In this document: positions 1-64,000 of the stretch, one piece after another
How the letters are laid out: every line of letters starts with the position of its first letter
Position numbering within the stretch: the first letter of the stretch is position 1
Assembly: GCF_023336755.1 (NCBI RefSeq)
Contig: NZ_JALZWP010000002.1
Location: 310,001 to 374,000 of the forward strand
Direction: 5' to 3'
Length of the DNA: 64,000 bases
Origin: Roseinatronobacter domitianus
GTDB taxonomy: Bacteria; Pseudomonadota; Alphaproteobacteria; Rhodobacterales; Rhodobacteraceae
Translations under genes and position numbers: made by a program
Notes under the pieces: generated by a model
What the model saw: only the letters and a program-made list of their open reading frames with translations
The model's database searches: none
What the model was told of the DNA's origin: nothing

Positions 1-1512
1 GCCCTTGATTCCATCGGCCAGGGCCGCACCGGACACGAAGGTCACGGACGAATTCAACCGCGACCGCCCATAAGCCGCCCACATGTTGCGGGTGTAGAAG
101 GGCTGCGCCGGGATGGACCCGTTCGGGTCGCCCATCTGCGCGCTGACAATGCTGCCGCCCATCAGCACCATTTCCGGCTTGGCCCCGAAAAACGCGAAGT
201 TCCACAGGCACAGATCGGCCCGTTTGCCGACCGCGATGGACCCGATATGTTCCGAAATGCCATGCGCAATGGCCGGATTGATGGTGTATTTGGCGATAAA
301 CCGGCGCACGCGCATATTGTCATTATCGCCGGTCTCCTCGGGCAGACGCCCGCGCTGCTTGCGCATTTTGTCGGCGGTTTGCCATGTGCGGATTATCACC
401 TCGCCCACACGGCCCATGGCCTGACTGTCAGAGCTGATGATCGACATCGCGCCCATGTCATGCAGGATATCTTCGGCGGCAATGGTTTCGCGGCGGATGC
501 GGCTTTCGGCAAAGGCCACGTCCTCTGGCACCTTGTTGTCCAGATGGTGGCAGACCATCAGCATGTCCAGGTGTTCTTCGATCGTGTTGCCGGTATAGGG
601 CCGCGTCGGGTTGGTCGAGGACGGGATCACATTCTGCGAACTGACCACTTTCAGAATATCGGGCGCATGGCCCCCGCCCGCCCCTTCGGTGTGAAACGCA
701 TGAATGGTGCGCCCGTTGATCGCGGCCAGCGTGTTTTCCACGAAGCCCGATTCGTTCAGCGTATCTGTATGGATCATGACCTGCACATCCATCGCATCGG
801 CCACGCTTAGGCAGCAATCAATGGCGGCCGGGGTGGTGCCCCAATCCTCGTGCAGCTTCATGGCGGCAGCCCCGGCCGTGACCTGTTCCTCCAGCGCGGC
901 GGGCAGCGAAGCATTACCTTTGCCAGCAAGCGCAAGATTGACCGGCATCGCCTCAAACGCTTGCAACATGCGGCCAAAGTGCCACGGCCCCGGTGTGCAA
1001 GTGGTGGCCAGCGTGCCATGCGCGGGGCCGGTGCCACCGCCCAGCATGGTGGTAATGCCCGAGGCCAGTGCGTCCTCTATCTGCTGCGGGCAGATGAAAT
1101 GGATATGCGCATCGAACCCGCCTGCGGTCAGGATCTTGCCTTCGCCCGCGATCACTTCGGTTCCCGGCCCGATCACAATGGTCACACCCGGTTGCGTGTC
1201 GGGGTTGCCCGCCTTGCCAATTGCCGCAATCAGCCCATCCCGCAGGCCGACATCCGCCTTGTAGATGCCGCTATGGTCCACGATCAGCGCATTGGTAATG
1301 ACCGTGTCCGCAGAGCCTTCGGCGCGGGTGCGCTGGCTTTGGCCCATACCGTCGCGGATAACCTTGCCACCGCCGAATTTCACTTCCTCGCCATATATGG
1401 TCAGGTCGCGCTCGACCTCTATTATCAGGTCGGTATCGGCCAGCCGAACCTTGTCGCCCGTCGTGGGGCCAAACATATCGGCATATGTGCCGCGGTCTAT
1501 GCTGGCTGGCAT
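1..1512 (-). CDS. ureC: Urease subunit alpha (C-terminus cut by window edge)
   Basis: Catalytic subunit of urease, which hydrolyses urea to ammonia and carbamate at a nickel pair in the cytoplasm. I translated the reverse strand from an ATG at 1512 ([17 protein letters not shown]). It shows the family landmarks in order: an H-x-H-F-I-C-P-Q metal motif, the carbamylated-lysine segment ([10 protein letters not shown]), the HTDTLNESG segment, the active-site flap (MVCHHLD) and a late SDSQAMGR-like motif. About 504 of the usual ~570 residues are present and the frame is open to the left edge. The ATG overlaps the ureB stop (TAATG), so the two are translationally coupled. The nickel-insertion genes ureE, ureF and ureG are not in the window and probably lie just to the left. 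Confidence 0.97.
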
Positions 1513-1817
1513 TACAAAGCCCCCATTATTTTCTGGTTAAACCCATACACTTTGCGGTCGCCGCGATAGGGCACAAGCTGCACCTCGCGGGTCTGGCCCG
1601 GCTCGAACCGCACGGCAGTTCCGGCAGCAATATCCAGCCGGTAGCCGGTGGCCGTGTCACGGTCGAACTGCAAGCCGGGGTTGGTTTCAGCAAAATGATA
1701 GTGGCTACCCACCTGAATAGGCCGGTCGCCGGTATTGGCCACAGTCAGGGTGATTGCCTCTTGCCCTTCGTTCATGGTAATGCTGCCGGATGCGGGAAAG
1801 ACTTCTCCGGGGATCAT
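1512..1817 (-). CDS. ureB: Urease subunit beta
   Basis: Small structural subunit of urease, 101 residues, the normal length for the separate beta subunit of bacteria. It begins [11 protein letters not shown] and carries the family pattern [17 protein letters not shown] near residues 27-44, then an [10 protein letters not shown] segment. It sits between a small membrane-protein gene, which its start overlaps by four bases (ATGA), and ureC, whose start overlaps its stop. The subunit assembles with UreA and UreC into the trimeric apoenzyme. Confidence 0.96.
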
Positions 1818-2035
1818 GCGCGCGGCCCCCGCCCGCCCGCACGGTTCAACAGCACAACCGCGCCAAAAGCCACGCCAATCAGGCCCAGCGCCCAGAGCAT
1901 GTGATCGGGGGCAAGGATGAAGTGCAAAATTCCATCTCTTGCGACAGTTTCAGGGCCATGGCCCGGATGTGCAACGACAGGGCTGGCCAAAAGCATGGGC
2001 GCAGCAAGGGTGGTTATGCGAAAGATGGGGTTCAT
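1814..2035 (-). CDS. Small membrane protein inside the urease operon
   Basis: A 73-residue protein with an N-terminal hydrophobic signal-like segment (residues ~5-21), a short HPGHG motif just after it, and a second hydrophobic stretch at ~45-64 ([18 protein letters not shown]). It ends in a basic Arg/Gly tail. The stop overlaps the ureB start by four bases, so it is cotranslated with urease. The histidine-rich start after the signal segment recalls the N-terminus of HupE/UreJ nickel permeases, but the protein is far too short to be one. A metal-related role is inference only, and I do not recognise a named family. Confidence 0.65.
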
Positions 2036-2047
2036 GGCGGGTCTCCT

Positions 2048-2350
2048 TCAACGAATGGGGTGGTGGACGGTCACCAGCTTGGTGCCGTCGGGGAATGTGG
2101 CCTCGACCTGAATCGAGTGGATCATCTCTGCGATCCCCTCCATGCAGTCGGCGCGGGTGACGACATGCGCGCCCGCTTCCATCAGGTCAGCCACCGACCG
2201 GCCATCGCGCGCGCCTTCGACCACGAAATCGGAAATCAGCGCCACCGCTTCGGGGTGGTTCAGCTTCACGCCACGCGCATGACGGTTCCGGGCAACCATC
2301 GCGGCCATGGAAATCAGCAGCTTGTCTTTTTCACGGGGGCTTAAGTTCAT
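2048..2350 (-). CDS. ureA: Urease subunit gamma
   Basis: Urease gamma subunit, 100 residues, the standard length. It starts [12 protein letters not shown] at 2350 with GAGGAG seven to twelve bases upstream. A longer in-frame start at 2512 would add a Cys/Pro-rich extension overlapping ureD and is rejected. Typical segments are visible: [14 protein letters not shown] at ~26-39, [11 protein letters not shown], and [18 protein letters not shown] at the C-terminus. It lies immediately downstream of ureD and upstream of the small membrane protein gene. Confidence 0.97.
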
Positions 2351-2366
2351 CTCACTCCTCTTGGGG

Positions 2367-3176
2367 TTACATCTGCCACACGCGCGGCGGCGGGGCGCCG
2401 CGCCGCAAAACACGCAGCAAAGACAGGATTTGACGGCGCAAAGGCCAACCATCGGCGGCCAGAAGCCGCACAACCAGCTTGCCGTCATAGGCGCTGGCGG
2501 CGGCCTCGACATCGTCTGTCAGCGCGTCCCGCGCAGCACCCAAAGCATCTTCAGCCCCTTGAGCGCACAGAACCAGTGTCGCAAAAGCGCGTGCGCCACC
2601 AAGCAGGGCGGTTTGGCCGGGATGGGCCAGCGCGGCGGTATCCAACACCAACGGCTCCAGAAAGACCGGCACGCCACCGCGCGTAAGGGTGCGACAGTCG
2701 CGCAAGCTCAATGAGCGGACGTCCTCGGCCATGGCCGCGCGACCCAGCACAACGCTTTCCAACAGCAGACAGCCAGCATCCGGAGCCAAGGCAATCCGGG
2801 TGTCACGGTGCAAATTGCTATGGTCGAACAGGATGGTTTCCTGCGGCAGCCAATCCAGCCAGCAGCCCGCGCCGACATCATGCGTCACCCGAACATGCGC
2901 CGGCCCATCATTGGCCCGGTAGGCGCGTTCGGCGGTTTGGGTCGTGGCCGTGACATGGGCGCCCTCGGTCAAGGAAACGGCATAATCCAGCCGGTCGCCA
3001 CTGGTCAGCCCGCCAGATGTGTTCAGAAACACAACCTCTGGCCGACCGGAAATGCGCGGAAGCTGCGCTTTGGCCGAACCGACCTGCCGCAACTGGCCCA
3101 AACGCGCACCGGCGAACCCGACACGAGCCTCGCCCGCGCTTCGCTGCATCTTCACCTGTTGACCGGAATCAAGCAT
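2367..3176 (-). CDS. ureD: Urease accessory protein UreD
   Basis: Urease maturation chaperone that binds apo-urease and recruits UreF and UreG for nickel delivery. It is recognised by the segment [16 protein letters not shown] and the later QTAERAYRA motif, and is about 269 residues from the chosen start, close to the family's 270-300. The open frame extends upstream to 3272, but that part would run through the strong hairpin at 3249-3285. I therefore chose the ATG at 3176 (MLDSGQQVK), which follows a GGGGGTG purine stretch. The ATG at 3149 is a possible alternative. It is the first gene of the leftward urease operon. Confidence 0.9.
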
Positions 3177-3248
3177 CGCACCCCCATAAGCGGTCACTTG
3201 ATACCGACTGGCGCGCCAAGCGCAGATCATGGGCCATGGCAGCAATGC

Positions 3249-3285
3249 AAGCGCCGCCCGTTTGCCTGTCAAACGGGCGGCGCTT
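3249..3285 (-). terminator. Strong hairpin between grpE and the urease operon
   Basis: A 16-bp perfect stem (AAGCGCCGCCCGTTTG paired with CAAACGGGCGGCGCTT) around a five-base loop. It lies about 35 bp past the grpE stop and upstream of ureD. On the + strand it is followed by a short T run, and on the - strand only by the two T of its own stem. It most likely ends hrcA-grpE transcription and insulates ureD. The strand and intrinsic efficiency are inference. Confidence 0.7.
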
Positions 3286-3320
3286 TTAACATTTGCCTAT
3301 AAACTAGGCTTCGTGAAAAC

Positions 3321-3887
3321 TTAAGCAGGCGTCGAAGAGACACCCACATGCGCAGGGCGCAAAAGCTGGTCATGCAGCATAAAGCCCTCGGCCATGACCT
3401 GTATGATCTGGCCCGCCTTGAAATCAGGAACGGGGGCTTCGAACATCGCCTGATGCAAATGCGGGTCAAAACGGTCGCCCACTTCGGGACAAATCCGTTC
3501 CACGCCGTGCTTGTTCAGAATTCCGGTCAGCTCGCGCAGCGTCAGCTCTACCCCTTCGACCAGCCCACCGGCGGCAGCGCGGGTGTCTTCTGTGGCGGCG
3601 TTCAGCGCGCGGGCAAGGTTGTCATAGACCGGCAACATGTCGCGTGCGATCTTCGACCCGCCGTAAAGCTGGGCATCGCGGCGGTCCTTTTCGGCACGCT
3701 TGCGGCTGTTCTCTGCCTCTGCCAATGCGCGGATCATGCGGTCACGCATATCATCGCGCTCGGCCTCTGTCGTCGCAAGGCGCGCTTCCAGATCGGCAAT
3801 CACATCATGCTCGGTCTCTGCCGCCTCTGGCGTGTCATCCTCCGGCATTTCAGCTTCGGAAAAAGGGGTGTCTTTCGGCTCTGCCAT
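3321..3887 (-). CDS. grpE: Nucleotide exchange factor GrpE
   Basis: DnaK cochaperone that releases ADP from DnaK. The protein is 188 residues from the ATG at 3887, which is preceded by AGGAAG at good spacing. The four codons upstream in the open frame (TTG AGG AAG ACG) are the ribosome-binding site itself. It has an acidic N-terminus, a long coiled coil (~30-85, with ENSRKRAEKDRRDA), the ARDMLPVYDNLARAL segment, and a C-terminal beta domain with DRFDPHLHQAMFE. It follows hrcA by about 10 bp, forming a small heat-shock operon. dnaK and dnaJ are not in the window. Confidence 0.96.
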   Translation of the reverse strand: MAEPKDTPFSEAEMPEDDTPEAAETEHDVIADLEARLATTEAERDDMRDRMIRALAEAENSRKRAEKDRRDAQLYGGSKIARDMLPVYDNLARALNAATEDTRAAAGGLVEGVELTLRELTGILNKHGVERICPEVGDRFDPHLHQAMFEAPVPDFKAGQIIQVMAEGFMLHDQLLRPAHVGVSSTPA

Positions 3888-3895
3888 CGTCTTCC

Positions 3896-4975
3896 TCAAT
3901 CTGCGCGGTGGGTGTCTGTCAGCAGACGCCCAACCAGTTGCGCGGTGTAATCCACAATCGGCACGATTCGTCCATAGTTCAGCCGCTTCGGGCCAATCAC
4001 GCCAACCGCACCAATAATCTTTCGGTCAGCGTTCATATAAGGGGAAACGACCAGAGTTGAACCCGTCAGCGAAAAAAGCCTGTTCTCGGCACCGATAAAA
4101 ATACGCACCCCGTCGCCTTGTTCCGTCAGTTCAAGAAACTCGGTAATGTCGCGCTTGCGTTCCAAATCATCGAACAAGCTGCGAATGCGTTCAAAATCTT
4201 CGGCCGATGCCTCGTCCAGCAGGTTCGATCGCCCGCGCACGATCAACCGCTCTTGCGGCTCGCCTTCATTTTCCCATACCGCCAACCCCTGTTCGACCAG
4301 CGATTGCGCCAGCGTGTCGATTTCGCGGCGGTTGCGCGCCAGCTCGGCCCGGAACCGGACCAAAAGCTGCCCCACACTGGCGCCTTCGGTCATGGAATTC
4401 AGGTAATTCGCGGCCTCGCGCATTGCCGATGGCGTCATCCCACGCGGCGGCGTGAAAATGCGGTTTTCAACATGACCGTCCGTAAACACCAGCACCACAA
4501 GCGCGCGATCCGGCGACAGGCTGACGAAATCTATATGCTTGACCGCCGCTTCATGCTTGGGCGACAGCACCAGGGACGCGCCCTGCGTCACCCCGCTCAG
4601 CGCCCCGCCAATCTGTTCCAGCATGGTGCCCATGTCGCGCTCGTTGCTGCCCATGGTCTGGTCCAGCTTGGCCCGGTCGTCGTCATCCAGGGGTGACACT
4701 TCCAGAAGCGAATCGACAAACAGCCGCAGCCCCAGATTGGTCGGCACCCGACCCGCCGACACATGCGGGCTGTCCAGTAATCCAAGATATTCAAGGTCTT
4801 GCATTACGTTTCTAACGGTCGCGGCAGAGACTTTCTCGCTTAGGCCCCGCGTCAGGGTGCGTGACCCAACAGGGCCGCCGGTGTCCAGATAGGCCTGAAC
4901 CACGCGGCGAAACACCTCTCGCGAGCGGTCGTTCATTTCGCTCAACAGCTTTGCAGTATCGCGTGGGTCCGACAT
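3896..4975 (-). CDS. hrcA: Heat-inducible transcription repressor HrcA
   Basis: Repressor of class I heat-shock genes that binds CIRCE elements. It is ~359 residues from the ATG at 4975 ([11 protein letters not shown]). Recognised by the N-terminal winged-helix region ([26 protein letters not shown]) and a C-terminal GAF-like domain ending in [25 protein letters not shown] at 5011 in the same frame is an alternative start, because the AGAGG at 4975 sits very close to the codon. grpE follows directly. I found no CIRCE inverted repeat (TTAGCACTC-N9-GAGTGCTAA) in the gap to rph, so this operon is probably not itself CIRCE-controlled here. Confidence 0.94.
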
Positions 4976-5071
4976 CCTCTGAAACCTCTGGCTGGGACCG
5001 CCCGACAGCACCGCAAAATCCCTGCCTTTTCAAGCCCAAACAGCTTGCATTGCGGCTCTTCTGCCTTGTAT

Positions 5072-5087
5072 CGGGGGATAACCCCCG
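5072..5087 (+). promoter_or_regulatory. Short hairpin in the rph leader
   Basis: CGGGGG-ATAA-CCCCCG, a six-pair GC stem with a tetraloop. It ends a few bases before the rph ribosome-binding site (AAGGAC) in the short hrcA-rph intergenic gap. It could stabilise the 5' end of the mRNA or act as a weak terminator. Its function is not shown by the sequence. Confidence 0.35.
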
Positions 5088-5101
5088 TGAAAGGACATGC
5101 C

Positions 5102-5815
5102 ATGCGCCCCTCTGGTCGTGATTTAGACACCCTCCGCGAAATTTCAATCGAAACCAATGTAACCATGCACGCCGAAGGGTCGTGCCTGATCTCCATGGGT
5201 AACACCAAGGTTCTGTGCACCGCGTCTTTGGAAGACCGCACACCACCCTTCCTGCGCAACACCGGCCTGGGCTGGGTCACGGCGGAATACGGCATGTTGC
5301 CCCGATCAACCAACACGCGGATGCGGCGCGAGGCGGCTTCGGGCAAGCAACAGGGCCGCACCGTGGAAATTCAACGCCTTATCGGGCGGTCTTTGCGCGC
5401 CTGCGTAGACCGGTCGGCCCTTGGAGAGCGCCAGATCACCGTTGATTGTGACGTGATCCAAGCCGATGGCGGCACCCGTTGCGCGGCCATCACCGGCGGT
5501 TGGGTCGCGCTGCGTCTGGCTGTGAACAAGCTGCTGAAAGCTGGCGATGTGGTCAGCGATCCGATCATGGACCATCTCGCGGCGGTATCTTGCGGCATCT
5601 ATGCAGGCCAGCCGGTGCTGGATCTGGACTATGCCGAAGACAGCACCGCAGGCGTAGACGGCAATTTCATCCTGCTGGGCTCTGGCCGCATGGTCGAGGT
5701 GCAGATGAGCGCCGAAGGGGCCACCTTCAGCCGCGCCGAAATGGACCAGCTTTTGAACCTCGCCGAAAAAGGCGTGGGCGATTTGGTCACTGCCCAGAAA
5801 GCCGCGATTGCATGA
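5102..5815 (+). CDS. rph: Ribonuclease PH
   Basis: 3'-5' phosphorolytic exoribonuclease that trims the 3' ends of tRNA precursors. The protein is 237 residues, the standard length, starting [12 protein letters not shown] at 5102 behind AAGGAC. Clear family blocks are the [12 protein letters not shown] strand, [14 protein letters not shown], the basic [19 protein letters not shown] helix and [14 protein letters not shown]. The frame extends upstream to 5045 but the extension has no homology-like content. It is the first gene of a rightward operon rph-rdgB-ridA-hemW in which every stop overlaps the next start. Confidence 0.96.
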
Positions 5816-6420
5816 GGCAGTTTACCGAAAAGACTCTTCTGATCGCCACGCATAACGCGGGCAAATTGGAAGAGTTTCGCCAGATCATGACGCCGCTGGG
5901 CATAACCGTTACCTCTGCGGGGGAACATGGCCTGCCGGAACCTGACGAAACCGAAAGCACCTTCATCGGTAACGCCCGGATCAAGGCCCATGCCGCCGCC
6001 AAAGCCACCGGACTCCCCGCGCTGGCTGACGATTCCGGGCTGGAAGTGATGGCGCTGGACGGTGCGCCGGGCGTCTACACCGCCGATTGGGCCGACACGC
6101 CGAATGGCCGCGATTTTATCATGGCGATGGAGAAAACCCACGCCAAGCTGATCGAAGCGCAAGCCCCCCAGCCTTGGCAGGCGCGCTTTTGCTGCACGCT
6201 GGTTCTGGCTTGGCCCGATGGGCATGATGAAGTGGTCGAAGGCCACGCAAACGGCCAACTGGTCTGGCCCCGGCGCGGGCAGGACGGCCACGGCTACGAC
6301 CCCATGTTCCAGCCTGACGGTGAAACCCGCACCTTTGCCGAAATGTCAGCAGACGAGAAAAACGCCCTCTCCCACCGCGGCGCAGCCATCGCCGCCCTTA
6401 TGAAAGCCTGTTTCACATGA
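5812..6420 (+). CDS. rdgB: dITP/XTP pyrophosphatase
   Basis: House-cleaning nucleotide pyrophosphatase of the Ham1/RdgB family, which removes dITP and XTP from the precursor pool. It is 202 residues. Diagnostic segments are the N-terminal [11 protein letters not shown] substrate-binding motif, the DSGLEV active-site segment near residue 70, GHGYDPMF and the C-terminal [10 protein letters not shown]. Its ATG overlaps the rph stop (ATGA) and its own TGA overlaps the next start. The 3' end contains a degenerate parS-like sequence (6409-6424). Confidence 0.96.
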
Positions 6421-6424
6421 AACG
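6409..6424. other. Degenerate parS-like sequence
   Basis: TGTTTCACATGAAACG differs from the parS palindrome TGTTTCACGTGAAACA at two positions. It spans the rdgB stop and the start of the RidA-family gene, about 4 kb from two perfect parS sites. It may be a weak ParB-binding site or chance, since the codons fit both reading frames. Confidence 0.3.
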
Positions 6425-6791
6425 CATCTCTACTGGTTCTCCGTTCGAGAAAACAATGGGCTATTCCCGCGCTGTCGTGAAAGGCGATTGGTGCTTTGTC
6501 AGCGGCGTGACCGGCTACGACTACGCCACCATGACCATGCCGGACAGCGTCGCTGACCAAGCGCGCAACTGCTTTGCAACCATTGCCAAGGCGCTGACCG
6601 AGGGCGGCTTCACCATGGAGGATGTGGTCCGCGTGCAATACACCCTGACCGATGCTGCGCTGCTCGATGATCTGCTGCCCGCCTTGGGCGAAGCGATGGG
6701 CGACATCCGCCCCGCCGCGACCATGGTTATTGCGGGTCTTATCAAGCCCGAAATGCTGATCGAGATTGAAGTCACGGCTTTCAAGGGCTGA
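6417..6791 (+). CDS. RidA/YjgF-family protein
   Basis: A 124-residue member of the RidA (Rid/YER057c/UK114) family, which includes enamine/imine deaminases. The fold pattern is visible: GYSRAVVKGDWCFVSGVTG at ~15-33, a QARNCFATIAKAL helix, VVRVQYTLTD, and the C-terminal RPAATMVIAGLIKPEMLIEIEVTAF. The conserved arginine of active RidA proteins appears to be R97 in IRPAATM. Its ATG overlaps the rdgB stop, and the stop overlaps the hemW start. The exact substrate cannot be read from the sequence. Confidence 0.9.
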   Translation: MKRISTGSPFEKTMGYSRAVVKGDWCFVSGVTGYDYATMTMPDSVADQARNCFATIAKALTEGGFTMEDVVRVQYTLTDAALLDDLLPALGEAMGDIRPAATMVIAGLIKPEMLIEIEVTAFKG

Positions 6792-7948
6792 TGATGAACG
6801 ACTGGCAAAACGGCGGATTCGGCCTGTATATTCATTGGCCGTTTTGCCAGGCCAAATGCCCCTATTGCGACTTCAACAGCCATGTCAGCGCCCATGTGGA
6901 CCAGGCCGCATGGGGGCAAGCCTACCTGTCCGAAATTGACCGGCTGGCCGCCGAAACCGGGCCGCGTGTGCTGAACACCATCTTTTTCGGCGGCGGCACA
7001 CCGTCGCTGATGGAGCCAGATCTGGTTGCCGCGATCATAGAGCGCGCCCACACGCGCTGGCCCGCCGCGAATGATTTGGAAGTGACGTTAGAGGCCAACC
7101 CGACTTCGGTTGAGGCAGGACGCTTTCGCGCCTATGCGCAGGGCGGTGTCAACCGCGTTTCCATGGGAATTCAAGCGCTTAATGATACAGACTTGAAGCG
7201 CCTTGGCAGGATGCATTCGGCGGCAGAGGCCCGCGCGGCCTTTGACATCGCCCGCAGGTCCTTCGACCGCATCAGCTTTGACCTGATCTATGCGCGCCAA
7301 TACCAGACGCTGACCGACTGGCGCGCAGAACTGACCGAAGCCCTGTCCATGGCCGTCGATCACTTGTCGCTGTATCAATTGACGATCGAACCCGGCACCG
7401 CTTTCGGTGCCCGCGCCGCCAGAGGCGGTTTGCACGGCCTGCCCGATGACGACATTTCCGCCGATATGTATCTGGCCACGCAGGATATTTGCGCCAAATA
7501 CGGCCTGCCAGCTTATGAGGTGTCGAATCATGCGCGTCCCGACGCGCAATCGCGGCACAATCTTATTTACTGGCGCTACGGGGATTATGCGGGCATTGGC
7601 CCCGGCGCGCATGGGCGACTAACGCTGAACGGCACTCGCTGGGCCACGCAAACACCGCTCATGCCCAACACATGGCTAAAACAGGTCGAGACCGAAGGCC
7701 ATGGCGAAAGTCCCAGAGAGGCCATCCCCACCGAAGAGCAGGCTCTTGAGCACATTATGATGGGGCTTCGGTTGGCAGAGGGTCTAAATATAGACCGTTT
7801 CGCGCACCTAAACGGGCGCCCCCTGCCCCAAGACAAGATCGACACGCTAATAGAGCAAGGGCTGGTTCATCTCAGCGAAAATCGCCTGACGGCGACCGCC
7901 CAAGGGCGTGCCGTGCTAAATGGCGTGTTACGCGAGCTACTTACCTAG
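6791..7948 (+). CDS. hemW: HemW, radical SAM heme chaperone
   Basis: HemW-family radical SAM protein (formerly HemN-like), thought to insert heme into target proteins. It is 385 residues. The cluster motif CQAKCPYC (residues 19-26) is followed by the FFGGGTPSLM glycine-rich SAM-binding segment, EANPTSVE and a GVNRVSMGIQ block. It lacks the extra N-terminal length of genuine oxygen-independent coproporphyrinogen oxidases. The ATG shares its first base with the preceding stop. Its 3' end overlaps the convergent parB by eight bases. Confidence 0.94.
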   Translation: MMNDWQNGGFGLYIHWPFCQAKCPYCDFNSHVSAHVDQAAWGQAYLSEIDRLAAETGPRVLNTIFFGGGTPSLMEPDLVAAIIERAHTRWPAANDLEVTLEANPTSVEAGRFRAYAQGGVNRVSMGIQALNDTDLKRLGRMHSAAEARAAFDIARRSFDRISFDLIYARQYQTLTDWRAELTEALSMAVDHLSLYQLTIEPGTAFGARAARGGLHGLPDDDISADMYLATQDICAKYGLPAYEVSNHARPDAQSRHNLIYWRYGDYAGIGPGAHGRLTLNGTRWATQTPLMPNTWLKQVETEGHGESPREAIPTEEQALEHIMMGLRLAEGLNIDRFAHLNGRPLPQDKIDTLIEQGLVHLSENRLTATAQGRAVLNGVLRELLT

Positions 7949-8813
7949 GCGTTCCCAGAACAGAGCATAGCTTGTCCAACTGGTCCATGTTGCGATAGGC
8001 GACCGTCACCCTGCCCTTACCGCCCCCATCATAGTCAATAGAGACTTTCATCCCCAATGCGGCAGACAAGTCATTTTCCAGCGCCTGCGTGTCGCTATCC
8101 TTGCCCTTAGAGCGGGGCTTTGCCTTTGGCCCGGCGTCGGCGCGTTTCGTCAACGCCTCGACCTGACGGACCGAAAGCCCCTCTGCCACAACCTTGCGCG
8201 CCAAAGTGCCCGCATCTTCGGACGTCACCAACGCTCTGGCATGGCCTGCGCTTAGCTTGCCATCGCGCACCAAAAGCTGCACATCATCCGGCAGGTTCAA
8301 CAGGCGCAACAGATTGGCAATATAGGACCGGCTTTTACCCAAGACCTCTGCCAATTTTTCCTGAGTATGACCAAAGCGTTCGATCAGCGCACGGTAGCCC
8401 TGCGCTTCTTCCACCGCATTCAGATCAGCACGTTGCACGTTCTCGATAATTGCAATTTCCAACACCTCGGTATCGGTAAATTCGCGCACCACAACGGGCA
8501 GTTCATGCACCTGCGCGCGCTGCGCGGCGCGCCAACGACGCTCCCCAGCGACAATCTCATACATCTCACCCTTCGCACGGACGACCAGGGGCTGAATAAC
8601 GCCTTTTTCGCGGATAGATGCTGCAAGCTCTGCAAGCGCGGTATCATCAAAATGCCGCCGGGGCTGATCGGGATTCGGCACAATCGATTCGACAGGCAAC
8701 GTCACAATCGGCCCCGGCGCGCTGGTGCTTGTCTGCTGCTCCAGCGCAACATCGGCCATCAGGGCAGACAGACCGCGCCCCAAACCGCCACGCTTTTCAG
8801 GTTTACGATCCAT
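7941..8813 (-). CDS. parB: Chromosome-partitioning protein ParB
   Basis: CTP-dependent DNA clamp that loads at parS sites. It is 290 residues. Visible parts are the basic N-terminal motif (KRGGLGRGLSALM, residues 7-19) that stimulates ParA, the PNPDQPRRHFDD box, GERRWRAAQRA (box II, CTP binding), a helix-turn-helix (TQEKLAEVLGKSRSYIANLLRLL) and a C-terminal dimerisation region. Its ATG overlaps the parA stop. Two perfect parS sites lie in the same operon at 10194 and 12087. Confidence 0.97.
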   Translation of the reverse strand: MDRKPEKRGGLGRGLSALMADVALEQQTSTSAPGPIVTLPVESIVPNPDQPRRHFDDTALAELAASIREKGVIQPLVVRAKGEMYEIVAGERRWRAAQRAQVHELPVVVREFTDTEVLEIAIIENVQRADLNAVEEAQGYRALIERFGHTQEKLAEVLGKSRSYIANLLRLLNLPDDVQLLVRDGKLSAGHARALVTSEDAGTLARKVVAEGLSVRQVEALTKRADAGPKAKPRSKGKDSDTQALENDLSAALGMKVSIDYDGGGKGRVTVAYRNMDQLDKLCSVLGTPR

Positions 8814-9628
8814 TACAACGCCGCCCCTTCTTGTGCCAATTTGCCATGCTTGGTCATCAATTCGACAGCCAGCTCACGATACGCCACAGCCCCTTTGGAC
8901 TGCGAATCGTATTGCAAAACCGGAACCGCATAAGACGGCGCTTCTGACACCCGAACATTTCGCGGAATCATGGTTTTCAGCACCAAATCACCAAGGTTGT
9001 CACGAGCATCGGCCTCTACCTGCTGCGCAAGATTGTTCCGCCGATCATACATCGTCAACAAAATACCCTCTATCCGCAGGCTGGAATTCGCGGTTTCGCG
9101 CAATTCACGAATGCTCAACATTAGCTGAGACAGCCCTTCCAGCGCGAAAAATTCCGCCTGCAACGGCACAAGAACCGAATGCGCAGCGACCATGGCGTTT
9201 ACCGTCAATAGGTTTAGCGATGGCGGGCAATCAATCAGGACATAGTCGAACCCAGCCGATGTGATCGCCGGTTGGCGCAGCGCGTCTTGCAAAAGATAGG
9301 TCCGCCGCGCGCGCGACATTAATTCTATATCCGCCGAGGACAGATCCGTGGTGGCCGGAATTACCCACAGCGGCGCCTCGCCAACCTGCCGCATGATGTC
9401 GGTGGCGGGCACGTCGCCAAATATCAAATCATAGGTCGTATAACGACGGGTGCTGCCCTCTATCCCCAAGCCGGTAGAAGCATTGCCTTGCGGGTCGATG
9501 TCAATCAGCAAAGTCTTCTTCCCCGCCTCTGCCAAAGCAGCGGCCAGATTGATTGCCGTGGTCGTTTTCCCGACCCCGCCTTTCTGATTCGCAACCGCAA
9601 TGACCCGCGTTTTTGGCTGGCTAGACAC
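8813..9628 (-). CDS. parA: Chromosome-partitioning ATPase ParA
   Basis: Walker-type ATPase that drives origin segregation with ParB. It is 271 residues. It has the deviant Walker A motif KGGVGKTT (residues 16-23), the LLIDIDPQGNASTGLG segment and the YVLIDCPPSLNLLTVNAM Walker B region. It overlaps rsmG by eight bases upstream and parB downstream, the canonical rsmG-parA-parB order close to an origin. Confidence 0.97.
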   Translation of the reverse strand: MSSQPKTRVIAVANQKGGVGKTTTAINLAAALAEAGKKTLLIDIDPQGNASTGLGIEGSTRRYTTYDLIFGDVPATDIMRQVGEAPLWVIPATTDLSSADIELMSRARRTYLLQDALRQPAITSAGFDYVLIDCPPSLNLLTVNAMVAAHSVLVPLQAEFFALEGLSQLMLSIRELRETANSSLRIEGILLTMYDRRNNLAQQVEADARDNLGDLVLKTMIPRNVRVSEAPSYAVPVLQYDSQSKGAVAYRELAVELMTKHGKLAQEGAAL

Positions 9629-10235
9629 GTTGAATATCCTTCAAGGCTAAAATGCGCGCAGACTCGTCCGTCTTGCTGTCGTGGCTGGTGACATCAAACT
9701 GCCACTCTGCCCGCGCCGCTTCAAGCTCTGCCATGTGATTTTTACCCTTTGGCAACAAGGCAATCCCACCCAATGCCAGATGACGGTGAACGAGTGGCAA
9801 AAGCTGAGGGAGCGGCGCCAGAGCGCGCGCGGACACTACATCAGCAGACACAGGCGACAGTTGCTCCGCCCGTTCAACCCGAACGGTCAGATTCAGCGAA
9901 AACTGTTGCTGGCACACAAGCAGAAACGCCGCCTTCCGCTTATCGCTTTCAACCAACGTAAAGTGACAGTCCGGCATCTGTTCCAACGCCATGATTGCGC
10001 AAACGATGCCGGGAAAACCGCCACCTGATCCAAGATCGACCCAAGACGTAACAGGCTGGCCAACAAGTTCGAAAACTTGCATAGAATCAACGATATGACG
10101 CGCCCAAAGATCATCAAGCGTGGAGGCGGCTACCAGATTTATACGAGGGTTCCACCGCCGAACCAGAGCCTCAAGCGCTTGCAACTTCTCATGTGTTTCA
10201 CGTGAAACATTGCCGTCCAGTGATTGCGGCATCAT
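9621..10235 (-). CDS. rsmG: 16S rRNA (guanine-N7) methyltransferase RsmG
   Basis: SAM-dependent methyltransferase for G527 of 16S rRNA. It is 204 residues, with the SAM-binding motif [14 protein letters not shown] at ~65-78 and a [16 protein letters not shown] segment. The start ATG overlaps the mnmG stop (ATGA), and an ATG one codon later is equally possible. Residues 10-14 (VSRET) are encoded by a perfect parS palindrome embedded in the coding sequence. Confidence 0.96.
10194..10209. promoter_or_regulatory. parS site 1 (ParB-binding, inside rsmG)
   Basis: TGTTTCACGTGAAACA, a perfect 16-bp palindrome identical to the bacterial chromosomal parS consensus. It lies near the 5' end of rsmG, 1.4 kb upstream of parB and about 5 kb from the proposed oriC. 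The position and perfect symmetry make a ParB-loading site very likely. Confidence 0.93.
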
Positions 10236-12103
10236 GCGGACTCTCGCCTGCCGACAGCCTGAATGCGCGCCAAAATAAGAACAAGAGCGGCGGGCGTCAT
10301 TCCATCTATCCGGCCAGCCTGCGCAATGCTTTTGGGCTTGGACCGGGACAACTTATCTGCCAGCTCGCGCGACAGACCGTTAATCGCGCTGTAATCAATT
10401 CCATCCGGAATTGCCCGCGCCTCATCCGCCCGCAAAGATGCGATCTGACTTTCCTGTCGGGTCAGATATGCGGCATAGATCATTTCTCGACCAAGCTGTG
10501 CGCGGGTATCCTCATCTATCGTCTTGAAATCGGGTTCTAAAGTTTCCAACACATCAAAACCAAACCCCGGCAAGCCCAACAATTCCAGCGCAGTGCGGCG
10601 GGTGCCATCTTCGCTAATCTTGTAACCAGCATTACGCAACTGCCCCGGCGTAAAGGTCTTCGCCGTCAGTTTTGCCCGCGCGGATTGCAGCCTGCCATTC
10701 TTTTCCTCAAACGCAACGCGACGCCCGTCACCAATGCAACCAAGCGTCTGGCCCAACGGCGTCAGTCTTTGGTCAGCGTTATCCGCTCGAAGCGACAACC
10801 GGTATTCTGCACGAGAGGTGAACATACGGTAAGGTTCTGACACTCCGCGTGCGGTAAGGTCATCTATCATAACCCCGATGTAACTATCCGCACGGCTCAG
10901 GTGCAGCGGTTCGCGGTCAAACGCCATACATGCAGCGTTCAGACCAGCAACAAGCCCTTGCGCGCCAGCTTCTTCATAACCTGTTGTCCCATTGATCTGC
11001 CCCGCCAGGAACAAGCCGGGCAGCGCAGAAAGCTGCAAGCTTAGGTCCAACGCACGCGGGTCAAGGTAGTCATACTCAATCGCATAGCCCGGTTGCAAAA
11101 TCTCTACATTCTGCAAGCCGCGAATCGTGCGGACGTAAGCCTCTTGCACCTCTGCCGGAAGCGATGTCGAAATCCCGTTCGGATAGACCGTATCGCTATC
11201 CAGCCCCTCTGGCTCTAGAAAAATCTGGTGCGAATCCTTGTCCGCAAACCGCGTAATCTTGTCTTCTATCGAAGGACAATATCGCGGACCAACCCCCTCA
11301 ATCTGCCCGCCATACATCGCAGAGCGTGACAGATTCTCGCGCACGATCTGGTGTGTTTCGGGGTTTGTGTGGGTGATCGCACAGGCGATTTGTGGGGCAA
11401 TCGTATGGTTGGTCAGAAATGACATATAGGCGGGGATGTCATCTCCGGGCTGAGTTTCCAGCATGTCCCAGTCAATGCTTGATGACCGCAAGCGCGGCGG
11501 CGTGCCGGTTTTCAAGCGGCCCATCGGCAAACCGAGGCCACGTAACTGCTGTGCAAGGACGGTAGAGGCAGCGTTCCCCATGCGGCCCGCCGGAAAACTA
11601 CGGTCACCAATGAACACCTTACCGCCCAGGAAGGTGCCAGTTGTCAATACAACCGCTTTGGCAAGCAGCGCGCTGTCATCACCGATCCGAACACCAACGA
11701 CACGCCCACCCTCAAGCTCTAGCGCTGTCACCTCAGCCTCAATGACATCTACATTTGGTGCTTCTGCAACAATATGGCGGATCGCATCGCGGTAGCGCAC
11801 CCTGTCGGCCTGCACGCGTGGCCCTTGCACCGCTGGCCCTTTTGACCGGTTTAGCAGGCGATATTGGATCGCAGCATAATCCGAGGCGCGGCCCATGGCA
11901 CCATCCAGCGCATCAATTTCACGAACCAGATGGCCTTTCCCCAGTCCGCCGAAGGCTGGATTGCAGGACATCACACCCAGATCGTCTTTGCGAAACGTGA
12001 CCAAACCGGTCTTTGCACCCATCCGACCAGCGGCGAGCGCTGCTTCGACACCGGCATGACCACCGCCAACAACGATCACATCGTATTGTTTCACGTGAAA
12101 CAC
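10232..12103 (-). CDS. mnmG: tRNA uridine-5-carboxymethylaminomethyl modification enzyme MnmG
   Basis: FAD protein that, with MnmE, modifies U34 of several tRNAs. It is ~623 residues. The N-terminus has the dinucleotide motif [12 protein letters not shown], then [29 protein letters not shown] and a [10 protein letters not shown] segment. The start is uncertain. I give GTG at 12103 (VFHVKQYDV). GTG at 12094 has AGGAG at ideal spacing, and a TTG at 12121 would overlap mnmE. All three start candidates lie at or beside the parS palindrome at 12087-12102. Confidence 0.95.
12087..12102. promoter_or_regulatory. parS site 2 (ParB-binding, at the mnmG start)
   Basis: A second perfect TGTTTCACGTGAAACA palindrome at the first codons of mnmG (encoding FHVK-Q), 1.9 kb from the first and about 3.2 kb from the proposed oriC. 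Duplicated perfect parS sites beside parAB and the origin support the partition-locus assignment. Confidence 0.93.
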
Positions 12104-12105
12104 TC

Positions 12106-13389
12106 CTACTTGCCGATGCAAAAACTGCTGAAAATGTCGCCCAGCACGTCTTCGACATCTACCACGCCGATCAGCACATCAAGCGCGTTGATTGCTATCC
12201 GGATATCTGCCGCCACCAGTTCTGCGATATAGTCCCCTTCCGCGATTTTATCAATCGCATCGGTCAGCGCTGTGGCGGCCTGTTGCATCGCTTGCTGGTG
12301 GCGTTCCCGAACCGTGACACCATCGCGCGCTGTCATGGCAGAAAGCCGCTCTGTGATCTGGTCTAACAACCGGTCCACACCCTGGCCGGTATGGGCAGAG
12401 ATACCGTTCGGCATCGCGTTAATATCCGCTTTACTGCGGACAACTAAATCGCGGTCTGTCGTCTCGATCATCATCGCGGGCTGGTCGGCGGGGTGCAGAA
12501 TGATCCGCAAATCCGCTTGTTCGGCGCGAGCTTTACCGCGTGCAATGCCGATCGCTTCGACTTCTTCCGTCGTATCGCGCAGGCCTGCCGTATCTAAAAA
12601 GGTAACAGCAAACCCGCCCACGTCCATCCGCACTTCCAGAACATCACGGGTTGTCCCAGCCACATCGGATATAATTGCGGCGTCTCGACCTGCCAAGGCA
12701 TTGAGCAAGCTCGATTTTCCGGCATTAACCGGGCCAATTAGAGCAACTTCAAAGCCACTCTGAATGCGCTCTCGGGCGCGCTGTCCGGCCAGTTCGGATT
12801 GCACCCCACCCTCTACCGCGCGAAGTTCCGCCAATATCTGCGTGTCGAAATTGCCAACGTCTTCTTCGACAAAATCAATCGCCGTTTCGACCAGCGCCGC
12901 CGCCTTGACCAGATGCCTGCGCCAAACGCCAACAACACGCCCAATCGCCCCGTCCAAAATGCGCAAAGCCTGCCGCCGTTGGCTTTCGGTTTCCGCTTCC
13001 AGCAGGTCGCTCAGAGCCTCAACCTGGGTCAGGTCCATGATGCCATTGTCTAGGGCGCGGCGGGTAAACTCTCCGGGTTGCGCAAGCCGCAAGCCGTGGT
13101 CGACGGCAAGACACCGCTCCACGGCTGCGACCGTGGCCATGCTGCCATGAACCATCAGTTCGGCCACATCCTCACCCGTGAAGCTGGCGCCTTTGGCGAA
13201 GGTAAGGACCAGCGCAGAATCCAGCCGTTCCCCTGCCTCGTTGCGCAACATGCGTAACGTCGCTTGGCGCAACGGCGGTAAGCTGCCCGCCATAGCGCGC
13301 GCCACGTCATGCGCGCGTGTGCCAGAAATCCGAATAACAGAGACGCCCGATTTTCCACGGGCCGAGGCCAGCGCGAAAATCGTGTCCAT
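12106..13389 (-). CDS. mnmE: tRNA modification GTPase MnmE
   Basis: Partner of MnmG in tRNA U34 modification. It is 427 residues. It has an N-terminal formyl-THF-binding domain, a helical domain, and an inserted G domain: G1 GPVNAGKSS at 219-227, a G2 region AGTTRD, and G3 DTAGL at 266-270. The G4 position reads SKAD instead of the usual NKxD. The C-terminus ends FCIGK, giving the invariant cysteine. It lies four bases from rho, and the operon continues into mnmG. Confidence 0.96.
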
Positions 13390-13393
13390 GGCG

Positions 13394-14683
13394 TTAGGCG
13401 TTCATCGAGTCGAAGAAATCGCTGTTCGTCTTGGTCTGTTTCAGCTTGGAAATCAGGAATTCGATGGCGTCGGTCGTGCCCATCGGGTTCAGGATACGGC
13501 GCAGCACGAAGGTCTTTTGCAGATCGTTCTTTTCGATCAGCAGGTCTTCTTTCCGGGTGCCGGATTTCAGAATATCCATTGCCGGGAAGACGCGCTTATC
13601 GGCAACCTTGCGGTCCAGCACGATTTCGCAGTTACCGGTGCCCTTGAATTCTTCGAAGATCACTTCATCCATACGCGAGCCGGTGTCGATGAGCGCGGTG
13701 GCGATGATCGACAACGAACCGCCTTCTTCGATATTCCGGGCAGCACCAAAGAAGCGTTTGGGGCGTTGCAGGGCGTTCGCGTCTACACCGCCGGTCAGCA
13801 CCTTGCCGGACGATGGCACAACGGTGTTGAACGCGCGACCAAGACGGGTGATCGAATCCAGCAGGATCACCACGTCGCGCTTATGTTCCACAAGGCGCTT
13901 GGCTTTCTCGATGACCATTTCGGCCACAGCAACGTGGCGGGTAGCGGGTTCATCAAAGGTAGAGGCGATGACCTCTCCCTTCACCGAGCGCTGCATATCC
14001 GTCACCTCTTCCGGGCGTTCGTCGATCAGCAGAACGATCAGGTAACACTCCGGGTGGTTCTTGGCGATGCTATGAGCAATGTTCTGTAGTAGAACGGTTT
14101 TACCCGTGCGCGGCGGGGCCACGATCAGCGCACGCTGGCCTTTGCCAAGCGGCGACACAAGGTCGATAATCCGGGCAGAGCGGTCTTTGGTTGCGGGATC
14201 ATCCGTTTCCATCCAGATCCGCTCGTCCGGGTAAAGCGGTGTCAGGTTGTCAAAATGCACCTTGTGGCGCGATTTGGACGGATCATCGAAATTGATCTGA
14301 GAGACTTTGGTGATAGCGAAATAGCGTTCATTTTCTGATGGAGCCTGAATGACGCCTTCGATCGTGTCGCCCGTGCGCAGCGAATATTGCCGGATCATGT
14401 CGGGGGACACATAGATATCATCGGGACCGGGTAGATAGTTCGCTTCTGGCGCGCGCAGAAACCCGAAACCGTCTTGCAGCACTTCCAGAACGCCCTCGCC
14501 CGAAACTTCCCAGCCATCTTCGGCACGCTCTTTCAGGATAGAGAACATCATCTCGCCCTTGCGCATTGAAGGGGCGTTCTCGATCTCCAGTTCCTCGGCC
14601 AAAGCCAGCAATTCCGCCGGGCTTTTCGCCTTCAGGTCGGACAGGTTCAGGCGTTCGATTTGGTCAAGTTCGGTGTCGAGCAT
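13394..14683 (-). CDS. rho: Transcription termination factor Rho
   Basis: Hexameric RNA helicase that terminates transcription. It is 429 residues. It has an N-terminal Rho domain, an RNA-binding cold-shock-like domain ([21 protein letters not shown]), Walker A APPRTGKT, Walker [15 protein letters not shown] and an [16 protein letters not shown] segment. The ATG at 14683 adds ~9 residues before the conserved [13 protein letters not shown] downstream start is possible. The 127-bp gap to hemJ (14684-14810) holds no further gene and may contain a rho leader. Confidence 0.97.
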
Positions 14684-14810
14684 TGGAAATCCAGTTCGCC
14701 CGCGGAATATGCGGGACAGTCAAGGGTCACGATGTGGTATCGGAGACGCAATCCGCCGGACGGCAGAGCTCCCTGCGCATACCGCAGCCTTGTCACCAAG
14801 TCAATCAATG

Positions 14811-15248
14811 TCAGATTTTGACAACAACCGAGATGACAATGATGACCATCATCACTGTCGGGACTTCGTTCATCATGCGGTATTGACGACCCGTCAGGCT
14901 GTTGCCATCCGCCTCGAATATCCGGCGGCGTTTCGCGCACCAGATGTGAAACCACGTCATCCCGATAAGCCCGATGAATTTCGAATAGGGCCAGATTGCG
15001 CCCAGGTCCAGAACCCAGGGCATTGCCGCCATGGTCAGCCCCGTCACCCATGCCACAATCATGGCCGGGTTCATGATGACCCGCAGGAGCTTATGTTCCA
15101 TGACCTTGAAGGTTTCGACCATTTCCGGGCTGGTGCCGCGTTCGACATGGTAGACGAACAATCGTGGCAAATAGAACAAGCCAGCCATCCAGCTGATAAC
15201 TGCCATGATGTGCAGTGCCTTGATCCATGGGTAGAGCGTGTCAAGCAT
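14811..15248 (-). CDS. hemJ: Protoporphyrinogen IX oxidase HemJ
   Basis: Membrane protein of the HemJ (UPF0093) family, which oxidises protoporphyrinogen IX in heme synthesis. It is 145 residues with four hydrophobic segments. Diagnostic features are the N-terminal KALHIMAVISWMAGLFYLPRLFVYH (conserved His within it), MEHKLLRVIMNPAM, the WFHIW segment and a C-terminal hydrophobic helix (MVIIVISVVV). It borders the proposed oriC directly. Confidence 0.93.
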   Translation of the reverse strand: MLDTLYPWIKALHIMAVISWMAGLFYLPRLFVYHVERGTSPEMVETFKVMEHKLLRVIMNPAMIVAWVTGLTMAAMPWVLDLGAIWPYSKFIGLIGMTWFHIWCAKRRRIFEADGNSLTGRQYRMMNEVPTVMMVIIVISVVVKI

Positions 15249-15621
15249 GAGCGATCCCTTCTGCGCTTCTATATAAAAAGAAAAGAATAAAGGGAATGAT
15301 GTAGTAGATAGGGCCTGTGGATATGGGGATTACGGAACGCCCCACAGTCTTATCAACAGGACAGATCTTTGCGTGTTTGAGCGGATCACGAATAATAATT
15401 ATATATTTCAATTGTATAGACAAGATCAAATCAAGAACAGAGATATTCAGACGATGGATCACAAAAGTTATCCACACCCCCGGCGAACCGATCTTAACAG
15501 GTGGATAACACGCCCCGGCAACTTGCAAGATTTGTGGGAACATGCCAGCAAACCACGACCTGCGTGTTTTACGTCTGTTTTGCCCTTCAGTTTCCGGGGG
15601 CTTGTTCACAAGGATATCCAC
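15249..15621. other. oriC: Chromosomal origin of replication (oriC)
   Basis: A 373-bp gene-free interval that is much more AT-rich than its surroundings. DnaA-box-like 9-mers are TGTGGATAT at 15316, TTATCAACA at 15350, a perfect TTATCCACA at 15468, GGTGGATAA at 15500, a weaker TTGTTCACA at 15602, and ATATCCACA at 15614 running into the maf start. An AT tract at about 15389-15420 (AATAATAATTATATATTT) is a candidate duplex-unwinding element. The flanks hemJ/rho-mnmEG-rsmG-parAB and maf-aroE-coaE-dnaQ match the origin neighbourhood known from Caulobacter and Rhodobacterales. The exact limits are approximate. Confidence 0.85.
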
Positions 15622-16212
15622 ATGGTGCTTGTTCTGGCTTCTGCATCGCGTGTTCGTGCGGATATGCTTCGTCGCGCCGGGGTCGCGGTAGACGTAGCGC
15701 CTGCCCGCATTGACGAGGGCGCTATTCGGGATGCGCTGTTGGCAGAGGGTGCCCCGCCGCGCGATATTGCCGATGCGTTGGCAGAGGGTAAGGCGCGGAA
15801 AATCTCTGGGCGTCATGCCGGGCTTGTTCTGGGCTGCGATCAGGTGCTGTCCTTGAGGGGGAAGATTTACGAAAAGCCCAACTCGCCAGAGGATGCCCGC
15901 GCGCAGCTACAGGCGTTGCGGGGCCATACGCATCAGCTTTTATCTGCTGCCGTGCTTTATGCCGATGGGGAACCCGTCTGGCGGCATGTCGGGGTTGCCC
16001 GTCTGACCATGCGCATGTTCAATGATCGCTATCTGGATGACTATATCGCACGGAACTGGCCAGACATTGGCGAATCGGTCGGGGCGTATAAGCTGGAGGA
16101 AGAAGGCGTGCGGCTATTCGCCCAAGTGACCGGTGATTACTTTACCATTCTTGGCCTGCCGCTTCTGGAGTTGCTGAATTACCTTGCCCTGCGTGGAGAG
16201 ATTGACGGATGA
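15622..16212 (+). CDS. maf: Maf-family nucleoside triphosphate pyrophosphatase
   Basis: Maf/YhdE-YceF family enzyme, which hydrolyses non-canonical or excess nucleoside triphosphates. It is 196 residues from the ATG at 15622 ([16 protein letters not shown]). Family blocks are LASASxxR at the N-terminus, [18 protein letters not shown] with the catalytic Asp, and the GAYKLEEEG segment near the end. The long upstream extension of the frame lies inside oriC and is not coding. It overlaps aroE by four bases. Confidence 0.94.
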
Positions 16213-17027
16213 AAATTCCCCTCGCCGGTGTCATCGGTTGCCCTGTCGGGCATAGTCGCTCGCCCGTTCTTCACGGGACATGGCTGCGCCAGCTTGGGCT
16301 GGCCGGGCACTATGTGCCGCTGCATATAGAGACGGATGATCTGGCAGATGTGCTGCGCGCCATGCCGCGTATGGGGTTTGTCGGCGCGAATGTGACAGTG
16401 CCGCACAAAGAAGCCGCGCTGGCGCTTGCCGATGATGTGTCTGAGACCGCCTTGCGAATTGGCGCGGCAAATACCCTTAGCTTTGGTCCCGATGGGCGCA
16501 TTCATGCCGATAATACAGATGCTTACGGGTTTATTGCCAATCTGCATCAAAACGCGCCGGCATGGCAGCCATCGCACGGCCCGGCGCTTGTTCTGGGGGC
16601 CGGGGGCGCGGCCCGCGCGGTGATCGTTGCGTTGCAGGATGCTGGGGTGCCAGAGATTTACCTGACCAACCGCACCGCTGCACGGGCGCAAGGGCTGGCG
16701 ACGGAATTTGGCGTGACTGCGCTGCCTTGGGAGGATCGCGCGCATGTGCTGCGCGATGTGGCCTGTGTTGTGAATACGACGTCGCTGGGGATGGGCGGAC
16801 AACCGCCCCTGGACATAGACCTAAGCGCCCTGCCCGCCTCTGCCTTGGTTACGGATATTGTTTACACCCCGCTTGAAACGCCGCTTCTGGCACAAGCGCA
16901 GGCAAAGGGCTGCACGGTGGTGGACGGGCTTGGCATGCTGTTGCATCAGGCTGTGCCGGGGTTCGAGCGGTGGTTCGGCACCCGACCACAGGTGACAGAC
17001 GCTTTGCGCATGGCGGTGCTGGCGTGA
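16209..17027 (+). CDS. aroE: Shikimate dehydrogenase (NADP+)
   Basis: Reduces 3-dehydroshikimate to shikimate in aromatic amino-acid synthesis. It is 272 residues. The substrate site [14 protein letters not shown] (10-23), NVTVPHKE with the catalytic lysine (~61-68), the DNTDAYGF segment and the NADP motif [12 protein letters not shown] are all visible. It is coupled to maf (ATGA) and to coaE (GTGA). Confidence 0.96.
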
Positions 17028-17602
17028 CGTACCGGCTGGGGCTGACCGGGTCCATCGGGATGGGGAAATCCACCACGGCGCAGATGTTCCGTGACTGTGG
17101 CGTGCCGGTCTGGGATGCAGATGCGGCGGTGCACAGGCTGTATCAGGGCGCGGCGGTTGGCCCTGTTGGCACGCTTTGCCCGGACGCGGTGCAGGACGGC
17201 GCGATAGACCGGGCAGTTCTGAAAGACTGGATCGCCCGCGACCCTGCGGCGCTTGGCAAGCTGGAAGCGGTGGTGCATCCGTTGGTCGCGGCGGACCGTG
17301 CGGAATTTATCGCGTCCGCGCATGCTCCGTTTGTGGTTCTGGACATACCCCTGTTGTTCGAAACCGGGGCGGATGTGGACGGCGTTCTGGTCGTGACGGC
17401 CCCGGCAGAAGTGCAGCGCGCGCGCGTGCTTGAACGACCGGGGATGGACGCCGCGCAGTTCGAGCGTATTCTGGCCCGGCAAATGCCGGATGCCGAAAAG
17501 CGCGCCCGCGCTGATTTCGTGATAGAAACACTGGATATGGACAGCACGCGCGCTGCTGTGCAAGATATTGTAGGAAAACTGAGGGGCGGTGCCGATGCGT
17601 GA
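17024..17602 (+). CDS. coaE: Dephospho-CoA kinase
   Basis: Last enzyme of CoA synthesis, phosphorylating dephospho-CoA. It is 192 residues from a GTG at 17024 that overlaps the aroE stop. The frame is open further upstream, but only inside aroE. It has the P-loop [13 protein letters not shown] (6-18), a [11 protein letters not shown] segment and [12 protein letters not shown]. The 3' end overlaps dnaQ by eight bases. Confidence 0.95.
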
Positions 17603-18320
17603 GATTGTTCTGGACACCGAAACCACGGGTTTCGAACCCGAACAGGGCGACCGGATTGTCGAGATCGGGGCGCTGGAACTGGTAAACCTTCGGCCCACAG
17701 GACAGACCTTTCATGTCTACATAAACCCAGAGCGCGACATGCCGGAAGGCGCGTTCGGGGTGCATGGCATTGGCCCGGACCTGCTGCCACAACCGCGCCC
17801 CGCGCGTGATGGCGAGGTGACGTTGCGCGACAAACCGCTCTTCGCGGCGGTGGGCCAGAAATTTCTGGATTTCGTTGGCGATGCGAAGCTGGTCATTCAC
17901 AACGCAGCCTTCGACATGAAATTCCTGAATTTCGAGTTGGGGCGCATGGGCCTGCCGCAGCTTGACTGGCCGCGTGCGGTCGACACTTTGGCGATTGCGC
18001 GCAAGAAATTCCCCGGTTCGCCCGCCTCTTTGGATGCGCTGTGCCGCCGCTTCGGCATAGACAACTCATCGCGCACGCTGCATGGCGCGCTGCTGGACAG
18101 TGAAATTCTGGCAGAGGTGTATCTGGAGCTTCTGGGCGGCGCGCAGCCTGATTTTGCGCTGTCATCGGAACCGCTGAGTGCGGAAGGCACGATCACGCGC
18201 AGGCCATTGCCCAAGCGCCCTACCCCGTTGCCGCAAAGGCTGACAGAGGCAGAGGCCGAAGCCCATGCCGCGTTCGTTGCAAAACTGGGGGATAGCGCGG
18301 TTTGGGCCCGCTATGGCTAG
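17595..18320 (+). CDS. dnaQ: DNA polymerase III epsilon subunit (proofreading exonuclease)
   Basis: 3'-5' exonuclease of the replicative polymerase. It is 241 residues from the ATG at 17595, which has GAGGGG eight bases upstream. A GTG at 17589 is too close to that site. Exo motifs: [10 protein letters not shown] (D7, E9), [29 protein letters not shown]. The C-terminal tail is Pro/Arg-rich, as expected for the polymerase-binding part. It is the last gene of maf-aroE-coaE-dnaQ. Confidence 0.95.
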
Positions 18321-18329
18321 GGCTGGTAG

Positions 18330-18352
18330 GGCGGGCGCGTAACACGCCCGCC
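18330..18352. terminator. Bidirectional hairpin between dnaQ and secB
   Basis: GGCGGGCG and CGCCCGCC form an eight-pair stem around a seven-base loop, placed between the converging dnaQ and secB stops. There is no T tract, so its strength as an intrinsic terminator is uncertain. The location in a convergent gap supports the call. Confidence 0.5.
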
Positions 18353-18360
18353 ACTTGGAA

Positions 18361-18882
18361 TTAGTTTTGCACGGGGGCTGCGGCGTTTCCGGCCTGTGCG
18401 GCTGTCTGGCGCTGCAATTCCTGACGATACAGCGCAAGGAAATCGACCGTATCCAGGTTCAGCGGCGGGAAGCCACCATCGCGGGTGACGTCAGAGATGA
18501 CGCGGCGCGCGAAGGGGAAGATCATCCGCGGGCACTCTATCAGCAGGAACGGGTGCAACTGCTCTTGCGGCACGCCTTCGACCAGGAACACGCCAACATA
18601 GTCCAGCTCGACAAGGAACAGGGTCTGATCGTCGGCCTTGTTCTTGGACGTGATCTTGAATTTCGTCGCCACGTCATACTGATTTTCTGCGTCACGCTTC
18701 TGTGCGTCAAGGCTGACCTGAACCTGAATGTCGGGCTGCACGTTCGCGCCCTGCATTTTTTTCTGTGCAGCGACGTTCTCGAAGGACAGATCCCGCATGT
18801 ATTGCGCAAGGATACGCATGTTCACTTTCGGGGCCTGTGGCGCTGCGCCATTGCCTTGATTGGCTGTGTCCGTGTCAGTCAT
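18361..18882 (-). CDS. secB: Protein-export chaperone SecB
   Basis: Cytosolic chaperone that keeps preproteins unfolded for SecA. It is 173 residues from ATG 18882 (MTDTDTANQ), behind an AGAGAG sequence. The longer frame upstream is not conserved-looking. Core segments are ILAQYMRDLSFEN, the VQVSLDAQKR strand, VGVFLVEG and CPRMIFPFARRVISDVTRDGGFPPL. Converges with dnaQ, as in many alphaproteobacterial origin regions. Confidence 0.95.
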   Translation of the reverse strand: MTDTDTANQGNGAAPQAPKVNMRILAQYMRDLSFENVAAQKKMQGANVQPDIQVQVSLDAQKRDAENQYDVATKFKITSKNKADDQTLFLVELDYVGVFLVEGVPQEQLHPFLLIECPRMIFPFARRVISDVTRDGGFPPLNLDTVDFLALYRQELQRQTAAQAGNAAAPVQN

Positions 18883-18946
18883 GTCTATGCTCTCTGTCTG
18901 GTTATGCGTTAATTGCGAAGATGTGTAGCAGCCCGCCCGGCGCGCC

Positions 18947-19402
18947 TCAATCCCGGTATTGGCGCGGATCGGGCGGCAGGCGGTTACGATCTGGGTCGGG
19001 CGCGGCATCGGATTCTGCGGTGTAATCGCCGTCTATGATGTCGTCGCGGGGTGCGGGCCGGGTTTGAACCACAATCCGGCGCAGCGCGATCATGCGGATT
19101 GCGGGGACTAACAGCAACAGGCCAAGCGCGTCTGTAAAGAACCCCGGCACCACCAACAGCAAAGCGCCGATCATACGCAGCGCCGAATGGGCCATTGGGC
19201 TGGCCGGGCTGCGGTCTGCCGCCAGCGCCGCGCGAATGTCTGTGCTGTTGCGATAAGGCTCCAACCTCATCAGAAACAGACCCAAGGCCCCGCTCGCGAA
19301 AATTTCAAGAAGCGTGCCCAAAACACCCAAAGCGCCGCCCAACTGCACGAAAAGCACAATTTCGAGCAGCGGAATTGCCAGAAAGGCCAGCAGGATAGGC
19401 AT
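18947..19402 (-). CDS. fxsA: FxsA family membrane protein
   Basis: Member of the FxsA family, named for suppression of F-plasmid exclusion of phage T7. Its biochemical role is unknown. The protein is 151 residues with three or four hydrophobic segments (ILLAFLAIPLLEIVLFV, LLEIFASGALGLFLM, LLLVVPGFFTDALGLLLLVP) and an acidic hydrophilic tail. The VPGFFTDALGLLLLVP stretch is the family signature. It lies upstream of secB on the same strand and divergent from the Tim44-like gene. Confidence 0.88.
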   Translation of the reverse strand: MPILLAFLAIPLLEIVLFVQLGGALGVLGTLLEIFASGALGLFLMRLEPYRNSTDIRAALAADRSPASPMAHSALRMIGALLLVVPGFFTDALGLLLLVPAIRMIALRRIVVQTRPAPRDDIIDGDYTAESDAAPDPDRNRLPPDPRQYRD

Positions 19403-19509
19403 GTCTTCCCCTCTTTCCCAAAGGATCGGGCCGCTTATGGTGGACTTGCCCGTGTCGCCACCTTACATATGCATGGACAAAGCCATACCAACCCTTGGCA
19501 GAGGTAACA

Positions 19510-20178
19510 ATGGACCCCGCCGTGATCCAATTACTCGTTCTTGCAGGAATAGCCGTGTTCCTGATCCTGCGCCTGCGTTCCGTGCTGGGCACGCGCGACG
19601 GGTTTGAAAAAACCTCCGTTCAGCGCGATGCCCCGGCCACCCCGCTTGATCGTAAACCAGCTTTCGAGGTGATCGAGGGTGGTCCTGACACGGATATTAC
19701 CGATCATGTCACGGAAGGGTCCGACAGCGCCAAGGCGCTGACCCGGATGAAGGCCGTGGACCCGGAATTCGGGGTCAGCGACTTTTTGCAGGGCGCGCGC
19801 GGTGCCTATGAGATGATCTTGATGGCCTTCGAATCCGCCGATATGGAATCGATTCTGCCCTTCTTGTCGCGCGATGTGTTCAACAGCTTCGACGAAGTTG
19901 TGCAGACGCGCGAGCGTGAAGGGCTGGTTGTGGAAGCATCCTTTGTGGGTCTGCGCGAGATTGAGATTGTGGAGGCGACATTCGACGAAAAGACCAAGGA
20001 AGGCGAGATCACCTTGCGTTTCGTGGCCGAGTTGACGCAGGCCGTGCGGAAAGCTGAAACCGGTGAATTGGTGGATGGCGACCCCAACACGATCAAGCGC
20101 CAGAAAGATGTCTGGACCTTCGCGCGCGAAATGACGTCGAACAGCCCGAACTGGCAACTGGTCGCAACCGGCGATTAA
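19510..20178 (+). CDS. Tim44/TimA domain membrane-anchored protein
   Basis: 222 residues from the ATG at 19510, which has GAGG upstream. One N-terminal transmembrane helix (IQLLVLAGIAVFLILRL) is followed by a linker and a Tim44-like domain (~85-220) with FLQGARGAYEMILMAFESAD and a C-terminal VWTFAREMTSNSPNWQLVATG. In alphaproteobacteria this family (TimA) is the likely source of mitochondrial Tim44 and is thought to act at the inner membrane. It lies directly upstream of the Smr gene. Confidence 0.86.
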   Translation: MDPAVIQLLVLAGIAVFLILRLRSVLGTRDGFEKTSVQRDAPATPLDRKPAFEVIEGGPDTDITDHVTEGSDSAKALTRMKAVDPEFGVSDFLQGARGAYEMILMAFESADMESILPFLSRDVFNSFDEVVQTREREGLVVEASFVGLREIEIVEATFDEKTKEGEITLRFVAELTQAVRKAETGELVDGDPNTIKRQKDVWTFAREMTSNSPNWQLVATGD

Positions 20179-20199
20179 GACCACCGGAAGGAGGAGCGT

Positions 20200-20793
20200 A
20201 TGTCGCGCAAAAAGCGCCCTGCGCTCAGCCCGGAAGACCGCGAATTATGGGCGCGGGTCGTGCAAAGCGCCCGCCCCCTGAAAACCGATCTTGCCCATAT
20301 TTTCGACACCCCGCCCGAAGCGCCCGCAGCCCCTGTGCCACCAAAGCCTGCGTCGTCATCGCGCGTTTTGCGGCCGCAGGGTAGCAATCCCGGCCCCCAG
20401 CATGTTTTGGCACAACCGCTATCCGAAGCGTTGGCAGAAGCCCCTGTGGCGATGGACAAGCGCCGTTTCCAGCGTATGTCGCGCGGCAAGTTGCAGCCAG
20501 AAGCACGGATTGACCTGCATGGCATGACGCTGGCGCAGGCGCATGGCGCATTGAACGGGTTTATCTTACGCGCGCAAGCCGAAGGGTTGCGGCTGGTGTT
20601 GGTGATTACTGGCAAAGGGCGGCAGGTCGAGGATGACGGCCCCATCCCTCGGCGGCGCGGCGCTTTGAAACATGACGTGCCGCAATGGTTACGCATGGCC
20701 CCGCTGGTGGGTGCGGTGCTGGAGTTGCGTGAAGCCCATGCCAGACATGGTGGGTCGGGGGCGTATTATGTCTATCTGCGTCGGATGCGTTAA
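20200..20793 (+). CDS. Smr domain protein
   Basis: 197 residues with GGAGG ahead of the ATG. The N-terminal half is Pro-rich and low complexity. The C-terminal half is a Smr (small MutS-related) domain: DLHGMTLAQAHGAL at ~108-121 contains the DxHG motif, LVLVITGKG is the TGxG motif, and it ends GSGAYYVYLRR. Smr domains are nicking endonucleases, but the role of the stand-alone bacterial proteins is unclear. It follows the Tim44-like gene by ~20 bp. Confidence 0.88.
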   Translation: MSRKKRPALSPEDRELWARVVQSARPLKTDLAHIFDTPPEAPAAPVPPKPASSSRVLRPQGSNPGPQHVLAQPLSEALAEAPVAMDKRRFQRMSRGKLQPEARIDLHGMTLAQAHGALNGFILRAQAEGLRLVLVITGKGRQVEDDGPIPRRRGALKHDVPQWLRMAPLVGAVLELREAHARHGGSGAYYVYLRRMR

Positions 20794-20852
20794 GCGGGCC
20801 GGGACGCGCGCCCGTGGCGCCCACCCACCCACCCGCGCACGGGCGCGCGTTT

Positions 20853-20914
20853 GGGGGCTTTGCCCCCGCGTGGCTTTGCCACGCTCCCCCAGGATATTTG
20901 TGCAAGGATGAAGG
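20853..20914 (+). repeat. Intergenic hairpin repeat, copy 1
   Basis: GGGGGCTTTGCCCCC hairpin, then a second hairpin (GCGTGGC-TTT-GCCACGC), then a conserved tail TCCCCCAGGATATT...TGCAAGGATGAAGG. The same three-part layout recurs at 26422-26487 and, inverted, at 23728-23781. It lies between the Smr gene and tgt. The whole 20794-20965 gap is otherwise non-coding. Confidence 0.85.
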
Positions 20915-20965
20915 GCGCGTGCTTTCGCTTGGCAAAGCCTTGGTTTTGCGGCAAAGCGTGGCGAC

Positions 20966-22090
20966 ATGAGATTTGCATTCCAGATAGAGACACGGGACGG
21001 TCGCGCGCGGCAAGGTCGGATTGACACGCCGCGCGGCGAAATCCGCACGCCGGCCTTCATGCCCGTGGGCACCGCCGCGACCGTAAAGGGCATGTTGCCC
21101 GAGCAGGTGCGCGAAACCGGCGCGGATATTCTGCTGGGCAATACCTACCACCTGATGCTGCGCCCCAGTGCCGAGCGGATTGCCGATCTGGGCGGGTTGC
21201 ACAAGTTCATGAATTGGGACCGGCCCATTCTGACGGATTCGGGCGGGTTTCAGGTCATGAGCCTGGCCAATCTGCGCAAGCTGACGGAAGAAGGTGTGCG
21301 TTTTGCCAGCCATGTGGACGGGTCGCGCCATATGCTGACGCCGGAACGCTCGATGGAGATTCAGCGCCTTCTGGGGTCTGATATTGTGATGGCATTCGAT
21401 GAATGCACGCCCTTTCCTGCGGATGAAGCGGTGGCGCGCGCCTCTATGGAACTGTCGATGCGGTGGGCGGCCCGTTCGCGCGAGGCTTTTGGTGATCGGC
21501 CCGGATATGCGCTGTTCGGGATTCAGCAAGGGTCTGTCTACAAGGACATGCGCGCCGAAAGTGCCGAGGCGCTGCGTGGTATCGGCTTCGATGGCTATGC
21601 AATCGGCGGGTTGGCTGTTGGTGAGGGGCAGGAACTGATGTTCGACGTGCTGGATTATGCCCCCGGCCAACTGCCTGAAGACAAGCCACGCTATCTGATG
21701 GGTGTGGGCAAGCCTGATGATATTGTCGGTGCGGTGCAGCGCGGGGTCGATATGTTCGATTGTGTGCTGCCCACGCGCTCTGGTCGGACGGGACAGGCCT
21801 GGACCGCCCGCGGGTCGGTGAACCTGCGCAACGCCCGCCACCGCGATGACCCGCGACCGCTGGAAGCGGGCTGCGATTGCCCGGCCTGCACCAAGTATAG
21901 CCGCGCCTATCTGCATCATGTTGTCCGGTTGGATGAAATGATCGCAGGAATGCTGCTGACATGGCATAACCTGCGTTATTATCAACGCCTGATGGCGGGG
22001 CTGCGCGCGGCGATTGCCGACCAGCGACTGGACGTTTTCGTGGCAGAGTTCCACGAATTGCGCGCCCAAGGCGATATAGACCCGATATAG
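20966..22090 (+). CDS. tgt: Queuine tRNA-ribosyltransferase
   Basis: Exchanges G34 for preQ1 in tRNAs with GUN anticodons. It is 374 residues, the standard bacterial length. Visible are [26 protein letters not shown] with the catalytic Asp, [12 protein letters not shown], the nucleophile region [13 protein letters not shown] and the zinc site [16 protein letters not shown] (three Cys, one His). It begins about 50 bp after a repeat element and is followed closely by psd. Confidence 0.97.
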
Positions 22091-22102
22091 GAAAGGCCCG
22101 AC

Positions 22103-22801
22103 ATGGCTGCCGATATGCTCTCGACAATCGTTAAACCTATCCACCGCGAGGGGCATAAGTTCCTGGCGATCTTCGGCGTTGTTACGGTTGCGCTGTTCCT
22201 GCTGTGGGAGCCTTTAGGCTGGATCGGCCTGGGTCTGACGGTTTGGTGTTACTACTTTTTCCGCGACCCGGACCGCCAGACGCCTTTGCGCGAAGGGCTG
22301 CTTGTCAGCCCCGCCGATGGGGTGATTTCGCTGATCGAACCCGCCGTCCCGCCGGCAGAGCTGGAGATGGGCGACCAACCCCTGACCCGTGTGTCGGTGT
22401 TCATGAATGTATTCGACTGCCATGTGAACCGCGTGCCCATCGCAGGGCGTATTACCAAGATCGCCTATCGACCGGGCAAGTTCCTGAACGCGTCGCTGGA
22501 CAAGGCTTCTGTTGATAATGAACGCAACGGCCTGGCCGTGGAAATGGCCGATGGTCGCATGATTGGCGTGGTGCAGATTGCCGGGCTCGTGGCGCGGCGC
22601 ATTCTGTGCGAGGTCTCCGAAGGTCAAGACATGCAGACGGGTGAGCGTTTCGGGATGATTCGCTTCGGCTCGCGCGTGGATGTCTACCTGCCCAACGGGG
22701 TGGAGCCGCTGGTGGCGCTGGGCCAGACCATGATTTCGGCGGAAACCGTGATCGCGGACCTGACCAGCGCGGAACCGCGCCGCATGGCGGGCGCGCGCTG
22801 A
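22103..22801 (+). CDS. psd: Phosphatidylserine decarboxylase proenzyme
   Basis: Makes phosphatidylethanolamine from phosphatidylserine at the inner membrane. It is 232 residues, the short class typical of alphaproteobacteria. Two N-terminal hydrophobic segments are followed by the catalytic domain with SPADGVI (69-75), [12 protein letters not shown] (99-110) and the self-cleavage site GS at residues 189-190 ([13 protein letters not shown]), which generates the pyruvoyl group. The last base overlaps the pssA start, so the two lipid genes are coupled. Confidence 0.96.
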
Positions 22802-23529
22802 TGCAACGCGACAGCCTTTCGCTTGTGCAGCTTGTGCCCAATGTGGTCACGATTCTGGGCATGTGCGCGGGGCTGAGCGCGATTCGCTACACATTCGCCG
22901 AACGCTATGAGCTTGCGGCGGCCCTTATCATCGTTGCGGCCATTCTGGACGGGCTCGACGGCCTTTTGGCGCGCAAACTGAACGCCGCCACGAGTTTCGG
23001 CGCGGAACTCGACAGTTTCTCGGATTTCGTCAGTTTTGGTGTCGCGCCGGGTATTCTCGTTTATGCCTATGCGCTCAACGGGATGGCAGCGGGCTTCGGC
23101 TGGGTCTTTGTTCTGATCTTCGCTGTCTGTGGCTGTCTGCGGCTGGCGCGCTTCAACCTGTCGCGAAGCGCCACGGATGGCGGGATGATCCGTCATTTTG
23201 TTGGTGTGCCAGCACCCGCCGGGGCAATGTTGGGCTTGCTGCCGGTCTATCTTGGGCTGGCCGGGTGGATAGACCCGTCAGCAATTCCGGTGCCGGTTGC
23301 GCTTTACCTTGGTGGCATAGGCTTGCTCATGATATCGCGCTTGCCCACGCCATCGCTGAAAGCGATCCGCATCGCGCGCAAACATGCGATATGGGTGTTG
23401 GTTGGCGCCAGCGCCTTTGTTGGGCTTTTATTCCTGCAAACATGGGCCACTCTGGTAATTACAGACCTTGTCTATCTTACCGTTTTGGCTGTGCTAAGCC
23501 TGCGTCGCCACGCCCCGCGCAAAAGCTGA
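22801..23529 (+). CDS. pssA: CDP-diacylglycerol-serine O-phosphatidyltransferase
   Basis: Integral membrane enzyme that forms phosphatidylserine, the substrate of the preceding psd product. It is 242 residues with multiple hydrophobic helices. It has the CDP-alcohol phosphotransferase signature D50-G51-x(5)-A57-R58-x(8)-G67-x(3)-D71-x(3)-D75. The C-terminus ends in an Arg/His-rich cytosolic tail. Its stop is 70 bp upstream of the tRNA-Asp gene. Confidence 0.95.
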   Translation: MQRDSLSLVQLVPNVVTILGMCAGLSAIRYTFAERYELAAALIIVAAILDGLDGLLARKLNAATSFGAELDSFSDFVSFGVAPGILVYAYALNGMAAGFGWVFVLIFAVCGCLRLARFNLSRSATDGGMIRHFVGVPAPAGAMLGLLPVYLGLAGWIDPSAIPVPVALYLGGIGLLMISRLPTPSLKAIRIARKHAIWVLVGASAFVGLLFLQTWATLVITDLVYLTVLAVLSLRRHAPRKS

Positions 23530-23598
23530 TATTCCGGAAAAAACCCGTGGCTTTACGCTTGACGCCGCGCGCTGCATTGCGTAATTGCCCTCTATCGC

Positions 23599-23675
23599 GC
23601 GGTTGTAGCTCAGTTGGTTAGAGTACCGGCCTGTCACGCCGGGGGTCGCGGGTTCGAGCCCCGTCAACCGCGCCA
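23599..23675 (+). tRNA. tRNA-Asp (GTC)
   Basis: 77-nt cloverleaf including an encoded CCA. The acceptor stem GCGGTTG pairs with CAACCGC and the discriminator is G. The D arm is AGCTCAGTTGGTTAGAG, the anticodon loop CTGTCAC gives anticodon GTC, and the T arm contains GGTTCGAGCC. It is followed by a T-rich hairpin terminator. Confidence 0.97.
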
Positions 23676-23681
23676 CTTTTC

Positions 23682-23713
23682 AAAACCCCTCGCCCTATGG
23701 GCCGGGGGTTTTT
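23682..23713 (+). terminator. Rho-independent terminator after tRNA-Asp
   Basis: AAAACCCC pairs with GGGGTTTT around an inner CCC/GGG stem and ends in five T. It lies seven bases past the tRNA CCA end, the expected place for tRNA transcript termination. Confidence 0.85.
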
Positions 23714-23727
23714 CTATATATTCATTG

Positions 23728-23781
23728 TTGCAAAAATATCCTTGGGGAGTCGCGCGGTAGCGCGGCGGGGGCAAAGCCCCC
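23728..23781 (-). repeat. Intergenic hairpin repeat, copy 3 (inverted)
   Basis: Read on the minus strand this is GGGGGCTTTGCCCCC, a CG-rich second hairpin (CGCGC-TACC-GCGCG), then GACTCCCC-AAGGATATTTTTGCAA. It matches the copies at 20853 and 26422 in order and spacing, with a different but still paired second hairpin. It lies between tRNA-Asp and the ABC1-family kinase gene. Confidence 0.82.
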
Positions 23782-23857
23782 TGAACACATAGCATTGCGC
23801 AGCGCAATTTGGTCAGGGACGCTCGACATCTGGACGGGCTGCGCCATCTTGCTGAAC

Positions 23858-25156
23858 ATGGAAAACCGCGCTCGATCTGTCCCGGCCTCTGCCTTTGCCC
23901 GCGGCTTGCGGGTGAGTGGCATGGCCACGGGCATGGCAGGGGCCACATTTGGTGCTTTGGCAGGTCAACTCATTCGTGGGCAAGGTGCAGATCTTGGCCG
24001 CGCGGCGCTGACCCCTGCGAATGCCCTCCGCGTGGCGGGCGGTCTGTCAGCGCTGCGCGGGGCGGCAATGAAGCTGGGGCAGATGCTCTCAATGGATAGC
24101 GGTTTGGCATTGCCTGCGGAATTCAGCGCACCGCTCGCCCAGCTTCAGGCGAACGCACCCGCAATGCCGCCTGCGCAGCTAAAGAAAGTTCTGACACAGG
24201 CTTGGGGCGCAGACTGGCCTAGACGGTTTCGCCGTTTCGATGTGCGGCCCTTGGCGGCCGCGTCGATCGGGCAGGTGCACCGCGCGGTCACGCAGGATGG
24301 GCGTGATCTGGCGATCAAAGTGCAGTTTCCGGGCATCGCGCGCAGCATTGACAGCGATATCGCAACCTTGGGGCGGCTTATGCGTTTGCCCGGTGTTCTG
24401 CCGCGTGATGTTGACATCACGCCTTTTCTAGCCGCCGCTCGCGCGCAATTGCATGACGAAGCGGATTACGCCCGAGAGGCCCGCGCGTTGGCGCATTTTC
24501 GGCAGGCGCTGGGCTATGATTTTATCGTTCCAAAGGTCTGGGACGACCTGACGACGCCGCAGGTTTTGGCGATGGATTTCGTCGAAAGCCAGCCGATTGA
24601 CTCGCTGGTCGCGCAGCCGCAAGCGACCCGCGATGCGGCGATGGAGCAGTTGACAGCACTTACCCTGCGCGAGCTGTTCGAATTGGGGCAGATGCAGACC
24701 GACCCGAATTTTGCCAATTACCGGCTGGCCCCGGATGGACGGATCGTGTTGCTGGATTTTGGCGCGACGCGGGACGTTGCTTTAGAAGATGCGCAGAATT
24801 ACCGCGCTTTGCTGCGCGCCATCCTTGCGGAAAACCGCGACAGCATGGCCGACCTTATGGCACAGATCGGCTATTTCCGCGGCGATGTGCCGCCTGACCG
24901 GCGGGCGCTGATTCTTGATCTGGCCGAAAAAGCCAGCGCGCCGTTGCGACAGCAAGCGCCCTATGATTTCGGCAACGCAACGCTGGTCGAGGATATCTTG
25001 CGCGAAGGGCAAGAGCTGGGCCAAGCGCGCGATTTCTGGCATGTCCCCCCGGCAGAGATGTTGTTTTTGCACCGCAAGATCGCGGGCATGTATCTGTTGG
25101 GTCAGCGGCTGCGTGCGCGGGTAGCGTTGCGGCCCTTGCTGGAACCCTATGCCTAA
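23858..25156 (+). CDS. ABC1/UbiB-family atypical kinase
   Basis: 432 residues from the ATG at 23858 (MENRARSVP). The ABC1/ADCK/UbiB family are atypical kinases/ATPases, mostly linked to ubiquinone or lipid metabolism. Features: the family KxGQ motif (MKLGQMLSM, ~70), AAASIGQVHRA (the Ala-rich replacement of the P-loop), AIKVQFPG with the ATP lysine, the metal-binding VLLDFGATR (DFG) and an N-terminal Gly/Ala-rich, possibly membrane-associating segment. The shorter length and sequence resemble the ADCK3/Coq8-like branch (AbcK). It is convergent with arsJ, overlapping at the stops. Confidence 0.85.
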   Translation: MENRARSVPASAFARGLRVSGMATGMAGATFGALAGQLIRGQGADLGRAALTPANALRVAGGLSALRGAAMKLGQMLSMDSGLALPAEFSAPLAQLQANAPAMPPAQLKKVLTQAWGADWPRRFRRFDVRPLAAASIGQVHRAVTQDGRDLAIKVQFPGIARSIDSDIATLGRLMRLPGVLPRDVDITPFLAAARAQLHDEADYAREARALAHFRQALGYDFIVPKVWDDLTTPQVLAMDFVESQPIDSLVAQPQATRDAAMEQLTALTLRELFELGQMQTDPNFANYRLAPDGRIVLLDFGATRDVALEDAQNYRALLRAILAENRDSMADLMAQIGYFRGDVPPDRRALILDLAEKASAPLRQQAPYDFGNATLVEDILREGQELGQARDFWHVPPAEMLFLHRKIAGMYLLGQRLRARVALRPLLEPYA

Positions 25157-26394
25157 GCCAATCGCCGTGCGGCCAGCCAGCTTGCCAGCGCCATGACCCC
25201 GGCGGTCGCCAGACACAGCGCCAGCCCGCCCAACTGGTAACTTGCGCCCGACAGGAAGGTGCCGACCAACCGCCCGCTGGCATTTGCCATGTAGTAGAAC
25301 CCGACATCGCGGGTGATTCGCTCTGCGGCGCCAAAGGCCAGGATCAGGTAAGAGTGCACCGAGGAATTAACGGCAAAGACAAAACCGAACAGAAAAAGCC
25401 CCGCGACAAGGGTGGCAGTCAGCCACGGCGCAGGAGCGCCCGCCAACCATACCGCAAGCGCCAGCGCAAAGGGGATGGGCACCAATAGGCCGGCCCAGAA
25501 GATCGCTTTGGCGGTGATCGCCGCTTCGGATTGCGCTGCGCCGCCCAGCAGGCGGGGCGCGAAGGCCTGCACCGCGCCATAGCCGATGATCCAGAGTGCC
25601 ATGAAGCCGCCGACGAGGAAGAATGCCTCGCGCCGTCCGTCCGCTGTGCCGTCGGAGAGCACCGCCTGAAAATAGATCGGGATGCCGACGACGAACCACA
25701 CATCGCGCGCGCCGAAGAGGAACATGCGTGCCAGCGATAGCTTGTTCACGCGCGGGTCGGATGAGCGCCAGCCTGACCAACCCTCGGCGGATTTCATTCG
25801 CCCCGGCAAGCCCGCAGGCAGGAACAGGATAATCGCGACCAAAATGACTGCCAGCACCGCGGCCATGGCCCAGACCGCAGCCTGGAACCCTGCCAGCGCC
25901 AAAAGCGCCGCGCCAAGGAAGAAGCCAAGCCCCTTGACCGCGTTTTTCGACCCGGTCAGCGCCGCAACCCAACGAAACAGGCCGTTATTTTCGGATGGTG
26001 CCAGCAGCTTGACCGCTGATTTCGAGGACATCTTGGACAGGTCTTTCGCCACGCCCGACGCGCCCTGCACCAGCATCACGAAGATGACCGAGAGCGTAAT
26101 TGTCCAGTTCGGGTCAAGCTGCGCCAAGGCGGCCAAAGCCACGATCTGCAAGCCTAGCCCCGCGTAAAGCGTTGCCGCCAGTCCGAAGCGCGCGGCAAGC
26201 CAGCCCGCCGCAAGGTTGGTGACGATCCCGGCGACCTCGTAGAGCAGGAACAGCCATGCCAGTTGCACCGGCGAGAAGCCGAGCGCGTTGAAATGCAACA
26301 GCACCAACATGCGCAAGGCGCCATCTGACAGCATGAACGCCCAATAGGCCGCCGTGACGGCAGCATAGGCGCGGAGTGGGTTCACGGTGGTCAT
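25153..26394 (-). CDS. arsJ: Organoarsenical efflux MFS transporter ArsJ
   Basis: 413-residue major-facilitator protein with about 11-12 hydrophobic helices. I recognise the ArsJ pattern: YAAVTAAYWAFMLSDGALRMLVLLHFN at the start, LVQGASGVAKDLSKMSSKSAVK after the fourth helix, and SKNAVKGLGFFLG. ArsJ exports 1-arseno-3-phosphoglycerate formed by a partner GAPDH. Here that GAPDH and an ArsR-ArsC fusion lie directly upstream on the same strand, which makes the call strong. A repeat element occupies the 93-bp gap to the GAPDH gene. Confidence 0.92.
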   Translation of the reverse strand: MTTVNPLRAYAAVTAAYWAFMLSDGALRMLVLLHFNALGFSPVQLAWLFLLYEVAGIVTNLAAGWLAARFGLAATLYAGLGLQIVALAALAQLDPNWTITLSVIFVMLVQGASGVAKDLSKMSSKSAVKLLAPSENNGLFRWVAALTGSKNAVKGLGFFLGAALLALAGFQAAVWAMAAVLAVILVAIILFLPAGLPGRMKSAEGWSGWRSSDPRVNKLSLARMFLFGARDVWFVVGIPIYFQAVLSDGTADGRREAFFLVGGFMALWIIGYGAVQAFAPRLLGGAAQSEAAITAKAIFWAGLLVPIPFALALAVWLAGAPAPWLTATLVAGLFLFGFVFAVNSSVHSYLILAFGAAERITRDVGFYYMANASGRLVGTFLSGASYQLGGLALCLATAGVMALASWLAARRLA

Positions 26395-26421
26395 CGGGGC
26401 GCACCTTTGGCCAGCGGGGCA

Positions 26422-26487
26422 GGGGGCTTTGCCCCCGTCGCGGCTGTGCCGCGACTCCCCCAGGATATTTTTGCAAGGATGAAGGGG
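26422..26487 (+). repeat. Intergenic hairpin repeat, copy 2
   Basis: GGGGGCTTTGCCCCC, then GTCGCGGC-TGT-GCCGCGAC, then TCCCCCAGGATATTTTTGCAAGGATGAAGGGG. It is the best preserved of the three long copies and sits between the gapdh and arsJ genes of the arsenate operon, on the strand opposite to transcription. Confidence 0.86.
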
Positions 26488-27498
26488 TCAGAGGCTTTGG
26501 GCCACCATGCGGGTGATGTCTGCAAGACGGCAGGCATAGCCCCATTCGTTGTCATACCACGCGTAGAGCTTTAGCTGCGTGCCGCCCGTGACCATGGTTG
26601 AGGCCGCGTCGATGATCGATGAGCGCGGGTCGTTAAGGTAGTCGGAGGAGACGAGCGGGCGCTCTTCATACCCCAAGATGCCGTGGAGCGGGCCATCGGC
26701 GGCGGCTTTGAGAAGGCGGTTCACATCTTCGACCGTGGTGGGGCGCTCGACCTCGAACACACAATCGGTGAGCGAGGCGTTGAGAAGCGGCACGCGCACG
26801 GCATGGCCGTTCAGCCGCCCTTCCAGTTCGGGGTAGATGAGCGTGATCGCAGTCGCGCTGCCGGTGGTTGTTGGGATGAGGTTGGTCAGCGCCGAGCGCG
26901 CGCGACGCATGTCCTTGGCGGGGCGGTCCACCATGGTTTGTGTGTTTGTCACATCGTGAATGGTGGTGATGGAGCCATGTTTGATGCCAAGGTTTTCGTG
27001 GATGACCTTGACCACCGGGGCCAGGCAATTTGTGGTGCAACTGGCGGCAGTGATGATGCGGTGTTGCGCAGGATCATAGAGGTGATGGTTCACGCCATAG
27101 ACAAGGTTTAGCGCGCCGCCATCCTTGACCGGGGCGCTGACGACGACCTTTTTGACGCCTGCCGCGAAATAGGGGGCAAGCTTGGCGTCGGTCTTGAAGA
27201 CGCCGGTGCAGTCGATGACCAGATCGACACCCAGTTCGGCAAGGGGCAGGGCGTCTATGGTTTTCTCATGCGTGAGGCGGATGGTGCGGTCGCCCAAGGT
27301 CAGGCTGTCCGCGCTGTGGCTGACCGGGGTGGGCCAGCGGCCATGCACGCTGTCAAACTCCATCAGCAGCGCGTGTTGTTCCGCGTCGCCCACGGGATCA
27401 TTCAGCAATACGATCTGGCCGCCTGCGCCGGTGTCGATAAGGTCGCGCAGGGCAAGTTTTCCGATACGGCCAAGGCCGTTCAGGGCAATGCGGGTCAT
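26488..27498 (-). CDS. ArsJ-associated glyceraldehyde-3-phosphate dehydrogenase
   Basis: 336 residues, a complete GAPDH: NAD-binding [14 protein letters not shown] at the N-terminus, catalytic C154 in [10 protein letters not shown]181 in TTIHD, and [11 protein letters not shown] near the C-terminus. In arsJ operons this enzyme uses arsenate in place of phosphate to make 1-arseno-3-phosphoglycerate, which ArsJ then expels. Its ATG overlaps the stop of the ArsR-ArsC gene by four bases, so it belongs to the arsenic operon rather than to glycolysis. Whether it also serves glycolysis cannot be told. Confidence 0.93.
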
Positions 27499-28331
27499 TG
27501 GGATTTATCCTTCAGGTCTGCTTGGGTGCCAATGGCATCGACGCGCGCTTGCAGTGACAGGCGCGACAGGCTTTCAAGCGGTAAGGCAACAAACGCTTCT
27601 ATGCGGCGGCGCAGGGCGCCATAGGTTTGGGCAAACACCAAAGCGCGTTCGGCATCGGTGCCGGTTGCCTTGACGGGGTCGGGCAGGCCCCAATGGCCGG
27701 TAATGGGTTGACCGGGCCATGGCGGGCAGTCTTCTGCGGCGGATGTGTCGCAGACGGTGAAGACGAAATCCATCATCGGCGCGTCGGCGGTCTGGAGTTC
27801 CGAAACATGTTTGGACCGCATCGTATCGGTGGCGTGCCCGTTCCGCACCAACACGTCCAGGGCGAAGGGGTTCAGCTGCGAATTGGGGTTCAGCCCGGCA
27901 GAGAAGGCGTTGAACCGGCCGTTGCCCAGATCGCGCATCAGCGCCTCGGCAAAGATGGAGCGGGCGGAATTGCCCGAGCAGATGAAGAGCACGTTGAAGG
28001 CGGTATCGGGCATGGGATCGGCCCTTTCGGCGGGAAAGAGGTCGGGTCGCGCACGACCAAGATCAAGGACAAGATACGAGACAAGCGCATGCGCGCTGGG
28101 CAGATTGACCGCATAGTAAAGCGAGCGACCGTCACGGCGCTGCGTGACAAGGCCACAGGTGGTCAGGTCGGACAGGTAATGCGAGAGCGTGTTGGGCCGC
28201 AGGTCCAGCGCCTGCGCGATCTCTGTGGGCCGGACGCCTTGCGGGGCAAAGCGCATGAGCAGCCGGAAAACCGACAGGCGACCTGTCTGGCCAAGGGTTG
28301 CGAAGGCTTGGGTTGCATCGGACTGTTCCAT
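27495..28331 (-). CDS. ArsR regulator fused to thioredoxin-type arsenate reductase (ArsC)
   Basis: 278 residues in two domains. Residues ~6-100 are an ArsR/SmtB winged helix ([29 protein letters not shown] is the helix-turn-helix). Residues ~112-260 are a low-molecular-weight phosphatase/ArsC domain with the P-loop CSGNSARS (C118), redox cysteines C194 and C202, and the general-acid loop GLPDP (D218). The three-cysteine set matches thioredoxin-coupled arsenate reductases. It is the first gene of the operon ahead of gapdh and arsJ, and a palindrome overlaps its start. The fusion would couple sensing and arsenate reduction in one protein. Confidence 0.9.
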
Positions 28332-28352
28332 AATTCTGGAATAATAGAATTA
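28331..28352. promoter_or_regulatory. Candidate ArsR operator
   Basis: TAATTCT-N8-AGAATTA, a perfect seven-base inverted repeat in an AT-rich stretch touching the start codon of the ArsR-ArsC gene. ArsR-family repressors commonly bind such AT-rich dyads over their own promoters. Autoregulation is inferred. Confidence 0.6.
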
Positions 28353-28398
28353 CTGCGGCAAGTCTAATGAATGTTTTATGACAGGCCCAAGGGCACGG

Positions 28399-29292
28399 TC
28401 AGGTCCCGTCGTCCCAGAGTTCGGGCTGCCACAGCGCGGGCGTTCCGCAGATGGCCGGGTCCGGGGCAGCGATGTCGCCTTTGCCTGCATAGGGGATTTG
28501 CCCAAGTATATGCTGCAATACCACCAGACGGGCTCGATACTTGTCTTCTGACCTGATGATCGTCCAAGGAGCGGCGGCGGTATGGCTGCGCTCGAATGTT
28601 TCGGCAATGGCATGGGTGTAACTGTCCCATTTGCCCAGCCCCTTTATGTCGATGCCCGATAGCTTCCAGTGTTTCATCGGGTCGCCCTCACGCGCAAGCA
28701 GGCGGCGCAGTTGCTCGGCGCGGCTGACATTGAGCCAGATCTTGATGACATGGATACCGTCTTGCACCAGCAGGTTCTCGAAGCCGGGAAGTTGGTCGAA
28801 AAACGCCGCGCGCTGTGCGGGTGTGCAAAAGCCGAACACGTGTTCGACGATGGCGCGGTTATACCAGCTTCGGTCAAACAGCACCATTTCACCGCCCGCG
28901 GGCAGGCGCGCGACATAACGTTGGAAATACCATTCGCGGGCTTCGCGGTCGGTCGGTTTGGGTAGGGCTTCGATCTTTAGAACGCGGTGGCTCATTACAT
29001 CGGCAATGCGGTTGATCGCGCCGCCCTTACCGGCGGTGTCGCGCCCCTCGAACACCACGACCACGCGCGCGCCGCTGGTGGTCAGCCAGTGTTGCAGCTT
29101 CATCAATTCCAGTTGCAGCGGCGTCAGGGCGTCTTTGTAATCGTCTTTGTCCATCCAGCGCGGATAGGGAAAATCACCTGCCAGGGTGTCGCGCTTGCGT
29201 GCTTCCTCGACAAGTTCCCGGACTACCGTAGGCGCTTGGTTTTCCAAGAAATCGCTGACCTGACCGGCCAAGGGCATGGGAATCTCGGACAT
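28399..29292 (-). CDS. ppk2: Polyphosphate kinase 2
   Basis: 297 residues from ATG 29292 (MSEIPMPLAG), behind AAAGG. PPK2 transfers phosphate between polyphosphate and nucleoside diphosphates. Walker A is FEGRDTAGKGGAI, followed by the LPKPTDREAREWYFQRY lid region and the Walker B segment GGEMVLFDRSWYNRA. The single-domain length fits class I. A longer frame upstream overlaps the tRNA-Gly gene and is not coding. It lies upstream of the arsenic operon on the same strand, 67 bp away, with no evidence of a functional link. Confidence 0.93.
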   Translation of the reverse strand: MSEIPMPLAGQVSDFLENQAPTVVRELVEEARKRDTLAGDFPYPRWMDKDDYKDALTPLQLELMKLQHWLTTSGARVVVVFEGRDTAGKGGAINRIADVMSHRVLKIEALPKPTDREAREWYFQRYVARLPAGGEMVLFDRSWYNRAIVEHVFGFCTPAQRAAFFDQLPGFENLLVQDGIHVIKIWLNVSRAEQLRRLLAREGDPMKHWKLSGIDIKGLGKWDSYTHAIAETFERSHTAAAPWTIIRSEDKYRARLVVLQHILGQIPYAGKGDIAAPDPAICGTPALWQPELWDDGT

Positions 29293-29358
29293 GGGCGCGC
29301 CTTTCATTTGCTTGGACACAAGCAAATGCCGAACAGGCGCAATTGGCAAGGGGGAGGG

Positions 29359-29432
29359 TGGAGCGGGCGACGGGAATCGAACCCGTATCATCAGCTTGGA
29401 AGGCTGAGGTCTTACCATTACACAACGCCCGC
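29359..29432 (-). tRNA. tRNA-Gly (TCC)
   Basis: 74-nt cloverleaf on the minus strand with an encoded CCA. The acceptor stem GCGGGCG pairs with CGCCCGC, and the discriminator is T. The anticodon loop CTTCCAA gives anticodon TCC, and the T arm contains GGTTCGATTCC. It lies between ahcY and ppk2. Confidence 0.96.
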
Positions 29433-29518
29433 AACGATGGCTTGGTTAGCGCAAGGGTTGCGCCAGGTCAAGGCATAGAGGCTGCCCCCCGGCGTCTGGC
29501 GCCAAGGGGCAGGAGAGG

Positions 29519-30907
29519 TCAGTAGCGGTAATGTTCCGGCTTGAACGGGCCTTCGACGGTCACGCCGATATAGTCGGCTTGTTCCGGCTTCAGCTCGGTC
29601 AGCTTTACGCCAATGCGCTCCAGATGCAGGCGCGCGACCTTTTCGTCCAGATGCTTGGGCAGCAGGTAGACGCCGGGCTGATATTCCTCGCCCTTGGTCC
29701 ATAGCTCGATCTGGGCCAGAACCTGGTTGGTGAAGGACGCGGACATCACAAAGGACGGGTGGCCGGTGGCGTTGCCAAGGTTCAAGAGGCGGCCTTGGGA
29801 CAGAAGGATCATGCGGTTGCCAGAGGGCATCTCGATCATGTCCACCTGGTCCTTGATATTGGTCCATTTGTGGTTCTTCAGCGCGGCGACCTGGATTTCA
29901 TTGTCGAAATGGCCGATATTGCCAACGATCGCCATGTCCTTCATCTCGCGCATATGCTCGATGCGGATGACATCCTTGTTGCCGGTGGTGGTGATGAAGA
30001 TATCCGCCGAGGACACGACATCTTCCAGCGTCGTCACCTCGAACCCGTCCATGGCGGCTTGAAGCGCGCAGATGGGGTCGATCTCGGTCACTTTCACGCG
30101 GGCACCCGCACCACGAAGCGACGCAGCAGAGCCTTTGCCCACATCGCCATAGCCGCAGACCACGGCGACCTTGCCTGCCATCATGGTGTCGGTGGCGCGG
30201 CGGATGCCGTCGACCAGCGATTCCTTGCAGCCGTATTTGTTGTCGAATTTCGACTTGGTCACGGAATCGTTGACGTTGATCGCGGGGAAGGGAAGCTGGC
30301 CCTGCTTGTGCAGGTCATACAGGCGGTGCACGCCGGTGGTGGTTTCTTCCGACACACCTTTGATCGCATCGCGCGTCTTGGTGAACCAGCCGGGGCTTTG
30401 GGCCATGCGCTTCTTGATCTGCGCTTTGATGACCTCTTCTTCCTCTGATTGAGGGACGGGAATGATCTCTTCGCCCGCTTCGGCGCGCGCACCCAGCAGC
30501 ACGTAAAGCGTGGCATCGCCACCGTCATCGAGGATCATGTTCGCGCCGTCTGGGAACATGAAGGATTTGTCGAGGTAATCCCAATGCTCTTCCAGTGTCT
30601 GGCCCTTGATCGCGAAAACCGGCGTTCCGCCTGCCGCGATCGCTGCCGCCGCATGGTCTTGCGTGGAATAGATATTGCACGACGCCCACCGCACATCAGC
30701 ACCCAGAGCAGTCAGGGTTTCGATCAGAACGGCGGTCTGGATCGTCATGTGCAGGCTGCCGACGATGCGCGCACCTTTTAGCGGCTGGGCCGCGCCGAAT
30801 TCCGCGCGCAATGCCATCAGGCCCGGCATTTCGGTTTCGGCAATGTCTAGTTCCTTGCGGCCGAATTCAGCCAAATTGATATCGCGGACAATGTAGTCTT
30901 GCGCCAT
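29519..30907 (-). CDS. ahcY: Adenosylhomocysteinase
   Basis: Hydrolyses S-adenosylhomocysteine to adenosine and homocysteine. It is 462 residues from ATG 30907 ([16 protein letters not shown]), with AGGAG about nine bases upstream. The open frame continues more than 120 codons further, but that part overlaps the divergent tamA region. Landmarks are [26 protein letters not shown], the NAD motif [15 protein letters not shown] and the C-terminal KPEHYRY. I could not identify a SAH riboswitch in the 219-bp gap to tamA. Confidence 0.97.
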
Positions 30908-31126
30908 AAGCCCAAGCTCCTTGCATTTGGGGGAGGTCAAGTTTTGCTGCGACATAGCATCGGCGGACCCTGCCGACAATAGCATGGCACCAATGGGCGG
31001 GATCGCGCTGGCGTGACAGAGTTTCGAGTTGTCGGGCCATGCTTGATCTGCGACACTAAAAAACAAGGTAAAAACGCTTCTCGCAACGCGGTGGTCGTAT
31101 TGGTCTTTGGTAAATCGGGTATAGCT

Positions 31127-32917
31127 GTGCGCCCGGCGATTTGCGCCGGTCCGGTTCTGGCGGTCATGCTGGGGCTGGGAACGCCCGCGGCTGCGCTTGA
31201 GACGTTCCAGTTTCGTTTGACGGGCGGCACGTCCGATCTGGAAACGGCGTTGCAGCGCGCCTCGCTTTTGGCGCAGGCCAATGCACAAGGGGTCGGTGAC
31301 CCGCTGGAACTGTTTGCGACGGCGCGTGCCGAATATGGACGGCTGATCGGCGTGTTCTATGAGGCGGGTTATTACGCGCCGCAGATTTCTGTGCGGATTG
31401 ATGGGCGCGAGGCGGCTGATATCTCACCGCTGGAGCCACCAGAGCGGGTTGACGATATCACTGTCAGCATGGTGCCGGGTCCGGCCTTTGCTTTCGGCCG
31501 CGCGCAGATTGCGCCTTTGGCTGACGGGACAGAGCTTCCGGGCGGTTTTGCCGCAGGCCAGCCCGCGCGCAGCACCGTGATCCGCGATGCGACTGGAACC
31601 GCGCTGGACCAATGGCGCGCGCAGGGTCACGCCAAGGCAGCGCCGACAGGGCAGGCGATTACCGCCAACCATCCTGCACAGTCCCTTGATGTCGCCATCA
31701 CCCTGACCCCCGGCCCGCGATTGCGGTTTGGCGCGTTGCAGCCAGAGGGGCAGCAGGCCGTGCGCCCTGAACGGATTGTCGAGATCGCGGGCCTGCCTAC
31801 GGGAGAGGTGTTTGACCCTGAAGATATCGACCGCGCAACGCAACGTCTGCGCGCGACAGGCACGTTTTCGTCGGTTGCGCTGCGCGAGGCAGAAGATGTC
31901 AACGCGAATGGCTCGCTCGACATTTCTGCCGCCGTGGTGGAAGCGCCTCCGCGCCGCATCGGGGCTGGGTTGGAATATGACACCGAGCGCGGCGTCAAGC
32001 TAAGTGGGTTCTGGCTGCATCGGAACCTGCTGGGCGGGGCCGAGCGTTTCCGAATTGAGGGGATGATCGACGGAATAGGCGCCAATGTCGGCGGGCTGGA
32101 TTACAGCTTGCAGCTGGATTTCGCCCGCCCCGCCACGCTCACACCCGACACAACCTTGACCATCGGGGTCGAGATTGAAACCGAATCCGAGGCAGATTTC
32201 GACGCGCGCCGCATCCGGGCTGATGCGCTTTTGGTGCATCGCTACAGCGACAAACTGACCTTTTCGGGCGGCTTGGGGCTGCTGGCCGAACGGGCGGATT
32301 TTGGGCCGGGTCTGGGCATTCGCCGCGATTACCGTCTGGTGCTGCTTCCGCTGGCCGCCACATGGGATGGGCGCGATGATATCACCAATCCCACGCAAGG
32401 CCTGTATGCCAGCGGCACCCTGACACCGTTTTTCGGAAGCTCTGGCACCGGTGCCGGGGTTCAGGCAACAGCAGATTTGCGGGGCTATTACCCCTTGGGC
32501 GACAGGCTGGTTCTGGCCGGGCGCGCGCAGTTCGGCGTCGTGCAAGGCCCGGCGCTGGCCGATACTCCGCGCGATTTCCTGTTCTATTCGGGCGGTGGCG
32601 GCACGGTGCGCGGCCAGCCCTACCGCAGTCTTGGCGTGACCTCTGGTGGCGTCACCTCTGGCGGTCAGGGCTTCGTGGCAAGTTCGGTCGAATTGCGGAT
32701 GCGCGCGACCGAGACGCTGGGCCTCGCTGCGTTTCTGGACGCGGGCTATGTAACGGAAGGGGCGTTTTCGGGCGCATCCGACTGGCATGCCGGCGCTGGG
32801 CTGGGCTTGCGTTATGATACCGTCATCGGCCCCCTTCGGCTGGATGTGGGCCTGCCTGTCGGCGGCGGAACCGGCAAGGGCGCGCAGCTTTATCTTGGTA
32901 TCGGGCAGGCTTTCTAA
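31127..32917 (+). CDS. tamA: Translocation and assembly module outer-membrane protein TamA
   Basis: Omp85-family barrel that cooperates with TamB in outer-membrane assembly and lipid transport. From the GTG at 31127 it is ~596 residues: a signal peptide ([17 protein letters not shown]), three POTRA-like domains (~25-265) and a C-terminal barrel ending LYLGIGQAF with terminal Phe. In the barrel, [25 protein letters not shown] and the [15 protein letters not shown] lid-lock motif (VRGxxx type) are typical. The frame is open back to 31013, so the start is uncertain. TAATG joins it to tamB. Confidence 0.9.
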
Positions 32918-35900
32918 TGCGCAGATGGGTTCTTGCTGCCTGTGCCGTTCTGGGGCTGAGCCTTGCCGCGCTGGCCCAAGACGGCGCGCTGCCAGAGGCG
33001 GGTGAAAGCGATGTCGGGTTTCTGACCCGTATTTTGCAAAACAGTCTGTCAGACCGTGGGCGCGACGTGCGCATCACCGGCTTTGAGGGCGCGCTGTCTT
33101 CGCGCGCAACCTTCGATGAGATGACGATCGCGGATGACGACGGTGTGTGGCTGCGCATCAGCGATGCGGCCTTGCAATGGAATCGTGCGGCTCTGTTCCA
33201 GCGGCGGATCGAGATATCAGAGATTTCGGCAGCGCGGGTCGAGGTGTTGCGCGCGCCGGTCGCCGCGCCGTCGGAAGAATTGGTGCCGATGCGCCGGTTT
33301 GAATTGCCGGACCTGCCGGTTTCTGTGGAGCTGGGCAATTTGGACTTGGCAGAGGTGATCCTTGCGCCCGAATTGCTGGGCCAGTCGGTGCGCGCTGGCG
33401 TGCGCGGTCGGGCCGATCTTGCAGGGGGTGCCGGGTCGGCCAGCCTGACCTTGGAACGTCTGGACGCGGTCGAAGGGCGGTTTTCGCTAGAGGCCGCCTT
33501 TTCCAACGAAACCCGCGTGCTGTCGTTGGAGCTGGACGCGGTAGAGGCGCCGGGCGGCATTGCCGTGTCGAAACTTGGTGTGCCGGATCGCCCTTCGGCG
33601 CAGTTGCGGATCGCGGGTGAAGGCCCAATAGAGGATTTCGCCGCTGATATCGAACTGGCGACCGATGGCACCCCGCGCGTCGAAGGCCGTTTCACGCTGC
33701 AAACCGCACAGCCCGGTGTGCAACAGGCGGTGGAGTTGAACCTGACGGGCGATTTGCGCCCCTTGCTGCAAGAGGCCTATCATCCGTTTTTCGGTGCTCA
33801 AAGCACATTGCGGACCAATGCCCGGCGGTTCGATGACGGGCGTCTGTCGCTGGATGCGCTGAATATCCGCACGCAAACCCTGGAGCTTGAGGGCCGTGCC
33901 CGCATGGGTGCGCGCGGTTTGCCTGAACTGATCGACCTGCGCGGCACCTTGACGGACCCTGACGGCGGTCGCGTTCTGTTGCCGGTGGCGGGTGCCGATA
34001 CCAGTGTGCAAAGCGCCGATCTGCAACTGGCATTCAACGCGGCCCAAAGCGAGGATTGGGACTTTGTGCTGGACCTTACGGGGTTCGACAATGGCGATCT
34101 GTCGGTCGATACCCTGTTCGTGAACGGGCTGGGACGTATCACGTCGCAGGCTTTTGGCGAAGATCGCGACACGGTGGATGCGCTGGTTGATTTCACCAGC
34201 ATGGGCGTTTCGGCGCGTGATCCCGCGCTTGCGGCGGCGCTGGGCCGGTCGGTCAACGGCTCGATTGCGGTTATCTGGCGCGAGGGGCAACCCTTTCTGT
34301 TGCCGGGCTTTCTGGTGGAAGGGCGCGACTATCTGCTGCAAGGCCGCGCGCGACTGGATGGCGGCGTGATCGAGGGCGATGTCCGTGCCGAATACAATGA
34401 TATTGCCCGCCTGTCGGCATTGGCAGGGCGCAACCTGAGCGGCGCGCTCAGCGCCCGGCTGGACGGCACATGGGGGCCGGAACGCGACCAGTTCGATCTG
34501 ACCGCGCGGCTGGATGGGCAGGACCTGGGCTTGGATCAGCCGCAGGCGGATGCGCTTTTGGCCGGGGCCAGCACCATCACGCTGGATGCGGGCGGGACCA
34601 ACGGTCAGATCACCCTGCGCGAGTTTCGCGCGCAGGCGCAAAGCCTGACGGTCGATGTGTCGGGGCAATCGTCGCAAACCGGATTGGACCTGTCGGGACG
34701 GCTGGATTTTGCCGACCTTGCTGTTCTGGGCGCGCAATACGGGGGCCGGGTGCTGGCTGATATGGCCGTCACCGGACCGCTGGAACAGGCCAAGGTCGAC
34801 CTGACGGCCACGGCAACCGACCTGGCCGTGGGGCAAGCCGATCTGGACCGCGCCTTGCGCGGTGACACGCGCCTGACGCTGTCGGGCCAGCGTGACGGGA
34901 CCGCATTCGCACTGGCCGGGTTGCAGGTTGAAAACCGCGCGCTGAACGCTGATCTTCAAGGGCGGATCGATCCCGGCGCCGCGTTGTTGGATGGTCGGTT
35001 CGATTTGCCTGACCTTGCCGCCGTGCGACCGGGGTTTCGCGGCGGGGTCAGCGGCTCTGTGGGCCTGCGCGAGGAGGGCACAAACCGGCATCTGACGCTA
35101 GATGCCGAGACACGCAACCTGGCCTTCGGAGCAGAGGCCGCCGACCGCATGTTGGCTGGGCGGCATGTGGTGCAGATGCGCGCATTGGCCACCCCGGACA
35201 CGGTGCTTCTGGAACGTCTTGCCGTTGATGGCCCGGCGCTGTCGGCGCGGGTGTCGGGGCAGCTGCGCGACGGGTCGCCGGAACTGACCGTGGATGCGCG
35301 CTTGGCGGACCTTGCCTATCTTGCGCCCGGCATTTCCGGCGCAGTGTCCGTCAGCGGAACAGCGCGTGACACCGGGCAAAACTACGCGATGGATTTTGCC
35401 GCAAACGGTCCTGCCGGATTGTCGGTGCGGGCCAATGGCAGCCTGTCGAAATCGCTTCAGGCTGATCTGGATATTTCTGGGGCGACCGATATCGCGCTGA
35501 TAAATCCACGGATAGAGCCGCGTTCGGTGCAGGGACCGGCACGGTTTGATCTGGCGCTGCGGGGGCCGTTGCAACTGTCCTCGCTTAGCGGCAGCGCCAC
35601 GCTTGACGGGGTCAGCGTGGTCGAGCCGCGCCGGGGCTTGCGGCTGACAGATGTGCAGGCGCGGGCAGATTTGGCCGGTGGTCGCGCGCAGATCGACTTG
35701 TCGGGCAATTCCGCGCAAGGCGGCACGCTTACGCTGGATGGTTCCATAGGGCTTGTGCCGCCGTTCGATGGCGCGTTGCGTGCAAGTATGGATGCGCTGC
35801 GCATCATCGACCCGCAGCTTTTTGAAACCAGCGTATCGGGTGATCTTGGTATTAGCGGTGCTCTGACGCGCGGTCCAAGGGTTGCGGGCACGCTGCGTCT

Positions 35901-36747
35901 GGACAGCATGGAATTGCGGATTCCGCGCGTAGGCCTGACCGGTCCCTCCTTTATCCCGCCAGATATCCGCCATGTGGGCGAGGCCGGTGCGGCCCAGACC
36001 ACCCGCGCGCGCGCTGGTATTTTTCAGGGCGAAACTCATGGCCGCCAGCGATTTCCAGCCAGTCTTGACCTGACGATCGAGGCACCAAACCGAATTTTCA
36101 TCCGGGGCCGTGGGCTGGATGCGGAATTGGGTGGTAGCCTTCGGCTGACTGGCACGAGCGCCGATGTTATCCCCATTGGCCAGTTCAACCTGATCCGGGG
36201 TCGGTTGGACCTGTTGGGCAACCGTTTCGCGCTGAACGAAGGGTTTGCCAGCCTTCAGGGTGATTTCATGCCTTTCGTGCGGCTCATCGCCTCGACAGAG
36301 CGCGAAGGGGTAAGTGCGCGCGTGGTGTTGCAAGGCCCGGCCGATGAACCGGAACTGGTGTTCGAATCCAGCCCGGAATTGCCACAAGAGGAAATTGTTT
36401 CGCTTTTGCTGTTCGGGCGCGGGTTCGAGACGCTTAGCCTGTTTCAGGCAGCGCAGCTTGCCTCTTCGCTGGCCACGTTGTCGGGGCAGTCCGAGGGCAT
36501 ATTGGAAAAACTGCGCCGCAATGTCGGTCTGGACGATCTGGACGTGCGCACGAATGAAGATGGCGAAGCATCTTTGCGCGTGGGCCGCTATTTGACCGAA
36601 AACGTGTATACCGATCTGGAAGTGAACCCGCAGGGCGACAGCGAAGTGTCGATCAATATCGACCTGTCGCCATCGCTGACCGCGCGGGGTCAGGTGGACA
36701 ATTCCGGGCGCTCCAGCGTGGGACTGTTCTTCGAGCGCGATTATTGA
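32917..36747 (+). CDS. tamB: Translocation and assembly module inner-membrane protein TamB
   Basis: 1276 residues. An N-terminal hydrophobic anchor (VLAACAVLGLSLAALAQ) is followed by a very long repetitive beta-strand region of the AsmA/TamB type that spans the periplasm. The C-terminal TamB/DUF490 domain includes LRGRLDLLGNRFALNEG-like and EEIVSLLLFGRG segments and ends GRSSVGLFFERDY. Coupled to tamA by a one-base overlap. The paralogous repeats give many spurious reading frames on the opposite strand. Confidence 0.93.
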   Translation: MRRWVLAACAVLGLSLAALAQDGALPEAGESDVGFLTRILQNSLSDRGRDVRITGFEGALSSRATFDEMTIADDDGVWLRISDAALQWNRAALFQRRIEISEISAARVEVLRAPVAAPSEELVPMRRFELPDLPVSVELGNLDLAEVILAPELLGQSVRAGVRGRADLAGGAGSASLTLERLDAVEGRFSLEAAFSNETRVLSLELDAVEAPGGIAVSKLGVPDRPSAQLRIAGEGPIEDFAADIELATDGTPRVEGRFTLQTAQPGVQQAVELNLTGDLRPLLQEAYHPFFGAQSTLRTNARRFDDGRLSLDALNIRTQTLELEGRARMGARGLPELIDLRGTLTDPDGGRVLLPVAGADTSVQSADLQLAFNAAQSEDWDFVLDLTGFDNGDLSVDTLFVNGLGRITSQAFGEDRDTVDALVDFTSMGVSARDPALAAALGRSVNGSIAVIWREGQPFLLPGFLVEGRDYLLQGRARLDGGVIEGDVRAEYNDIARLSALAGRNLSGALSARLDGTWGPERDQFDLTARLDGQDLGLDQPQADALLAGASTITLDAGGTNGQITLREFRAQAQSLTVDVSGQSSQTGLDLSGRLDFADLAVLGAQYGGRVLADMAVTGPLEQAKVDLTATATDLAVGQADLDRALRGDTRLTLSGQRDGTAFALAGLQVENRALNADLQGRIDPGAALLDGRFDLPDLAAVRPGFRGGVSGSVGLREEGTNRHLTLDAETRNLAFGAEAADRMLAGRHVVQMRALATPDTVLLERLAVDGPALSARVSGQLRDGSPELTVDARLADLAYLAPGISGAVSVSGTARDTGQNYAMDFAANGPAGLSVRANGSLSKSLQADLDISGATDIALINPRIEPRSVQGPARFDLALRGPLQLSSLSGSATLDGVSVVEPRRGLRLTDVQARADLAGGRAQIDLSGNSAQGGTLTLDGSIGLVPPFDGALRASMDALRIIDPQLFETSVSGDLGISGALTRGPRVAGTLRLDSMELRIPRVGLTGPSFIPPDIRHVGEAGAAQTTRARAGIFQGETHGRQRFPASLDLTIEAPNRIFIRGRGLDAELGGSLRLTGTSADVIPIGQFNLIRGRLDLLGNRFALNEGFASLQGDFMPFVRLIASTEREGVSARVVLQGPADEPELVFESSPELPQEEIVSLLLFGRGFETLSLFQAAQLASSLATLSGQSEGILEKLRRNVGLDDLDVRTNEDGEASLRVGRYLTENVYTDLEVNPQGDSEVSINIDLSPSLTARGQVDNSGRSSVGLFFERDY

Positions 36748-36756
36748 GGAGAGATC

Positions 36757-37506
36757 ATGGCTATTGACCTGTCATCGCTGCGTGGCAAGTCGGTTCTTGT
36801 GACCGGCGCAAGCCGGGGCATCGGGGCCGAAGCGGTGCGCGCTTTTGTGGCGGCTGGTGCGCGTGTCGGCATGATTGCGCGTGACTCAGGCGCGCTTCAG
36901 ACGCTGGCGCAAGACACCGGTGCCCTGCCAATTGCCTGCGACATCACGGATTTCGCCGCCGTTGCGCAGGCGGTCGCGCAGATGCAAAGGCAGTTCGGCG
37001 GTCTGGACGTGTTGGTGAACAACGCAGGCATGATTGACCCGATTGCGCCATTGGCGCAGACCGATCCCGAAGAGTTCGGGCGGTTGATCGACATTAACCT
37101 GAAAGGCGTGTTCCATGGGATGCGCGCGGCTATGCCGGTTCTGCCAGATGGCGGCACAATCATTACGGTCGGCTCCGGTGCGGCGTATAACCCGCTGGAT
37201 GGCTGGGGCGGTTATTGCAGTTCCAAGGCTGGCGCCTGGATGCTGACTCGCGTTGCCGCCAAAGAGGCGCCGCATCTGCGTATCATGAGCCTGTCGCCGG
37301 GCACTGTGGCCACCGATATGCAGCGCAATATTCGCGCAAGCGGGATCAACCCGGTCAGCCAGTTGGAGTGGTCCGCCCATATCCCGCCAGACTGGCCCGC
37401 CCGCGCGCTGGCATGGATGTGCACGCCCGACGCGGATGATTGGCTTGGGCAGGAAGTGTCCTTGCGCGACGAGATTATTCGCAAACGGCTGGAATTGACC
37501 GGATGA
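36757..37506 (+). CDS. Short-chain dehydrogenase/reductase (SDR)
   Basis: 249-residue classical SDR: cofactor motif TGASRGIG (~17-24), NNAG (~88-91), catalytic Ser in GSGAAYNP, and YCSSK (YxxxK). It lies nine bases downstream of tamB with a GAGGAGAG ribosome-binding site, and its stop overlaps the crotonase start. The substrate is unknown. Together with the next gene it suggests an acyl-CoA or keto-acid pathway, but this is only inference. Confidence 0.88.
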   Translation: MAIDLSSLRGKSVLVTGASRGIGAEAVRAFVAAGARVGMIARDSGALQTLAQDTGALPIACDITDFAAVAQAVAQMQRQFGGLDVLVNNAGMIDPIAPLAQTDPEEFGRLIDINLKGVFHGMRAAMPVLPDGGTIITVGSGAAYNPLDGWGGYCSSKAGAWMLTRVAAKEAPHLRIMSLSPGTVATDMQRNIRASGINPVSQLEWSAHIPPDWPARALAWMCTPDADDWLGQEVSLRDEIIRKRLELTG

Positions 37507-38117
37507 TAGCACTCGACATGTCGGACGGGCTGTGGACCATCACCCTCAACCGCCCCGAAAAGGCCAACTCGCTGACGCCCGACATGTTGGAAGAGCTGTG
37601 CGAGATTACCGCGCGGCATGATCTGCCGAATGCGCTTATCCTGACTGGCGCGGGCCGCGTCTTCAGCGCCGGGGCCGACCTGGAGGCCGCGCGCGCGGGG
37701 CTTGCGACCTCTCCGCTATGGGATCGGCTTTCGGGCCAGATCGCGGCGCTGCCCTGCCTGACCATCGCGGCGCTGAATGGCACGCTTGCGGGCGGTGCAT
37801 TTGGTATGGCGTTGGCGTGTGACATGCGGCTGGCCGTTCCGGGCGCGAAGTTCTTCTATCCGGTCATGAAACTGGGCTTTCTGCCGCAACCGTCCGACCC
37901 TGCTCGCTTGGTTGCCCTGATTGGTCCGGCGCGTGCCAAGATGATCCTGATGGCGGGAACGAAAATAGACGCGGAAGAGGCGCTGCGTTGGGGGCTGATC
38001 GACCGCATTGCTGCGCCCGAAACCCTGACAGAAGACGCGCGCGCCCTTGCCGCCGATGCTTGTGCCGCCGCGCCTGCGCATGTGGCGGCCATCAAGCGAC
38101 GTGTCGCACCCAAATAG
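37503..38117 (+). CDS. Crotonase-superfamily protein (enoyl-CoA hydratase/isomerase-like)
   Basis: 204 residues from ATG 37503, which overlaps the SDR stop. It has the crotonase start LNRPEKANSLTPDML, the oxyanion-hole segment FSAGADLEA (SAGADL) and the second oxyanion segment AALNGTLAGGAFGMALACD. The two positions that carry catalytic glutamates in enoyl-CoA hydratases (GCELAMMCD and PEIxLG contexts) read Gly (GAFGMALACD) and Val (YPVMKLG). It is also ~50 residues shorter than usual. It is therefore unlikely to be a standard hydratase. Confidence 0.8.
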   Translation: MIALDMSDGLWTITLNRPEKANSLTPDMLEELCEITARHDLPNALILTGAGRVFSAGADLEAARAGLATSPLWDRLSGQIAALPCLTIAALNGTLAGGAFGMALACDMRLAVPGAKFFYPVMKLGFLPQPSDPARLVALIGPARAKMILMAGTKIDAEEALRWGLIDRIAAPETLTEDARALAADACAAAPAHVAAIKRRVAPK

Positions 38118-38155
38118 GCTAGGCGCGCGCGGTGTTTGCAGTTAAACACCGAAGC

Positions 38156-38515
38156 ATGCGTCACTTGTTGTCCTTAGCAACCCCGTTCGCGGTGGCCGTT
38201 CTGCTGGCGGTCGGGTCTGTGGGCTTTGCCTCCTCGCACCAGACAGGGGTGGGAGCCGACAAATATGTAATCTGCACCGGTTACGGGCTTGTCACCATCA
38301 CGGTCGACCGCCAGGGCAACCGCGTGGCCGAAGGTGTGCCTTGTCCCGACAGCATTGCTTTGTCGGCGGGCTTGCCTGTTCTTCCTGTTGCTGATGCGTT
38401 CGAATATCTGTCGGTTGCGCGAATTCTGGCCAACGCGCAGGGCGTGCTTGTTCGCGCCCAGACCACAGATGCATGGCGTGATGCGCGTGCCCCGCCTGCC
38501 ACTGTTTTTGCCTGA
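38156..38515 (+). CDS. Small periplasmic protein, DUF2946-like
   Basis: About 119 residues from ATG 38156 (an ATG at 38132 is also in frame). An N-terminal signal-like helix (FAVAVLLAVGSVGFA) precedes a short domain with ICTGYGLVTITVDRQGN and PCPDS, giving two separated cysteines. The pattern CTGxG...CPxS resembles small DUF2946 proteins often encoded beside copper-handling genes. It sits 35 bp upstream of the PCu(A)C chaperone gene, which supports a metal-related periplasmic role. The family call is tentative. Confidence 0.6.
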   Translation: MRHLLSLATPFAVAVLLAVGSVGFASSHQTGVGADKYVICTGYGLVTITVDRQGNRVAEGVPCPDSIALSAGLPVLPVADAFEYLSVARILANAQGVLVRAQTTDAWRDARAPPATVFA

Positions 38516-38550
38516 TCTTACCCAAATCAAAGCAAAAACAAGGATATGAC

Positions 38551-39069
38551 ATGAACCGTTTTGCAATCATGGCAGCCGCCGCTGCCTTTTTCGCCCTGCC
38601 CGCTGCGGCAGACATCACCATCAACGGCGCCTATGCGCGCGTGGCCTCTCCCATGGCGCAATCTGGCGCGGCCTTCATGGGCATTCAGAACACCGGCGCG
38701 GAAGATGACCGCCTTTTGTCTGCCCGCTCTGATGTGGCGCAGCGGGTCGAATTGCACACCCATATCGCGGATGGCGACGTGATGCGTATGGTCGAGGTAG
38801 AGGAAGGTTTCGAAATTCCAGCCGGGGAAACCCATATGCTGGAACGCGGCGGCCATCATGTGATGTTCATGGGCCTGAATCGCAGGCTGGCCCATGGCGA
38901 CGAGGTGGCGGTGACGCTGGTTTTCGAAAAAGCAGGCGAGTTGGATGTCATTATCCCAGTCGACTTGAAGCGCAATGACGTGACAGGCGAGATGGGTGGC
39001 ATGAAGATGGACCATGGCAATATGGGCGGCGACGGTGCCATGAAAATGAATCATGGCCACAACCACTGA
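38551..39069 (+). CDS. PCu(A)C-type periplasmic copper chaperone
   Basis: 172 residues. A signal peptide (FAIMAAAAAFFALPAAA) is followed by a PCu(A)C domain. The Cu(I) motif is visible as H-T-H...M-R-M-V...H-M-L...G-H-H-V-M-F-M, with the H(M)x10Mx21HxM spacing. The C-terminus adds a Met/His-rich tail (GGMKMDHGNMGG, KMNHGHNH), a second likely copper site. Such proteins deliver copper to the CuA/CuB centres of cytochrome oxidase or help copper tolerance. Confidence 0.88.
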   Translation: MNRFAIMAAAAAFFALPAAADITINGAYARVASPMAQSGAAFMGIQNTGAEDDRLLSARSDVAQRVELHTHIADGDVMRMVEVEEGFEIPAGETHMLERGGHHVMFMGLNRRLAHGDEVAVTLVFEKAGELDVIIPVDLKRNDVTGEMGGMKMDHGNMGGDGAMKMNHGHNH

Positions 39070-39118
39070 CACTGTTTTGGCGCGGGGTTGGCCCCCGCGC
39101 CCTATATTCGGGGATAAA

Positions 39119-39556
39119 ATGCGCGTTTTGTTTGTCTGTCTTGGCAATATCTGCCGCTCGCCTTCTGCCCATGCGGTGTTGCGCGCCAAGGCGTGTGACA
39201 TAGGCTGGACGGTGGATAGCGCAGGCACCGGCGGCTGGCATGTGGGCGACCCGCCCGACCCGCGCGCCGTGGCAGAGGCCGAGGCGCGCGGCTATCCGAT
39301 GGCCGATCTTCGCGCGCGGCAGTTTGTTGGGGCAGATTTCGACCGGTTTGATCTGATCTTGGCCATGGATCGCAGCAATCTGCGCGATATCAACGCCCTG
39401 CGCCCGGCAGGCACTGCGGCGAGTGTGGCGTTGTTTCTGGAACACGCCCTTGGAACTACACAAGACGTTCCCGACCCATATTACACGGGCGGGTTCGCAC
39501 AGGTGTTCGAGATGATCGAGGCAGGAGCAGACGCGCTGGTCAGGCGCGCGGCCTGA
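39119..39556 (+). CDS. Low-molecular-weight protein-tyrosine phosphatase
   Basis: 145 residues from ATG 39119. The P-loop is CLGNICRSP at the N-terminus (C-x5-R), with an aspartate acid/base in the DVPDPYYTG loop near residue 125. Bacterial members dephosphorylate BY-kinases of polysaccharide export (Wzb type) or other targets. It lies about 0.5 kb from the end of the exopolysaccharide-like operon on the opposite strand. A functional link is possible but not shown. Its first codons follow a frame that overlaps the copper-chaperone tail, which is not coding. Confidence 0.9.
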   Translation: MRVLFVCLGNICRSPSAHAVLRAKACDIGWTVDSAGTGGWHVGDPPDPRAVAEAEARGYPMADLRARQFVGADFDRFDLILAMDRSNLRDINALRPAGTAASVALFLEHALGTTQDVPDPYYTGGFAQVFEMIEAGADALVRRAA

Positions 39557-39568
39557 CCAATCAATCGC

Positions 39569-39880
39569 TTAGCGGCCAGCGCAATATTGCTCTGCCGATG
39601 CCCCAAAGGCGCGGTAGCGGTCCCAGAATTCGTTATCGCGTGCGGTTTTTGACATCCGGACACGCTGCGCTTCGTCAGGGTCGGAAAAGAAGCGCGCGGC
39701 GCGGCGCTGCTCGGAGCGCGTGAGAGCGCTTTGTGCCACGCTGTCTATGCACCGGCATAATGCCCGCGTGGCTTGTGCGCGATCCGACCGCACGCATGCG
39801 TTTTCGATCGGTCCTGCAAATGCGCCCTGCGGTCCGACAAGCAAAAGCCCCGTCACCGCGGCGGAAAGAAGATATTTCAT
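39569..39880 (-). CDS. Small secreted protein of unknown function
   Basis: 103 residues with a clear signal peptide (KYLLSAAVTGLLLVGPQGAFA) and a GAGGTAAC ribosome-binding site. The mature part has four cysteines (one at ENACVRS, a CRC pair and one near the C-terminus) and many basic and acidic residues, suggesting two disulfides. I recognise no domain. The 200-bp gap between it and the next leftward gene (39881-40082) is non-coding. Confidence 0.72.
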   Translation of the reverse strand: MKYLLSAAVTGLLLVGPQGAFAGPIENACVRSDRAQATRALCRCIDSVAQSALTRSEQRRAARFFSDPDEAQRVRMSKTARDNEFWDRYRAFGASAEQYCAGR

Positions 39881-40082
39881 GTTACCTCTGCCGATGTTTG
39901 TTGCGCGTTGCTGCCGATACTGATGACCGAGGGTAAATTAACTGACAACGCACACTGCCTATGATTGAATAGTAGCAGAAAACGCCTGTTTTTCCATTCA
40001 AAACCAAGCTTTGGTCATTCTGCCGCGCATCCCGCCAAGCGTGTGGCAGATGTTGCAGCACGCTCGTTTTGCCCCACCAGTC

Positions 40083-40793
40083 CTAGCTGTGGGTCGTGGC
40101 AGATAACGCCCGATCATTGGCCGCAAGTTCGACCGCTGTAATAAAGGCAGCCCCCAGAATAGCGAATCGCCCTTGCAAGGTTGCGCCGGGGATGAAGCCG
40201 TCGACATCGGCCGTGAACTGTGCGGTGAATCGTTGTTTGGACAGATCTATCGTCAAGACTATGTCGTGAAAGCCCAGCATTTGGCGGCTTACGGCATATT
40301 GCGCCTTGTAGGCCGCTTCTTTCGCGCTGAAGACAAGTTTTGCGAAATGGCCCCGTTGCGACGGTCCAAGACTGGACAGCCAATTCATTTCCGCCATGGT
40401 GCAGATTTCCGGCCATAGCGCAGATTCAAGCGGCGCCGTGGCTTCAATATCCAACCCCAGCGCGCAGATTTCGGGCGCGTCCGTCACCACTGCAAGGCAA
40501 TCGCGTGCGCTGTGGGTGATAGAGCCGGTCAGGCCGCGTGGCCAGATGGGCGCGCGATCTTCACCTTGCAGCACGGGGCGCGGCGGCTGTCCCAGCAGGC
40601 TCATTGCCTCGCGCGCGGCGGCGCGACCGGCCCCGAATTCGCGCGCACGGGCAGGGCGGACCTGCTCGACGGCCAGAACCTCGTCCCCGATCAGGCGCGG
40701 CATGGGAGCGGTCGGGTCAGCCCAGGCCATGGCAACGGTTTCGCTGAACAGGGGCCGGGCGAATTCGGAATACGAAAAACGTTGTTGAATCAT
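40083..40793 (-). CDS. 4'-phosphopantetheinyl transferase (EntD-type)
   Basis: 236 residues. Attaches the phosphopantetheine arm to carrier proteins. Motifs of the Sfp/EntD family are RAREFGAGRAAAREAM (50-65), WPRGLTGSITHS (84-95), the magnesium motif GLDIE (113-117) and FSAKEAAYK (155-163). Its ATG overlaps the NRPS stop by four bases, and it is the last gene of the PKS-NRPS operon. It presumably activates the ACP of the PKS and the PCP of the NRPS encoded upstream. Confidence 0.93.
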   Translation of the reverse strand: MIQQRFSYSEFARPLFSETVAMAWADPTAPMPRLIGDEVLAVEQVRPARAREFGAGRAAAREAMSLLGQPPRPVLQGEDRAPIWPRGLTGSITHSARDCLAVVTDAPEICALGLDIEATAPLESALWPEICTMAEMNWLSSLGPSQRGHFAKLVFSAKEAAYKAQYAVSRQMLGFHDIVLTIDLSKQRFTAQFTADVDGFIPGATLQGRFAILGAAFITAVELAANDRALSATTHS

Positions 40794-43700
40794 TTGGAGC
40801 CAGTCCTTCTGTCACGCATGGCTCGGCGGCGGGCCGTGGCATCTAGGCGGTCGGGTTGTGCGGTTGCGTCAGGTGCCGGATGCAGGGGTTGCACGCTGGC
40901 CGGTTTTGCCGGGCGTTGCTTGGCCTCCAGATGGCGGGCCAGATCGCCCAAAACCGGGAAGCGGAAGATGTCAGTAATCGACAGTCCCGGCATGTTCAGC
41001 CGCGTGCGCAAGTCCCGATGCGCCTGCACCGCCAAAAGCGAATGGCCGCCAAGGTTGAAGAAATTATCCGACGCCTGCACCCGTGCCACGCCCAGCACGT
41101 CTTGCCACACCTGCGCAATGGTGGATTGCGTGCTGCCATCGGCCTGCGTGCCAGTGACCGGTTCAGGTGCCGAAAGCGGTGCTTGCGCCACAGGTGCGGG
41201 AAGCGCCTTGCGGTCGATTTTCTTGTTCGGGGTCAGCGGCAGGCTGGCCATGGGCACATAATGCGCAGGCAGCATATGCGCAGTCAGCCTGTCTGCCAGT
41301 GCTGCGCGCAATTCGCCCGTCGGGGTGCCGGTGTAATAGGCCACCAGCCGCACATCTCCGGGCTGATCTTCGCGCGCGATAACCACGGCGGCGTTGATAC
41401 CGGGCTGCGCTTCCAGCGCGGCCTCGATCTCGCCCAGTTCAATGCGGTGGCCGCGCAGCTTGACCTGATTGTCCACCCGGCCAAGAAAGTCGATACCCCC
41501 CGCCGGGTTGCGGCGCACCAGATCGCCCGTGCGGTATAGTCGCCCCGGCCCATAGGGGTTTTCGATAAACCGCTCTGCGGTCAGCTCGGCCCGGTTCCAA
41601 TAGCCGCGCGTAACACCATCGCCGCCGATATACAGTTCACCCTCGATGCCAAGGGCAACGGGGCGTTGTGCATCGTCCAGCACGTGCAGGGTTGTGTTGG
41701 CGATTGGTGCACCAATGCCGACCGTGCCCGAGCCGCCCCGCGATTGCGCGGTCGAAGACCAAATCGTCGTTTCCGTCGGCCCATACATGTTGCGCAGCGG
41801 CTGGCCGGTCAGCCCGGAGAGGTCTTGCGCCAAGGCACCCGGCAGTGCCTCGCCCCCGAGCATTACGTTGGGGACGGTGGCAAGGGCTGCGCGCGCCTCG
41901 TCATTCAGGCACAGCATCCGCGCCATGGACGGCGTGCATTGCAGATGCGTGACCTTGTGGCGCAGGATTTGCGCGGCCAGCGAGAAATCATCCTCCGGCA
42001 GTTGCAGCCCGGCATTGGACCGTTTCACCACCTCGGCCAGCGGATACAGCCCTTCCAGCACCTGTTCGGTGGCAATGCCATAGTCGATCAGGCAGGCCAC
42101 TTCGTTCACGCCGATGGCTTTCAACTGCTCGACCCGTTCGAGACAATCTTCGACCGTGCCGAACAGGCCCGAATCCTCGAAATAGCGGTTAAAGGCATAG
42201 TCCAGAATGCCCTCGACCTCATCCTCGGACAGGGTGGAGAGGTCGATATCCATGGGGTTCTTCGCGCCTTGGGGCTTTTTGAACGCCGGAAAAGCCCAGG
42301 CATATTGCTTTACCAGACCCGCCGCCGCCAGCAGGTAGCTTTTCATCGGGCCACGCGCCACTTCGCGAGCATGGTCGCGGTCGCGCGCGACGAAGGTGTG
42401 CAACATCAGCGTGACGGTGAACTTGGCAGGGTCATAGCCCGTTTCGCGCAGCGCTTCATGGTAGATCTTGATTTTGCCCTCTACCTCGGCAATCGACTGG
42501 CCCAGCAGGTGGGTCAGCACATGCGCGCCCAAGCGCCCGGCCTCACGCCATGTGTCGGGGTTGCCCGCCGTAGTCAGCCAGATGTTCAATTCGGACGACA
42601 CCGGGCGCGGCAAAGTCTGGATGGGCACCATGCCATCGCCCTTGTCGAATTCCACCGTTTCGCCGCGCCACAGCTTGCGCAGGGTGTCCAGCGTGTCGAA
42701 CATAGCCGCCTTGTTGTTGGGGGGGCGATTTTCGGGGCGCAGTACGAAATCGACCGGGTGCCAGCCAGAGGCGATGCCAATGCCGGTGCGCCCGTTGGTC
42801 AGGTTGTCGATCATGGCCCATTCTTCGGCAATGCGGATGGGTGAATGCAGCGGGGCCACGCAAGAGCCTGCCCGCACGGCGATATTCTTGGTCACGGCGG
42901 CAACCGCCGCGCCCGATACAGAGGGGTTGGCGAAAGGCCCGCCAAAGGCGTGGAAATGGCGTTCCGGCGTCCAGACCGCGCAGAAGCCGTGGGTGTCGGC
43001 GAACTTGGCGCCTTCCAGCAAAAGGTGATATTTCTGAGGGCCTTGGCCGTCATCATTGCCCCAATACATGAGGCTGAAATCCATGTGCCCGTCGCTGACG
43101 CGCACCGGGCCCTTGGCAACCATGGCGCGATCTTCGTCGCCCATCAGCACGATCTTGAAGCCGCGCGCCAGCGTCCAGAACAGTTCCAGCACGGAAATGT
43201 CGAAGCTGAGTGACGTGACAGCCAGCCACACGCCGGGCGGGTCGTGGCGGATGCAATCATCCATGCCCGCGAAGAAATTGGCGACATTGCTGTGTTCAAC
43301 CATGACCCCCTTGGGTGTTCCGGTAGAGCCTGACGTGTAGATCAGATAGGCAAGATTGTCGGCTGTGACCGCGCTGTCGGGGTTGGTTGCGGGAGCATCG
43401 GCCAGCCGCGAATCTGTGTCCAGTTGCAGCAGGTCTGCCGCGTGGTTGGGCAGCACATCCAGCAGCGCGTGTTCGGTCACGACAATCGGCGCGCCGGAAT
43501 CTGTCAGGTAATGCGCCAAGCGGTCGGAAGGGTATGCCGGGTCCAGCGGAACATAGGCGCCGCCAGCCTTCAGAATACCCAGTGCGCCCACCAGCAGGTT
43601 CGGCCCACGCTTGGCGCAAAGCGCAACGGGAGTATCGGGTTGTAGGCCCATGCTGAGCAGCACATGCGCGACACGGTTGGCGCGCGCGTTCAATTCGGCA

Positions 43701-45316
43701 TAGGTCAGGCGTTGCGCCTCGAATGTCAGCGCCTCGGCATCGGGGGTTTTGGCCACTTGCGCTTCGAACGCGTGGTGTATGCAGATTCGGTCATAATCCC
43801 GCGCTGTGTCGTCCTGTGGCGCTGCCGGCGCGTCGATCTGCGCCGAGAGCGGTAGATCGGCCAGTTTGGGGCCAAGCATTTCGATCTGCGTTTTCAGCGC
43901 CTCGGCTTGTTCGTGTGACAAACACGCCGGGTCGAACCGCAGGCACGGGCCGGACAGGTCCAGCACCAGCGCGGCATCGGTTAAGGTGCCATCGGTTACG
44001 GCCAATTCCGGCGGTGCGATGGGGCCAAGTTGCGGATCGCGCGCGGGAAGGTCGCGGGCCAAGGCAGGCGCGCGGGTGGCGCGTGTGATTTGCGTGGCAA
44101 GGCTGGTCAGTGGCCCGGTGTCGTCCATCTGGACGGCGAGCGGCACCCAGCCCAGCAGAAAATCTGAAGCCTGTGCGGCGTGTTCAGCACCGGCACGCGT
44201 AACATGTGCCATGCGCAGCGCGTCGCGCCCGAATTGCGCGGCCAATGCACCGGCGAAAGCTGCGATCTGTTGCGCGACCGTCGCGTCGCCCATGGACAGC
44301 GCCAGCATGTCTGACGGTGTGCCGCGCCCAAGCCCCAGATCGGACGCCGCGCGCAGGGCATCACGATAGCCAAGCTCTGCATTTCCAATTTGCGTCAGCA
44401 CATCATGCAGGCGTGTATCGGGGTTAGCGATTGTGTCGCCAGCAGCCGCGATTGCGGCTGGAATGACCGCGTGGCCTTGCTGGCAGGTCAGCCCGCTCAA
44501 GCGCAATGCGCCATCGGCGCAGGCCAGTGTCAGGCTGTTTTCGGTTACGTCCAGAACCGTGCCGGGGGTGGCGTGGCCGGTGGCGGGTTCAGCATGGCCC
44601 AGGCAGATGACCGTTTCGCCCAGTCGTAGCTTGGCCGTGGTCAGCGGGTTCCAATAGGGACCGTGGTCCATGGCGCGGACAAGGCGCATGATGTCGGACA
44701 TGGTCTGGCGCGGATCAATCTGCCCACCAAGTGCGGGCCGGTCGGCGCGGGTATGGACAGAGCGGGCCGACATGTCTTGCGGCTGGCGAATCAGCTGCCC
44801 GCTTTCCAGCATGTCCAGAACCTGCGCAAAGCTGTCCAGCCCGGCGCTGAAACATTTGGTGTTAAGCGTCAGCGCGGTGTCGTCGGATGTGATGTCGAAT
44901 TCGGCGCGCATTAGCACATCGCCGGTATCAACACCGTCTTCCATGATGTGCCAGGCGATGCCGTGGCGCGGCTCATCGTTCAGCAACGCCCAGACCGGCG
45001 CATTCAGCCCTGCATGGCGCGGCAATGGGCCGTCATGGAAATTGATCGCGGCATTGCGGGGCAGGTCCAGCACATCGCGCCCCAACATGCGCAGCCCGGC
45101 CACGTTGAACAGCCAATCAACCCGCAGCCCGGCCAGCCGTGCCGCCAGCCCTGCACCGGGGGTCAGCACGTTCAGTCCAGCGTCTGTTGCCCAATCCGCG
45201 ACACGCGGATTATCGGTGACAACCGCTGCCACAGAATGCCCGCGCGCCAAAATCTGTGCGCCACATTCTGCGGTCAAAGTTTCGTCGCCAATGAGGATGC
45301 TGCTAAACTGTGTCAT
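40790..45316 (-). CDS. NRPS module: formyltransferase, adenylation domain with inserted luciferase-like monooxygenase, PCP
   Basis: 1508 residues. Domains: formyltransferase-like (~1-280; NFHDGPLPRHAG at 92-103, with the catalytic-type ED/H region GIAWHIMEDGVDTGD); a linker ~290-500 resembling a remnant of a condensation domain without a recognisable HHxxxDG; adenylation domain from ~512 (A3 YTSGSTGTPKG 660-670, then FDISVLELF). At ~744-1095 an FMN-dependent luciferase-like domain of the MupA/Atu3671 type is inserted, starting DFSLMYWGNDDGQG. Adenylation then resumes (YGPTETT 1178-1184, YRTGDL, NQVKLRGHRIELGEIE). The PCP follows with LGGHS (S1426). The start ATG has AGGGG upstream. Confidence 0.92.
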   Translation of the reverse strand: MTQFSSILIGDETLTAECGAQILARGHSVAAVVTDNPRVADWATDAGLNVLTPGAGLAARLAGLRVDWLFNVAGLRMLGRDVLDLPRNAAINFHDGPLPRHAGLNAPVWALLNDEPRHGIAWHIMEDGVDTGDVLMRAEFDITSDDTALTLNTKCFSAGLDSFAQVLDMLESGQLIRQPQDMSARSVHTRADRPALGGQIDPRQTMSDIMRLVRAMDHGPYWNPLTTAKLRLGETVICLGHAEPATGHATPGTVLDVTENSLTLACADGALRLSGLTCQQGHAVIPAAIAAAGDTIANPDTRLHDVLTQIGNAELGYRDALRAASDLGLGRGTPSDMLALSMGDATVAQQIAAFAGALAAQFGRDALRMAHVTRAGAEHAAQASDFLLGWVPLAVQMDDTGPLTSLATQITRATRAPALARDLPARDPQLGPIAPPELAVTDGTLTDAALVLDLSGPCLRFDPACLSHEQAEALKTQIEMLGPKLADLPLSAQIDAPAAPQDDTARDYDRICIHHAFEAQVAKTPDAEALTFEAQRLTYAELNARANRVAHVLLSMGLQPDTPVALCAKRGPNLLVGALGILKAGGAYVPLDPAYPSDRLAHYLTDSGAPIVVTEHALLDVLPNHAADLLQLDTDSRLADAPATNPDSAVTADNLAYLIYTSGSTGTPKGVMVEHSNVANFFAGMDDCIRHDPPGVWLAVTSLSFDISVLELFWTLARGFKIVLMGDEDRAMVAKGPVRVSDGHMDFSLMYWGNDDGQGPQKYHLLLEGAKFADTHGFCAVWTPERHFHAFGGPFANPSVSGAAVAAVTKNIAVRAGSCVAPLHSPIRIAEEWAMIDNLTNGRTGIGIASGWHPVDFVLRPENRPPNNKAAMFDTLDTLRKLWRGETVEFDKGDGMVPIQTLPRPVSSELNIWLTTAGNPDTWREAGRLGAHVLTHLLGQSIAEVEGKIKIYHEALRETGYDPAKFTVTLMLHTFVARDRDHAREVARGPMKSYLLAAAGLVKQYAWAFPAFKKPQGAKNPMDIDLSTLSEDEVEGILDYAFNRYFEDSGLFGTVEDCLERVEQLKAIGVNEVACLIDYGIATEQVLEGLYPLAEVVKRSNAGLQLPEDDFSLAAQILRHKVTHLQCTPSMARMLCLNDEARAALATVPNVMLGGEALPGALAQDLSGLTGQPLRNMYGPTETTIWSSTAQSRGGSGTVGIGAPIANTTLHVLDDAQRPVALGIEGELYIGGDGVTRGYWNRAELTAERFIENPYGPGRLYRTGDLVRRNPAGGIDFLGRVDNQVKLRGHRIELGEIEAALEAQPGINAAVVIAREDQPGDVRLVAYYTGTPTGELRAALADRLTAHMLPAHYVPMASLPLTPNKKIDRKALPAPVAQAPLSAPEPVTGTQADGSTQSTIAQVWQDVLGVARVQASDNFFNLGGHSLLAVQAHRDLRTRLNMPGLSITDIFRFPVLGDLARHLEAKQRPAKPASVQPLHPAPDATAQPDRLDATARRRAMRDRRTGSK

Positions 45317-45325
45317 ACCAAACCC

Positions 45326-46312
45326 CTATCGGGCCGCTTCGCGTGCCCTTTTAGTGTCCTGAGAGGCCGTCGCGCCCGGCATCAGGGATCGCATTGTGTG
45401 TGAAAGCAAATCGCGCAGAAAATAAGGCGGAATGCGATCTTCTTTGCGTTCGATCACGCGGCGCGTGTTCCAGATGATCGCACCAGCCAGATAGGCTAAA
45501 GTCGTCAGTAGCGCATAGCCGCGCCCGCCACGATTGGTGAAATACAGCCAGCGCGAATCGAACCAATAGGCCGGTTTGCGTGCGTGTTCTGTCACCCCGG
45601 TAGAGGCACCGCCGACATGCACGACCCGGCTTGTGGGCAAAAACATGCCGTGCCAGCCAGCATCGGAAATGCGGTGGCACAGGTCGGTTTCCTCGAAATA
45701 CAGGAAGAACCGCTCATCAAACAGGCCGACCTGATCGAGCGTGGCGTGGCGAAACATCACGCTTGCCCCGGCGCACCAATCGACCCGCGTCGGGCTGCGT
45801 GGCATGCCGATGGGCACGATATGTTTGCGCAGCAACCGCGAGACGAGGCCGGTCTGCGCCGCTGTCTCGAGCTCTGACCAGGCAGAGTGAAACTGAAAGG
45901 CGGTGATGTGATCTTCGCCATCCTCGCCTTGAATATGGCTGCCAACAAAGCCGCAATCGGGGTGCGCACCAAGGTAATCGCGCAGCTTTGTAATGGCGTC
46001 GCGCTCGGGGAAGGCGTCAGAGTTCAGCAGGTAGATGAAATCGGGCCGCGCGCCGTCCGACAGCCCGGCGCGGATGCCGACATTGTTGCCCGCGCCAAAG
46101 CCGCCGTTATGGCCCGATTGAATAACGCGGGTCCGAGGCCAGCCCCGTGTGCCATCGCGCAGGATATCTTCCGACCCGTCGCCGCTGTCATTGTCGACGA
46201 TGACGATCTCGCCCGTCACCTCCTCCATGGCGGCAAGCGCCGCCTGCGCCGCCCGCAAGGTCATTTCGGCGGTGCGGTAATTCAGGATGACCGTCAGGAC
46301 GCAGCCGCTCAT
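45326..46312 (-). CDS. Glycosyltransferase family 2
   Basis: 328 residues. GT-A fold: LTVILNYRT at the start, IVIVDNDSGDGS, HNGGFGAGNNVGI, FIYLLNSDAFP (DxD-like NSD), and later FDERFFLYFEETDLCHR, the pattern of rhamnosyltransferase-like GT2 enzymes. A C-terminal hydrophobic helix (YALLTTLAYLAGAIIW) suggests membrane attachment. Its ATG overlaps the PKS stop by four bases, and nine bases separate its stop from the NRPS start. It presumably adds a sugar to the cluster product or to a lipid-linked intermediate. Confidence 0.9.
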   Translation of the reverse strand: MSGCVLTVILNYRTAEMTLRAAQAALAAMEEVTGEIVIVDNDSGDGSEDILRDGTRGWPRTRVIQSGHNGGFGAGNNVGIRAGLSDGARPDFIYLLNSDAFPERDAITKLRDYLGAHPDCGFVGSHIQGEDGEDHITAFQFHSAWSELETAAQTGLVSRLLRKHIVPIGMPRSPTRVDWCAGASVMFRHATLDQVGLFDERFFLYFEETDLCHRISDAGWHGMFLPTSRVVHVGGASTGVTEHARKPAYWFDSRWLYFTNRGGRGYALLTTLAYLAGAIIWNTRRVIERKEDRIPPYFLRDLLSHTMRSLMPGATASQDTKRAREAAR

Positions 46313-49300
46313 TCCGCCGCCTCCGTGCAGCAGGGCAGGTCGGGCAGCAGGGTTTGCAGCTTGGCGGCCAGAACGCGGACATTGGGTTCCAGAACCATGC
46401 TGTCATGATCGCCGGGCACTTCATACACTTCCAGCGCGGGCGCATATTGCGTCCAATTGTTGTCATGATAGACGAAATCGCGGTCATGGTTCAGCCATTG
46501 CCCGCCAGACACTTTCCAGTGTTTGTCGAGGGGCGGACGGAACAGCACCAATCTACCGCTCCACGGTTGCACCTCGTAGGCGGCGGCAGCGCGCAGGAAC
46601 GCGGCTTCGATCTCTGCATTATGGAACGCATCTTCGCTGGCTTGCTCTGGGGCACTGGCTTGTTTGCGTTTCCACTCCGCGCGGGCCTGCCACCATTCCG
46701 ACAGGTATTTCGGCCCCTTGCGCCGCAGTTCCGCGATCTTGATATACGCGCGGTCCAGTGCAGACGGGTCCGGGCGCACTGGCAAGGGAGAGTCGAGCAG
46801 AACGACCATATCGACCGCTTCGCCCGCAGCCTTCAACTGGCGCGCCATTTCATAAGCGGTGATTCCCCCGCCGGAAAAACCGCCAAGCGTGTAAGGCCCG
46901 TGCGGCTGCACCTGCCGGATTTCGGCGATATAATCGGCTGCGGCGTCCTCTATGCGGTCATGCGGGGCCTCGCCCCCGAACAGGCCGCGCGCCTGCAACC
47001 CGTAAAATGGCCGGTCGCGGCCTGCAAGCGTGGCCAGATGGCGCAGGTTCAACACATTCCCGAACATGCCCGCTACAAGGAAGAAGGGTGGCTTTGTCCC
47101 ACCTTCGCCGTCATGCATGGGCACAAGATGCTTGAAGCGGCGGCGCTTTGGCATCTGCACCACGTTGTCGCCCACAGCAGACTCGAGGCTTGCGCCCGTC
47201 TGCTCTGCGACCATCGCGGCACAGGCCGCGATGGTCGGCGCTTCGAACAGCACCGAAATGGGGAAATCCACGCCATAGGCTTTCTTGATCTGTGCGAACA
47301 AGCGCACCGCGATCAGCGAATGGCCGCCAAGATCGAAGAAACTGTCCTCGACCCCGATTTCATCTATGCCCAGCAAGTTTTGCCAGATACCCGTCAAAGT
47401 GCGCTCTACATCGTTGCGCGGGGCGATGTAATCGGTACCCAGATCGGGGCGCTCGAACCCGCCTTCGGTCGCGGGGGCGTTTGCCTCTGCTGTGACTTGC
47501 GCAATCAGAGCTTTGGGATCAATGGACGACACCACGATGGGCGATACCCCGGTTGCCAATGCGCGCAGGAAGGCCGCCGCGCCTTCGGTCGGTGTGATCC
47601 CCAGCGCCAGCATGTCGCGCAGCCGTTCTTCTGCGGGCGACAGGTTTGTGTTGGCGATGGCGTCGCGTTCAACCTCTGCGGCACGGATCGGGGCGGCATC
47701 GGCAAAGCTGCCCTGTGCCAGCCGCTTGATGGTAAAGCGCGTAATCTCTGCGACCACGGAACCATCCGGTGTGGCCAAGGTAATGTCGAAGCTGGCAAAG
47801 CCCGGATCGCTGTCGCCACGTAGCCGGGCATGGCTGATGATGTGTTGCGGCAGATCGGCCCAAACACGCACGCTGCCATAGGACAACGGCACCCACAGGT
47901 TAACACCGTTATAGCCGGGAATGAGGCCCATTGCCCAGCCGGTCGCAAGGTCCATCAGGGCCGGGTGCAGGATATGTCCGACCTCCAGATCGCCGACAAA
48001 GGCGTCGGGCAATGCCAGATCCGCCAAGCCTTCGCTGTTGCCATAGGCCATCCGGTTCAGAACGCGCCAGCGTGGTCCGAATGCCAGATGCGCTTCTTGC
48101 GGGCTGGCAAGGCCCGCGCCGGTCGTCACATCGGGGCAGCGTGCGGCAATGGCGGCAGGGTCAATCGGGGCGGGGCGCGCTTGGTTGTCCAAAAGCGTGA
48201 TCTGGGCTTGTGCGTTCAGCACGAACCCTTCGGAGCCGCCATGCATGACATCGGAGCGCAGCGCAAAATCATACCCTTCGGGAGAGCGCGCAAGCGTCGC
48301 GCGCAGTTTGCGTGTGCTGCCATCCGCCACACCAAGCGCGCGGAAGAAATACAGGTCACGCAATTCGAACGGGGCGGTTTCGCCTTGGGCACGTAGCGCC
48401 TGCGCGGCAAGGTCCAGATACCCAGTGCCCGGCAGAATTGCTGCGCCATCGCGGGTGCGGTGCTGGTCAACAAGCCAATGGCCGCTTTCCAGAGCGAGGG
48501 TCAGGCGGCGGTTGCCCGCCGGGTCGAACCCCATCTCGTCATAAAGCGGTTGCGGGCAGGGGCTGGCAGGCGCGCTGGGCGTTTGCCCCAGACGCTGCGC
48601 CATGGCGTCGGCGGCCATGCCCGCTTCGGCCCAGATGCCCCAATCCAGCGCGATGACGCGGGTTTTGCCGCCCACGCGCGACCGGGCAAAGGCGTTCAGG
48701 TATTCATTCGCGGCGACATAATCCACCTGCCCCACCGGCGCGGTCAGGGTAGAACTGGACGAAAACAGTGCCATCACCTGCAAACTGCCATCGGGCAGCA
48801 GGCTGTCGAGCACGCGCAACCCGTGCAATTTTGGCGCGAACACTTCCTCTACGTCGCCTGTGGATTTCGCGAGCATCGGAGCATCGGCCATATGCCCTGC
48901 GGCATGGATCAGACCATAAGGCGCACCATGCGCGGCTTGGGCGGCGGCCAGCGCATTGCGCATCTGGTCAATGTTGCAAACATCCGCGCCCGCGACGTGG
49001 ACATGGCCGCCAAGGGCTTCCAACCGCTCCACCGCCAGAATGCGGCGGGTCGTCGTATCCGCGGGGCCATGGCTGGCCTGCCACGCGGCCCAGTCGGTGC
49101 GGTCGGGCAGGGGGGTGCGGGCGATCAGGGTGATTTTTGCCTTGAACCGCGTAATCAGGTCTTCGGCAAGGCTTAGGCCAATACCGCCAAACCCGCCGGT
49201 AATGACCCAATGCGCACCATCGGGCATGTCGGGGACCGCATCGGGCAGCGGGGCGGGGCGCAAGACCTGCCCATACCGCTTGCCCGCGCGCAACAGGGCC

Positions 49301-52300
49301 GTGGTGCTGGCCGGCGCGGCGCAGATTTCTTCCAGCAACATGTCTGGCGTTGCGGTTCCGTCAATATCCAGCGTCGCGCAGGTCAGGCCCACAATTTCAC
49401 GCGGGGCGACGCGGGCAGGACCAGCGATCGTGGCTTTTTCCGGGTAGCGCAGCGCCTCGCCCTCCAAAGCCTGCGCGCCATTGGTGAACACAACCATATG
49501 CACTGGCTGCGGCAGGGTTTCGCTTTGCATGGCCTGCGCGAGGAACATCAGCGCGTAAAACCCTTGTTCAATATTGCGGTGCAAGAAGCTGGAACCGGGG
49601 CGGAAGCGTTCTTTCCCCGTCACCAGCCAGAAATGCGCGATGCGCGTGGGCGCGGTGCCGCTGGCGATCAGATCGGCCAGCAGGCGGGCATAGGCCTCGC
49701 GCCCGTGTTCCGGGGCGAGGGTGAAGGACGTGTCTGATTTGCGCGCATAGGTATCGCCCGCGCGCACTTCGATCACCTTGTGACCGGCGCGGCGCAAACG
49801 GTCCATGACCGGGGCGGCGGTGCCGTCCTCGTCGGCAAAGACCAACCATGTTTGCGGGTCCGTCCCCAGATCCGTGCTTACGTCAATTTCGCAATCGGCA
49901 TAGGCAGGCTTCCACGCGATCCTGGTGCCCCATTTGGAAATATCGTCAATGCGTTCCAGCGCCGGGGCGGCCTCGACCGTCGTTTGGCCCGGTTCGATGA
50001 AATAGCGCGCGCGTTGGAAGGCATATGTGGGCAGTTCCACGCGGTGGCGCTTGGCGTCGCCCCAGATTTGCGCCCAATCAAAACTGCCACCCAGCGCCCA
50101 GATTCGCGCCAGAACGCCCAGATGATACAGGTCATCTGCGATCTCTTCTTCCGGGTGGCGCAGCGCGGCCAGCACCTGTTGCCCCGGCACGGCACCATGC
50201 ATGCGGGCAAGCGAGGACAGCGCCTTGCCCGGACCCATTTCAAGGTAAATCCGGTTCGGAACCGCGCTGAGTTTGCCAATGCAATCGGCAAAGCGCACGG
50301 TGTTGCGCAGGTGCTGCACCCAGTAATCCGGGTCGGTGGCTTGCGCGTCGGTCAATTCCTGCCCGGTGCGGTTTGAAATGATGGGCAAACGCGGCGCGTT
50401 TAGCGGGATCGACCGCAGATAAGCGCCGAATTCGGCCAAGATCGGCTCCAGCATCCGGCTATGCGCGGCAATGTCGATGGCGATACGCGTGGCCTCGACC
50501 TCCTCCACAGCGAGCTGCGCTTGCAGACGGTCCAATGCGGCTTGCGGGCCGGAGACAACCGTCAGTTCCGGCGCATTTACCGATGCGATGTCATGGTCTT
50601 CATCCAGATAGGGTTGCAGCGCGTCGAGTGACAAGGGCACCGACAGCATCCCGCCCGCAGGCACCGTGTCGAACAACCGCCCGCGCAGGTGGACAAGGCC
50701 GATGCAGTCTTCGAACGACATGACACCGGCCAAGCATGCGGCGGTGTTTTCGCCCATGGAATGGCCGACCAGAACCGAGGGTTCCACCCCCCAGCCCATG
50801 AACATCTGCGCCAAAGCGTATTCGGTAATCATGATAAGCGGCAGTTGCACAGACGGCTTGGTCAGCGCCGCATTCGCCGCCGCCTCTGCGCCCTTTTCGG
50901 GCAACCACAGCGCGCGCAGGTCATAGTCCAGCTTGGGTTGCAGGTGGTCCAGGCCACGGTCCATCCATTCGGCAAAGACCGGTTCGGTTTCATACAATTC
51001 CCGCGCCATGCCCGCGTATTGCGCACCGCCGCCGGGGAACATGAACACCATGTCGGGCCGGTCGAGAGCTGAATGGGTGAACACGCGGCGCGGGTTGTCC
51101 TGTTCCAGCAGGTCGGCGGCTTCCGCATGGGTTTCCGCCACGACCACGCGGCGCTGGTCCAGTTCGGTGCGCCCCTCTTTCAACGTAAAGGCCACATCGG
51201 CCAAGGGCTGCTCGGAGTGCGCGCGCAGATGGGCTGCCAAGCGCGCTGCGTTCGCGGCGAGCGCGGTTTTGGATTTGGCCGAGAGCGTCATTATCTGGAA
51301 GGGCCAATCGCTTTCGTCCGACGGTCCGCGCGCCGGCGCTTCTTCCAGCACGACATGCGCGTTGGTGCCGCCAACACCAAGGCTGTTGACGCCAGCGCGC
51401 AAGGGGCCATCCGCCTGCCATGGGGTAAGCGTGTCGTTCACCACGAAGGGCGAATGTTCGAAATCAATGGCGGGGTTCGGGGCCTCATACCCCAAGGAGG
51501 GCGGCAATTCGCGGTGGCGCAGGGCTTGCACGACCTTGATGATGCTTGCGACCCCTGCCGCCGTGTCCAGATGCCCGATATTGGTTTTCACAGACCCGAT
51601 GCGGCAAAACCCTGCCTTGTCGCTAGCGAATGCTTCCGTCAGTGCGGCCACTTCGATCGGGTCGCCCAGATAGGTGCCGGTGCCGTGGCACTCGACGTAA
51701 GTTATACTTTCCGACGATACGCCCGCAATCTGGTGCGCCTCTGCAATCGCCTGCGCCTGCCCTTCGACCGAGGGGGCCAGATAGCCCGCTTTCTGCGCGC
51801 CGTCATTGTTGATGGCCGTGCCTTTGATAACGGCGATGATGCGGTCGCCATCGGCCAGCGCATCGGACAGACGGCGCAGCACCACCGCGCCCGCACCAGA
51901 GCCAAACACCGTGCCTTGCGCGCGATGGTCGAAAGCGTGGCATTCGCCATCGGGCGAGAGGATCTCGTTTTCCTTATGCAGGTAGCCGCGCGCTTGCGGC
52001 AGTTCTATCGTCACGCCCCCCGCCAGCGCCATGTCGCATTCGCCCGTTAGTAGCGCATTCACCGCGTAATGCACCGCCACCAGAGAGGTCGAGCAGGCTG
52101 TCTGCACGTTCACCGATGGCCCGTGCAGGTCCAGAATATGGCTGACGCGGGTTGTCAGGAAATCCTTGTCATTGCCGGTGTGGCGCAGCAGGAACATGCC
52201 CACATCATCGACCAGATGCGGGTTGGAACAGATGTTGAAATAGAAATAGCTGCCCATGCCGCAGCCGGAAAACACGCCGACCTTGCCTTTTTCACCGCGC

Positions 52301-52641
52301 GGCGGGTGGCCTGCATTCTCAAACGCTTCCCACGCGACTTCCAGAAACTGGCGGTGTTGGGGGTCTAGAATTGCGGCCTCTTTCGGGGAAAAGCCGAACA
52401 GGTCGGGGTCGAAATCGGCAAAACCCTCCAGCGGTGCGGCAAAGGGCACATAGTTGGGCTTGCGCAGCATGGCGGCAGATTCGCCCGCGTCCAGCAGGTC
52501 TTGCTCTGACATCTTGCGGATAGACGACCGCCCGGCGCGCAGATTGTCCCAGAATTCCGCCACCGACGCGGCGCCGGGCAAATGCGCGGCCATGCCGATA
52601 ATGGCAATGTCATTCTCGTTGGAAATCTGCTCGTTACTCAT
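46309..52641 (-). CDS. Type I polyketide synthase, KS-AT-KR-DH-ACP-TE
   Basis: 2110 residues. Ketosynthase ~12-435 (C183 in TACSTS, H319 in VECHGTGT, H357 in NIGHLDT); acyltransferase ~530-830 (GHSMG, S628; AAHS at the specificity position); ketoreductase with an N-terminal structural half ~905-1130 and catalytic half 1142-1340 (TGGFGGIG, Y1308); dehydratase ~1385-1650 (DQHRTRDGAAILPGTGYL; HPALMD with D1564); ACP (LGGHS, S1775); thioesterase ~1848-2095 (GFSGGG, S1923). The dehydratase follows the ketoreductase, the reverse of the usual order. The predicted chemistry is one extension to an alpha,beta-unsaturated product released by the TE. Overlaps both neighbours by four bases. Confidence 0.94.
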   Translation of the reverse strand: MSNEQISNENDIAIIGMAAHLPGAASVAEFWDNLRAGRSSIRKMSEQDLLDAGESAAMLRKPNYVPFAAPLEGFADFDPDLFGFSPKEAAILDPQHRQFLEVAWEAFENAGHPPRGEKGKVGVFSGCGMGSYFYFNICSNPHLVDDVGMFLLRHTGNDKDFLTTRVSHILDLHGPSVNVQTACSTSLVAVHYAVNALLTGECDMALAGGVTIELPQARGYLHKENEILSPDGECHAFDHRAQGTVFGSGAGAVVLRRLSDALADGDRIIAVIKGTAINNDGAQKAGYLAPSVEGQAQAIAEAHQIAGVSSESITYVECHGTGTYLGDPIEVAALTEAFASDKAGFCRIGSVKTNIGHLDTAAGVASIIKVVQALRHRELPPSLGYEAPNPAIDFEHSPFVVNDTLTPWQADGPLRAGVNSLGVGGTNAHVVLEEAPARGPSDESDWPFQIMTLSAKSKTALAANAARLAAHLRAHSEQPLADVAFTLKEGRTELDQRRVVVAETHAEAADLLEQDNPRRVFTHSALDRPDMVFMFPGGGAQYAGMARELYETEPVFAEWMDRGLDHLQPKLDYDLRALWLPEKGAEAAANAALTKPSVQLPLIMITEYALAQMFMGWGVEPSVLVGHSMGENTAACLAGVMSFEDCIGLVHLRGRLFDTVPAGGMLSVPLSLDALQPYLDEDHDIASVNAPELTVVSGPQAALDRLQAQLAVEEVEATRIAIDIAAHSRMLEPILAEFGAYLRSIPLNAPRLPIISNRTGQELTDAQATDPDYWVQHLRNTVRFADCIGKLSAVPNRIYLEMGPGKALSSLARMHGAVPGQQVLAALRHPEEEIADDLYHLGVLARIWALGGSFDWAQIWGDAKRHRVELPTYAFQRARYFIEPGQTTVEAAPALERIDDISKWGTRIAWKPAYADCEIDVSTDLGTDPQTWLVFADEDGTAAPVMDRLRRAGHKVIEVRAGDTYARKSDTSFTLAPEHGREAYARLLADLIASGTAPTRIAHFWLVTGKERFRPGSSFLHRNIEQGFYALMFLAQAMQSETLPQPVHMVVFTNGAQALEGEALRYPEKATIAGPARVAPREIVGLTCATLDIDGTATPDMLLEEICAAPASTTALLRAGKRYGQVLRPAPLPDAVPDMPDGAHWVITGGFGGIGLSLAEDLITRFKAKITLIARTPLPDRTDWAAWQASHGPADTTTRRILAVERLEALGGHVHVAGADVCNIDQMRNALAAAQAAHGAPYGLIHAAGHMADAPMLAKSTGDVEEVFAPKLHGLRVLDSLLPDGSLQVMALFSSSSTLTAPVGQVDYVAANEYLNAFARSRVGGKTRVIALDWGIWAEAGMAADAMAQRLGQTPSAPASPCPQPLYDEMGFDPAGNRRLTLALESGHWLVDQHRTRDGAAILPGTGYLDLAAQALRAQGETAPFELRDLYFFRALGVADGSTRKLRATLARSPEGYDFALRSDVMHGGSEGFVLNAQAQITLLDNQARPAPIDPAAIAARCPDVTTGAGLASPQEAHLAFGPRWRVLNRMAYGNSEGLADLALPDAFVGDLEVGHILHPALMDLATGWAMGLIPGYNGVNLWVPLSYGSVRVWADLPQHIISHARLRGDSDPGFASFDITLATPDGSVVAEITRFTIKRLAQGSFADAAPIRAAEVERDAIANTNLSPAEERLRDMLALGITPTEGAAAFLRALATGVSPIVVSSIDPKALIAQVTAEANAPATEGGFERPDLGTDYIAPRNDVERTLTGIWQNLLGIDEIGVEDSFFDLGGHSLIAVRLFAQIKKAYGVDFPISVLFEAPTIAACAAMVAEQTGASLESAVGDNVVQMPKRRRFKHLVPMHDGEGGTKPPFFLVAGMFGNVLNLRHLATLAGRDRPFYGLQARGLFGGEAPHDRIEDAAADYIAEIRQVQPHGPYTLGGFSGGGITAYEMARQLKAAGEAVDMVVLLDSPLPVRPDPSALDRAYIKIAELRRKGPKYLSEWWQARAEWKRKQASAPEQASEDAFHNAEIEAAFLRAAAAYEVQPWSGRLVLFRPPLDKHWKVSGGQWLNHDRDFVYHDNNWTQYAPALEVYEVPGDHDSMVLEPNVRVLAAKLQTLLPDLPCCTEAAE

Positions 52642-54146
52642 GACAGTTGATCCTGTTCGGGATTAAAACGGTCCGGTCTTTGCCGGGGTTGTGCAGTGGC
52701 CAGAAGGGTCCGGCGGGTGCTGGACTGGCGCAATTTGTCGATCCGGGCGGTGCGCGTGCGCTCGGCCTGCAACTCTGCATGGCCCAGAAGCGCACCCGCC
52801 AGCAGCCAGGTGAAGGGGATCAGCGTGGCATTCGGCAGCAGATCGACCACGTTAGCCCCCAGCAGCAGCGCCAAAAGCCCAACCTGCGCGGGGATTTGCG
52901 TGTTCGGCACCTGACGATACCGCCACCATAGCGCAAGCAGCGGCAGGCAGAGCAGACCGAAGGTGGCAATATAGCCCAGCCAGCCGGCTTGCCCGATGGT
53001 GATAATCCACTGGCCGTCAGAAATGGTCAGCGCCTCTCCGGTTTCGGGATCGTAGACCAGGTTGCGACCCCAAGCGCCCCAGCCGAACAAGGGTTTGTCG
53101 GCGGCGCGTTCCAGCAGGATATCCTCGTTCGTAAAACGGTAAGCGAGAGATTCCGCGCGGTCGGGGCTTAGCCCGGCGATGAACCGCACCAGCGCATCGG
53201 CTGGCACAATGCCAGAGCCGCGCAACAGCGGATAGGCCATGGCCGTCAATGCCATCAGTGCGGCGATGCGCAACTGCATGCGCGGGCCGAAAAACAGCAC
53301 CAGCGGGGCCACCACCAACGCCAGCGCCCATGGGCCGACACTGCGGCATAGAACCAGCATCAGGCCTAGCCAGATTGCAATCATGATCGCGCGCGTGCGC
53401 TCTTCCGGACCAGCTTGCCGAGCCTGCAACAGGGCAGAGGCAAAGCACATCATGGCAAAGAACGCGACCCAAAGACCGTGCGGCATGAACACATAGGGCC
53501 GGAAACCGCCAAACCGGATCGCCTGCCCGTAATCATGCTGAATGAATCCATAGACCATGCGGTGCAGTTCCGGCCCGATCGCGTTTTCGATCACGATTGG
53601 GACCGAATAGATCAGCCCGGCCACGACCAGCGCGCGCGGAAGTTCCGCCAACGCGCGTTCATGCGCCAGCAAGCTGCGCGCCAGAAAGAAAGGCAGCATG
53701 AAGATGATTTGCGCCACCACAACCGAAAGCGAGTCGTAAAGCCGCAACCCCGGAATGGTCGCGTTCGCAGGCGAGAATATTCCCATCCATGTGGTGTGGT
53801 CCGATGTGACCAGCCCAAAGCGCAACGGCTCTGTATTGGTAAATACGGTAAAGGCGGGGGACAGGACGAACAGCACCAGCAACACGCGCGCCAGCAGGTT
53901 CTGCGGCACGACCACGACGCGCTCGCGGACAAGCGCCAGGCAAACCACGAAGGCGGTGACATTGGGGATCAGCACTTTGTCCAGATCCGGCAGCAGCGGC
54001 AGCCCGATCTGGGTGATCTGCGGCAATGCCATGTAGCCGCCAAGGATGGACCAGATGAACGCCCGCTCGACCGGCATGCGCTTGAACATGATTAAAATGA
54101 CCAGAGGCCATGTCAGAAGTGCAAGATATGCGACTGCGTTGCCCAT
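52638..54146 (-). CDS. O-antigen polymerase/ligase-like membrane protein (Wzy/WaaL type)
   Basis: 502 residues with about 10-12 hydrophobic helices and a large central hydrophilic loop, the topology of Wzy polymerases and O-antigen ligases. The segment VLLVLFVLSPAFTVFTN and a late YIATFGLLCLPLLALWWRY fit the family. Its C-terminal tail is basic. It overlaps the PKS start by four bases and follows the chain-length protein gene by eight. In this operon it might polymerise or transfer a glycan or glycan-polyketide unit. The specific activity cannot be predicted. Confidence 0.78.
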   Translation of the reverse strand: MGNAVAYLALLTWPLVILIMFKRMPVERAFIWSILGGYMALPQITQIGLPLLPDLDKVLIPNVTAFVVCLALVRERVVVVPQNLLARVLLVLFVLSPAFTVFTNTEPLRFGLVTSDHTTWMGIFSPANATIPGLRLYDSLSVVVAQIIFMLPFFLARSLLAHERALAELPRALVVAGLIYSVPIVIENAIGPELHRMVYGFIQHDYGQAIRFGGFRPYVFMPHGLWVAFFAMMCFASALLQARQAGPEERTRAIMIAIWLGLMLVLCRSVGPWALALVVAPLVLFFGPRMQLRIAALMALTAMAYPLLRGSGIVPADALVRFIAGLSPDRAESLAYRFTNEDILLERAADKPLFGWGAWGRNLVYDPETGEALTISDGQWIITIGQAGWLGYIATFGLLCLPLLALWWRYRQVPNTQIPAQVGLLALLLGANVVDLLPNATLIPFTWLLAGALLGHAELQAERTRTARIDKLRQSSTRRTLLATAQPRQRPDRFNPEQDQLS

Positions 54147-54154
54147 ACTGCCCC

Positions 54155-55519
54155 TCAGCCGCCCAGACGCATCATGACCAGCGCCAGCAAGGTCAGGCCT
54201 ACCAGCGCGCCACCTGCGGCCCAGCCAATGCTGCGACGGCGTCGTTCAGCAGGAAGTTCCAGCTTGGGAATGACCAGCACAGGCTGCATCCCCAACTCGC
54301 GTTCAACTTGGCTTGCGCTGCGCAAGGCTGGGTTTAGCCATTCGATGGCATAAGACAGCATCAGCCCCAGAAACAGGCCCGCGGCCAGACCCATCACAAC
54401 GATGGACGCGCGCGACCGTGAGGAGGGGTAATCCGCGGGCAGCGCGGGTTCCAGCATATTGAAGCGTTCGAAGTTCTGATCGTCATCCAGTTGTTCGCCC
54501 AGCGACGCGTTCAGACGCCGTTCGGCAATTTCATTGGCCTGTTCGCGCAGTTGAAATTCGCGCCGCTCCAATGCGTCCAGTTGAAACGCGATTTGCGGGG
54601 CGGCGCGGGCCAAGCGTTCCAGTTCTGCCGATTGCTGCCGCAATTGGTCAAGCTCGCGGCGCGCTGCCTCCAGCTCTTCCTGCGCGGCGTTCAGGCGGCG
54701 CTGTTCGGTGGCACGCAGCCGGCTTTGGCCTTGCAGCGTGGCAATTTCGTTCTCCAAGCCAGCAATTTCACGGTCGGCGCGTAGCAAATCCTCGCGGATG
54801 ACGGTTTGCTCGGCGCGGCGATCTTCCATCGCGTCGGGCAACAGTTCGAAATTCTCGGATTTGAAGGCCACAATCTCGGCCGCGACTGCTTCGATCTCTT
54901 GGCGGATGCGGTCTTCCTGACGGGCGAAAAAGTCGATCGCCTCGCGCACATTGCCAGCCACGGCCGAGGCGTTTTCTTGCACGATGGCCCCGGCCAACTC
55001 ATTGGCCAGATCGGCGGCGACCTGTGCATCGCCTGCTTCGGTCATGACCCGCACAAGCGACACGATGGCATCTGTCGCGAAGGCTTCGGTTACGCTGACC
55101 GTCAGGGTGCGCGAGCGGTTTTCGCTAGTAACATCGGTGCCCAGCGCGGCCCGTTCGCGGATTGCGGCGACAACTTCAAACCGGATCGATTCGCGCATCC
55201 CAACGACACGCTCTTGCGGGGTCAGGCCGGGGAGCATGTCGTATTTGTCGGCAAGTATCAGCAGATTGTCGCGTGACATCAGCCGTTGCTCTACAGAGGC
55301 CAGCCGCCGCGCTGCGCTGGACGGCACGGCCGCCGAGGTCACGTCGCTGCCAACGCTTGGCCCTTGGACCTGAATCACCGCCTGGCTTTCGTAGCTATGT
55401 TCGGAACTGAGCGCGAAGAAGATCGCGCCGACCGTGGCGATAAACGCCGTGGCCGCGATCAGTGCCGCCCGCCGCGAAAGGAAGCCGAAAAGCTCGCCAA
55501 GTGTCTGGATCGGGCCCAT
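54155..55519 (-). CDS. Chain-length determinant (Wzz/GumC-like) protein
   Basis: 454 residues. One N-terminal membrane helix (ALIAATAFIATVGAIFFALS) is followed by a Wzz domain and a long coiled coil (~190-345, with many Glu/Arg heptads such as EEARRELDQLRQQSAELERL). Two C-terminal hydrophobic stretches follow (SIVVMGLAAGLFLGLMLSYA and WAAGGALVGLTLLALVMM). There is no fused kinase domain. A separate BY-kinase-like gene lies immediately upstream. These proteins control chain length or export of polysaccharides. Confidence 0.88.
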   Translation of the reverse strand: MGPIQTLGELFGFLSRRAALIAATAFIATVGAIFFALSSEHSYESQAVIQVQGPSVGSDVTSAAVPSSAARRLASVEQRLMSRDNLLILADKYDMLPGLTPQERVVGMRESIRFEVVAAIRERAALGTDVTSENRSRTLTVSVTEAFATDAIVSLVRVMTEAGDAQVAADLANELAGAIVQENASAVAGNVREAIDFFARQEDRIRQEIEAVAAEIVAFKSENFELLPDAMEDRRAEQTVIREDLLRADREIAGLENEIATLQGQSRLRATEQRRLNAAQEELEAARRELDQLRQQSAELERLARAAPQIAFQLDALERREFQLREQANEIAERRLNASLGEQLDDDQNFERFNMLEPALPADYPSSRSRASIVVMGLAAGLFLGLMLSYAIEWLNPALRSASQVERELGMQPVLVIPKLELPAERRRRSIGWAAGGALVGLTLLALVMMRLGG

Positions 55520-55535
55520 CGGTGCCGCCCCTTTC

Positions 55536-56423
55536 TTAACTGCGCTTGGCGTTGCTACGCGCCGCGCTTGTGTTCTGATTCAGGATTACGCCCAGAAAAT
55601 CGGATTTTTCGGCCAGCAAACGCTCGCATTGGGTGATGTCGGCGGCTGTGGTGGTGTTGCTGTCGGCCACCAGCAGCGTTGCGCCCATTTGCGGCAGAAT
55701 GGTCATGGCGGCGTCGCCTTCCAGCAGCGGCGGCAGGTCGCAGATTACCAGTTGCGGGACGAGTTCTGCGGTCAGTTCGTCCAGCATTTCTGCCAGTTCC
55801 TGTGCCGAGATGGATTTGCTCAGCAGGTCCGGGCTGTCACTTGGGGCACCCAGGCCAACCGCGACCCGGCTGGTGATCTTGACCAGATGGTCATGCGGGC
55901 TGGCCGCGCCAGAGATCATGGCATCCATCGGGCCGGGGCTTTGCAATTCGAAAAAGCGGTGCAAGGCCGGTGCGCCCACGTTCAGGTCCAACGCCAGAAC
56001 ACGCTGTTCGTTGCGACGTGCGAAACTGGCCAGAAGCCCGGCGGTTACGAAGCTGGTGCCGCAGCCATTATGCGGCGCGGTGATCGCAAGAGTGCGCAAG
56101 CGCCTATCGGCAAAGGTTTGGGAAAGCTGGGTGCGCAACACGTCGAATAGCCCGGCGATTTCGGGTGAACGCGCCTGCTTGTTGAACTGGGTCATCGCGG
56201 AATTCGGCGCGGGGTCGCGGGTAAAGCTTTGCAGGCTGTCCCATTCTGCTTCAACCTGCGCCAAACGCTGCGGAGAAAGCCCGCGGGCCCCGTCGCGCCG
56301 TAACTCCCGGTGGCCGGAAAGCGCAAGGCTGCGCGGCTGATGCACGGCACCACCGCCCGCCCGTTTCGGGCCGGGTGTGGGCGCAGAGCCCAGAAGCTTT
56401 TCTAGCCGTGTTGTATCCACCAT
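55536..56423 (-). CDS. BY-kinase-like (CpsD/CapB) ATPase with degenerate active site
   Basis: 295 residues. The C-terminal half (~85-285) has the MinD/BY-kinase fold: LFDVLRTQLSQTF, a P-loop position APHNGCGTSFV (116-126), Walker A' VLALDLNVGAPALHRFF and Walker B QLVICDLPPLLEGDAA. The P-loop lysine is replaced by threonine (T123 in GCGTS), and the protein contains no tyrosine at all, so the usual C-terminal Tyr cluster is absent. It is the first gene of the operon, 16 bp ahead of the chain-length protein gene. It is probably a structural or regulatory partner of Wzz rather than an active tyrosine kinase. Confidence 0.85.
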   Translation of the reverse strand: MVDTTRLEKLLGSAPTPGPKRAGGGAVHQPRSLALSGHRELRRDGARGLSPQRLAQVEAEWDSLQSFTRDPAPNSAMTQFNKQARSPEIAGLFDVLRTQLSQTFADRRLRTLAITAPHNGCGTSFVTAGLLASFARRNEQRVLALDLNVGAPALHRFFELQSPGPMDAMISGAASPHDHLVKITSRVAVGLGAPSDSPDLLSKSISAQELAEMLDELTAELVPQLVICDLPPLLEGDAAMTILPQMGATLLVADSNTTTAADITQCERLLAEKSDFLGVILNQNTSAARSNAKRS

Positions 56424-56563
56424 GACGGTGCGCGCCTCGCTGTCTGTTCGACCGGACCATTGTTTCCGTTCTGAACTTATTAACAGCTATTCAAGCGGTT
56501 TGACGACGATATTACGGCAAAACCAAGGCGCGGCACCCTCAAGATCTCTTCAGCGGCGCGTGT

Positions 56564-56779
56564 TCAGGCGTCCGCAGGGGGGTGTGAAGCAGTTTCGCGC
56601 GCGGCTTGCAGGGCGGCATTCAATACATCGCGTGACCCGATATGATTGGCCAGAATCAGCACCAGCCTTGCTGTCAGGGCATCACTTTCTGCCTTGGTTA
56701 ACCCCTCATGCACAGCCATCAGGTCGGCATAGAACCCGTCCGGGTCGCTTAAGTTGCGGTGCAGGATCAGGTCAGGCAT
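56564..56779 (-). CDS. DUF2783-type small protein
   Basis: 71 residues from ATG 56779 (MPDLILHRNLSDPDG). It contains FYADLMAVHEGLTKAESDALTARLVLILANHIGS, a pattern I recognise from the DUF2783 family found next to FAD monooxygenases in aromatic-degradation operons. Its start overlaps the stop of the upstream FAD monooxygenase by eight bases. Its function is unknown, possibly as an accessory subunit. The region 56424-56563 downstream is non-coding and would hold the promoter of the exopolysaccharide/PKS operon. Confidence 0.72.
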   Translation of the reverse strand: MPDLILHRNLSDPDGFYADLMAVHEGLTKAESDALTARLVLILANHIGSRDVLNAALQAARETASHPPADA

Positions 56780-58394
56780 CGGACAGCTCCATCTGTGACA
56801 GCGCACGGGCAAGTGCTGTGGTCAGCGGCAGTGTTTCCGGCGCGCGCCAGCGGGCTGCGATATGCTGGTCGGGGCGCAGCAAATAAGCCGCGCGCGGGGC
56901 GTCGCCCAAGTAGCGCGCCGCAAGGACGGGCGCTTGCGTAGGATCAATATGCAGCACGCGCAGCGGCACCGGCGTTTGTGGCAAGTCTGGCGGCGCGGCA
57001 CCATTCACCCAGAGCAGGCAAAACTCGCCGCCGGTTTGGTCCAGCAACCAGCCATCCGGCACAGGCGCATCGGGCATGGGCGCGCCGGGGCGCGTAGCGT
57101 CGGGCAGCCCATCGGTATCGGGGCCGGTCAGCCAGCTATCTTCATAAGCGCTGGGCATGGACAGCCGCCCGGAATTGACCAGCGGGCGCGCGAATTCATA
57201 CCGCTCGGCCAGTGCCAGAACTGCGTCGCGGAACAGGCGGCTGGTGTCGGATTTCGGCGTGATGAATTCGGTCGCGCGCGTGGAATTCAGGATGTTTTCA
57301 TCTGCCGCATAAACGCGCTCGAATTCATAACTGTCCAGCAAGGCTTCGGTCGCATGGCCCTGCACCACGGCGGCCAGCTTCCATGCCAGATTATCGGCGT
57401 CCTGAATGCCGGAATTTGCCCCACGCGCGCCGAACGGGCTGACCTGATGTGCCGAATCGCCCGCAAAGATCACCCGGCCATGGCGGAACTTTTCCATCCG
57501 GCGACATTGGAACGTGTAGATCGACACCCATTCCAACGAAAACTCCACATCCGGCCCAAGCATGGCTTGCAGGCGGGGGATCACCCGTTCGGGCCGTTTC
57601 TCGGCTTCGCGGTCAATGTCCCAGCCCAGTTGCAGGTCGATGCGCCAGACATTTTCGGGCTGGCGGTGCAACAGCGCCGATTGCCCCTTGTTGAAAGGCG
57701 GGTCGAACCAGAACCAGCGTTCCGTCGGGAAATCGGCCTGCATGACCACATCGGCAATCAGGAAGTTGTCCTCGAACACTCGGCCCACGAAATCGAGGCC
57801 CATCATCCGCCGTGTCGGCGAATTCGCGCCGTCGCAGGCGACCAGCCAATCGGCTTGGATTTCATAGTCGCCCTCAGGGGTGGCGATGCTCAAATGAACA
57901 TAGTCGTCATGCGTGCCAATCGTGTCCACACGGTTGCGCCCGCGTATTTCCAACGGTGCGCCTTGGGCGATCAAGTCTTGCGCGCGCTGCACCATGATAT
58001 GTTCGACATGATATTGTTGCAGGTTCACGAAAGCCGGGTGCTTGTGGTCGTCTTCCTCCAGCAGGTTGAAACCGTAAACCTCGCCCTCGCCGTTGAACAC
58101 GCGGCCGGTGTTCCATGTAACGCCCATCTCTGTCGCACGCCCACAGCCGAGCCGGTCAAGAATTTCGAGCGTGCGTTTGGCAAAACAGATCGCGCGAGAG
58201 CCGAAGCTGACGCGGTCATTGTCGTCCAGCACCACGACCGGCACACCGCGCCCGGCAAGGTCTATCGCCGCCGCCAGCCCAACTGGGCCCGCGCCGATAA
58301 TCACAACCGGGTGGCGTGCGGGGTTGTCCTGATCGCGGTCCTGATCCGCGTTCCGGGCATAGGGGTATAGCGGGGTTTCGAAGATTTTGCTCAT
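56772..58394 (-). CDS. FAD-dependent aromatic monooxygenase (MhpA/PheA-like)
   Basis: 540 residues. It has the FAD dinucleotide motif VVIIGAGPVGLAAAIDLAG (~29-47), the DG motif LVACDGANSPTRR (~185-197) and the GD motif VIFAGDSAHQVSPFGARGANSG (~315-336). A C-terminal thioredoxin-like part ends the protein, all as in group A flavin monooxygenases that hydroxylate phenolic acids. It overlaps the small membrane protein by four bases. In this homogentisate operon a role in making or modifying a hydroxylated phenylacetate/phenylpropionate is plausible, but the substrate is not known. Confidence 0.86.
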   Translation of the reverse strand: MSKIFETPLYPYARNADQDRDQDNPARHPVVIIGAGPVGLAAAIDLAGRGVPVVVLDDNDRVSFGSRAICFAKRTLEILDRLGCGRATEMGVTWNTGRVFNGEGEVYGFNLLEEDDHKHPAFVNLQQYHVEHIMVQRAQDLIAQGAPLEIRGRNRVDTIGTHDDYVHLSIATPEGDYEIQADWLVACDGANSPTRRMMGLDFVGRVFEDNFLIADVVMQADFPTERWFWFDPPFNKGQSALLHRQPENVWRIDLQLGWDIDREAEKRPERVIPRLQAMLGPDVEFSLEWVSIYTFQCRRMEKFRHGRVIFAGDSAHQVSPFGARGANSGIQDADNLAWKLAAVVQGHATEALLDSYEFERVYAADENILNSTRATEFITPKSDTSRLFRDAVLALAERYEFARPLVNSGRLSMPSAYEDSWLTGPDTDGLPDATRPGAPMPDAPVPDGWLLDQTGGEFCLLWVNGAAPPDLPQTPVPLRVLHIDPTQAPVLAARYLGDAPRAAYLLRPDQHIAARWRAPETLPLTTALARALSQMELSDA

Positions 58395-58594
58395 CTGTTC
58401 TTTCCTTCACGCCAAAGCTGCCAGCCCGACCACAGCGCCGAGCCACCAAAGAACAGGCCCGCGACCGCGCCCACTTCTACCCAAGCAAACCCTGTCATGC
58501 GGCCTGATGCGATGATCCAGATCAAGACCACCAGACCGATAATCGACACGGCCAGACGGAAGCGGTGTTCGGCTTTGTCCGGGCCAAAGCTCAT
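58391..58594 (-). CDS. Small two-helix membrane protein
   Basis: 67 residues from ATG 58594 (MSFGPDKAEHRFRLA). Two hydrophobic segments (VSIIGLVVLIWIIASG and VEVGAVAGLFFGGSALW) are followed by a short basic tail. The start overlaps the stop of the MBL gene (ATGA) and the stop overlaps the FAD monooxygenase start, so it is translated as part of this operon. Its function is unknown. Confidence 0.68.
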   Translation of the reverse strand: MSFGPDKAEHRFRLAVSIIGLVVLIWIIASGRMTGFAWVEVGAVAGLFFGGSALWSGWQLWREGKNR

Positions 58595-59541
58595 CCTTGC
58601 AGGTCGTCCCACATCTGCATGTCGCGCTCTGCGGTCCAGATGCGCGGATGCGCGATACCGCGCGCTTCATCATAGGCACGAGCCACGTTGAAGGGCAGGC
58701 AATGCTCGTAAATCGCGTAATCCGCGAATTTCGGGTCGCATTCGGCGCGCACGGCGTCCCAGGCTTCTTTCAGGCTGCCCCCGCGCGCCGCCACGCGCGC
58801 TGCCGGGCGATAGGTCGAAATGACGAAATCACGTGTGTTTTCGATGGCTTGGTTGACCATGTCGGGGCCCATCAGCGCGTCGCCCCGCCCCGGCGCGATG
58901 GCATCGACGCCGTAAGCCTTGATCGCGTCCAGCGTCTTGCCCCATTCGGTAAAATACCCGTCGCCGCAATAGCAGGCAGAGTGATATTCGACGATATCGC
59001 CGGTGAACAGGACGTTCTCATCAGGCACATGGATAACGATATCGCCCGCCGTATGCGCGCGGCCCAGTTGCATAAGGTCCACCCGGCGGTTGCCCAGGAA
59101 GACCGACATGTGGCCGGTAAAGCTGGTCGTCGGCCATGTCAGGCCGGGGATGCTTTCATACCCTTGAAACAGGCGCGGGAAACGCTGAAATTCGCTGTCC
59201 CAGTCTTCTTGGCCGCGCTCTGCGACCATGCCGCGCGCGGCGTCCGACATAAGGATCTGTCCGGCCCCGTAAGCGGACGCACCCAGCACCCGCACTGCGT
59301 GGTAATGCGTCAGCGCCAGATGGGTGATCGGTTTGTCGGTGACTTGGCGGATGCAGTCGATCACCTTTTGCGCCAAGCGTGGGGTGGCTTGGGCTTCGAC
59401 CACCATGACACTGTCATCCCCGATGATGACGCCCGAATTCGGGTCACCTTCGGCGGTGAAGGCATAGAGATCGCGCCCCACTTCGGTGAAGCTGATCTTT
59501 TTCTCGGTCATGTCGCCTTGCGAGGCGAAGGCTTTGGCCAT
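58591..59541 (-). CDS. MBL-fold protein with degenerate metal-binding motif
   Basis: 316 residues from ATG 59541 (MAKAFASQGDMTEKK), behind AGAAGGACC. Metallo-beta-lactamase fold: GVIIGDDSVMVVEAQATP, then the motif THYHAVRVLG (78-87) where active enzymes have HxHxDH. Here Asp and the third His are Val83 and Arg84. GRAHTAGDIV and VLFTGDIVEY, which provide other ligands, are retained. It probably binds at most one metal or has a changed activity. It lies 73 bp downstream of fahA, past a short repeat-like element. Confidence 0.82.
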   Translation of the reverse strand: MAKAFASQGDMTEKKISFTEVGRDLYAFTAEGDPNSGVIIGDDSVMVVEAQATPRLAQKVIDCIRQVTDKPITHLALTHYHAVRVLGASAYGAGQILMSDAARGMVAERGQEDWDSEFQRFPRLFQGYESIPGLTWPTTSFTGHMSVFLGNRRVDLMQLGRAHTAGDIVIHVPDENVLFTGDIVEYHSACYCGDGYFTEWGKTLDAIKAYGVDAIAPGRGDALMGPDMVNQAIENTRDFVISTYRPAARVAARGGSLKEAWDAVRAECDPKFADYAIYEHCLPFNVARAYDEARGIAHPRIWTAERDMQMWDDLQG

Positions 59542-59580
59542 GGGTGCGGTCCTTCTATCGTGGTGCCTGAGGCTTATGTG

Positions 59581-59614
59581 CGCCTCCGGCGGGAGTATTT
59601 GGGGCAAGATGAAA
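59581..59614 (+). repeat. Short relative of the intergenic repeat
   Basis: CGCCTCCGGCGGGAGTATTTGGGG-CAAGATGAAATCAGG between the second MBL gene and fahA. It shares the pattern 'GGAGTATTT...GCAAGATGAA' with the tail GGATATTTTTGCAAGGATGAAGG of the three long copies, preceded by a small GCCTCCGGCGGG hairpin. Membership of the same family is likely but less certain. Confidence 0.5.
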
Positions 59615-60862
59615 TCAGGAGGCGTAAGGGTTTGGAAGTGCGGGCAGGATGGTGCCGTCGCAGGTGCCAAAGCCGATGCGATGGTCCGGCGCGACGGCCG
59701 CGCCATGGAAGGTGACTGTATCGCCATCCTCCAGGAAGGCGCGGGGGGTGCCGCCCACGTTAATCGGGGTTTGCCCGCCCCATGACAGCTCCAGCATGGA
59801 GCCGCGACTATCGGGCGTCGGGCCGGAAATGGTGCCCGACCCCAACAGATCGCCCACGCGCATGGGGCAGCCGCTGGTGGTGTGGTGCGCCAGTTGTTGT
59901 GCGGGTGAATAGTAAAGCTCGCGCGTGTTGGTGCGGGTGATGGTTTCGGGCGTGCCGTTTTGCGGCGTGAGCGTGACGTCCAGCGCGATATCGTGAAAGT
60001 CATCGCCGCTATCGGCCAGATGTGGCAGGAGCGGGGTCTCTCTGTCCGGCGGGGCCGCGCAAAACGGATCAAGCGCCGCGCGCATGACAATCCACGGGCT
60101 GATCGTGGTTGCGGTGGCCTTGGACTGGAAGGGGCCGAGCGGCTGGTATTCCCAGGCTTGGATATCACGCGCGGACCAATCGTTCAGCAGCACATAGCCG
60201 AAGATCATGTCATTCGCCTGCGCCACGCTGACCGGGCCGTTTGAAGGTTGAGCAATGATTGCGCCCAGTTCCAGCTCGAAATCGAACCGCTGCGAGGGGG
60301 TGAAGCGCGGCACGTTGTCATCCGGGCCTTTGACCTGCCCCCAAGGGCGGCGCACCGGCGTGCCCGACACGACAACCGACGATGCGCGGCCATTATACCC
60401 GATGGGGATATGCAGCCAGTTGGCGGGCAGCGCGTTATCCGCTCCGCGAAACATGGTGCCGACATTGGTGGCGTGGTGGCGGCCTGCGTAGAAATCAGTG
60501 AATTCGCTGACCGTAAAGGGCAGGTGCAAAGTTGCGCCCTGCATTGCGTGCAGATGCGGGGCAACTTTCGCCTGAGCGGGTGCACCTGCGCGCAGAAGGT
60601 CGGTCATCTGGACGCGGAAATCGGCCCAGATGGTTGGGCCAGCGGCCATAAGCGCATTCCATGACGGGTGGGTCAGCAGGGGGGTGCCGAGGGAAAGAAG
60701 CCCGGCGGCTTCGAGTGCGGTCGCATCCGCGATCTGGTCGCCAATCGCCACGCCGCAGCGGCGGCCATGCCCCGCATCGAACACGCCGAGCGCAAGGTTG
60801 TTCAGAGGGAAATCACATCCCGGTTCATTGGCGCTGCCTACCCAGCTTTGTCGCAGTCCCAT
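59615..60862 (-). CDS. fahA: Fumarylacetoacetase
   Basis: Last enzyme of homogentisate degradation, splitting fumarylacetoacetate to fumarate and acetoacetate. It is 415 residues from ATG 60862, which has AGGGG at six bases. ATG 60868 is also in frame. Typical features are YAGRHHATNVG (~130), the FDFELELGAIIA metal site, DWSARDIQAWEYQPLGPF and MRVGDLLGSGTISGP. It sits between the two MBL genes in the hmgA operon. Confidence 0.95.
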   Translation of the reverse strand: MGLRQSWVGSANEPGCDFPLNNLALGVFDAGHGRRCGVAIGDQIADATALEAAGLLSLGTPLLTHPSWNALMAAGPTIWADFRVQMTDLLRAGAPAQAKVAPHLHAMQGATLHLPFTVSEFTDFYAGRHHATNVGTMFRGADNALPANWLHIPIGYNGRASSVVVSGTPVRRPWGQVKGPDDNVPRFTPSQRFDFELELGAIIAQPSNGPVSVAQANDMIFGYVLLNDWSARDIQAWEYQPLGPFQSKATATTISPWIVMRAALDPFCAAPPDRETPLLPHLADSGDDFHDIALDVTLTPQNGTPETITRTNTRELYYSPAQQLAHHTTSGCPMRVGDLLGSGTISGPTPDSRGSMLELSWGGQTPINVGGTPRAFLEDGDTVTFHGAAVAPDHRIGFGTCDGTILPALPNPYAS

Positions 60863-60871
60863 CCGCATCCC

Positions 60872-61717
60872 CTAGAATTCGATCGTCAGCCCGTCATGGG
60901 CCAGCGTGAAGGGGCCATTCCAATGCCCGGCTATCGCAGCTTGCCAATCGGGCAGGCCAAAGGCCGGGTCATCGGCGGGGATGATGTGGTAGAAGACCAG
61001 ATGCCCGACGCCCGCTTGTGTGGCGATTTGCGCAGCTTGCGCAGCGGTGCTGTGGCTATTGGCCAAATGCGCGCGCAGCTGGTCGCCCATGCCGGTCTTG
61101 GCGATGATCGCTTCGACCCCTTGGGGCAGCATGGCTTCGTGCAGCAGCACATCCGCGCTGTGCGCAAGGTCGGCCAAGGGTGGGAAATGGGCGGTGTCGG
61201 CGGACAGGCACAGGGATTTGCCACCGGCATCAAGGCGCAGGGCGAAGCAGTCCAGGACCGGCGGGTGCAGCACGCGCAGGGCTTGGGCGGCAACCGGGCC
61301 GATGTCGAATGCGCCTTCCTCCAGAAAATGAAGCTGCACGAGGTCGCCCAGCGGCGGGCGGCCTTCATCGGCCACGCGCAAGTTGCAGTCGAAGGCCATC
61401 GACGCCATGAACCCGTCCCAATAGGCGCGCAGGCCCGGTGGCCCCCAGATATGCAGCGGGGTTTTAAGCCCCGTCGTCCAAGCCGTGTGGATAAGCGGGC
61501 CAAGTTCCAACACATGATCGGAATGCAGATGCGTGATGACGATCTGCGACAGGCCGCGCAGGTCGAACCCCGCCTGTACCAGCCCGCGCGTGACCCCAAG
61601 CCCGCAATCGACCACGATCTGCACGCCGCCCATTTGCACCAGCAGAGCCGTGGGCATTGCCCCGTCCTTGCGCACGGCGGGGCCGCCCTTGGCCCCTAGA
61701 ATCGTGACCTGAGCCAT
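60872..61717 (-). CDS. MBL-fold hydrolase (RNase Z-like), canonical metal site
   Basis: 281 residues. It has the THLHSDHV metal motif (HxHxDH) and a C-terminal NSHSTAAQAAQIA with a further His, followed by VFYHIIPADDP. The fold resembles RNase Z/phosphodiesterase-like MBL proteins. It is adjacent to hmgA (stop at 61718) and 9 bp ahead of fahA, so it is part of the pathway operon, though its substrate is unknown. Confidence 0.86.
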   Translation of the reverse strand: MAQVTILGAKGGPAVRKDGAMPTALLVQMGGVQIVVDCGLGVTRGLVQAGFDLRGLSQIVITHLHSDHVLELGPLIHTAWTTGLKTPLHIWGPPGLRAYWDGFMASMAFDCNLRVADEGRPPLGDLVQLHFLEEGAFDIGPVAAQALRVLHPPVLDCFALRLDAGGKSLCLSADTAHFPPLADLAHSADVLLHEAMLPQGVEAIIAKTGMGDQLRAHLANSHSTAAQAAQIATQAGVGHLVFYHIIPADDPAFGLPDWQAAIAGHWNGPFTLAHDGLTIEF

Positions 61718-63073
61718 TTACTTGCGCCCCGGAGTGCCGTCGAATTTCTTTTCCAAGCTGTCCCAGCAGTCGATATAATCGTCCTGAAGCGGGGCTTCTT
61801 GCGCGGCGAAGCGCGTCAGGTGTTGCGGGAAGCGGGTTTCGAACATGAAGGACATGGTGTTGTCCAGCTTGTCCGGGCCAAGATTGGCGTTTGACGCTTT
61901 CTCGAACGCGTCACGGTCGGGGCCGTGGGGCAGCATCATGTTGTGAAGGCTCATTCCGCCGGGCACGAAGCCTTGGGGTTTCGCGTCATACTGCCCGTAA
62001 ATATTGCCCATCAGTTCCGACATGATGTTCTTGTGATACCATGGCGGGCGGAAGGTGTTTTCGGCCACCATCCAACGCTCGCGGAACAGCACGAAGTCGA
62101 TATTGGCGGTGCCGGGCACGCCAGAGGGCGCGGTCAACACGGTAAAGATGCTTGGGTCCGGGTGGTCGAACAGGATCGCACCGACCGGGCAATATGTCCG
62201 CAAGTCATACTTGTAGGGCGCGTAATTGCCGTGCCACGCGACCACGTCCAGCGGGGATTGCGCGATCCGGGTTTCGTGGAACTGGCCGCACCATTTTATG
62301 GTCAGGGTGGATGGGGTTTCGCGATCCTCGAACGCCGCGACGGGGGCTTTGAAATCGCGCGGGTTGGCCATGCAGTTGGCCCCGATGGGGCCGCGCCCCG
62401 GCATCTCGAATTTCTGGCCGTAGTTTTCGCAGACAAAACCACGGCAGGGACCGTCCAGAACCTCTACCCGATACACCAGCCCACGCGGAATAATGGCAAT
62501 TTCCTTTGGCTCTACGTCGATTAGTCCAAGCTCTGTGCAAAAGCGCAAACGCCCTTCCTGCGGCACGACCAACAGTTCGCTATCGGCGGAGTAGAAATAG
62601 GCGTCTTTCATCGAGTCGGTCACAAGGTAGATATGGCTGGCCATCCCCACTTGCGTATTCACATCGCCTGCCGTGGTCATGGTGCGCATACCGGTCAGCC
62701 ATGTCAGGCCAGTTTCGGCATGGGGCACCGGGTTCCAGCGGTATTGGCCCAGTGAAATAACATCCGGGTCCACGCAAGGCGCGGATTTCCAATAGGGCAG
62801 TTCGATCTTGGTATAACGCGCCGAATGCTTGACGCTTGGACGGATCCGGTAGGTCCATGTGCGTTCGGGCGGGTTGGCGGTAAAGGCAGTGCCAGATAGC
62901 TGTTCGCCATACAGCCCGTAATCGCATTTCTGCGGGCTGTTCATGCCTTGGGGCAGTGCGCCGGGCAGGGCCTCTGTCTCGAAATCATTGCCCCAACCGG
63001 GCATATAGCCTTCATGCGGGCCGGTATGTGATGGCGCGCGCACCATCCCTTGCGGCAGATCGTGACGGGTCAT
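61718..63073 (-). CDS. hmgA: Homogentisate 1,2-dioxygenase
   Basis: Iron enzyme that opens the homogentisate ring in tyrosine/phenylalanine degradation. It is 451 residues, the family length. Segments: [16 protein letters not shown] at the N-terminus, [55 protein letters not shown] and [15 protein letters not shown] with the metal-binding His/Glu residues. AGGAGGG precedes the ATG. First gene of the leftward operon, divergent from a MarR regulator. Confidence 0.97.
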
Positions 63074-63098
63074 GGCAGCCCTCCTTCTGGTGGTGCCT

Positions 63099-63123
63099 AG
63101 TTATTTGTTGCAAATGCAACTAT
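63099..63123. promoter_or_regulatory. Candidate MarR operator between hmgA and the regulator
   Basis: GTTGC-AAAT-GCAAC (63108-63121), flanked outside by TAGTT and AACTA, forms a nested inverted repeat. It lies 26-50 bp upstream of the hmgA ATG and ~45-70 bp upstream of the divergent MarR start. MarR-family repressors typically bind such TTGC/GCAA dyads at shared promoters. Confidence 0.62.
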
Positions 63124-63167
63124 GTCAAGGCTATCGTGTAAGTCGAATACACCTAATAGGCCGCAAC

Positions 63168-63629
63168 ATGCGCGACACGCCCCGCCCCGATTTCGACCTG
63201 GACGCTTTCATGCCGTATCTGCTGAACCAGGCGGCAGAGCATGTCAGTCTTGGTTTTGCAGCCACCTACAAGGCGGAATATGGCCTGACGCGCACGCAAT
63301 GGCGGGTCATGGCCAATCTGGGCCGTTTTGGCGCTATGAGCGCCGCCGAGATTTGCCGCATCAGCCATATCGAGAAAACGCGTGCCTCGCGGGCCGTGGC
63401 ACAGTTGGAAGCCGAGGGCTATCTGACCCGCGCCCGTGCCTCTGATGACCGCCGGCGCGAGGATCTGGCTTTGACCGAGGCAGGGCGCGACGTGTATATC
63501 CGCTTGGGTGCGCGCGGCATGGCGTATCAGGCAGATATGGCAGCAAAGATCGGGCCGGAGCGGTTCGCGGCTCTGGAGGACGGTTTGCGCGCGCTGATCG
63601 CAGCCTATGGTGACGCCACGGATGATTGA
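63168..63629 (+). CDS. MarR-family transcriptional regulator
   Basis: 153 residues from ATG 63168 (MRDTPRPDFDLDAFM). It has a winged helix with LTRTQWRVMANLGRFGAMSAAEICRISHIEKTRASRAVAQLEAEGYLTRARASDDRR, the MarR DNA-binding pattern. Divergent from hmgA with a palindrome between them, so it most likely controls the homogentisate operon (HmgR-like role) in response to a pathway intermediate. That assignment rests on position. Confidence 0.86.
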   Translation: MRDTPRPDFDLDAFMPYLLNQAAEHVSLGFAATYKAEYGLTRTQWRVMANLGRFGAMSAAEICRISHIEKTRASRAVAQLEAEGYLTRARASDDRRREDLALTEAGRDVYIRLGARGMAYQADMAAKIGPERFAALEDGLRALIAAYGDATDD

Positions 63630-63662
63630 CCGAGGCCCCGCGGCACAGGCATAAGCGCGCCC

Positions 63663-64000
63663 ATGCGCCTGCCAATTGACGACATCCTGCCCGACCTGAA
63701 AACCGCGCTGGCCGAGCATGGCCGCGCGGTGCTGCAAGCACCGCCGGGTGCGGGTAAAACCACACGCGTGCCGCTGGCGCTGCTGGACCAGATCGCGGGC
63801 CGGATTGTCATGCTGGAGCCGCGCCGCATTGCCGCCCGCGCGGCTGCCGAACAAATGGCGCGGTTGCTGGGCGAAGACGTGGGCGCAACCGTTGGCTACC
63901 GCATTCGAGGCGAGGCCGTGGTATCCAAGGCGACCCGGATAGAGGTCGTGACCGAAGGCATCCTGACGCGAATGCTGCAATCCGACGCGGAATTGACCGG
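63663..64000 (+). CDS. hrpB: ATP-dependent helicase HrpB (N-terminus only)
   Basis: Begins [20 protein letters not shown] at 63663 and runs off the window after ~112 residues. It has the DExH helicase P-loop [16 protein letters not shown] (~27-42) followed by [23 protein letters not shown], typical of HrpB. Family: DEAH-box RNA helicases of unclear bacterial role. It starts 33 bp after the MarR gene. Confidence 0.9.

What the first reader, a model, noticed from the sequence alone, without database searches (positions are those of the whole stretch)
40083..56423. A single operon joins exopolysaccharide-export genes to a PKS-NRPS assembly line
Seven leftward genes are chained by four-base stop/start overlaps or gaps of 8-16 bp: BY-kinase-like, Wzz/GumC-like, Wzy/O-antigen-ligase-like, PKS, glycosyltransferase, NRPS, PPTase. 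Chain-length and polymerase/ligase genes are not usual parts of a PKS-NRPS cluster, so the arrangement suggests a surface or secreted product with both sugar and formyl-aminoacyl-polyketide parts. I know of neither a named cluster nor a product with this exact gene set, although related PKS-NRPS loci in Rhodobacterales may exist.
Basis: partly seen in the sequence, partly recalled or inferred. Interest (0 to 1): 0.87.

Follow-up and report, generated by a model that had tools for sequence, protein, structure and literature searches.

The report
Natural-product assembly line inside slime-polysaccharide operon
A bacterial operon couples genes that build a surface polysaccharide to a two-protein assembly line that should make a small formylated acyl group; the pairing recurs across a large bacterial family, which suggests that a long-known 'orphan' gene cluster may serve to decorate the cell's slime.

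Summary
The seven-gene, single-strand operon is real (junctions +16, +8, -4, -4, +9, -4). The window is Roseibaca domitiana V10T, contig 2; a 2023 paper lists this NRPS and PKS at the same coordinates, product unknown. The PKS-GT-NRPS-PPTase core is a known orphan of roseobacters; the papers read on it do not contain the word exopolysaccharide. The link is strong: the NRPS occurs in 141 of 394 family genomes; PKS-GT-NRPS are contiguous in 63 of 63 full named loci; a Wzy, Wzz, kinase, Wzx or initiating-transferase gene lies near in 59 of 63 named loci and 36 of 39 family loci, against 0 of 40 control stretches. The exact seven-gene order is local: 12 distinct genomes besides the window. The line reads formyltransferase-A(Gly-like)[flavin monooxygenase]-PCP, then KS-AT-KR-DH-ACP-TE, catalytic residues conserved. 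Best reading: it makes a short N-formyl-(hydroxy)glycyl acyl group that is put on a Wzx/Wzy-type polysaccharide. Attachment is inferred. This group's 'kinase' has lost its Walker A lysine. RkpA/WcbR-type PKS in capsule loci is the closest precedent.

The parts
55536..56423 (-). BY-kinase-like ATPase (CpsD/BceF type), separate from Wzz; Walker A lysine replaced by Thr, no tyrosine in the last 30 residues: probably a pseudokinase here
54155..55519 (-). Wzz/GumC-type polysaccharide co-polymerase
   Evidence: PF02706 30.8 bits over cut-off 25.5; TIGR03007 113.7 bits, below its 278.85 cut-off
52638..54146 (-). Wzy/WaaL-type GT-C membrane protein (polymerase or ligase)
   Evidence: weak PF04932; model pLDDT 86.3, best PDB match WaaL 7tpg
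46309..52641 (-). Type I PKS, KS-AT-KR-DH-ACP-TE, no loading domain, no ER
   Evidence: catalytic residues of KS, AT, KR, ACP, TE and DH His/Asp in 78 of 78 sequences
45326..46312 (-). GT2 (GT-A fold) glycosyltransferase, rhamnosyltransferase-like
   Evidence: model pLDDT 90.8
40790..45316 (-). NRPS starter module: formyltransferase, no condensation motif, A domain with Gly-like code split by a MupA/Atu3671 flavin monooxygenase, PCP
40083..40793 (-). Sfp/EntD-type 4'-phosphopantetheinyl transferase, presumed to arm the two carrier proteins
   Evidence: PF17837, PF01648 over cut-off

Best explanation
The operon is a polysaccharide locus with a built-in acyl-group factory. Read from domain content: the PPTase arms the carrier domains; the NRPS loads a small amino acid, most likely glycine, formylates it and oxygenates it; with no condensation domain it is a starter module. 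The PKS, which has no loading domain, takes that starter, adds (probably) malonate once, reduces and dehydrates it, and its thioesterase releases the acyl group. Inferred beyond that: the group goes onto a sugar, or the neighbouring GT2 adds the sugar that carries it, on a lipid-linked repeat unit; a Wzx-type flippase coded elsewhere in the genome flips it, the Wzy-like protein polymerises or ligates it, and Wzz with the kinase-like protein sets chain length. The four-gene core is the constant part and appears beside differing sets of polysaccharide genes.
For: Conserved catalytic residues: formyltransferase N, H, D 72 of 72; A-domain code D, I, L, Q, G, W 72 of 72 and A10 lysine 72 of 72; KS Cys/His/His, AT Ser, KR Ser/Tyr/Asn, ACP Ser, TE Ser and His 78 of 78. 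Colinearity: the NRPS lies directly upstream of the PKS on the same strand in L169, L170 and L219 and in Aliiroseovarius sp. M344, where the next protein is KS-AT-KR-DH-ACP-C-A-PCP-TE. Linkage: 59 of 63 named loci and 36 of 39 family loci against 0 of 40 control stretches. Outside the family: Aminobacter (Wza, O-antigen ligase, flippase), Rhizobium grahamii L159 (Wzx, WecG), and 4 of the 7 unnamed outside genomes found: L172 (Wzx, WecG), L173 (Wza, initiating transferase), L170/L171 (Wzy_C over cut-off, GT4, UDP-glucose dehydrogenase), L175/L220 (Wza, two GT4, UDP-glucose dehydrogenase). The GT has a GT-A fold, and 29 of 29 homologues match the rhamnosyltransferase model. None of the seven genes is an exporter of small molecules.
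Against: No chemistry is known. Three of the 7 unnamed outside genomes (G766: L169, L218; G1076: L174, L219; G1065: L176) and Aliiroseovarius M344 show no polysaccharide genes in the stretches seen, so the acyl line can exist without them; G1076 and M344 carry an added NRPS module. The 4 of 63 named loci without a strict marker include 3 of the 4 Hydrogenophaga loci, which have GT4/GT2 and WecG only; family loci L068, L071 and L075 also lack one. The divergent rhizobial-type loci lack the GT between PKS and NRPS. A free acid released by the TE fits the domains as well as transfer to a sugar. Initiating transferase, Wza and Wzx genes are not in the window's operon but elsewhere in the genome.
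Confidence: 0.55

Rival explanations
1. The PKS-NRPS makes a free or glycosylated small metabolite (signal, chelator or antibiotic) with its own GT; it shares a transcript or neighbourhood with polysaccharide genes because both are switched on during surface growth.
For: The NRPS-PKS pair exists without polysaccharide genes in 3 of 7 unnamed outside genomes and in Aliiroseovarius M344. Roseobacter papers list it among secondary-metabolite clusters.
Against: None of the seven genes is a small-molecule exporter, resistance gene or regulator; the GT is of the GT2/GT-A kind, not the GT-B kind usual for natural products (recalled); linkage 59 of 63 against 0 of 40 and recurrence outside the family.
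Confidence: 0.27
2. The PKS acts repeatedly and makes a lipid-like chain that anchors or primes the polysaccharide, like RkpA/WcbR in capsule loci.
For: The same genome has a KS-AT-DH-ER-KR-ACP protein beside capsule-synthesis, ABC ATPase and polysaccharide-export genes; PMC3908369 passages state that wcbR/rkpA PKS genes lie with capsule synthesis and export genes.
Against: Domain order differs: no ER, a TE present, and a formylating NRPS as partner; a saturated chain could not be made by this protein alone.
Confidence: 0.1
3. Chance neighbourhood without functional tie.
For: The exact seven-gene order is restricted to one genus and two near relatives.
Against: Four-base overlaps within the operon; linkage in the family and outside it in differing orders.
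Confidence: 0.05

Closest known systems
Orphan PKS/NRPS four-gene cluster of the Roseobacter clade (PMC4337385, PMC5014874, which cite Martens et al.)
   Same: Same four genes (PKS, glycosyltransferase, NRPS, PPTase). Leisingera sp. ANG-M7, counted in PMC4337385 Table 2, holds the core in L124. Product unknown.
   Different: Their main texts do not contain the word exopolysaccharide; here Wzy, Wzz and a kinase-like gene are in the same operon.
NRPS-T1PKS region 2.2 of Roseibaca domitiana V10T (PMC10584327)
   Same: The identical genes: NRPS 350,790-355,316 and PKS 356,309-362,641 of contig 2 = window 40790-45316 and 46309-52641.
   Different: [quoted passage not shown] 'exopolysaccharide' does not occur in the main text.
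RkpA/WcbR capsule-associated type I PKS
   Same: A type I PKS encoded with polysaccharide synthesis and export genes; a locus that looks like one is on contig 26 of this genome.
   Different: The contig 26 protein is KS-AT-DH-ER-KR-ACP without NRPS, beside ABC-type capsule genes; the window's is KS-AT-KR-DH-ACP-TE with a formylating NRPS, beside Wzy/Wzz-type genes.
XrtA (PEP-CTERM) exopolysaccharide loci
   Same: Best NCBIfam matches of Wzz and kinase are the XrtA-system models; such loci hold an acyl-activating enzyme and carrier protein (recalled).
   Different: Both score far below the cut-offs.
A domains split by a monooxygenase, e.g. MtaG of myxothiazol (recalled)
   Same: Gly-type A domain with a flavin monooxygenase inserted between core motifs.
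   Different: Here a starter module with formyltransferase, in a polysaccharide locus.

Membership tests
Roseobacter four-gene PKS/NRPS orphan cluster | PKS, GT, NRPS and PPTase genes together | tested here: met
   In window; PKS-GT-NRPS contiguous in 63 of 63 and with PPTase in 58 of 63 full named loci
MupA/Atu3671 luciferase-like monooxygenase | TIGR04020 over curated cut-off | tested here: met
   471.3 bits, cut-off 244.45
Formylating NRPS starter (LgrA type) | Formyltransferase domain with N-H-D residues before the A domain, no condensation motif between them | tested here: met
   PF00551 58.9 bits; N92, H94, D130 in 72 of 72, HHxxxDG in 0 of 72; LgrA is the best PDB match
Glycine-activating A domain | Specificity code D-I-L-Q-x-G-x-I-W (recalled Gly code) | tested here: inconclusive
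   Residues fit and are conserved, but the reference code and its positions are recalled; a paper search for it found nothing
RkpA/WcbR PKS | KS-AT-DH-ER-KR-ACP next to capsule genes | tested here: not met
   Window PKS is KS-AT-KR-DH-ACP-TE; the contig 26 protein does fit
XrtA exopolysaccharide system | TIGR03007 Wzz and TIGR03018 kinase over cut-off | tested here: not met
   113.7 against 278.85 and 64.6 against 230.65 bits
Bacterial tyrosine kinase (active) | Walker A lysine and C-terminal tyrosines | tested here: not met
   Window: Thr for Lys, no Tyr in the last 30 residues. Lys lost in 9 of 37 (window and 8 loci), kept in 28 of 37
Wzy/WaaL GT-C | Pfam Wzy_C over cut-off or GT-C fold | tested here: inconclusive
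   Pfam below cut-off, fold match to WaaL at E 1.8e-5, TM 0.44/0.54; polymerase or ligase not distinguished
Wzx/Wzy-dependent polysaccharide | Polymer made and carrying the acyl group | not testable with these tools
   needs chemistry

The most novel reading that the evidence does not exclude
The cassette makes a polysaccharide with an unusual reactive or metal-binding side group: formylated glycine that is oxygenated either on carbon (a hemiaminal, able to cross-link) or on nitrogen (an N-formyl-N-hydroxy group, a hydroxamate like hadacidin, able to bind iron), lengthened by one C2 unit. An NRPS-PKS line would then be a dedicated decorating machine of a Wzy-type polymer in about a third of the sampled genera of a major aquatic bacterial family, and a chelating or self-sticking slime could explain its spread.
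Probability: 0.2. Interest if true: 0.85.

Novelty: new variant of a known kind. Interest (0 to 1): 0.62.

Why it matters
The four-gene core has been noted as conserved and product-unknown in roseobacters (28 of 57 genomes in PMC4337385), and no product is named in the papers read. Tying it to polysaccharide assembly gives a direct test: look for the group on the glycan as well as in the culture extract. If right, it extends assembly-line chemistry from secreted metabolites to the decoration of a bulk surface polymer in many aquatic bacteria.

Tried and rejected
XrtA membership: rejected on model cut-offs. RkpA membership of the window PKS: rejected on domain order. Active kinase: rejected for the window's copy. 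Confirming the glycine code in print: no paper found. MtaG-type precedent in print: one listing hit, not opened. Promoter/terminator scan: no excess over shuffles. Co-evolution: distance matrices of Wzy, Wzz and kinase follow the PKS (Mantel r 0.74, 0.75, 0.76; NRPS 0.87, GT 0.81, PPTase 0.43; none of 999 permutations as high), but shared species history explains this as well, so I give it little weight. Low-molecular-weight phosphotyrosine phosphatase next door as partner of the kinase: found beside only some relatives, left open. Sequence searches of Wzy and Wzz against PDB: nothing useful.

Label searches alone had missed them; Pfam scans of these and newly fetched flanks found Wzy_C, Wza, GT4 and UDP-glucose dehydrogenase genes, so they moved to the linked side. 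In one search I had also looked at the residue before the A10 lysine; the lysine itself is invariant.

Literature: all 10 searches used., which joined the cluster with exopolysaccharide or Wzy terms, returned 0 papers; two searches returned 22 and 152 papers, of which 20 and 25 titles were listed, none on this link by title. The statement that the link was not seen in print rests on these and on the passages read; Martens et al. itself was not seen.
Full report
Observation. The seven leftward genes are present at the stated coordinates and are spaced +16, +8, -4, -4, +9, -4 bp. Pfam and NCBIfam give a PPTase, an NRPS with formyltransferase, A domain, luciferase-like monooxygenase and PCP, a GT2, a type I PKS, a Wzy_C-like membrane protein (below cut-off), Wzz, and a BY-kinase-like ATPase. 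The gene upstream (56772-58394) is a FAD monooxygenase 348 bp away, followed by metallo-beta-lactamase-fold, fumarylacetoacetase-type and homogentisate dioxygenase genes; on the other side the nearest gene that matches a family (39053-39556, + strand) is a phosphotyrosine phosphatase. In the flanks scanned the polysaccharide locus does not go on.

Source. The window is G000 contig 2, 310001-374000. PMC10584327 (abstract, found passages and section 3.2.3 read) lists in Table 2 the NRPS at 350,790-355,316 and T1PKS at 356,309-362,641 of Roseibaca domitiana V10T, which equal window 40790-45316 and 46309-52641. It treats the region as a new NRPS-like/T1PKS cluster of unknown product; the word exopolysaccharide does not occur in the main text.

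Distribution. At E <= 1e-150 the NRPS is found in 141 of 394 genomes of the family, drawn about one per genus (140 of 393 genera). In the genus 23 of 37 genomes, the window's own among them, have a match at E = 0; several of these are pieces on short contigs. At E <= 1e-120 it is found in 7 of 385 genomes of the class, two outside the family; at E <= 1e-150 in 16 of 398 of the phylum, six outside the family; together these are 7 distinct outside genomes. They include Ruegeria, Leisingera, Shimia, Gemmobacter, Salipiger, Paracoccus and, outside the family, four Hydrogenophaga at about 61% PKS identity.

Gene order. In the 63 named loci longer than 26 kb (17 shorter ones of the 80 left out), PKS-GT-NRPS are contiguous on one strand in 63 and followed by the PPTase in 58. 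At least one of Wzy, Wzz, kinase, Wzx or initiating transferase lies in the stretch, which reaches 10 kb to each side of the PKS, in 59 of 63; with WecG, in 62 of 63. The four without a strict marker are L098 and the Hydrogenophaga loci L101, L108 and L111. For 20-kb family loci the count is 36 of 39 (one short locus of 40 dropped; L068, L071 and L075 fail), and for 40 control stretches of 20 kb at round coordinates in ten of the cluster-bearing genomes it is 0, also for WecG and for the GT4 and GT2 labels. Cautions: the search set held genes taken from these neighbourhoods, the named loci are longer than the controls, and some genomes occur in both locus sets. With a wider label set the named count was 60 of 63. 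In the other genus loci fetched the stretch or contig ends before all seven could be seen.

Beyond the family. Annotated plasmids within the order show the core with Wzz, kinase, WecG, sugar transferase, dTDP-rhamnose genes and exosortase XrtD in Ruegeria conchae; with sugar transferase and GT genes in Ruegeria sp. SCSIO 43209; and with flippase, WecG, EpsE-type GT and sugar transferase in Paracoccus marcusii, where formyltransferase and the rest of the NRPS are annotated as separate genes. Outside it, Aminobacter sp. MSH1 has Wza, O-antigen ligase and flippase genes, and Rhizobium grahamii L159 has Wzx and WecG. Of the 7 unnamed outside genomes, four have polysaccharide genes within about 20 kb: L172 (Wzx, WecG), L173 (Wza, initiating transferase), L170/L171 (Wzy_C at 55 bits over a 31.7 cut-off, GT4, UDP-glucose dehydrogenase) and L175/L220 (Wza, two GT4, UDP-glucose dehydrogenase); three do not in the stretches seen: G766 (L169, L218), G1076 (L174, L219) and G1065 (L176, one side only in part). 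The Aliiroseovarius sp. M344 plasmid has none annotated within 15 kb.

Assembly line. In 72 NRPS sequences (window included) the formyltransferase residues N92, H94, D130 are invariant, the code positions read D, I, L, Q, M/L/F/Y, G, M (71, one X), I/V, W, the A10 lysine is invariant, and no HHxxxDG condensation motif lies before the A domain. In 78 PKS sequences the KS, AT, KR, ACP and TE catalytic residues and the DH His and Asp are invariant; the DH-motif glycine and proline are kept in 74 and 77. The code resembles that recalled for glycine; no call confirms it. The NRPS lies directly before the PKS on the same strand in L169, L170 and L219 and in Aliiroseovarius sp. M344; in the last and in L219 the PKS protein goes on with C-A-PCP-TE. 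This supports transfer from NRPS to PKS. A single extension, malonate as extender and the place of oxygenation are inferences.

Polysaccharide half. The GT model (pLDDT 90.8) has a GT-A fold, with 392 PDB matches at E <= 0.001 led by GalNAc transferases; all 29 aligned homologues match the MftF and rhamnosyltransferase models at E <= 0.001, the window's scores being well below the cut-offs. The Wzy model (pLDDT 86.3) has WaaL 7tpg as its only match at E <= 0.001. The kinase-like protein lacks the Walker A lysine in the window and eight loci whose PKS is 71-90% identical to the window's (9 of 37), while 28 of 37 keep it, so in this group it may be a structural partner of Wzz and not an enzyme. 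Initiating transferases, Wza and Wzx lie elsewhere in this genome.

Precedent. Contig 26 of this genome carries a KS-AT-DH-ER-KR-ACP protein followed by an aminotransferase, and further on a capsule-synthesis protein, an SDR, an ABC ATPase and a polysaccharide-export gene. That resembles the rkp/wcb type of capsule locus, in which PMC3908369 (passages) says a type I PKS lies with capsule synthesis and export genes; PMC7902896 (passages) lists the rkp clusters of rhizobia. The R. domitiana paper calls that PKS exclusive to the species. So PKS genes in polysaccharide loci are known; a formylating NRPS with a PKS in a Wzy/Wzz-type operon is the new variant.

Literature on the core. PMC5014874 (passages) describes a PKS, glycosyl transferase, NRPS and PPTase cluster conserved among roseobacters, product unidentified. 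PMC4337385 (passages) gives 28 of 57 genomes and asks for its product. Neither main text contains the word exopolysaccharide. The other papers opened (PMC4818494, PMC3910554, PMC13101523; passages) add nothing on the link.

Verdict. Observation confirmed and widened; the core is a known orphan, its polysaccharide context is the useful new fact, and the decoration model is the best reading at about 0.55.

Noticed in passing
G000 contig 26 (L161:2994-10304, L162:2316-9715): Second type I PKS (KS-AT-DH-ER-KR-ACP) with aminotransferase, SDR and capsule genes: looks like an rkp/wcb capsule locus, although PMC10584327 lists this PKS as a species-exclusive natural-product cluster.
   Followed up: partly
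window 55536-56423: Kinase-like protein has lost the Walker A lysine in the window and eight close loci (9 of 37); the window's copy also has no tyrosine in its last 30 residues.
   Followed up: yes
window 39053-39556: Low-molecular-weight phosphotyrosine phosphatase gene, convergent with the operon; possible Wzb-like partner, but seen beside only some relatives.
   Followed up: partly
L217:10489-24228 and L219:8223-19990: Aliiroseovarius sp. M344 plasmid and genome G1076: the formylating NRPS followed by a PKS protein with an added C-A-PCP-TE part, without polysaccharide genes nearby.
   Followed up: partly
L156:12584-14236: Exosortase XrtD and dTDP-rhamnose genes in the Ruegeria conchae copy of the locus; XrtD matched only 2 of 63 named loci.
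   Followed up: partly
L101, L108, L110, L111: Hydrogenophaga (Burkholderiales) genomes carry the core at about 61% PKS identity, which suggests transfer of the cassette between classes.
   Followed up: partly
L102: Record titled Exiguobacterium profundum SSD5 holds the core in an arrangement shared with Rhodobacteraceae loci; probably a misnamed assembly.
   Followed up: no
L147:23601-26105 and relatives: A conserved protein of about 834 residues with no Pfam match lies near the core in 34 of 63 named loci.
   Followed up: no
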